Shown: one piece after another, positions 1 through 26,565 of the stretch
Position numbering within the stretch: the first letter of the stretch is position 1
Layout of the letters: every line of letters begins with the position of its first letter
NCBI GenBank assembly: GCA_946408315.1
Contig: CAMJRV010000002.1
Location: 1 to 26,565, forward strand
DNA: 26,565 nt
Source: an uncultured Bacillota bacterium
GTDB lineage: Bacteria > Bacillota > Clostridia > Peptostreptococcales > Anaerovoracaceae
Direction: 5' to 3'
Made by a program: the position numbers and the translations under genes
The notes under the pieces: model-generated
What the model was told of the DNA's origin: nothing
What the model saw: only the letters and a program-made list of their open reading frames with translations
The model's database searches: none

Positions 1-23
1 ATATATAAACACCTCGAGTTTCT

Positions 24-54
24 GCGCCTGCAATCAAATGCAGGCGCTTTTTTT
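24..54 (+). terminator. Rho-independent terminator
   Basis: A perfect 9-bp stem (24-32 with 39-47, GCGCCTGCA against TGCAGGCGC) with a 6-nt loop is followed by seven T residues. It would end transcription of a + strand gene lying to the left of the window and insulate the cotJ operon. Confidence 0.85.
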
Positions 55-116
55 CATTGCACCACAGCTTAGATAAAGCCTGCCTATTGTTTCCCTCATT
101 ATTTTCTCTGATTCTG

Positions 117-144
117 CACCCAATCTTTTGCGTGTCATAGAATG
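117..144 (+). promoter_or_regulatory. Candidate mother-cell (sigma-E/sigma-K type) promoter of cotJABC
   Basis: CATAGAAT at 136-143 matches seven of eight positions of the sigma-E -10 consensus CATACANT. It also fits the sigma-K form CATANNNTA except for the last base, with an AC at 118-119 giving the 16-bp spacing of a sigma-K -35. A sigma-E -35 is not clear. In Bacillus subtilis cotJABC is transcribed by sigma-E in the mother cell. The predicted transcript would start near 150, leaving the ribosome binding site at 163-170 in the leader. Inferred by eye only. Confidence 0.45.
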
Positions 145-180
145 GTAGGGAAGAAACCCAAGAAAGGAGAGCATTTTACC

Positions 181-441
181 TTGAATAAAATAGAATCTCA
201 AATAGAGAATATCCGAAATGAGGAAGAGCCCTATGTCGGAATGCCGATTTCTATTCTCAACCGGAATATGAATTGTAATCCGGGGAATTGCCGCCAGGAT
301 CCGCTGGCCGGACTGCCTGTGGCAATGGCTTATGTTCCGTGGCAATGCTGGGGTGAAACGTATGAGCCGACAGAGGGCTGGCATCGCGGCACCATCTTCC
401 CAGAGCTCGATTTACCGTTCTTAGGAGGAGGTACGTGTTAA
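181..441 (+). CDS. cotJA: Spore coat associated protein CotJA
   Basis: First gene of the cotJ operon, a small protein of the spore coat or outer cortex layer made in the mother cell. The family signature is clear in the second half: AMAYVPWQCW, then a Tyr-Glu-Pro segment, GTIFPELDLPF and a glycine-rich end. I chose the TTG start at 181 because AAAGGAGA at 163-170 lies 10 nt upstream. The earlier in-frame ATG at 142 has no ribosome binding site and falls inside the predicted -10 hexamer. The product is 86 aa, close to the usual size. The stop lies 1 nt before cotJB, so the two are probably coupled. Family assignment is firm; the exact start is an inference. Confidence 0.9.
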   Translation: MNKIESQIENIRNEEEPYVGMPISILNRNMNCNPGNCRQDPLAGLPVAMAYVPWQCWGETYEPTEGWHRGTIFPELDLPFLGGGTC

Positions 442-442
442 A

Positions 443-694
443 ATGAATACGCAGAATGAATTGTTCAGAAAAATTCAGATCCTTGAATTTGTAGTTCACG
501 ATACCGCCTTGTATCTCGATACCCACCCGATGGACCAGGAAGCTTTATGCTACTATCATAAATACAGGGAATTGTTAAAAGCCGCCGTTGCCGAGCACAA
601 CGCCTGTTACGGTCCCATGACAGCCGACGCTGTGGAATCAAAAAATAAATGGACCTGGATCGAAAAACCATGGCCGTGGGAAATGGAGGCGTAG
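443..694 (+). CDS. cotJB: Spore coat protein CotJB
   Basis: An 83-aa CotJB family protein, the second member of the cotJABC coat operon. Recognisable parts are the N-terminal helical stretch followed by DTALYLDTHP, the central YYHKYRELL segment and the tryptophan-rich C-terminus (WTWIEKPWPWE). A strong GGAGGAGGT ribosome binding site lies just upstream, overlapping the end of cotJA. A second GGAGG near the 3' end (685-689) serves cotJC, which begins 2 nt after the cotJB stop. CotJB is thought to act with CotJA and CotJC in coat assembly. Confidence 0.93.
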   Translation: MNTQNELFRKIQILEFVVHDTALYLDTHPMDQEALCYYHKYRELLKAAVAEHNACYGPMTADAVESKNKWTWIEKPWPWEMEA

Positions 695-696
695 AT

Positions 697-810
697 ATGT
701 GGACCTATGAAAAGAAATTGCAGTATCCGGTTAAAATAAAATGTCCGAATCCCGCCATTGCAAAAGTAGTCATCACGCAATACGGAGGTCCGGACGGCAA
801 CAGACTATAA
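697..810 (+). pseudogene. cotJC: cotJC 5' part, interrupted by an intervening element
   Basis: Codons 1-34 of CotJC (MWTYEKKLQYPV through ITQYGGPDG), followed by three element-derived codons and a TAA stop, giving a 37-aa truncated product. CotJC is a manganese-catalase-like ferritin-fold protein of the spore coat, normally about 190-200 aa. The missing remainder is found in the same orientation at 3956-4477. The break lies inside the invariant GGPDGELG segment, exactly at the 15-bp repeat 784-798. The start is good (GGAGG at 685-689, 7-nt spacing). This is probably not a dead gene: site-specific excision would restore it perfectly. Confidence 0.93.
784..798 (+). repeat. Left attachment core (attL side)
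   Basis: GGAGGTCCGGACGGC, identical to 3956-3970. It encodes G-G-P-D-G of CotJC. The flanking base differs on both sides (C before and A after here, T before and G after at the right copy), so the identity block is exactly 15 bp. GGA-GG-TCC forms the centre of a dyad, making GG at 787-788 the likely crossover dinucleotide. Confidence 0.88.
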
Positions 811-828
811 TGGCCGCGCGATTCGTAT

Positions 829-856
829 ACAAATTACATAATCCAGTCATACTATT
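829..856 (+). promoter_or_regulatory. Candidate mother-cell promoter just inside the element
   Basis: CATACTAT at 848-855 resembles the sigma-E/sigma-K -10 box. AC at 829-830 lies 17 bp upstream, as in sigma-K promoters, and GTATACA at 825-831 partly matches a sigma-E -35 at 16 bp. The architecture is like the candidate in front of cotJA. It would give a leader of about 20 nt for the small gene starting at 882. Pattern match by eye only. Confidence 0.35.
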
Positions 857-881
857 CATGAAAATATCAAAGGAGACGGCC

Positions 882-1007
882 ATGGAAAAAAATCAAAACA
901 ATTGGAACAAGAATTCGCAATTGAATGAATGCCCCGAAAAGGACGAGGATGGAAATTGCCTTGTGCCGGGCGTTTACAGAGACTCCGACGAAATCGGAGG
1001 AGGATGA
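882..1007 (+). CDS. 41-aa hydrophilic acidic protein of the intervening element
   Basis: A short gene with an excellent ribosome binding site (AAAGGAGA, 5-nt spacing to ATG) and its own terminator directly downstream. The product is polar, rich in Asn, Asp and Glu, with two cysteines and a Gly-Gly-Gly end. It has no membrane segment and no family that I recognise. It is the first gene inside the left attachment site and has a possible mother-cell promoter. In the Clostridioides difficile skin element a small protein acts as recombination directionality factor; this is one candidate for such a role here, on position and size alone. It could also be a small spore protein. Confidence 0.6.
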   Translation: MEKNQNNWNKNSQLNECPEKDEDGNCLVPGVYRDSDEIGGG

Positions 1008-1011
1008 ACAG

Positions 1012-1049
1012 AAGGCCGCTCGGGGATCGCTCCCAAAGCGGCCTTGTTT
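1012..1049 (+). terminator. Rho-independent terminator after the 41-aa gene
   Basis: Perfect 9-bp stem AAGGCCGCT (1012-1020) with AGCGGCCTT (1037-1045). The loop contains a further GGGA/TCCC pairing, and TTGTTT follows. The T tract is short, so efficiency is uncertain. Confidence 0.65.
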
Positions 1050-1063
1050 CTATTGCTCAGTTT

Positions 1064-1141
1064 GCCATGGTCCCTGTCACTCACAGCCGGCCATGGTCTC
1101 TATCACTCACAGCCGGCCATGGTCTCTATCACTCATAGCTG
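1064..1141. repeat. Three tandem 26-bp repeats
   Basis: Units at 1064-1089, 1090-1115 and 1116-1141. The consensus starts GCCATGGTCTCTATCACT and ends CACAGCCG. Unit 2 differs from units 1 and 3 at about two positions each, so the array is recent or maintained. The unit joints create CCGGCCATGG palindromic stretches. The last unit overlaps the 3' end of the 63-aa - strand gene. There are no unique spacers, so it is not a CRISPR array. It could be a binding site array, or simple slippage. Confidence 0.85.
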
Positions 1142-1324
1142 GCCGTTGTTGTTATTGCTGTTTATATCATTGTTATTGTTCGTTTTGTTCTTATTGATAT
1201 AGAGCCTCAAAGCCTTAATCAAATAAACCATCGTAACGATCCCAAGAATATATATGGCCGCCATAAGCAGCAGCGGGATCAGCGCAAAAAAGCTAAAGGT
1301 CGACAATGCAGAATAGGAATCCAT
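1133..1324 (-). CDS. Small single-pass membrane protein, Asn-rich tail
   Basis: A 63-aa protein whose residues from about 9 to 38 form one long hydrophobic helix (FSFFALIPLLLMAAIYILGI and onward), followed by a basic segment and a low-complexity Lys/Asn tail. AGGGGGG lies 5 nt before the ATG, a good ribosome binding site, which supports it as a real gene. The orientation is opposite to the recombinase. The tail runs into the tandem repeat region at 1116-1141, so the C-terminus may be length-variable. No function recognised; it is cargo of the cotJC element. Confidence 0.6.
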   Translation of the reverse strand: MDSYSALSTFSFFALIPLLLMAAIYILGIVTMVYLIKALRLYINKNKTNNNNDINSNNNNGQL

Positions 1325-1504
1325 AATTACCCCCCCTAAAAGATCTAATGAAACATCTTACACCGTCATAGTATCAAAAGAATTCCTTTCCGGCAATAGA
1401 AACTATAGTGGCTCATAGTCTTCCCTTCTGTGACTCTGTCACAGAAGCCCTCGTTCTTTTTTGCTATTCTGTCTTATATGAAAGTCAGAAAGGCGGTAAT
1501 TTAC

Positions 1505-1663
1505 ATGAAATATTTTCTCGGCGCGCTCATCGGCGCAGTGATAGGTTTTGCTTATTATAAGTTTGTCGGCTGTTCCACCGGTACTTGTCCGATTACTTCC
1601 AAGCCGCTCAACGCCTCCCTTTACGGCGCTGTGATGGGGCTTCTCGTGGCCGGGATTCGGTAG
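1505..1663 (+). CDS. Small two-helix membrane protein, DUF6132-like
   Basis: A 52-aa protein with two glycine-rich hydrophobic segments (residues 3-19 and 38-50) joined by a loop holding the motif GCSTGTCPITS. This cysteine-containing motif is typical of the DUF6132 family of small membrane proteins of unknown function. I chose the ATG at 1505 because an AGGCGGT-like ribosome binding site precedes it; the longer in-frame versions from 1430 or 1478 lack the family's N-terminus. Its 3' end overlaps the convergent 74-aa gene by 56 bp. Family match is from memory of the motif. Confidence 0.65.
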   Translation: MKYFLGALIGAVIGFAYYKFVGCSTGTCPITSKPLNASLYGAVMGLLVAGIR

Positions 1664-1832
1664 TCTCCCGGTCCTTTCTGCAATATCCGGCAGCCTCCAT
1701 AAACCTGTCGGTGATTTTCCCTGAAATCATTTTCCGCTCTTCTTCCGGAATATCGTCCCAGGCCCGCTCGATCCGCTCTCCATTTATGACGGAAACAACG
1801 GTGGTTTTGACGGTAAGCTCTTTTCGTGCCAT
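1608..1832 (-). CDS. Small charged hypothetical protein of the element
   Basis: A 74-aa soluble protein starting MARKELTVKTTVVSVINGER. A core with an RAWDDIPEEER segment is predicted to be mixed strand and helix, and the tail is highly basic (QRRKGRR). The start at 1832 has GAGGAGGG 7 nt upstream, a strong ribosome binding site, whereas the longer in-frame start at 1871 does not. It is convergent with the DUF6132-like gene and overlaps its last 56 bp, so the basic tail may be a by-product of that overlap. I do not recognise the family. Size, charge and location make it another candidate accessory factor for the recombinase. Confidence 0.6.
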   Translation of the reverse strand: MARKELTVKTTVVSVINGERIERAWDDIPEEERKMISGKITDRFMEAAGYCRKDRETTESRPREAPSQRRKGRR

Positions 1833-1919
1833 AGGATTTCCCTCCTCTGTTGGAATCCTATGAAACGACAATTTGTCCTATGCGGATTTCATTTTTTCCC
1901 TGATTTGGATAATCATATC

Positions 1920-1947
1920 TTGATTTCTTTTCCAAATGCGATATAAT
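1920..1947 (+). promoter_or_regulatory. Promoter of the PH-domain gene, probably also the recombinase
   Basis: TTGATT (1920-1925) and a perfect TATAAT (1942-1947) with a 16-bp spacer make a good sigma-A promoter. Directly downstream, CATACATT at 1951-1958 is a perfect match to the sigma-E -10 consensus CATACANT, but I see no matching -35 at the right distance. Confidence 0.6.
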
Positions 1948-2006
1948 CAACATACATTGAGAGACCTGTTATGGGAGAAAAAGTAAATTCAAACGGAGGT
2001 ATTATC

Positions 2007-2375
2007 ATGGCTGAAACATCTGCAATTTTAGCGTGGACACTGATTTCCGAATGTCCGATTCCTGAGGATGTAACCGATCTGCTCGTATCCGGAGAGCACG
2101 CCGTTGCCGCTTACAAAACCCTGCGAGACAGCGCGATTTTTACGAACAAAAGGCTGATCGTAAGAGACGCTCAGGGGATTACCGGAAAAAAGGTTGAAAT
2201 TTATTCCTTGCCTTATAGCTCAATCAATATGTGGTCTACGGAGAACGCGGGAAAACTTGACTTTAATGCTGAAGTGGAACTCTGGACCAGAGCCGGACAT
2301 ATCAAGATCAATCTTCAAAAGGGAATGGACATCCGCAAGTTCGACAAATTGATTGCGGAAGCCCTGCTGAAGTAA
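2007..2375 (+). CDS. PH domain-containing protein (bacterial PH, bPH_1 type)
   Basis: A 122-aa soluble protein. After a short helix it shows the beta-rich pattern of bacterial PH-like domains: SGEHAVAAYKTLRDSAIFTNKRLIVRD, then an ITGKKVEIYSLPYSSI segment, a strand pair ending in FNAEVELWT, and a C-terminal helix (DIRKFDKLIAEALL). The FTNKRLIVRD motif is characteristic of this family. The start at 2007 is set by GGAGG 8 nt upstream; the longer start at 1971 has none. It lies between a sigma-A-type promoter and the recombinase gene, from which it is separated by a terminator hairpin and 90 bp. The role in the element is unknown. It could be a regulator or simply retained cargo. Confidence 0.8.
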   Translation: MAETSAILAWTLISECPIPEDVTDLLVSGEHAVAAYKTLRDSAIFTNKRLIVRDAQGITGKKVEIYSLPYSSINMWSTENAGKLDFNAEVELWTRAGHIKINLQKGMDIRKFDKLIAEALLK

Positions 2376-2393
2376 CAGAAAAAGGTTGCCGCT

Positions 2394-2424
2394 GCCCGAG
2401 AAAATCAAGTTCTCGGGCATTTTT
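2394..2424 (+). terminator. Terminator between the PH gene and the recombinase
   Basis: Perfect 9-bp stem GCCCGAGAA (2394-2402) with TTCTCGGGC (2410-2418), then ATTTTT. It leaves only about 26 bp before the recombinase ribosome binding site, too little for a normal promoter. The recombinase may therefore depend on read-through, or be kept low by this hairpin. Confidence 0.75.
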
Positions 2425-2465
2425 ATGCCCTCCTGTCAGTAAAATTACGTAGGAGGCGATGGAAA

Positions 2466-3935
2466 TTGAAAACCGCGGCAGTCTACATACGCGTCAGTAC
2501 GGACGATCAGACGGAGTATTCCCCGGACGCTCAGCTCCGGGAGGTAAAAAAATACGCGGCGGCCCACGGTCTGACCATAGACGAAAAACACATCTACATT
2601 GACGACGGAATCAGCGGCAGAAAAACGAAGAAACGTACCGCCTTCAACAAGATGATCGGGATCGCCAAAGCAGAGCCGAAGCCCTTTGACGTGATCCTGC
2701 TCTGGAAGTCCTCCCGCTTTGCAAGAAACCGGGTGGACAGCGTCATCTATAAAGCGATGCTTCGGCAGCAGCTCGGCATCGACGTCATCTCCATCACCGA
2801 GGATTTCGGAAACGGTAAAATGTCGATGCTGTTCGAGGCCCAGATCGAGGCTTGGGATGAATTTTACAGCATAAATCTAGCCGAGGACGTAAAAAACGGA
2901 ATGACGGAAAAGGCCAATCGGGGCGAGTTTCAGACAGCGCCGCCCCTTGGATACTCCAAGCTTCCCGGCCAGCCCCTTCAGGTCGTTGAAGACGAGGCAA
3001 AGTATATCCGATCGATCTTTGACCAATACCTTGGCGGCATGAGCTTTTTTGCCATCGCAGGGAAATTGAACGCGATGGGCTTTCGCACCAGGCGGGGCAA
3101 CAAAATCGAAAGCCGAACCGTAGAGTATATCCTCAACAATCCTGTCTACAAGGGCTATGTCCGCTGGACGCCGTCAGGAAAGACGGTAAGCAGCCGGATC
3201 TACGACAGCCCGGACACGATCGTCAGAAGATCGGATCACGAGCCGATCATCCCGGAAGAGCTTTTTGACAAGGCCTCCGGCCGGCTTGCCGCAGCCAGGG
3301 AAAGAAAAGCCTCCCGGAGCCGTCCGGCGGAAACGAAGAAGCATTACCTGTCGGGAATCCTGAAGTGTTCTGGCTGCGGCTCTACGCTGGCCTACGCCGG
3401 GTCCAGCGGCGGCTTTCAGTGTATCAAGTACGCTCACGGGACCTGCAAGCCCTCCCACTACATTCAGGCAGATAAAATTGAACCGGCAATCCTGGCGGAA
3501 CTTGACCGAATCAGCCTCCCCGGAGTATATACCGAGAGCGGTCCCGACCCTTCCAGCCACGCGGAAGAAAGGGCGCTGATCCGGAAAGAGCTGGATGCAA
3601 TGGAAAAGATGTTTGACCGGGCAAGGCTGGCCTATCTTTCCGGGATCGATACATTAGAGGAATACGAGTCCAATAAGACCAGAATCCAGGCCGAAATCGA
3701 AGAAAAAGCGGCGGAGCTGGCAAAGATAACCGCACCGGCGGCAGAGCCGAAGCCGAAAGAGGTGAAAGCGGAGCTGGAGAAGACGAGGGCAACAAAAACA
3801 AAAACCATGAACGTCAAATCGTTTCTGGTCAGCGACGCCCCGACGGCGAAAAAGAATGCCGCCCTAGGTGAAATCGTTGAAAAGATCACGTTCAGCAGGC
3901 CCGACGATTGTATAGAGATTTTTTTATACGGTTGA
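2466..3935 (+). CDS. Large serine recombinase of the cotJC element
   Basis: 489 aa, the predicted enzyme that cuts and rejoins the attachment sites. The N-terminal resolvase domain (1-150) has YIRVS with catalytic Ser11 and the SSRFAR arginine motif. The recombinase domain (about 160-270) contains PPLGYSK, the NAMGFRTRRG helix and LNNPVYKGYVRW. A zinc ribbon has Cys301, Cys304, Cys319 and Cys327. A coiled coil (about 365-420, Glu/Ala/Lys-rich) follows, as in SpoIVCA-like and phage integrases. The TTG start at 2466 is preceded by AGGAGG at 9 nt; the ATG at 2459 is out of frame. The stop lies 20 bp before the right attachment core, the usual position for such enzymes. All catalytic and metal-binding residues are present, so it should be active. 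Confidence 0.95.
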   Translation: MKTAAVYIRVSTDDQTEYSPDAQLREVKKYAAAHGLTIDEKHIYIDDGISGRKTKKRTAFNKMIGIAKAEPKPFDVILLWKSSRFARNRVDSVIYKAMLRQQLGIDVISITEDFGNGKMSMLFEAQIEAWDEFYSINLAEDVKNGMTEKANRGEFQTAPPLGYSKLPGQPLQVVEDEAKYIRSIFDQYLGGMSFFAIAGKLNAMGFRTRRGNKIESRTVEYILNNPVYKGYVRWTPSGKTVSSRIYDSPDTIVRRSDHEPIIPEELFDKASGRLAAARERKASRSRPAETKKHYLSGILKCSGCGSTLAYAGSSGGFQCIKYAHGTCKPSHYIQADKIEPAILAELDRISLPGVYTESGPDPSSHAEERALIRKELDAMEKMFDRARLAYLSGIDTLEEYESNKTRIQAEIEEKAAELAKITAPAAEPKPKEVKAELEKTRATKTKTMNVKSFLVSDAPTAKKNAALGEIVEKITFSRPDDCIEIFLYG

Positions 3936-3953
3936 ATTATCGTTTGCCGCCGT
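3936..3953 (+). repeat. Left arm of the predicted attP dyad
   Basis: ATTATCGTTTGCCGCCGT at 3936-3953 matches the reverse complement of 794-811 at 14 of 18 positions. In the excised circle the two arms would flank TTGGAGGTCCGG symmetrically about a GG dinucleotide. It begins at the last base of the recombinase stop codon. Confidence 0.6.
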
Positions 3954-3955
3954 TT

Positions 3956-3970
3956 GGAGGTCCGGACGGC
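3956..3970 (+). repeat. Right attachment core (attR side)
   Basis: Second copy of GGAGGTCCGGACGGC, in the reading frame of the downstream cotJC part (G-G-P-D-G followed by E-L-G). See the left copy at 784-798. Confidence 0.88.
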
Positions 3971-4477
3971 GAGCTGGGCGCTGCGATGCGCTACCTCTCC
4001 CAGCGATATACGATGCCCTTTAAGCAGGCCATCGGCGTATTGAACGATGTCGGCACGGAGGAACTCGCTCACATGGAGATGGTCAGCGCCATCGTGCACC
4101 AGTTAACGAGAAATATGACGATGGAGCAGATCAAGGCAGCCGGGTGGGATACCTATTTTGTAGACCATACCGCGGGCGTTTGGCCCCAGGCCGCCTCAGG
4201 CATGCCGTTTTCCTCCGCAACCTTTGCTTCCAAAGGAGACGCCATCACCGATCTGGTGGAGGATATGGCGGCAGAACAGAAAGCAAGAACTACTTACGAC
4301 AACATTCTTCGTCTCGTAGACGATCCCGATGTCAGAGACCCGATCAAATTCCTGAGGGAGCGGGAAATCGTACATTTCCAGCGATTCGGCGAAGCCCTGC
4401 GCGTCGTGCAGGACAATCTGAACTCCAAGAATTTCTACGCGTTTAACCCCGAATTTGACAGACCGAGAAGAAAATAA
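3956..4477 (+). pseudogene. cotJC: cotJC 3' part (codons 30-202)
   Basis: Carries the bulk of CotJC: GGPDGELGAAMRYLSQRY, the TEELAHMEMVSAIVHQL helix with the Glu and His ligands of the manganese-catalase-like fold, a second helix EDMAAEQKARTTYDNILRL, the conserved REREIVHFQRFGEAL segment, and a basic C-terminus. There is no start codon with a ribosome binding site here, and the frame only opens by chance through a TTG inside the recombinase gene (3908). Joined to 697-798 by excision it makes a normal 202-aa protein with no internal stop or frameshift. That argues it is under selection and not decaying. Confidence 0.93.
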
Positions 4478-4512
4478 CGGCGAGGAAACAGACCAACACA
4501 AATTTTGTAAAC

Positions 4513-4549
4513 AAAGCAGCAAAGGAAGATACATACCTTTGCTGCTTTT
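4513..4549 (+). terminator. Terminator of the cotJ operon
   Basis: A 13-bp perfect stem (4513-4525 with 4536-4548, AAAGCAGCAAAGG against CCTTTGCTGCTTT) with a 10-nt loop and a short T run. It is symmetrical enough in A/T content to act on both strands. Confidence 0.8.
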
Positions 4550-4967
4550 ATGTTCTCTTCGCCCAAAGCATAAGCAACCTTATTTTACTAAAAGCATTGC
4601 AAAACAGAGCTATTGATACAACTTTTTCATGAGGAGAGTTTTCTCAATAAATTAGCTGCGCATGTAAAAAATCTCTTTTTCTCCTGGTGCAGTTCAAATC
4701 CAGCTACGCCATGAGTCCAATTGACATAGATGTTCCTTTTCCATTTGGCTTGTCATTCGCCTTGTCCTTCATAAACATCTTCCATGTATTCAACTATACT
4801 AATCCAACCTGTCAATAATATTCAAAAATATCACCCCCTAAGTCGATCTAATTATCGGTCAAAATGTTACCCCTAATCGAACCCCCTCTATCAATGTCGA
4901 ATCGGCGCCGATCAATGTTATTTTTTTCTTCAATTAAGGAGTACTCTCTAAGCGTAAGAAATATAAA
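4550..4967. other. Gene-poor stretch between cotJ operon and T7SS locus
   Basis: No intact gene. On the - strand 4627-4785 reads as a 53-codon frame broken once by TGA (M-E-D-V-Y-E-G-Q-G-E, stop, then Q-A-K-W-K-R-N and more), possibly an eroded gene. A perfect 12-bp palindrome ATCGGCGCCGAT sits at 4901-4912, flanked by direct TCAATGT copies, and a T run follows. CCCCCTAA-like motifs recur at 4830-4890. Nothing here can be assigned a function. Confidence 0.4.
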
Positions 4968-5726
4968 TCAATCCGCTTTGTTTGGTATAGTCACAGGGAT
5001 TAAGACATACCCTACAGCATCATAATTTTGATTAACAGCAAGGCAAAGAACTTCCCCAAACACTCCTAAGTCGTCATTGCCTATCGGGAAGCCCTCACTA
5101 ACGTTTCCATCAAATTGACCTCTATTACCCACCAAACCTGCATCTTTCCATATTCTTGTAATGAAATCGGCCTGTTCTTGAATAGTGGCGGGTGTCCAAC
5201 TATCATTTGGCGCGCCGTATGCAATGAGTACATCGGCCACATCGGTTAAGTCACCTGTCAGTTGGAAGTCGATCCAACATCCTCCCAATGCATCTTGATT
5301 GCTTCCCCAGTCTCGCTCCCATTCAAACGAATATCTGAGATTTGCATAGGAATACTTTCTAAAGTCTGTCTGATTTGTTTGATGTGTAGATATTGGAGTT
5401 TCAAGTCCGTCTAATTTTTCTTTCAGTCGATCGTCCTCAATTGCATCGTAGCCTTTTTGGAGAATTTTTTTTGCACTGTCTATATCGCTTAAGCCGATAT
5501 ACGCATCCGCCATTCCAAGATACGCTTCCACGCATTTCTCATCGATCTGGATTGCTTTTTCAAATGCAACGATGGCCTCCTCGTAGTTTTCTTCAAGCAA
5601 ATATTTCTGGCCTAAGGACAACAATTCGTCAATCCCCTCTACCGCCGCCCCGCCTCCGCAGCCGGATGCAAAAACCATCAAAACAATCAATAAAATGCTG
5701 ACAAGCTTTTTCTTTAACGCCGTCAT
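4968..5726 (-). CDS. TPR lipoprotein, last of the tandem paralogue array
   Basis: 252 aa. A lipoprotein signal peptide ends in ASGC (lipidated Cys23). A Gly/Ala spacer follows, then two to three TPR-like helices (about 33-105) almost identical to those of the next three genes (DELLSLGQKYLLE, YEEAIVAFEKAI). The remainder (about 115-252) is a unique domain with Trp/Tyr-rich and Asp/Gly-rich segments that I do not recognise. It should sit on the outer face of the membrane. Its ATG overlaps the stop of the gene before it, so translation is coupled. It is the last gene of the T7SS-linked array. It may be a surface partner, sensor or immunity-type protein; that is inference from location only. Confidence 0.85.
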   Translation of the reverse strand: MTALKKKLVSILLIVLMVFASGCGGGAAVEGIDELLSLGQKYLLEENYEEAIVAFEKAIQIDEKCVEAYLGMADAYIGLSDIDSAKKILQKGYDAIEDDRLKEKLDGLETPISTHQTNQTDFRKYSYANLRYSFEWERDWGSNQDALGGCWIDFQLTGDLTDVADVLIAYGAPNDSWTPATIQEQADFITRIWKDAGLVGNRGQFDGNVSEGFPIGNDDLGVFGEVLCLAVNQNYDAVGYVLIPVTIPNKAD

Positions 5727-6526
5727 TCAGTAAACCCCCTTACCCCGTTCAACCCGTCTCCGGACAAGTCCGCATCGCAGGTCGTACAGTATGCCACGGC
5801 ATCACCGTCAATCTTTACCCAGTGGCCATTCTCCGCGGTAAGGTTCCAATTGTGAACTTCTCCATTATCCATATGCCAGACGATATTCATCGCTCCATTC
5901 TGCAGTCCATCTTTGAACGTACCGGATTCAACCGTTTCAATTCCATAGGTATACCCCTCTTCCTTGCTTTCAGGTTCCCCCTGAGGAAATATTACCGTAC
6001 CTTCACCGTTTGGCATATCGTTTTCCCATTGCCCAATATAACGGTATCCGTCTCCATATAGTAAAGTTCCGTTTCCGGACCGACGTCCTTCGTCATCGTA
6101 TTCTCCAATATAGATACCTCTGCTGTCATCATCGCTTAGTATCTGCTTTATAAAATCCATCTCAAGCAAAGCGTTAAGCTCCTCCTCACTTAAGAGCCCG
6201 GATAATTTGCTGATTGACTTGGATAAAAAATCTTCCTTTTGGTCTGCATCAATTGCATTGCTGCCGACCTCAATAATGGAAATCGCTTTATCAGCCTGCT
6301 CCAACCCAACATAGGATGACACTATCCCAAAATATGCGTCCACACATTTTTCATCAATCTCAATGACTTTTTCAAAGGCAATAATGGCTTCTTCGTAATT
6401 TCCCTCAAGGAGATATTTCTGGCCCAGGGACAATAATTCGTCAAGCCCCTCTCCCGTCGCCCCGGCTCCGCAGCCGGAAGCAAAGGTGATTAAGACAATT
6501 AATAAAATACTGACAAGCTTTTTCAT
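5723..6526 (-). CDS. TPR and MORN-repeat lipoprotein
   Basis: 267 aa, lipobox ASGC with Cys19, then the shared TPR block (about 27-100). After a helical linker come MORN-type repeats around residues 140-220 (YIGEYDDEGRRSGNGTLLY, then YIGQWENDMPNGEGTVIF and a degenerate third). The C-terminus carries a Cys-x-x-Cys pair (YCTTCDADL). I chose the ATG at 6526 because AAAGGA lies 6 nt before it, whereas the ATG five codons earlier overlaps that site. It is a surface-anchored protein of the paralogue array. MORN repeats often mediate binding to membranes or partners. The function is unknown. Confidence 0.87.
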   Translation of the reverse strand: MKKLVSILLIVLITFASGCGAGATGEGLDELLSLGQKYLLEGNYEEAIIAFEKVIEIDEKCVDAYFGIVSSYVGLEQADKAISIIEVGSNAIDADQKEDFLSKSISKLSGLLSEEELNALLEMDFIKQILSDDDSRGIYIGEYDDEGRRSGNGTLLYGDGYRYIGQWENDMPNGEGTVIFPQGEPESKEEGYTYGIETVESGTFKDGLQNGAMNIVWHMDNGEVHNWNLTAENGHWVKIDGDAVAYCTTCDADLSGDGLNGVRGFTE

Positions 6527-6544
6527 ACTGTTTCCTTTCATTTG

Positions 6545-7657
6545 CTAATGTATTTGCGCCCGTTGGCTGGATAAGGACGCAATCTGAAAGTCCTCTTTAT
6601 TCGATGTAGTCAGGCAGGTAGGAGAGTGATATTCCGTCTTACTATCTGCATCCACGCCACCCGCGCCGTCCACGCCAAAGGTAGGCTCACCTGTATCCAG
6701 ATCCGTTCCATACGCCAGAGAGTTTGGGTCCCCATTCAGATTCATATTCCCTGTTTGATTCGGAATCCCATCCACAAAGGTGCTCTGTATTCTTTGAACA
6801 CGTCCATCCCACATCCCCTCTTGCTCCGTGACCGTCCCGGACCATACTCCTCCCTGCATTTTGCCCGAGATCAAAGTATCACGGGCCTTGATAACATTCC
6901 CGTCGGCGGCAAAAAATGACCTTTTTACTTCACAGGTGCCTTCTGCATATCCCCGGGACCAGGTGCAATGTACAACCGAATACTGCTGTGAAACATCCCC
7001 ACCGCCAGTCATGTTAAAGTTCAGCGAAGTCTGCACACCGGTCCCGTCTGCAAGGGCATTGCGCCAGCTTCCATAATATACAGCCATCCACCTTCCACCG
7101 TCATCATGTTTCCAATATCCGATCAGCATGCCGGTTCCGTTTACCGTGTTTCCGTAATCAAAAAGAACTCCATTCCCTTGGGTTTCCCCGTATGCTTCTA
7201 AAACAGCGAGTACGCCTGCACCCTGCATAAGCACACGCGCCGAATCTGTATCGTCTTCTGTAAAGCTTTTCATAAGCTCCTGCATTATCTTATCTTCATC
7301 CGCAGTCAGAAGGGCCTTCCATTGCTTTAAATCTCCTGCGGCGATCAAGTCGTCCAGCCTCACCTTCAGACGCTCATCTCCTGTCGCATCGTAACCCTTT
7401 TGCAGGATTTCTTTGGCCTTGTCTATATCATCCAAACCAACATAGGCATCCGCCATCCCAAGATATGCGTCCACGCATTTCTTATCGATTTTAATCGCCT
7501 TTTCAAAGGCTACAATGGCTTCTTCATAATTTCCCTCAAGGAGATATTTCTGACCAAGGGACAATAATTCGTCAAGCCCCTCTCCCGTCGCCCCGCCTCC
7601 ACAGCCGGAAGAAAAAATTACAAAGAGAATCAATAGAATACTTACAAGCTTTTTCAT
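6545..7657 (-). CDS. TPR lipoprotein with long unique C-terminal domain
   Basis: 370 aa. Lipobox SSGC with Cys19, the shared TPR block (about 27-110, including the YVGLDDIDKAKEILQKGYDA helix pair found also in the last gene of the array), then a long region of about 240 aa. That region has MORN-like, Trp/Gly-rich strands (YYGSWRNALADGTGV, GVWSGTVTEQEGMWDG) but no clean repeat. The C-terminal 50 residues are low in hydrophobics and may be disordered. The ribosome binding site is AAGGAAAG. A 113-nt gap separates it from the preceding gene. No function assigned. Confidence 0.85.
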   Translation of the reverse strand: MKKLVSILLILFVIFSSGCGGGATGEGLDELLSLGQKYLLEGNYEEAIVAFEKAIKIDKKCVDAYLGMADAYVGLDDIDKAKEILQKGYDATGDERLKVRLDDLIAAGDLKQWKALLTADEDKIMQELMKSFTEDDTDSARVLMQGAGVLAVLEAYGETQGNGVLFDYGNTVNGTGMLIGYWKHDDGGRWMAVYYGSWRNALADGTGVQTSLNFNMTGGGDVSQQYSVVHCTWSRGYAEGTCEVKRSFFAADGNVIKARDTLISGKMQGGVWSGTVTEQEGMWDGRVQRIQSTFVDGIPNQTGNMNLNGDPNSLAYGTDLDTGEPTFGVDGAGGVDADSKTEYHSPTCLTTSNKEDFQIASLSSQRAQIH

Positions 7658-7770
7658 TGCACATCTCTTTCCTTAACATCTATTTGAACAGATTCATAAA
7701 ACTCTCTCGATTGCTTGAAAGCTCGGTTCGCTCGTCAAGATAAACGTTCCTCCATACAGCCTATTCTCTT

Positions 7771-8433
7771 TTATCTGTACTCACTTTGGAAAGCTATTGT
7801 TCCATCTGTATTATAACGAGTTACTCTGCTATGTTCATGATTAGAACTATACTCATTTATGTAATACCCTGTTATTGTCCCGTCAGCATTATATTGGGTG
7901 CCTTTAATTAAGTAGCCATCCTTGTCGCTTTCAAAAATTTCGTAAAATTCTATCGTTTCATTAATGTTGTACTGTGTTCCCTTGTATGGATTCCCATTGT
8001 CGTAATACTCCCATATATAATAACCGTCCTTATTTTTTTCATATTTGGTATGTTTCCCATAAACGTCGTATCGGTTCCCCTCATTGTCCTGATACTCACC
8101 ACCATTTCGGAGAGCTTTAATCCGGTTTCGATATAAATCACCCTTCGTCAGATCGAGCGATATTACCATCTCATAGTCATCCGCCGCTTTGTCGTACTCT
8201 TTGAGTTCCGTGTATGCATCTCCACGACCAATATACGCCTCCACGCGTTTGAGGTCGATTTTGATAGCCGCCGTGAAGGCAATGCTAGCCTCTTCGTAAT
8301 TTCCTTCCAGCAAGTATTTTTGCCCCAGGGCCAACAGTTCGTCGAAGCTTTCCCCCGTCGCTCCGCCTCCGCCTCCGCAGCCGGAAGCAAAAACCATCAA
8401 AACAATCAATATAATATTGACAAGCTTTTTCAC
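7771..8433 (-). CDS. TPR lipoprotein with MORN_2/YwqK-like repeats
   Basis: 220 aa. Lipobox ASGC with Cys19 and a six-glycine spacer. TPRs cover about 30-105, with clear TPR signatures (YTELKEYDKAADDYEMVISLD). The C-terminal half holds imperfect repeats of the form Y-x-x-D-G-x-I/Y-x-x-Y (YNADGTITGYYINEY, YNTDGTIAFQSEY), like the MORN_2 repeats of YwqK-type proteins. It is the first of the four array lipoproteins and the most diverged in its TPR part. It lies 15 nt after the 44-aa membrane protein gene. A surface-exposed binding protein is the most that can be said. Confidence 0.85.
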   Translation of the reverse strand: MKKLVNIILIVLMVFASGCGGGGGATGESFDELLALGQKYLLEGNYEEASIAFTAAIKIDLKRVEAYIGRGDAYTELKEYDKAADDYEMVISLDLTKGDLYRNRIKALRNGGEYQDNEGNRYDVYGKHTKYEKNKDGYYIWEYYDNGNPYKGTQYNINETIEFYEIFESDKDGYLIKGTQYNADGTITGYYINEYSSNHEHSRVTRYNTDGTIAFQSEYR

Positions 8434-8448
8434 GGCACAACCCTTTCC

Positions 8449-8583
8449 TTAATAATCCTTTTTCAACTCTTCTTCCAATTTTCTGCGTTCTTTTTTTCCT
8501 GACACTCGGAAGCAGACCGCAATAATAATCGCCGCTATAAAGACGACGATTCCGCCACATAGCAGCATTGTCCCTAGGCTCAT
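8449..8583 (-). CDS. 44-aa single-pass membrane protein
   Basis: One hydrophobic helix (about residues 4-24, MLLCGGIVVFIAAIIIAVCF) followed by a strongly charged tail of Lys, Arg and Glu. The ATG at 8583 has GGAGGTGG 5 nt upstream; the longer in-frame start at 8661 has no such site and would overlap the kinase gene. It lies between the kinase and the lipoprotein array and may be a small membrane subunit of the T7SS machine. Size is comparable with small accessory membrane proteins of other loci, but there is no sequence match that I recognise. Confidence 0.65.
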   Translation of the reverse strand: MSLGTMLLCGGIVVFIAAIIIAVCFRVSGKKERRKLEEELKKDY

Positions 8584-8651
8584 TTGAACCACCTCCAAAT
8601 TCGCAGGCATCAGCCGAGGCTGACGCCGTCGTTCAATCGCTTTCCATCGGG

Positions 8652-11021
8652 CTAGAACCACCCTCCGGCCTGCAGTTCCTGCATCATGCGATCCAGCATC
8701 TGCATTTCCGTGTCCGTTTCGCCCCGTTGTTCCACATTCTTATATAAGGCTTTTGCTTTGTTATAATGATTTTTCATGGAACTATAGCTTCTCTGGCTGT
8801 TGCTTTTACGCTGCTGCCGGTCAGCCTCCAGGAAAGCAAGGCGCTTATATACCTTATAATTGTCCGGATATTGATCCTCTATGGTCTTCAGCATGGTTTC
8901 GGCCCCTTCGAAGTCATTGATCTGCTGATATAAAATCGCGATGTTTTCCATGACCTGGAAGGTGGTATATCCATTTTGGAACAGCTCATTAAATTTCTGC
9001 AGAGCCTTTTCGTAATAGAGAGACGCTGCAGAAGGGTCTGCCTTGGCCTTCCTGCCATAGGCGTCACCCAGCTGCTCGGCTATATGGAGCCCTGCGGAAG
9101 CGCCTAAGCTGCTTTCCGCATTTTCAAGAAAACGGATTTCCTTGTCAAGATACCCGCTTCCAAGGCGCTGATATGTTTTGGCACATAAAAGAATTGCCCG
9201 CCGCTTGATCGTATCTGTCTCTGCGGCAGCAATCACCTCTTGGAAATGCTGTTCCGCTTCGGCATAATTTCCTTTTGAAAATGCGATTTCACCTTGTACC
9301 ATGTAGATGGAGTCCTCACCCAAGCCGTAGTCGATAGCTGTGCTGAGCAATTCCTCTGCTTTTCCCACATCCCCCAGCTTTGCAAAGGTAATGGAATAAT
9401 CACGAAAATACAAGGCATTGGTCTGATTGTATTGAATCGCCCTCTCATAGGCTGTTTTGGCGTTTCCAAAGTCACTTTTTTCAAAATAGGCATTCCCCAG
9501 CACGAACAGAATGTTTCCCAGCTTTTCTTCATCCGCTTTTCCGCCAACTCCATATGGAGGATTGTTGATGATATCCCGGCAATAATCGATGCAGCCATCG
9601 TAATCCCCAATAAAATAGAGCAGCTTAGCTTCTTCCTCGTACGAATCGATCCTATCGGGAATCAATTCCCTAGTCTGACTGATTTCAGTCCGCGCCGCGT
9701 CAAAGCTGCCTGTCTCGATGGAAGCCCGCACTATTTCGATGCCTCTGTTATAGGCAGTCTTTCGCTCTTTGTCCATGGTCAGAATACCCGATCCGGCCAA
9801 GACAAAGGCCAGAACAAAAATCGAAGCACTGACAAGTCGTTTCATTTTCTGCTTTCGCTTGATGCCTTGATACCGGGAATCCAGTTCTACGATGTGCTGA
9901 AGGACATATAAAAGCTCTCCGCCGTTTTGATACCTGTTTTGTGGCAATAGCTGCATGGATTTTTCAATGATGTGAGAAAGTCCTTCGCTGACAGCGCCCC
10001 CCCTTGCAGAAATGGGTGTAATGGAACCGAAATCATGTCCGGGCTTCACCCCTGTCAGCAAATGATGCAAGGTGGCTCCCAGGCTGTAAACATCCGAGCG
10101 CTCGTCAACTCCGTTTCCAACCAGGCCTTCAATCAGGCGCTCCGTTTCCGATTCGGTGTTCGCCGTAAACCTGCCGCCATCCCGCAGAAGTTCTGTTCCA
10201 TCGGTCACAAATTCGGTTTTATCGTCCATAATCCCGGTTTCATCGGCTACAAACTCGGTCTTATCGTCCGCAAACCCGATTTCGCCAGCTACAAACCCGG
10301 CCTTACCGCCTGCAACCCCGGTTTTATCGTCCACAAACCCGGTTTCGTCGAACAGAAACTCAGTTTTATCGCCCGAAGAGACCCTTTTCGGGACGGAATC
10401 CTCAATTAATACTTCTGTTAACACTTCCGTTTTTGGGCCCACCGGCTCCTTGAACTGCGTAAAAGACCGATAATTGTTGATATCACTGTACTGCTCCGGC
10501 GGGGAATAACCGCCGCTGATGCCTGTAGAGGTTTTCATCCCGCTGTCAAAGGCAAGGGAAATATTGAAGTCGATGAGGCAAATATCCCCCTTGGGCGTCA
10601 GCATGATATTGGCAGGCTTGATATCGCTGTGTATGATGGGAGGGTTTTGACTATGAAGATATGCCAACGCTTCCGAAAGCTGCACTGCCCACTTTAGAAC
10701 TGTTTTTTGAGAGTAAACCCGATTTTTTGACAACGCCCGATCCAAGCTGCTGCCGGGAATAAAATCCATGACGGTGAACACCTCGTCGTCGATTTCCAAA
10801 AAATCATAGACTCTGGGAAGATAAGTATGCTTTATATTTTTTAAAATGTCAGCCTCGGCCCGGCTTTCAAGAATGTTCTTCACACTCTCTTTTATCTTCT
10901 TGACGACGACATAGGTTTGAAGCCTTTCATGGTAAGCTTTATAGACTATGCCGCCCCCGCCGGAACCGATTTCTTCTATAATTCGATATGTATCACTCAA
11001 TATGCTTCCGTTGCTTAACAT
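8652..11021 (-). CDS. Membrane Ser/Thr protein kinase with extracytoplasmic TPRs
   Basis: 789 aa. The kinase domain (about 12-375) has a Gly-rich loop GSGGGG at 19-24, Lys41, the catalytic loop HSDIKPAN (131-138, HRD variant), DFN in place of DFG (151-153) and PPE (174-176). Inserted between the activation segment and DVYSLG (310) are about 130 residues containing ten 7-aa repeats (218-287). One membrane helix spans 396-415 and is followed by TPR repeats to the end. I chose ATG 11021 (GGAGGTAAT just upstream); a GTG at 11072 preceded by AAGGAAA is an alternative adding 17 aa. Topology (kinase in, TPR out) matches EssB/YukC, whose cytosolic domain is a pseudokinase. No EssB is otherwise seen here. 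Probably phosphorylates FHA partners and links them to the secretion machine. Confidence 0.92.
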   Translation of the reverse strand: MLSNGSILSDTYRIIEEIGSGGGGIVYKAYHERLQTYVVVKKIKESVKNILESRAEADILKNIKHTYLPRVYDFLEIDDEVFTVMDFIPGSSLDRALSKNRVYSQKTVLKWAVQLSEALAYLHSQNPPIIHSDIKPANIMLTPKGDICLIDFNISLAFDSGMKTSTGISGGYSPPEQYSDINNYRSFTQFKEPVGPKTEVLTEVLIEDSVPKRVSSGDKTEFLFDETGFVDDKTGVAGGKAGFVAGEIGFADDKTEFVADETGIMDDKTEFVTDGTELLRDGGRFTANTESETERLIEGLVGNGVDERSDVYSLGATLHHLLTGVKPGHDFGSITPISARGGAVSEGLSHIIEKSMQLLPQNRYQNGGELLYVLQHIVELDSRYQGIKRKQKMKRLVSASIFVLAFVLAGSGILTMDKERKTAYNRGIEIVRASIETGSFDAARTEISQTRELIPDRIDSYEEEAKLLYFIGDYDGCIDYCRDIINNPPYGVGGKADEEKLGNILFVLGNAYFEKSDFGNAKTAYERAIQYNQTNALYFRDYSITFAKLGDVGKAEELLSTAIDYGLGEDSIYMVQGEIAFSKGNYAEAEQHFQEVIAAAETDTIKRRAILLCAKTYQRLGSGYLDKEIRFLENAESSLGASAGLHIAEQLGDAYGRKAKADPSAASLYYEKALQKFNELFQNGYTTFQVMENIAILYQQINDFEGAETMLKTIEDQYPDNYKVYKRLAFLEADRQQRKSNSQRSYSSMKNHYNKAKALYKNVEQRGETDTEMQMLDRMMQELQAGGWF
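10161..10370 (-). repeat. Ten 21-bp repeats encoding heptads inside the kinase
   Basis: Ten consecutive 21-bp units encode D-K/E-T-E/G-F-V-A/D type heptads: DKTEFLF, DETGFVD, DKTGVAG, GKAGFVA, GEIGFAD, DKTEFVA, DETGIMD, DKTEFVT, DGTELLR, DGGRFTA. Seven of ten keep Thr at position 3. The units are degenerate at DNA level but in register. They lie within the catalytic domain between the activation segment and helix F, an unusual place for an insertion. Confidence 0.88.
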
Positions 11022-11102
11022 ATTACCTCCATTTAGCCTTACTCTTCCTGGAATATTCTTTTCCCGATTCACCCATTTCCTTCGGTATTTTCCCGGCGCC
11101 TA

Positions 11103-11426
11103 TCACCAGTAAAGATGTTTCGGAAGGCGGCTCGCCGCATTGTATGCGGTTTCCTGTGCGGACTGATACGCGTTGGCACAGGCCGTAAGAGCCTCTCCAA
11201 ATTTTTTCAGCGACTCACGGAACTTTACCGTTGTTGAATCGGCGGCGTCCACGCCTTCCCACTTGCCTCCGAACGTTTGCGCATCAAGGCCAATCCAGTC
11301 GGCGGTAAGCATTCCCTTTATCTCCGAGTCCGCGGAGCGCATTTCCCTGTCCTGAACGGAGCAGTATTCGGTAATTGCCCCTGCAACATCACGCAAGACC
11401 TTATGATTTACTTCAATCGATGCCAT
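11103..11426 (-). CDS. WXG100 family protein
   Basis: 107 aa, helix-turn-helix hairpin with the turn motif W-I-G (TADWIGLDAQTFGGKWEGV). WXG100 (EsxA-like) proteins are small dimeric substrates or adaptors of type VII secretion. The C-terminus is longer and more basic than in a minimal EsxA (ASRLPKHLYW). It follows another WXG100 gene by 10 nt and precedes the kinase. It may be a partner for the lipase effector upstream, or a structural substrate. Confidence 0.85.
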   Translation of the reverse strand: MASIEVNHKVLRDVAGAITEYCSVQDREMRSADSEIKGMLTADWIGLDAQTFGGKWEGVDAADSTTVKFRESLKKFGEALTACANAYQSAQETAYNAASRLPKHLYW

Positions 11427-11436
11427 ATCTTATCCC

Positions 11437-11736
11437 TCACTTAAATTTATCCGCTAATTTTGTGTTGACATCTTCGGTATTTCCGTATCCGGGATTGACC
11501 TGCTGTTCAAGCAGATTCATATAGTTTTGAAGAACTGCCGAACGCACATCATTGTTCTTAAATAATTGGTACATGGTACTTTTCGCCGTTTCCCCAGCGG
11601 CGCTCTTCCAATTGCTGTCCAGTTTTTTTGCTTTATTTTGCAGCGTGCGAAACTCAGCGTTAATATTACTGTTCACAGTACGGAGCTTGTTTACTGAAGA
11701 AGCGATTCGATCCGTATTGACTACTTGCTTTGCCAT
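11437..11736 (-). CDS. WXG100-like protein
   Basis: 99 aa, all helical, with the turn at NWKSAAGETAKSTMYQL (W-K-S in place of W-x-G). Its last residues (NTEDVNTKLADKFK) closely resemble the end of the 101-aa WXG100 protein encoded at 14286-14591 (TEQVNTQLADAFK), so the two are paralogues. The ATG at 11736 has GAGGAGG 7 nt upstream; the longer frame from 11769 overlaps the previous gene without a ribosome binding site. Likely a T7SS substrate or a targeting partner of the lipase. Confidence 0.82.
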   Translation of the reverse strand: MAKQVVNTDRIASSVNKLRTVNSNINAEFRTLQNKAKKLDSNWKSAAGETAKSTMYQLFKNNDVRSAVLQNYMNLLEQQVNPGYGNTEDVNTKLADKFK

Positions 11737-11747
11737 ATGGCACCTCC

Positions 11748-11966
11748 TCAATCGTTGTCTCTCATCCACGAGGCAAGCCGGTTCGTGTCCACTCTGTTGA
11801 GCCGCTTCAGCACCCCTTCATACTTATCCGCAACCTTATCGATGCAGTCTCCGCATAAGTCCTGACCAATCCCGGTGAAGTCGTGCCGCACACCCCACTC
11901 AATGTCACGCAGCTCATTGATAATGGAACGTAATTCTCTTCTGCACTCATTTAGACTTCTGCTCAT
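11748..11966 (-). CDS. 72-aa helical T7SS-associated protein with Cys motif
   Basis: A small, highly charged helical protein. The sequence RELRSIINELRDIEWGVRHDF is followed by GIGQDLCGDCIDKVADKY, with a Cys-x-x-Cys pair, and a third helix. A tryptophan-glycine pair (EWG) sits between helices 1 and 2, reminiscent of the WXG turn. It lies 4 nt after the lipase gene. In T7SS effector operons small helical partners of this size pair with the effector's targeting domain, so a chaperone or targeting role for the lipase is plausible. No named family recognised with certainty. Confidence 0.75.
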   Translation of the reverse strand: MSRSLNECRRELRSIINELRDIEWGVRHDFTGIGQDLCGDCIDKVADKYEGVLKRLNRVDTNRLASWMRDND

Positions 11967-11970
11967 CTGT

Positions 11971-13512
11971 CTATCCTCCCATATAGCCGCGGGCTTTATC
12001 TTCGGCAGCTTTAAAGTCGGCGGCGGCGTTGTTTAAGTACGATTTAATTTTATTAAGGGTAGGGCTTCCGCTTGTCAGCATGTTTGCCATCAGAATATCC
12101 CAGATATCAAGTAATCCCACCTGCCAATACAGTCCATTCAAATCACCGTCCAGGGCTTTCAATCGATTGTTCACATTGTTAATCCGCGTTGCGTATGCAC
12201 GAAGTTTATCGGTGTCAACCTTGAAGTATGGATTTGCGTTTGCATAGCGCCCTCCCGGGCTTATGCTGCGCAGAAAGCTGGCCAGCTTTCCCAGCGCGTT
12301 TTTAATCGCCTGCAGGCAGTTTATCACGAAGTCTTTCACAGCCTTTGCAAGCCCGATGATTCCCTCCACAATGTGAATGAGCGCGTCAATAAGGTATGCG
12401 AGCACAATCATACTTTCCGCCAATAGTATCAGTACTGGGGATAAAAGGATAAGCCCCACGATAATCGCAGGATTTTCTTTCAGATACTTCTCAAGCATTT
12501 TATCAACGCCCAATTCTTGTAAAACCGCAAGTATGTTCTCAGGATTGTGCAGCAGAGTTTCCCAAATGACAGGAAGTAAATTTACAAGGTATAAATATTC
12601 CTCTTTACTGATGTGTTCAAAAATCTCTTCGCCCCCATTGAGATGATTTTCTATCAACTTCATTACGATTAAAGCGGCCTCATACCTTTGGTCCGGCGGC
12701 AAATCTCCCAAATAACCCACTAATTTTGTTGTAAGCTTGCTTACTTCGCCTTCCTCGCATTCGGGATTGAGTTTTCCATTGGTAATATGGGTAAAAATAT
12801 CGTGATAACCGCCGATGTCAGCGGCTTCAGGCGTCGATACAAAAAAAGTGTTTTCAGGAGGGGTCATCTGAACCTCTCCTAAACCATGAACATAATCATT
12901 TTCTCCATAGACGGCATAGCTTTTTTCCCGTTGAAGCTCGTAGTATGCTTCGCCCCAAAGACGCTTTGCCTCCTCAATTACACTGCTGCTGAAGCCTGGG
13001 CCGTCATTTGAGATGCAATTTGTTATCAGGCTTCCGTACTCTGAAAAAAGCGTGACAAACATGGCATTGTTTCCGCCCTGGGAATGCCCTGTTACATATA
13101 GCTGTCCCTGATTATTATAGTTCCTTTCAATCGTGTCATCAAAATACGCCAGCGCCCATTTCTGCATATCACTGGGGCCCTGGCCATAGGCGGAATCTGC
13201 GTTATATACCCAATTTCCATCCCCCGTTCCACGATAAGCAACATAGGTGTCACCATTTGGGAACTGAAAGGTCGCGGCGTTCATCGTGCCGTATTCTGAT
13301 TTATGTGACCAACTGGTATCAACAATCGTTACATTTTCAAGACCATTTTGCTGCATAACCGCATACAGCTCTTCCTTATGAGAGAACTTGTAAGGGCTGC
13401 CCTTGCCAAGGATTTCGGCCAAAGTTTTCCCCTGTAATGCCGGCTGTCCTGAGATGTCATATAATAACGCTGAAAATCCTGCGCTGACATCATAGGGTAC
13501 AGAACTCCCCAT
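11971..13512 (-). CDS. Putative T7SS lipase effector, DUF2974/Mbeg1-like, helical C-terminus
   Basis: 513 aa, no signal peptide. The N-terminal alpha/beta-hydrolase domain (1 to about 250) has TFQFPNGDTYVAYRGT, the nucleophile elbow GHSQG with Ser144, and candidate triad residues Asp206 (YGENDYVHG) and His237 (GGYHDIF). A helical linker follows, then a strongly hydrophobic stretch at 349-380. The C-terminal domain (about 427-513) resembles a WXG100 hairpin (VDTDKLRAYATRINNVNNRL, a turn with LYWQVG, then LNKIKSYLNNAAADFKAAED). The order enzyme first, secretion domain last is the reverse of LXG toxins and recalls the Staphylococcus aureus T7SS lipase TslA. It lies 3 nt downstream of a lipoprotein gene and upstream of three small helical proteins. 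Effector status is inference. Confidence 0.85.
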   Translation of the reverse strand: MGSSVPYDVSAGFSALLYDISGQPALQGKTLAEILGKGSPYKFSHKEELYAVMQQNGLENVTIVDTSWSHKSEYGTMNAATFQFPNGDTYVAYRGTGDGNWVYNADSAYGQGPSDMQKWALAYFDDTIERNYNNQGQLYVTGHSQGGNNAMFVTLFSEYGSLITNCISNDGPGFSSSVIEEAKRLWGEAYYELQREKSYAVYGENDYVHGLGEVQMTPPENTFFVSTPEAADIGGYHDIFTHITNGKLNPECEEGEVSKLTTKLVGYLGDLPPDQRYEAALIVMKLIENHLNGGEEIFEHISKEEYLYLVNLLPVIWETLLHNPENILAVLQELGVDKMLEKYLKENPAIIVGLILLSPVLILLAESMIVLAYLIDALIHIVEGIIGLAKAVKDFVINCLQAIKNALGKLASFLRSISPGGRYANANPYFKVDTDKLRAYATRINNVNNRLKALDGDLNGLYWQVGLLDIWDILMANMLTSGSPTLNKIKSYLNNAAADFKAAEDKARGYMGG

Positions 13513-13515
13513 CGC

Positions 13516-14211
13516 TTATTCCACCTCTCTCGGCTTTATGGTAACGCCATCATCGTTAATGTTGATCAATGCAAAATACCGATATTTCTTCTGACCAATC
13601 ACATCATCGATGTTTATCGTTTCCCTCGAGCTGTATTGCTCGCTGTCAAGGGCCACAAAACTCAATTGCGCAATGATTCCTAATTCTCCGAAGCTCTCTG
13701 AAAATTCCTGCACAAGGGATTCCTCAAACACATCGGCTGAAACCGCAACAATAGCTGCAATTCCGGATTCTGGGTTTGTACTGTACTCTTCAAAAGAAGA
13801 ATCCGCGGATAATTCAGGGTCCAGCGTCTGCATCAATACATCATAAACTACGAATGATGCACCGAAAGATTGATCCGCGGCTGTTTGTATCGCAGAAATC
13901 ATTTCCGGCTTATATTTTATCGCGAGATAGTTATCAGTAAATACATATTCATCGCTGCTTCCGGCAGCTTCAACTAATATTTCATCAGGCAGAGAGCTGC
14001 TCTTAACAAGCATTTGCCTTACACCTTGATTTGCATAGCTCGCGCCCCATGGCCCGACGTATTCAAACTTCTCGCCGTATTTCTGCTCCATATATGCCAA
14101 AGCGGCATCGTTAATATTCAGCTGGTTTTGCTCTTTCTTCTCCATACAGCCAGACCCTCCCAATAGTAATATGGCAATCATAATTGCCGGAATAATAATT
14201 CGTTTCGCCAT
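13516..14211 (-). CDS. Lipoprotein upstream of the lipase, possible immunity protein
   Basis: 231 aa with a lipoprotein signal peptide (lipidated Cys22 after GGSG). The mature part is acidic and mixed alpha/beta, starting with a helix (INDAALAYMEQKYGEKFEYV) and containing a GPWGASYANQG loop and a central VVYDVLMQTLDPELS helix. I do not recognise the family. The ATG at 14211 has AAGGAG 6 nt upstream; the longer frame from 14265 lacks a site. The stop is 3 nt before the lipase start, so the two are co-translated. In S. aureus the TslA lipase is neutralised by a lipoprotein (TilA), so an immunity role is a fair hypothesis here from gene order and export signal only. Confidence 0.8.
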   Translation of the reverse strand: MAKRIIIPAIMIAILLLGGSGCMEKKEQNQLNINDAALAYMEQKYGEKFEYVGPWGASYANQGVRQMLVKSSSLPDEILVEAAGSSDEYVFTDNYLAIKYKPEMISAIQTAADQSFGASFVVYDVLMQTLDPELSADSSFEEYSTNPESGIAAIVAVSADVFEESLVQEFSESFGELGIIAQLSFVALDSEQYSSRETINIDDVIGQKKYRYFALININDDGVTIKPREVE

Positions 14212-14285
14212 TTCTACTCCTTGACGCACCTTTGCTGCAAGCCACTTTCCTGCGGTTTGCAGCAAGGGAGCGGTCTGCTGAAAAT

Positions 14286-14591
14286 CTACTTAAACGCATC
14301 GGCGAGCTGAGTATTAACCTGCTCGGTCTGCTCATATTGGGCTGCCACGTTATTGCGCAGAAACTTGACATACTGGTTAAGGACATCGTAATATGTCTGA
14401 AAATATTTGTTTGCAAAAGATTCATAAGAGAATCTTGTTTCGTCGGAAGCCGCGCCCGTCCAATAGGAGGAGAGGCTGTCAACGGTGGCCTTGCTGTCAT
14501 TGAGCAGCTGCTGGAGCTGCTGGTTGTCGCTTTCGATCTGGGAAGCGATCGCCAATACTTGTTCGCTATCTATTGTGATTTGTGTTGCCAT
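14286..14591 (-). CDS. WXG100 family protein
   Basis: 101 aa, two long helices around the turn SSYWTGAASDETRF (W-T-G). The sequence is rich in Gln and Asn, typical of EsxA-like T7SS substrates. The C-terminal TEQVNTQLADAFK has a paralogue at the end of the protein encoded at 11437-11736. There is no signal peptide. It follows the 98-aa WXG100 gene by 16 nt, so the pair probably forms a heterodimer or two substrates made in equal amounts. Confidence 0.93.
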   Translation of the reverse strand: MATQITIDSEQVLAIASQIESDNQQLQQLLNDSKATVDSLSSYWTGAASDETRFSYESFANKYFQTYYDVLNQYVKFLRNNVAAQYEQTEQVNTQLADAFK

Positions 14592-14607
14592 TTCTATTCC
14601 CCCTCTC

Positions 14608-14904
14608 TTAATTTGCCAGCTGCTTCACGCCGGTAATGTTGTTGTCCCGTGTGGTTTCATAGTTTACCGCTTGCTGCTCCAGCGCCTGGGCAGCCTGCTC
14701 CAGATGCTGGGCCATGGCTTTCAGATCGTCACAGAACCCTGTGATTTGTTCAACAAAAGCAAGGTTGTCGGCAGCTTTCCAGGCTTCTCCCATGGTGCTT
14801 GCCGTGTTGATCAGACGGTTATGCAAAGTGGTGTAGTCGCTGGATAACTGGGTAAATTTTTGAGATGCCTTATGCAGCTCAGGGGGGTCTACTACGAACT
14901 TCAT
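14608..14904 (-). CDS. WXG100 family protein
   Basis: 98 aa. The first helix KASQKFTQLSSDYTTLHNRL is followed by the turn GEAWKAADNLAFVEQI (W-K-A variant), then a Gln/Ala-rich helix. AAAGGAG lies 9 nt before the ATG. It is the first gene after a pair of hairpins in the 95-nt gap downstream of yukD. It is predicted to be exported by the EssC ATPase encoded upstream in the same locus. Confidence 0.93.
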   Translation of the reverse strand: MKFVVDPPELHKASQKFTQLSSDYTTLHNRLINTASTMGEAWKAADNLAFVEQITGFCDDLKAMAQHLEQAAQALEQQAVNYETTRDNNITGVKQLAN

Positions 14905-14940
14905 GATTTCTATCTCCTTTTGGTTTATTTATAATGCCAA

Positions 14941-14978
14941 CCCTCTGCTGACAAAGTCAGAGGGGCAAATTTGCCCCT
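14941..14978 (-). promoter_or_regulatory. Overlapping hairpins between yukD and the WXG100 genes
   Basis: A perfect 18-bp palindrome (14961-14978, AGGGGCAAATTTGCCCCT) overlaps a second stem formed by 14941-14947 and 14958-14964 (CCCTCTG with CAGAGGG). The two share 14961-14964 and cannot both form fully. No T run follows, so it is not a simple terminator. A TGACAA/TTTATA pair on the + strand (14949-14954 and 14928-14933) would read as TTGTCA and TATAAA on the - strand with a short 15-bp spacer, a weak internal promoter candidate. A role in mRNA processing or stability is possible. Confidence 0.5.
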
Positions 14979-14999
14979 GAAAGGGCCAGGCACTACATT

Positions 15000-15251
15000 T
15001 CAAATAAGAATCAACTTGGACGAATTGCGGATTCCCGCATCATGGACCGTATCACCGCTGTTTAACGGCTCGCCGTTACTTGCGTTTAACAATATGGAGT
15101 CAGGGGTTCCTTTATAGCTGCCACCGGATAATGATTCTACAATGCTGACAAGCAGCTGCGTAGCCTCGCCGATTTGCTTCCCGGTGGGCAGATAAACATC
15201 ATAGTGCTTACCCGCTGCAGGCAAATAAACGTCAACAAGATATTTCTTCAC
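15000..15251 (-). CDS. yukD: Ubiquitin-like T7SS protein YukD/EsaB
   Basis: 83 aa with the beta-grasp pattern of YukD/EsaB: strands KYLVDVYLPAAGKHYDVYLP, a helix (IGEATQLLVSIVESL), then a loop and strands ending in SSKLILI. YukD-type proteins are cytosolic and essential for, or regulators of, Firmicutes type VII secretion; no ubiquitin-like conjugation is known for them. The start is a GTG with GGGAGGAT upstream. It lies 15 nt downstream of the EssC ATPase gene, in the usual T7SSb neighbourhood. Confidence 0.9.
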   Translation of the reverse strand: MKKYLVDVYLPAAGKHYDVYLPTGKQIGEATQLLVSIVESLSGGSYKGTPDSILLNASNGEPLNSGDTVHDAGIRNSSKLILI

Positions 15252-15266
15252 ACTTTCATCCTCCCG

Positions 15267-18200
15267 TCATTGCAGAAATTTTACAAGAGTGGCAGCTGCG
15301 TTATTCACAATAAACCCAAAATCAGACTCAAGCTCCGCCCCGGAACCCTGGGGCTTTTTATTGATTGTCAGACGATATTGAGTGCTGATTCCGCTTCCGA
15401 CCCAGATTCCGTTATTACCGCTTACATGGGCCTTATACCAGCTCTCCACCGTAAAGGGAGTAAGGGAATTCAGACTTTCCGCTACCACGAAATGTATGTT
15501 GTATGCTTTGTCGCATTTTTCCATGGCAAGCTGCAATCGATTCAGCAGAGTGTCATCGTCGGCTTCTTTCTTTACATCCTCGGCAGGCTTGTAACGCTCA
15601 AGCATTGTCTTTAGCAACGACATGGACTGAATAATCACAAATACAGGATCAAACCGGGGCAGTGCGCCGCCGTCGGCAAGCCGATCCTTGTATTCATTGT
15701 TGCGGGTGAGGACCGTGCCGAAAATATCGTGAACCGCTTTTACACAACTATCAATACTGTTAAATATCTGCAAATTCTCAGCATTGGCCTGAATCGCTGT
15801 TTTGCCGGTGGGAGCCAGCATCATGGTTTTTGCTCCGTAACGGCCGGCAATCAAGGAACCCAGAGCATCGGTAAAGTCCTGCCATTCCTGATTTACCGAA
15901 AGCACCATATTGACGGGACTTTCCGCAAAGTTATAGCAGGCCGTTTCCAGGGTTTCCTTTTCAACCCCAATGGGGATACGACTCAGGTCCTCTTTTTTCA
16001 CGCAGGGGGCTAAGAATTCCTCCGTCACCTTTTCAGGCAGGATTGGAACCCTTGGGGCATTTCTCCCGGAGTATTTTCCCCCGGCGGTCTTGGCATATTC
16101 CCGGATAAACCGGTAGGGAGTCCCTTCCTCTGTAACGCTTGCAACCTGAAATTCCAGCAAACTGTCCTTATCCTGACGGAATAACCCTCTGCCTTTGAAT
16201 TTCTCCGGCAGCAGCCCTTCCGTCTTGCCCACTACGGTGGAATAGTCGTCTGTATTATTCAACTGCAGACAATACAGCTGTTTAAAGTTTTGAAGCAGAC
16301 TAAATCTCACATTGTTCACACCGGTGCACGTCAGAACGAAGTGAATGCCGTATTTTGTGCCCTCGCGAGTGAGATAGCTGATCTCTCCCGATTTATCCTC
16401 AAAGAGCTCGGTAAACGCCGCATAGTTGTTAATGATGACAACTATGCCGGGCTCCGGCGTTTCTGTCTGCATATTGTACTGAAGCATATCGCCTCCAAAT
16501 TGGGACAGCAGCTTTTTCCGGGTGTCTAGCTTTCCAAGCATCAGCTTGAACAGATTGTTTACTTTTTCCGTTTCATAGGAAAGGATCACATCGCCCACAT
16601 GAGGCGCCGGAGAGAAGGCTGTCAGGGTTTCCGCTCCAAAATCCATAATATACAGGTTTACTTCCCGGGGAGTATGTTCTTTTAACAGAGAGTAACACAT
16701 GGCCTCGATGAACATCTCTTTTCCGTTGCCCGCCGAGCCGTAAACGATGACATTGCCATCTTCCGTAATGGGAACGCGCAGCAAGCCCTGGATCTGGTGG
16801 GCCGGATCATCAAATTCACCGACGATGGGATTGAGAATGAATTCTCTCTTTTTCGATTCAGCATACTTTTCTGCAAGCTCATCCACATAGATCAGAGTCG
16901 GTATGGGATCAAGCCACATTTTCCAGCGTCTTATCTGTTCTTCCTCGCTGACCCTGCTGATGTGCCCGGTGATGACATCAAGCTGCTTTGGGGGATCTTT
17001 TATCATTGCAAATCTGTCAATATTCGCCTCGGCAATCACCCTGCCGTTGGTATTGATTACGGAAACCGCATCATCCCGGTCTTTAATTACCTTCGCTGAT
17101 GGGTAATAGGGAGCACCGGCCCAGGCAGACTGCCCGATTTCAAAGAGCTCATTATAGCCCACCTGCAGGTAGAACCGTCCCGTATCCACGAGGGCTGCCG
17201 CCTCCGAACGCCCGAGCATTTCCATGCTGTCGCCGTTGTCCTGTACCTTCAGGCAGATGCGGAACCGGCTGTTGCTGCGGATTTGATCGTCCACAACTCC
17301 GCCGGGTTTTTGCGTAGCGAGGATCAGGTGAACTCCCAAGCTTCGCCCCACACGGGCCGTACTTGTCAGCTCGGTCATAAAATCCGGCTGCTCTTTCTTT
17401 AGTTCCGCAAATTCGTCAGAGATAATGAACAAATGGGGCAGGGGCTCTCTTACCTTGCCATCCCGGTATAGCTTTTGATATTTGTAGATATCGATATTGC
17501 TGACGCCGTGCTGCTGGGAGGTGTCGCGGAAAATCCGCTCCCGGCGGTGCAATTCGCTTCGCATGGAAGCCAGGGAGCGCTTGATTCCATTGCCATCAAG
17601 ATTTGTAATGACCCCCGCTGTGTGGGGAATGTTCTCAAAGGATTTCGCCATCCCTCCGCCCTTGTAGTCGATCAGTATAAAGGCCACCTCATAGGGATGG
17701 AAATTCACTGCCATGGAGAGAATGTAGGAAATGATAAATTCACTTTTCCCGGAACCGGTCATCCCCGCCACAAGACCGTGGGGGCCGTGGGCCCGCTCAT
17801 GAAGATCAAGCTTGAATGCTTCACCGTACTTGTCAACGCCAATGGCTGCGGCCAGCGACTTGGTAGGATCATTTGCCGACCAGTTATCCAGAAGGTTCAA
17901 ATGTTCAATCATACCCACATCGAGCATCTCTAAGAACGTGTATTTTTTAGGAAGTGTAAAGGTGGAACCGCTGATGTCAACAAAGGTATTGGCAAGAACG
18001 CCCGTAATGCGCTCCATATTAATCTGATGAGGTATGTCTACATCGAATGGAACCGGCGGGTCGCTGACATCCCCGATCAGAGTCAGGCTGCCGTTTCCGC
18101 CTCCCCGCAGCTCAATGACGGCGGTGCTCTCTTTAGGAAGGTCTTTCAGCCGCTGGAACATGGACAAAACGGAAAACTTCAAGTTTTCTTTATGCTCCTG

Positions 18201-19922
18201 CATTCTGCGCACGCATTCCGTCTTGGATGCCAGCTCTTTATCCAGACATATGACCACGAAATACGGAGCTTCATCCTCCAGCTTGCTCTCACTCAGCTCT
18301 TTACGGTATTCGATGATTGAATCAAGGGAGCCGGAAAGCTCTTTTGCTTCCTCCGAGTTTGTAGCAATATATCGAACGGTTCGCTCATTGTTCATCGTAT
18401 GGGGAAGCCAGCGCACAAATTCAAACTCAGCCCCATCGCTTTCATCATAGATCAGGACCAGCTTTACCTCATCATAACTGTGGAGTGCGATAATTTGCAG
18501 GATGAGGCTTTTCGCATATAAATAAAGAGTTTTCTTGTCTCCATAAACTCCGCTGACAAATCGCTGCGCAAGAGATAAGCAGACAGGAACATCTCTCAGC
18601 CAGCGTTTTTCTTCGCCGAATTGGTACATTGCCTCGGTCAAATTGTCCTGGTCCACCGTAAATTGGCGCTCTGAGTATTGAATATTGGCTTTCAAAGGCA
18701 AATTTCCACAGCCCAGGCGCAAAGAAAGAAAGTCCGTATGCTTTGGCGTGCGCTCCCAGATCAGAGGGGCAGGAGCAAGTGCCCGCGAAGCATAGGTCGC
18801 GGTATTCACGTCATTATCCCGGAGAACCTGTTCCTGACGCGCTGTTTCCTGTGCTATGATGCTTTGGATTTGGGAGAGGTATTCCGTATACGTCTCCTGA
18901 CGCCTTGCCTCTTTCCGCTCCCGCAGCCGGCGCTGATATGTCTTTGTAATCAGCGGCCACATAAGCGTACCGAGGAGCATGCTAAGGCTCATTACAATGG
19001 ACGGAAAGGCCGCTGTAATATTTCCTCGTTCGATTGCATTTATAACGGCAAAGCCGCCGATGGCCATAGATGCCATACCCATTGTCATGGAAGGCCCGAT
19101 CAGCATAATCATCGGCACATCATCGTTATTCTGATTTGCCGGAGGCGCGTCAAGCTTCAACTCGAAGGTATCAACATCATGCTTGAAACGCGGCGCGCGA
19201 TAATAATAATCGTCTGGAACGTCCTCATAATCTTCGTCAGCATCATAATCCGCCGCCAGCAGGTTTCTTGGCGGGGCGTGATATTCCCGAAGGTCGCTGC
19301 TTTGAATCCTGACACTGCCATCAGGGTTGTTCAGAAAGATAAGCCGGTTGGTTACCACAATCTGAAGGCCCATTATGTAAATAACATCGCCGATATTCAG
19401 CTTTGCCTGCTTTACTGCCTTCCCGTTAACATAGGTATTATTTGTGCTCCCTAAGTCCCTTATGGTGATGTCCTGCTGGGAAATGTTCAGCTCCGCATGG
19501 CTGCCGGAAGTAAAGCTGTTGGAATAGAAAATATTATTATCCCCATTGCGTCCGATTGTAAGCTTCACCTGTGGGTTTGCAATTTCATAACCGGCGTAAT
19601 GTCTGCGGTCATCGCTGATCTGCTCCGTATACAGCACGTATTTCAGTTTTCCATCCGTACTGTGAATCCTATAGAGTTCAAGGGGTTGAAGGGGCACATT
19701 CTGCATTGGGTTATTATCTTTATCAACGACCTTAAAGTGGCGGTTTGATTTGAGAATCCATTGGGAAGCTCCGCCCGCTTCCATGGATCGCAGGGCCTCA
19801 ACGGCAACAACATCCGTCATTTTTCCCGCGCTGTTTCTGCCGCACATCCAGTAGTGTCCTGCACACTTTTCCGGTAAAATGGTGGTCTGATATTCCTGTT
19901 GTGAAAGAAGTGTTAATTTCAT
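15267..19922 (-). CDS. essC: T7SS FtsK/SpoIIIE-type ATPase EssC with FHA domain
   Basis: 1551 aa, the motor of the secretion system. An N-terminal FHA domain (about 119-190) has IGR (123-125), SGSH (139-142) and a DLGSTNNTYVNG loop. Two membrane helices lie at about 269-295 and 303-325. The first FtsK ATPase domain has Walker A GMTGSGKS (720-727), DYKGGG, Walker B ending Asp836-Glu837, and ATQKP. The second has GSAGNGKE (1062-1069), with the usual Ser/Thr replaced by Glu, and INN in place of the Walker B acidic pair. A third domain has no P-loop. So D1 looks active, D2 and D3 degenerate. The length matches the EssC family. The ATG overlaps the PP2C stop (ATGA). The FHA domain suggests control by the kinase and phosphatase in the same locus. 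Confidence 0.96.
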   Translation of the reverse strand: MKLTLLSQQEYQTTILPEKCAGHYWMCGRNSAGKMTDVVAVEALRSMEAGGASQWILKSNRHFKVVDKDNNPMQNVPLQPLELYRIHSTDGKLKYVLYTEQISDDRRHYAGYEIANPQVKLTIGRNGDNNIFYSNSFTSGSHAELNISQQDITIRDLGSTNNTYVNGKAVKQAKLNIGDVIYIMGLQIVVTNRLIFLNNPDGSVRIQSSDLREYHAPPRNLLAADYDADEDYEDVPDDYYYRAPRFKHDVDTFELKLDAPPANQNNDDVPMIMLIGPSMTMGMASMAIGGFAVINAIERGNITAAFPSIVMSLSMLLGTLMWPLITKTYQRRLRERKEARRQETYTEYLSQIQSIIAQETARQEQVLRDNDVNTATYASRALAPAPLIWERTPKHTDFLSLRLGCGNLPLKANIQYSERQFTVDQDNLTEAMYQFGEEKRWLRDVPVCLSLAQRFVSGVYGDKKTLYLYAKSLILQIIALHSYDEVKLVLIYDESDGAEFEFVRWLPHTMNNERTVRYIATNSEEAKELSGSLDSIIEYRKELSESKLEDEAPYFVVICLDKELASKTECVRRMQEHKENLKFSVLSMFQRLKDLPKESTAVIELRGGGNGSLTLIGDVSDPPVPFDVDIPHQINMERITGVLANTFVDISGSTFTLPKKYTFLEMLDVGMIEHLNLLDNWSANDPTKSLAAAIGVDKYGEAFKLDLHERAHGPHGLVAGMTGSGKSEFIISYILSMAVNFHPYEVAFILIDYKGGGMAKSFENIPHTAGVITNLDGNGIKRSLASMRSELHRRERIFRDTSQQHGVSNIDIYKYQKLYRDGKVREPLPHLFIISDEFAELKKEQPDFMTELTSTARVGRSLGVHLILATQKPGGVVDDQIRSNSRFRICLKVQDNGDSMEMLGRSEAAALVDTGRFYLQVGYNELFEIGQSAWAGAPYYPSAKVIKDRDDAVSVINTNGRVIAEANIDRFAMIKDPPKQLDVITGHISRVSEEEQIRRWKMWLDPIPTLIYVDELAEKYAESKKREFILNPIVGEFDDPAHQIQGLLRVPITEDGNVIVYGSAGNGKEMFIEAMCYSLLKEHTPREVNLYIMDFGAETLTAFSPAPHVGDVILSYETEKVNNLFKLMLGKLDTRKKLLSQFGGDMLQYNMQTETPEPGIVVIINNYAAFTELFEDKSGEISYLTREGTKYGIHFVLTCTGVNNVRFSLLQNFKQLYCLQLNNTDDYSTVVGKTEGLLPEKFKGRGLFRQDKDSLLEFQVASVTEEGTPYRFIREYAKTAGGKYSGRNAPRVPILPEKVTEEFLAPCVKKEDLSRIPIGVEKETLETACYNFAESPVNMVLSVNQEWQDFTDALGSLIAGRYGAKTMMLAPTGKTAIQANAENLQIFNSIDSCVKAVHDIFGTVLTRNNEYKDRLADGGALPRFDPVFVIIQSMSLLKTMLERYKPAEDVKKEADDDTLLNRLQLAMEKCDKAYNIHFVVAESLNSLTPFTVESWYKAHVSGNNGIWVGSGISTQYRLTINKKPQGSGAELESDFGFIVNNAAATLVKFLQ

Positions 19923-20755
19923 ACGCTGCTCCAGTCTTTCATTTTATTTGCTAAGGTGCGAAAAAATGATCTTTTGGAATCCTTGATATCCATTACAATT
20001 ATCGTTACATTGTCTCTGCCGCCATTTCCCAATGCCAAATCCAGCAGGACGCTTGCAGCCTCTGTCGCCCGCGGGGAAGCCCACATCACGTTTTCCAGAT
20101 CCACCGGGGAAACCATATCGGTTAAACCGTCAGAACAAATCAGAACGCGGCAGCTGCCGCAGATTACCGGGTAACTTTCCACAGCAAATATATTGCCTAT
20201 CCCTATGCATCGCGTCAGTTTATGGGCGTCTTTTCCTTCTATTGCCTGGCCGGATGCGGTCAAACCATTTCTGATCTGCTCGGCGGCTAAGGTGTGGTCG
20301 TTTGTAACCTGCCGGAAAAGATCCCTTTGCAGGCAATAAATTCGCGAGTCTCCTATATTGAAGCAGTGTATCCCTTTCTCTGTGACCATGGCTAATGCCA
20401 GGGTAGTTCCCATGCGCTTCTCCGTGTAAGCAGCTCCTGAGGGCCGTATTTTTTCATTCACCTGGTTGACATAGGCTTGAATCTCTTCGTTAAGCTGTTC
20501 CGGCCCGGTGGATTGAATTCGCCCGCTGACACCCAGGAGGGTTTCCACTGCCATTCGCGAGGCGATCTCTCCATCCTCTTCGCCGCCCATTCCGTCACAG
20601 AGGGCAAAAATTGCAGGAGAATTTGTACTGCCGTCTATGGAAAATGTCCGTTCTTCCATATCCGGCGGCAGCACAATTCCATTGACATAAAGATTGTCTT
20701 CGTTATTCTCTCGAACCCTCCCCAGGTGTGAACGGGCTGAATACATAACAATCAT
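19919..20755 (-). CDS. PP2C-type Ser/Thr protein phosphatase
   Basis: 278 aa, cytosolic PP2C/PPM phosphatase. Metal-binding and catalytic motifs are all present: RENNEDN (Glu19, Asp20), CDGMGGEEDGE (Asp54 to Gly58), GDSRIY (Asp136), CSDGLTD (Asp209) and GGRDNVT (Asp248). A short basic tail lies beyond the core. The ATG at 20755 has AGAGGTGA 5 nt upstream; the in-frame GTG at 20764 lies within that site. The stop overlaps the EssC start. It probably reverses phosphorylation by the membrane kinase encoded downstream, setting the state of the FHA-binding sites. Confidence 0.95.
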   Translation of the reverse strand: MIVMYSARSHLGRVRENNEDNLYVNGIVLPPDMEERTFSIDGSTNSPAIFALCDGMGGEEDGEIASRMAVETLLGVSGRIQSTGPEQLNEEIQAYVNQVNEKIRPSGAAYTEKRMGTTLALAMVTEKGIHCFNIGDSRIYCLQRDLFRQVTNDHTLAAEQIRNGLTASGQAIEGKDAHKLTRCIGIGNIFAVESYPVICGSCRVLICSDGLTDMVSPVDLENVMWASPRATEAASVLLDLALGNGGRDNVTIIVMDIKDSKRSFFRTLANKMKDWSSV

Positions 20756-20766
20756 TCCGCTCACCT

Positions 20767-22308
20767 CTAAAAGATTGACACTGTATTTCCGTCGTCCTTC
20801 CTTGGCGGAGTCTCCGGCTTGGGAGTCAGAGTTCCCAGCATCTGTATATAATCAATATGCAATGCTTCTCGCCCGAAGCGCAGCGTATCGCCGGACTGCA
20901 ACGGTTCTCTTCCAAGGACATTTCCGCCATTTAGGGAGGTTTTGTTTGTGGAGCTTAGGTTTAGAATCGCAAGTCCGCCGTCCTGAACCGTTATTTTGCA
21001 TTGCTCTCGTGACACACTCTTATTGTCAAGCCGCACAGGACAATACTCCGCCCTGCCGATCAGCACTTCTCCATTAACCGGGAGAGTCCAGGTCTTACTT
21101 GGGCTATTCAGACTGCTCAGTTTAATCGTAAATTGCGCGTCTGCGAAATTAGTATCAGAAGCAAATTCAGTTCTCTCAACATAATTATTATCCTGACGCC
21201 CCGAATTGCCCTGATATCCCAAAGAATTCTCCGATCTCAGCCCAGACTTCGGGGGAGGACTCTCCTCTTGCTTCTTTTTTCTGCGTTTCGCGGCTGCAGC
21301 AACGATTGTCAAAATGGCAATCAGCCCAATTGCTCCTCCAATGTAGATTGCGTATGGAGGCTTGGCATCGGACTTTTTCGACTCTGTCACCGATGAGGTT
21401 GATGTTTCAGCGGTTTCTGCCCCTGGCGCGTTAAATACCGGGAACTTGATATCGATGCTGTTATGATATACGCCGTCGCTAAGATCCACCTGCCGGGTGG
21501 TTCCGTCAAGCAGATCAAGAGGAGCCTTCGCCTCAATGTAACAATAACCATTTACCGCCAGTTTCTGGCTAAGGGCCGCGAGATCCGTCTTCGGACTAAG
21601 TGAAAAATACCTTCCTCTGCTCATGCGAACCAATGCGGCCAGTTCCTTATTCTCTGTGGTTTCTTCACTGCTTACAGCGACAACATCCACAGGATAGCGC
21701 TGGTTTTGAAGCTTGAGATAGAGTTCCTCTTTCGTTATTCCGCTCACCGTATCGTCAGCTCCATCTGTAATTACGATGGTACGATAAAATGTGGTTTTTT
21801 TGTTAGCTGGGATTAATTGGGCGGGAATTGTGTTATAGATCGCATCGTAGATTTTGCTTTGATCAGCGGAAAATTGAATCTTTCCCGCTGCGACTGCAAG
21901 CTCGTAGCGGTCAGGGGAAAGCTCCTGAAGTACATTAAGCTCGTCGCCAAAGGCAACCAGTTTAAATTCTTCGTTAGCAGCCTTTCGATCTACCAATTGA
22001 TTCAGGGTCGCCATTACGCCATCACGAATATCGCTTGGAATTGAGGTTGAAACGTCTACTAAAATCGTTGTCTTCGTCAATGCGTTCTCGTCGGACAGCG
22101 ATCCGGTTGAGGTTATATCTGCCCTTTGATTGGAAATCATACATTTTAATTTATCAGAATTTAATTGGATGTCCGTAAAGACCGTCATCGTTTGATCAGA
22201 TATGTATACCTGCAAAACATTGGACTCGGCGTCCGCCTGGACGATACTTGGGAGGAATGTGAACAGAGCCGAGATAATTACGATCAATTTATAAATATGT
22301 TTTTTCAT
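20767..22308 (-). CDS. Membrane protein with extracytoplasmic VWA and cytosolic FHA domain
   Basis: 513 aa. A signal peptide (cleavage likely after QADA, residue 27) is followed by a von Willebrand factor A domain (about 80-250) with the MIDAS motif D85-V-S87-T-S89, then a beta-rich segment. The membrane helix is at about 319-340, followed by a basic stop-transfer (KRRKKK) and a proline/serine/asparagine linker with a VERTEF motif. The FHA domain (about 412-485) has IGRA (417-420), SVSREQ (Gln where His is usual) and NLSSTNKTSLNG. It would bind a ligand outside through metal and a phosphothreonine partner inside. First gene of the locus, 11 nt before the PP2C gene, with a strong promoter upstream. 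Confidence 0.93.
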   Translation of the reverse strand: MKKHIYKLIVIISALFTFLPSIVQADAESNVLQVYISDQTMTVFTDIQLNSDKLKCMISNQRADITSTGSLSDENALTKTTILVDVSTSIPSDIRDGVMATLNQLVDRKAANEEFKLVAFGDELNVLQELSPDRYELAVAAGKIQFSADQSKIYDAIYNTIPAQLIPANKKTTFYRTIVITDGADDTVSGITKEELYLKLQNQRYPVDVVAVSSEETTENKELAALVRMSRGRYFSLSPKTDLAALSQKLAVNGYCYIEAKAPLDLLDGTTRQVDLSDGVYHNSIDIKFPVFNAPGAETAETSTSSVTESKKSDAKPPYAIYIGGAIGLIAILTIVAAAAKRRKKKQEESPPPKSGLRSENSLGYQGNSGRQDNNYVERTEFASDTNFADAQFTIKLSSLNSPSKTWTLPVNGEVLIGRAEYCPVRLDNKSVSREQCKITVQDGGLAILNLSSTNKTSLNGGNVLGREPLQSGDTLRFGREALHIDYIQMLGTLTPKPETPPRKDDGNTVSIF

Positions 22309-22364
22309 CCACCTACATCCTTATTTTTATTTGCTAAATTTGCTAAAGTTTTCCTTTCGACTAC

Positions 22365-22393
22365 ATTGTAACAAAAGCATATATTTATTTCAA
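22365..22393 (-). promoter_or_regulatory. Sigma-A promoter of the T7SS locus
   Basis: On the - strand TTGAAA (22388-22393) and TACAAT (22365-22370) are separated by exactly 17 bp, each matching five of six consensus bases. The leader of about 50 nt contains a direct repeat of TTTGCTAAA (22330-22338 and 22339-22347 on the + strand), a possible regulator site. Confidence 0.75.
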
Positions 22394-22415
22394 TTCCTTT
22401 CTTCTATTTAAAGAC

Positions 22416-22457
22416 AGACAGCAGCAGAGGTCATTACATGCCTTTGCTGCTGTCTTT
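22416..22457 (-). terminator. Terminator of the 318-aa lipoprotein gene
   Basis: 15-bp stem (22416-22430 with 22441-22455) with one G-T mismatch and a 10-nt loop, located between the lipoprotein stop at 22496 and the T7SS promoter. The T tract on the - strand is weak (TCTTT). The stem sequence (AGCAGCAAAGG-like) is related to that of the cotJ terminator at 4513. Confidence 0.55.
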
Positions 22458-22495
22458 ATCTGTCCTTTAAAATTCCGTATGCATCGGGGACCTGC

Positions 22496-23452
22496 CTAAT
22501 TTACAAATCCTACGATTCCCTCCAACTGATCCAGTTCCTCTTTCGAATCTATTGACATTTCTCCTGAATCCTCACCATTTGCAGGGTTCTCTTCTCCAGT
22601 AATATAATAGACTCCCTCTTCCTCGTCATCTTCCTCTCTGAGAATATTCCACTTTCCGCCTGTGAATGATACATTCCAGCTTTGTATTCTTCCGTCCGTT
22701 CTTTCAAAGCCCCACACTACAGGTCCGTCCCATAATCCGTTGGAAACGCCTCCAGTTATCACGCGATAAACTACACTTTCATCCAGATTCAAATGCCATT
22801 CACGCACTTCCATGCCGCCGTTGGGGGAATCATCCTTCCATTGCCCGATAGCGATATAATTATTTTTATCATAGTAGCCCAGCCAGACTCCGTCGCCCTC
22901 TCTTTTGCCTTCCTGAAAACCACCATAATATATCATGTACTCTCCGAATTTCTTTGAAAAGATCCTGTATATTCCGATTTTTTTCGACTCTTCACCCAGC
23001 GTCAATGGCTTGTCAATAAATTGAATTAAATTCAGGATCTCATTATAGTCCTTTTCCTGCATTAATTCAAAAATTTTATTGTATTGCTTGTCATTGCAGT
23101 ATTCTGCGATTTTTTGAAGTACCGCTTCACTTGTGGACAATGTGTTCCAGAAATCAGACAATGACTCATCTTTTGTCTTGTTAACGCCCTTCTCCAACGT
23201 CTCGATAGCCTTAACAAGATTGCCTATGCCAATATAAGCCTGCGCCAAACCTTGATATGCTTCGATGCATTTGTCTTCAACCTTGATGATTTTCTCAAAA
23301 ACTACAATTGCTTCTTCATACTTAGCCTCCGCAAGATATTTTGATCCGAGGGAAAGCTGTTCCTCCAAATTAAAACTAACATCGGCACTCTGCCCACAAG
23401 CAGTCAATAGCACAATGCTAATCAATATAATTGACAAAATTTTTAATTTCAT
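22496..23452 (-). CDS. TPR and MORN-repeat lipoprotein flanking the T7SS locus
   Basis: 318 aa. Lipobox LTAC with Cys19. The TPR block (about 30-105) has the same layout as the four array lipoproteins (EQLSLGSKYLAEAKYEEAIVVFEKII, then YQGLAQAYIGIGNLVKAIETLEKG). MORN-like strands follow around 170-250 (YYGGFQEGKREGDGVWLGY, IAIGQWKDDSPNGGM), and the tail is very acidic. GGAGG lies 6 nt before the ATG. It is a distant paralogue of the downstream array but transcribed separately, from a promoter at 23561-23590. Surface location is clear; function is not. Confidence 0.87.
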   Translation of the reverse strand: MKLKILSIILISIVLLTACGQSADVSFNLEEQLSLGSKYLAEAKYEEAIVVFEKIIKVEDKCIEAYQGLAQAYIGIGNLVKAIETLEKGVNKTKDESLSDFWNTLSTSEAVLQKIAEYCNDKQYNKIFELMQEKDYNEILNLIQFIDKPLTLGEESKKIGIYRIFSKKFGEYMIYYGGFQEGKREGDGVWLGYYDKNNYIAIGQWKDDSPNGGMEVREWHLNLDESVVYRVITGGVSNGLWDGPVVWGFERTDGRIQSWNVSFTGGKWNILREEDDEEEGVYYITGEENPANGEDSGEMSIDSKEELDQLEGIVGFVN

Positions 23453-23872
23453 CTGACTCCTCCGCCGGCCGCAATTCGGCTTGTTTTAGAATGGGCGCAG
23501 AAAGGTTAATCATCAAAAAAACCCACAAATCAACTCATAATAGTCATACTCACAAAACATAGGATAGCATTTTTTGCTCATTTCTGTCAACAAATGTCTA
23601 ATAATCAATCGCTTCAAGATAGGACGGGAAAAATAAAGCTGGAGTTTCCCCATAGTTGTTTGCCATCCTTCTGTATCTTTTCGCACTTGCGAAGGGTTAC
23701 GCAAGAGAAACCTCCGCCTCTTCCAATTCATATTTTGTGCACTCGTTCATTCGGCCCTCCTTCTGCGATCTCGTTTAGGCGCATTGTAACCAACCGCATA
23801 GGTTCTCCAACTGCGTTGATTATTTTCCTCCATCTGTCAACCTGCTGGAGACTAATTGCGGTTTTTCGCAGA
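23453..23872. other. Gene-poor stretch with overlapping micro-ORFs
   Basis: No established gene. On the - strand two tiny frames overlap as ATGA: 23747-23833 (28 aa, very basic, ending KRDRRRRAE) and 23697-23750 (17 aa, acidic) with a strong AGAAGGAGG site in front of the second. An A/T-rich region leads to the promoter at 23561. They may be remnants of a mobile element or chance. Confidence 0.35.
23561..23590 (-). promoter_or_regulatory. Promoter of the 318-aa lipoprotein gene
   Basis: Perfect TTGACA (- strand, 23585-23590) and TATCCT (23561-23566), with an 18-bp spacer. The leader is about 105 nt. Confidence 0.55.
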
Positions 23873-24229
23873 TCACAGCTTTTCCGACCACTCCGGTTCT
23901 TTGAAGCCAACCAAAACAAAACTGTCGAACACCAGCAACGGGCGTTTTACAAGCATGCCGTCTGTCGCGAGCAGCTTCAGGCATTCGTCCTCGCTCATCG
24001 TCGGCAGCTTTTCCTTCAGGTTCAGCGATTTGTAGAGCAGCCCGCTCGTATTGAAAAACCGCTTAACAGGCAGGCCGCTGGCAGAAAGCCATTTCTTTAA
24101 CTCGTCATAGCTCGGATTATTTTCCTTGATGAGACGAATCTCATATTTGATTTCTTTGCTGTCAAGCCACTTTTGCGCCTTTTGACAGGTGGTGCATTTG
24201 GGATAGCAGATAAATGTGTGTTTATTCAT
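23873..24229 (-). CDS. ArsC/Spx-family thioredoxin-fold protein (YusI/YffB-like)
   Basis: 118 aa. The N-terminus YPKCTTCQKAQKWL has Cys12-x-x-Cys15 in the active-site loop of the ArsC/Spx fold, followed by the SYDELKKWLSASGLPVKRFFNTSG segment and the MLVKRPLLVF motif typical of this family (cis-proline and following strand). The length fits the 118-aa YusI type better than Spx (about 131 aa). No ars repressor or arsenite pump is nearby, so arsenic resistance is not supported; the substrate is unknown. Its ATG overlaps the recQ stop (ATGA). Confidence 0.88.
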   Translation of the reverse strand: MNKHTFICYPKCTTCQKAQKWLDSKEIKYEIRLIKENNPSYDELKKWLSASGLPVKRFFNTSGLLYKSLNLKEKLPTMSEDECLKLLATDGMLVKRPLLVFDSFVLVGFKEPEWSEKL

Positions 24230-26055
24230 TTTGCATACTCCTTTATTACTTCAAGAAACGCATCTCCGTACCGCTTCAGCTTTGCATTCCCCACACCGGA
24301 AATCTCAAGAAGCTCTTCCGGCGTTCGGGGGAGCCGCTGGCACATTTCCCGGAGGGTGGCGTCGGTAAAGATAACGTAAGCAGGGACATGGGCATTGGCT
24401 GCATACTGCGCCCTTAGATTTCTTAACAAGGAGAAAAGCTCCTTGTCCAAGCCCTCGGAGCCCGGAGGTAAAGTGACTTTCCGCCTGTCCGGTGCGGTTT
24501 CCCGCGGAAATTTCATTTCTATTTTGTGCTTGTCATATAAAATTTCTCTTGACCGTTCCGTCAGCCCCAGCACCGGATATTCATCGTCCGATGCGCTTAA
24601 ATATTCATTTTGAACCAGATAATCCAGAATCCTTCGCGCCTTATGGATTGTCGTGTCAGACAGGATGCCAAAGGTTGAAAGGCTGTCCAAACCAAGGCTG
24701 ACAATCCGCTCGTTCTTTTTCCCAAACAGAATATCCAGAATCATCATCTTTCCGAAGCTTTTATTTCTCTGTGCGATGCGAAATACGCAGGACAGTATTT
24801 TCTGCGCTTCCAGAGTCACGTCAACCGTTTCAAAGGCGGTCATGCAGTTGGAACAGTTTCCGCAGTAATTCGCGGCGCTCTCCCCAAAATACTTTAAAAT
24901 ATATTCCCGCAGACAGTCATCCGCATTACAGTAATAGGTCATGAATTTAAGGCGTTCCAGATCCTTCTGTTTCACTGCAAGGCGCATCTCTTCCGTAAAA
25001 TCAGCGTTCATATTTTCACTGTTTTCAATCAAAAAACGGTTGGTGCGCACATCCTGTCCACTATAAAGCAAAATACAGTCCGCCGGCTCTCCGTCGCGCC
25101 CTGCACGTCCTGCTTCCTGGTAGTAGCTCTCAATATTTTGAGGCATGTTGTAATGGACGACAAAGGAGACGTTGGATTTATCGATTCCCATGCCGAATGC
25201 GTTGGTGGCAACCATGAGCGGCTTCCTGTCATAGAGAAAATCCTCTTGATTTTTCTGCCGTTCCTTCGTGTCCAAACCCGCATGGTAATACGTTGCGGGA
25301 TACCCGCTTTCGACCAGTTTATGAAACACGGTTTCAACGGCTTTTCTTGTGGAGCAGTAAATGATTCCGCTTTTATTTTCATGCTTTTTTATTATTTTAA
25401 GGAGCGCCGAAAACTTATTGCCCGGTTTTTCCACGCCAAAGAACAGATTTTTCCGGTCAAACCCTGTGGCGATTGCAAAAGGATCTTGTAACCGCAAAAT
25501 ACCGATGATATCTTCCCGCACTTCGAGGGTTGCCGTAGCGGTAAACGCGCTGATTACGGGACGGTTGGGCAGCTGCTCGACAAATTCAACAATTTTCAAA
25601 TAGCTTGGGCGAAAATCCTGTCCCCACTGTGAAATACAGTGGGCTTCATCCACACTTATCATCGATATTTTTATCTGCTTCGTTAAAGATAGAAAATCCT
25701 CCGTCATGAGCCGCTCCGGCGCAGCATAAATGATTTGATATTCGCCGTTTGCAGCGCGATTCAACACCTCGCTGTATTGTCCGGCAGATAACGAACTGTT
25801 TAAATAAGCCGCTTTGATACCGGATTGGACCAGGGCGTCAACCTGGTCCTTCATCAAAGAAATCAGCGGCGAAATAACCAGTGCAACGCCCTGCATCATA
25901 AGCGCCGGAATCTGATAGCAGATCGACTTCCCCGCACCGGTTGGCATGATGCTGATCACATCTTTACCATTAAGAATATTATTTATTATTGCTTCCTGCC
26001 CCTGACGAAACTCCGAATATCCAAAATATTGTTTTAGTATCTCAAATTTATCCAT
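24226..26055 (-). CDS. recQ: ATP-dependent DNA helicase RecQ
   Basis: 609 aa, 3'-to-5' helicase of recombinational repair. It has the RecQ motif 0 FRQGQ (16-20), Walker A TGAGKS (39-44), DEAH box (136-139) with the ISQWGQDFRPSY continuation, and motif VI QEAGRAGRDG. The RecQ zinc-binding cysteines are present (YCNADDC and YCGNCSNC), followed by winged-helix and C-terminal HRDC domains (ISGVGNAKLKRYGDAFL). Complete bacterial RecQ length. The ATG at 26055 has GGAG 6 nt upstream and the family's MDKFEILKQYFGY start; an ATG 12 bp earlier is possible. Probably transcribed with the ArsC-like gene. Confidence 0.95.
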   Translation of the reverse strand: MDKFEILKQYFGYSEFRQGQEAIINNILNGKDVISIMPTGAGKSICYQIPALMMQGVALVISPLISLMKDQVDALVQSGIKAAYLNSSLSAGQYSEVLNRAANGEYQIIYAAPERLMTEDFLSLTKQIKISMISVDEAHCISQWGQDFRPSYLKIVEFVEQLPNRPVISAFTATATLEVREDIIGILRLQDPFAIATGFDRKNLFFGVEKPGNKFSALLKIIKKHENKSGIIYCSTRKAVETVFHKLVESGYPATYYHAGLDTKERQKNQEDFLYDRKPLMVATNAFGMGIDKSNVSFVVHYNMPQNIESYYQEAGRAGRDGEPADCILLYSGQDVRTNRFLIENSENMNADFTEEMRLAVKQKDLERLKFMTYYCNADDCLREYILKYFGESAANYCGNCSNCMTAFETVDVTLEAQKILSCVFRIAQRNKSFGKMMILDILFGKKNERIVSLGLDSLSTFGILSDTTIHKARRILDYLVQNEYLSASDDEYPVLGLTERSREILYDKHKIEMKFPRETAPDRRKVTLPPGSEGLDKELFSLLRNLRAQYAANAHVPAYVIFTDATLREMCQRLPRTPEELLEISGVGNAKLKRYGDAFLEVIKEYAK

Positions 26056-26088
26056 CCCACGCTCCATGTTATTTATTGCCTACAGTCA

Positions 26089-26116
26089 ATTATAAACGTT
26101 TTGACGGGAATGGCAA
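26089..26116 (-). promoter_or_regulatory. Promoter of recQ
   Basis: - strand TTGCCA (26111-26116) and perfect TATAAT (26089-26094), 16-bp spacer. The leader would be about 27 nt. Confidence 0.68.
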
Positions 26117-26159
26117 GTTTGCGAAATCATTCTGGCTTTCCATTGCTTTTTTATTTTAT

Positions 26160-26201
26160 GGAATGTTTCATAGTAATATATGAAACATTCCTGCTTTTTT
26201 T
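26160..26201 (+). terminator. Hairpin with T run between divergent promoters
   Basis: Perfect 13-bp stem (26160-26172 with 26179-26191), 6-nt loop, then TGC and seven T. It has terminator form on the + strand, but no + gene lies upstream of it. It may insulate the two divergent promoters or act as a dyad binding site. Confidence 0.5.
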
Positions 26202-26222
26202 ATAAAACATTTCTAAATCCAA

Positions 26223-26251
26223 TTGACAGTCACTAAAATATATGCTATCGT
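26223..26251 (+). promoter_or_regulatory. Promoter of the substrate-binding protein gene
   Basis: Perfect TTGACA (26223-26228), 17-bp spacer and TATCGT (26246-26251). The leader is about 140 nt, long enough for further control; I see no riboswitch in it. Confidence 0.5.
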
Positions 26252-26399
26252 CACATCAGTAATTTCAACATAAAACGACATAATTTTCATCATTTGTCCC
26301 AGCCAATTGTCTTACCCTTAAATCATTCCCTTTGATTTTTTCAGGCGTCCGGTAAGTGTGCCGCGTCTGTTAAATAAACAAAACAAATGGAGGAGAAAA

Positions 26400-26565
26400 A
26401 TGAAAAGATTACTTGCAATTATTTTAACGGCAACCTTGATCTTCAGCCTGGCCGCCTGCGGCTCCGGCGGAGACGGCGGCTCCAAAGACAGCGGTGATAC
26501 GATCAAAATCGGCTGGTACGGCCCCCTGTCCGGTTCCGCTGCATCTGTCGGTATCTCCGGTGAAA
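26400..26565 (+). CDS. ABC transporter substrate-binding lipoprotein (branched-chain amino acid type), 5' end
   Basis: First 55 codons only; the gene runs off the window. A lipoprotein signal peptide MKRLLAIILTATLIFSLAAC is followed by a Gly/Ser/Asp spacer, then TIKIGWYGPLSGSAASVG, the start of a periplasmic-binding-protein type I (LivJ/LivK, Peripla_BP_6) fold. GGAGGAG lies 4 nt before the ATG. It likely delivers an amino acid or related solute to an ABC permease encoded further right. Substrate cannot be told from this part. Confidence 0.88.
   Translation, partial: MKRLLAIILTATLIFSLAACGSGGDGGSKDSGDTIKIGWYGPLSGSAASVGISGE

Follow-up and report, generated by a model that had tools for sequence, protein, structure and literature searches.

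A 3.2-kb recombinase-bearing element inside cotJC of an uncultured Bacillota bacterium, likely to work like the sigK skin element

The window analysed here, a stretch of 26,565 nucleotides from an uncultured Bacillota bacterium, carries cotJA and cotJB directly upstream of a cotJC gene that is in two pieces, Table 1. Is this a broken coat gene, or one that is put together again by DNA excision? The first-pass annotation claimed that 3172 bp between perfect 15-bp coding repeats split the gene and that joining restores a 202-aa CotJC, and both statements are confirmed. The copies of the repeat, GGAGGTCCGGACGGC, are 100% identical, offset by 3,172 bp, and lie within cotJC codons 30-34. Reading across the repeat, positions 697-798 joined to 3971-4477 give a single uninterrupted 202-aa frame, while without excision the 5' piece stops after 37 residues. 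Both pieces match the Pfam family Mn_catalase (PF05067, cut-off 27) with 34.7 bits (5' piece) and 135.6 bits (3' piece), and solved manganese catalases match the CotJC family alignment. The Pfam search found no further PF05067 match in the assembly (589 contigs, 67% complete). An Rfam search gave zero matches at gathering score.

The distal piece was described at first pass as free of stops and frameshifts and as lacking a start. The frame is indeed open. In formal terms its ORF begins with a TTG at 3908, which falls within the recombinase gene, and we find no convincing start belonging to the piece itself. As in skin-type elements, the insert interrupts the coding sequence of a sporulation gene, has end repeats whose recombination restores the exact frame and carries its own site-specific recombinase. 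SpoIVA and sigK were found in the host, both over their cut-offs.

Table 1. Features of the split cotJC locus, with positions in the window, strand and basis of the assignment.
Feature	Position	Strand	Basis
cotJA, start codon uncertain	142..441	+	Pfam CotJA 67.7 bits
cotJB	443..694	+	Pfam CotJB 99.6 bits
cotJC 5' piece, codons 1-34	697..798	+	joined frame, PF05067
Left copy of the 15-bp coding repeat, att core	784..798	+	repeat comparison
Would-be attP left half	788..811	+	pairs with 3936-3959 at 17/24 positions
41-aa ORF, function unassigned; then terminator-like hairpin 1012-1045	882..1007	+	7 homologs
63-aa predicted membrane protein	1133..1324	-	
52-aa DUF6132 membrane protein	1505..1663	+	
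74-aa gene, candidate RDF (recombination directionality factor)	1608..1832	-	family linked to recombinase clade
Candidate-RDF sigmaE-like promoter, ATA-N16-CATAGGAT	1855..1881	-	
SpoIIID-like box TAGGACAAAT within candidate-RDF promoter region	1871-1880	-	
PH-domain protein, start uncertain	1971..2375	+	Pfam bPH_1 125.1 bits
Large serine recombinase, 489 aa, TTG start	2466..3935	+	Pfam domains; PHROG integrase
Would-be attP right half	3936..3959	+	pairs with left half
Right copy of the 15-bp repeat	3956..3970	+	repeat comparison
cotJC 3' piece, codons 30-202 + stop	3956..4477	+	joined frame, PF05067

A comparison with intact cotJC in related genomes, suggested as a check at first pass, bears out the split. 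Nine genomes of the window's genus were searched: five have an uninterrupted cotJC (85-92% identical), the window's copy is divided at codons 30-34, and in the remaining three the split lies at two different places. The class survey shows elements of about 2.6-5.6 kb at the window's codons, here called site A, in 14 further genomes; Sinanaerobacter has another of 3.6 kb, and larger phage-like elements of this kind also exist. The element, called notable at first pass for its minimal size and cotJC target, is thus no single occurrence. Other recombinase lineages occupy other cotJC sites, three clear ones in all and a probable fourth, and the insertion sites fall on the most conserved motifs of the gene. 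When 100 Clostridia genomes were re-listed, both sides of at least one cotJC split were seen in 63, and of at least two splits in 17. The longest shared word gave the core repeat in 9 of 20 junctions; in the other 11 this word fell outside the core and was disregarded. Labelling by nearest boundary counted site-B recombinases as A in at least two cases, L112_1751 and L224_10998, and gave four probable site-D recombinases the label "none". Because intact copies exist in the genus and elements recur at the same codons, the comparison indicates that the split is more than chance.

The recombinase gene matches Pfam Resolvase (92.1 bits), Recombinase (79.2) and Zn_ribbon_recom (31.8), all over cut-off, the domain set of large serine recombinases. 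Its closest solved relative is YokA (E 2e-10). The att arms are quasi-palindromic, with a level of pairing that was reached in 1 of 5000 shuffles. Out of 512 loci found, 80 genome loci were kept for the recombinase clade, and in 73 of these a cotJC piece lies no more than 400 bp from the stop codon of the recombinase gene; judged by these loci, the clade is dedicated to this cotJC site. No phage structural or replication genes were recognised among the searched ORFs between the repeats, and the integrase is the sole ORF with a named phage role, so the element is not an intact temperate phage. It probably descends from such a phage, in stripped-down form.

One alternative is an ordinary defective prophage that used a conserved gene as attB, with cotJC knocked out in this lineage and excision occurring by chance or never. 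Related recombinases do sit in phage-like contigs, and other strains may lack the element. However, the loss of almost all phage genes has left the recombinase, the att arms and the two pieces of cotJC intact. The pieces are under purifying selection with pN/pS similar to that of intact copies (dS is mostly saturated); the first-pass annotation had suggested that selection keeps the distal piece intact. Decay in relatives, which would speak against this, is rare: nearly all site-A 3' pieces fetched are open, and among 71 alignments 35 reach the C-terminus, 31 end around the next insertion site, and one piece is frameshifted (G206). We regard a defective prophage as unlikely.

The first-pass annotation was right about an intact large serine recombinase in the insert but overlooked the divergent 74-aa ORF, which we propose as the key control gene, a candidate excision factor (RDF) of the element. 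Its family comprises 44 ORFs in 43 of 221 loci, is absent from shuffled ORFs and from 59 control loci, and where it occurs in recombinase loci it is always divergent from and upstream of the recombinase (39/39). In the smallest well-supported clade around the window's recombinase, ten rows, the gene accompanies eight; it was not found in L187 or in L106, the latter a short contig. The family was found in 37 of 115 recombinase loci having more than 4 kb upstream (9 of 50 genome loci), and in only two of the 20 small or near-complete site-A elements, the window and S. chloroacetimidivorans. For seven homologs, the longest contig is equally long as one with a recombinase homolog or locus. Searches matched the protein to no known family, sequence or fold, its structure model is of modest confidence, and the window's copy is basic (pI 9.9). 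The 41-aa ORF was also considered as RDF and rejected, with no homologs in the other 19 elements compared and seven in another search.

A mother-cell-type CATA -10 box stands just upstream of 28 of 33 family members, compared with 47 of 303 control ORFs, and a second promoter-box count gives 23/33 against 15/303. In the window, the SpoIIID-like box overlaps the -35 region of the promoter. These boxes suggest that sigmaE, perhaps with SpoIIID, drives the 74-aa gene. Such timing bears on another possibility, a phase-variation switch of cotJC at the population level, with heritable excision in some vegetative lineages. Five draft contigs (L072, L093, L293, L303, L304) end exactly at att cores, which fits a mixture of integrated and empty forms, and yin is excised in part of the culture at all time points, according to the available part of PMC10747680. 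Strain mixtures or ordinary assembly breaks can also give such contig ends, however, the coat gene is needed in the mother cell only, and the candidate RDF has a mother-cell-type promoter; we therefore find a switch quite improbable. An assembly artefact, conceivable since the host genome is a fragmented MAG, is rejected as having next to no chance: an isolate, S. chloroacetimidivorans BAD-6, shows the same arrangement, and so do genomes that consist of one contig, among them G600, G487 and G540.

We thus return to the skin-like reading of the first-pass annotation, which gains support from the intact recombinase and cotJC pieces, from the conserved att arms, from SpoIVA and sigK in the host, and from the probable RDF gene with its mother-cell-type promoter. 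On this comparative evidence, the 3,172-bp insert is likely an intervening element working like the sigK skin element. The 74-aa factor, predicted to be made in the mother cell, would switch the recombinase to excision; recombination of the two 15-bp repeats would then cut the element out as a circle and join the cotJC pieces in frame. Excision would take place during spore formation in the terminal mother cell, and for that reason the germ line would keep the element.

A wider reading, to which we give about an even chance, is that cotJC is a bacterial gene kept in separate pieces. The conserved motifs GGPDGE, GTEELAH, AAEQKAR and probably VVHFQRFGE, all of which line the metal site, would serve as att sites for several independently settled recombinase lineages, and one mother cell would consequently have to carry out one to three or more site-specific excisions for a single coat protein. 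The window would then be the minimal form, a 3-kb "DNA intron" with little beyond a recombinase and a mother-cell-timed excision factor.

If this is right, assembly of development genes by DNA excision would be much more widespread than the few cases described so far suggest, with the coat gene cotJC as its hot spot across Clostridia. Small elements like that of the window come near a minimal recombinase-plus-RDF system, in which one could ask why they are retained and what controls the direction of the recombinase, and the candidate RDF family would supply many matched recombinase/RDF/att sets. As a caution for annotators, a cotJC gene found split in a MAG is probably no pseudogene.

Among open-licence papers we found no report of a cotJC or manganese catalase gene interrupted in this way; PMC4028888, in the part available, mentions the sigK skin and cotJ homologs separately. 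The skin of C. difficile, in sigK, has the recombinase CD1231 and the RDF CD1234, the latter under sigmaE and SpoIIID; CD1234 and SprB are described as acidic (PMC5025042, in part). Both systems place a large serine recombinase element in a mother-cell sporulation gene with exact in-frame rejoining, predicted in the case of the window, and the small RDF gene with a sigmaE-type promoter, known in C. difficile, has a candidate counterpart in the window. CD1234, described as acidic, has a SpoIIID box upstream, whereas the candidate is basic with a SpoIIID-like box over the -35 region. The window also differs in target gene, in recombinase and RDF families and in its element's size of only 3.2 kb.

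The same logic is met in other spore genes, each system being described for one gene. SPbeta reportedly interrupts spsM; its YokA and YotN structures are solved, YokA being the one noted above as closest to the recombinase studied here. The 28.6-kb gin in gerE has three recombinases (PMC5595907, in part), and yin interrupts yabG and vfbin spoVFB (partial text of PMC10747680). In C. difficile R20291 the phi027 prophage likewise has its attachment site next to a cotJC-related manganese-catalase gene, but this 678-bp neighbour is described as downstream of attR rather than as split, and the part of PMC11222575 available claims no sporulation-linked excision. Cyanobacterial heterocyst elements belong to a different phylum and cell type, and an assignment of the window's recombinase to the XisF-type fdxN family was rejected (NF041201, 79.7 bits against a cut-off of 375). 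They too bear recombinases and sit in development genes, and one gene may carry several, as does nifD of Rivularia with four (PMC4874684, in part).

The cotJC gene of the window is interrupted by an element bounded by two copies of the 15-bp core GGAGGTCCGGACGGC. When the flanking segments are joined, an uninterrupted CotJC frame of 202 amino acids is obtained, and both pieces exceed the PF05067 cut-off in a Pfam search; the split described in the first-pass annotation, with its repeat-restored frame, is thus real. No further PF05067 match was found in the host assembly (589 contigs, 67% complete), and cotJA and cotJB lie upstream of the split gene. The comparison with relatives that the annotation had called for gives an intact cotJC in five of the nine same-genus genomes searched, 85-92% identical to the joined window protein. 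Within the genus the gene is split at codons 30-34 in the window, near 133-137 in two genomes (G002, G003) and near 60-64 in another (G005).

Features of the split cotJC, its element and the neighbouring region of the window
Feature	Position	Strand	Remark
cotJC, proximal segment	697-798		joined to 3971-4477
Core repeat, first copy	784-798
41-aa ORF	882-1007		between the repeats; terminator-like hairpin beside it
Two small membrane proteins			between the repeats; one DUF6132
74-aa ORF	1608-1832	minus	between the repeats; divergent
PH-domain protein			between the repeats
Large serine recombinase, 489 aa	2466-3935	plus	between the repeats
Core repeat, second copy	3956-3970
cotJC, distal segment	3971-4477
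Type VII secretion-like cluster	4968-23452	minus	WXG100 proteins, FHA-FtsK/SpoIIIE ATPase, protein kinase with TPR, PP2C phosphatase

The insert does carry a large serine recombinase, with all three domains above their cut-offs. Among its solved relatives the SPbeta integrase YokA is the best match, and it alone among the five element proteins searched has a named phage role in PHROGs, that of integrase. The 41-aa ORF, just inside the element, has seven close homologs and is perhaps cargo; a sigmaK-like sequence lies upstream of it. The would-be circle junction is quasi-palindromic, 17 of 24 positions pairing across GGAG/GTCC, which one of 5000 shuffles matched; the empty site scores 13. At the same place in seven recombinase loci without an adjoining cotJC piece, 13-19 of 22 positions pair, a count that comes without a null.

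The pN/pS between the window gene and intact same-genus cotJC is 0.058-0.105, and 0.012-0.105 between intact pairs, with dS mostly saturated. We classified 71 alignments of 3' pieces from site A, the split position of the window, by length and partly by eye, without deduplication of loci: 35 reach the C-terminus and two more a nearby contig end, while 31 break off in the region of the next site and one is cut by a contig end. Of the remaining two, one is frameshifted (G206) and the other repeats a piece that is already in the count. Nearly all open, these pieces fit the earlier suggestion that the distal part is kept intact. The frameshifted gene (L099) and the short cotJC-like fragments that accompany an intact copy in G085 (L097) are possible cases of decay. 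In the host assembly sigK and SpoIVA both exceed their cut-offs, SpoIVA as two contig-end pieces.

The recombinase clade of the window is tied to cotJC. Named genomes scanned with the recombinase alignment gave 512 relatives, and in 73 of the best 80 the recombinase stop lies less than 400 bp from a cotJC piece (the 3' piece in 35, the 5' piece in 38). The remaining seven comprise two loci where the contig ends, one with a cotJC piece at a distance of about 900 bp, three with a core-like sequence after the stop, judged by eye, and one in which nothing was recognised. In a viral collection, where 80 of 150 relatives were kept, a cotJC piece adjoins 11, and many of the remaining kept loci end at or right after the recombinase. 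The Anaerovorax odorimutans recombinase is at 62% to that of the window, and a 33.6-kb contig of the viral collection holds what appears to be this element; for Sinanaerobacter chloroacetimidivorans the value is 54%, with 3,598 bp between the core repeats. The recombinases at L232 and L262 (39%), members of the wider clade, adjoin a gene resembling that of a SleC-type spore cortex enzyme, so spore genes other than cotJC may also be targets of this phage lineage.

The window element is one case of widespread cotJC splitting. A cotJC-like match was present in 83 of 349 genomes of the family survey, several with further splits, and in at least 256 of 393 in the class survey. From the latter, 100 genomes seemingly without a full-length best match were re-listed, after removal of ten whose best matches were weak or borderline; classes came from a scripted reading of hand-typed positions, excluding full-length paralog matches and six stray partial ones. 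At least one split with both of its sides was found in 63 (24 B, 16 A, 14 A+B, 6 C, 2 B+C, 1 A+B+C), while four have contiguous genes and 33 did not qualify. The sites lie near codons 30-34 (A), 57-68 (B) and 133-137 (C). Draft genomes often have the two sides on separate contigs, and the element itself is then unseen; in 14 re-listed genomes a single contig carries both sides of site A with 2.6-5.6 kb between them, and in some of these the recombinases are only distantly related. The A+B+C genome (G506) has cotJC in four pieces, as apparently has A. odorimutans (G086; L090-L092). In G165, a single contig, one cotJC in three pieces (L073-L075) holds two elements, the middle piece being flanked by two convergent recombinases.

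In G046 the site-B halves (L085, L086) are on opposite strands of a single contig, separated by about 1.08 Mb; simple excision could therefore not reunite them, and the split may have been followed by an inversion. At L072, L093, L293, L303 and L304 the draft contig stops exactly at a cotJC att core, and such ends would be expected from a sampled population that mixes integrated and empty forms. The rows listed also include full-length matches to a longer, apparently unsplit cotJC-like paralog (about 35% identical).

Immediately after HFQRFGE, close to the 3' end of cotJC, there is probably a fourth site, D: around this point the frame is interrupted or the contig stops in 18 loci examined (L122, L127, L173, L192, L208, L279, L293-L304). 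A recombinase lies just beyond in six, convergent in L122, L127, L173, L192 and L299 and not convergent in L208; none was recognised in the other 12, three of which end with the contig. In a FastTree tree of 167 recombinases, with some long branches, all seven from site C form one clade, and site B forms two groups. Those from site A fall into a large clade that includes the window's, another clade of ten and a single isolated row; a further clade holds four that adjoin site D. These site-wise clades suggest about six lineages using cotJC. In conservation, the 8-residue windows at A, B and C are all among the top 14 of 182, and their motifs align with solved manganese catalases, whose metal ligands they presumably carry.

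We propose the divergent 74-aa protein as a candidate recombination directionality factor (RDF), given its linkage to the recombinase, its promoter boxes and a C. difficile precedent. Besides the window's own, one of the 20 site-A elements examined, that of S. chloroacetimidivorans, carries a homolog (E 3e-10); none was found in the remaining 18, also with a profile. A profile built from 20 first-round matches and run on 221 loci matched 44 ORFs in 43 loci, and none in shuffled ORFs or in 59 control loci (a tenth of the bases). All 39 matches in recombinase loci are upstream of the recombinase on the opposite strand. Of the 115 recombinase loci that have more than 4 kb upstream, 37 carry the gene (9/50 in the genome set), as do eight of the ten-row clade around the window recombinase; within that clade it was not found in L106, a short contig, and L187. 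A database search gave 53 homologs, hypothetical where named except for a 'cytidylate kinase' from one source; for seven, the longest contig has the same length as that of a recombinase homolog or locus (e.g. P0130 and P0002, 4,153 bp).

Promoters of 33 distinct members with upstream sequence were compared with 303 control ORFs with a ribosome site. CATA-N2/3-[AT] lies within 45 nt of the chosen start in 28 members vs 47 controls, the full A[TC]A-N14-18-CATA pair in 23 vs 15, and a [AG]G[GT]ACAA box in 23 vs 14; since the members are related, the binomial test overstates their independence. A stricter SpoIIID consensus, for which no printed statement was found in the literature searched, occurs in 8 vs 12. 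Against an RDF, no solved structure matched the protein model (pLDDT 74, pTM 0.42), the window protein is basic (pI 9.9) while three relatives have 4.7-6.2, and the SpoIIID-like box overlaps the -35 region. CD1234, the RDF of C. difficile skin, is described as driven by sigmaE and SpoIIID, the skin recombinase being constitutive; RDFs reportedly share little sequence similarity (PMC5025042).

The skin-like reading of the window element is well supported, and excision and its timing are predicted from the sequence. Interrupted sporulation genes named in the papers found are sigK, spsM, spoVFB, gerE and yabG; in the literature searched, chiefly open-licence papers, no report of cotJC interrupted by such an element was found, and what is new here is a minimal element in a target gene without earlier report in that literature. 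The nearest precedent is the C. difficile prophage phi027, which adjoins a 678-bp CotJC-like gene downstream of attR; that gene is described beside the prophage and not as split, whereas cotJC of the window is split (PMC11222575). Several elements in one gene are known from cyanobacteria, with four in nifD of Rivularia (PMC4874684).
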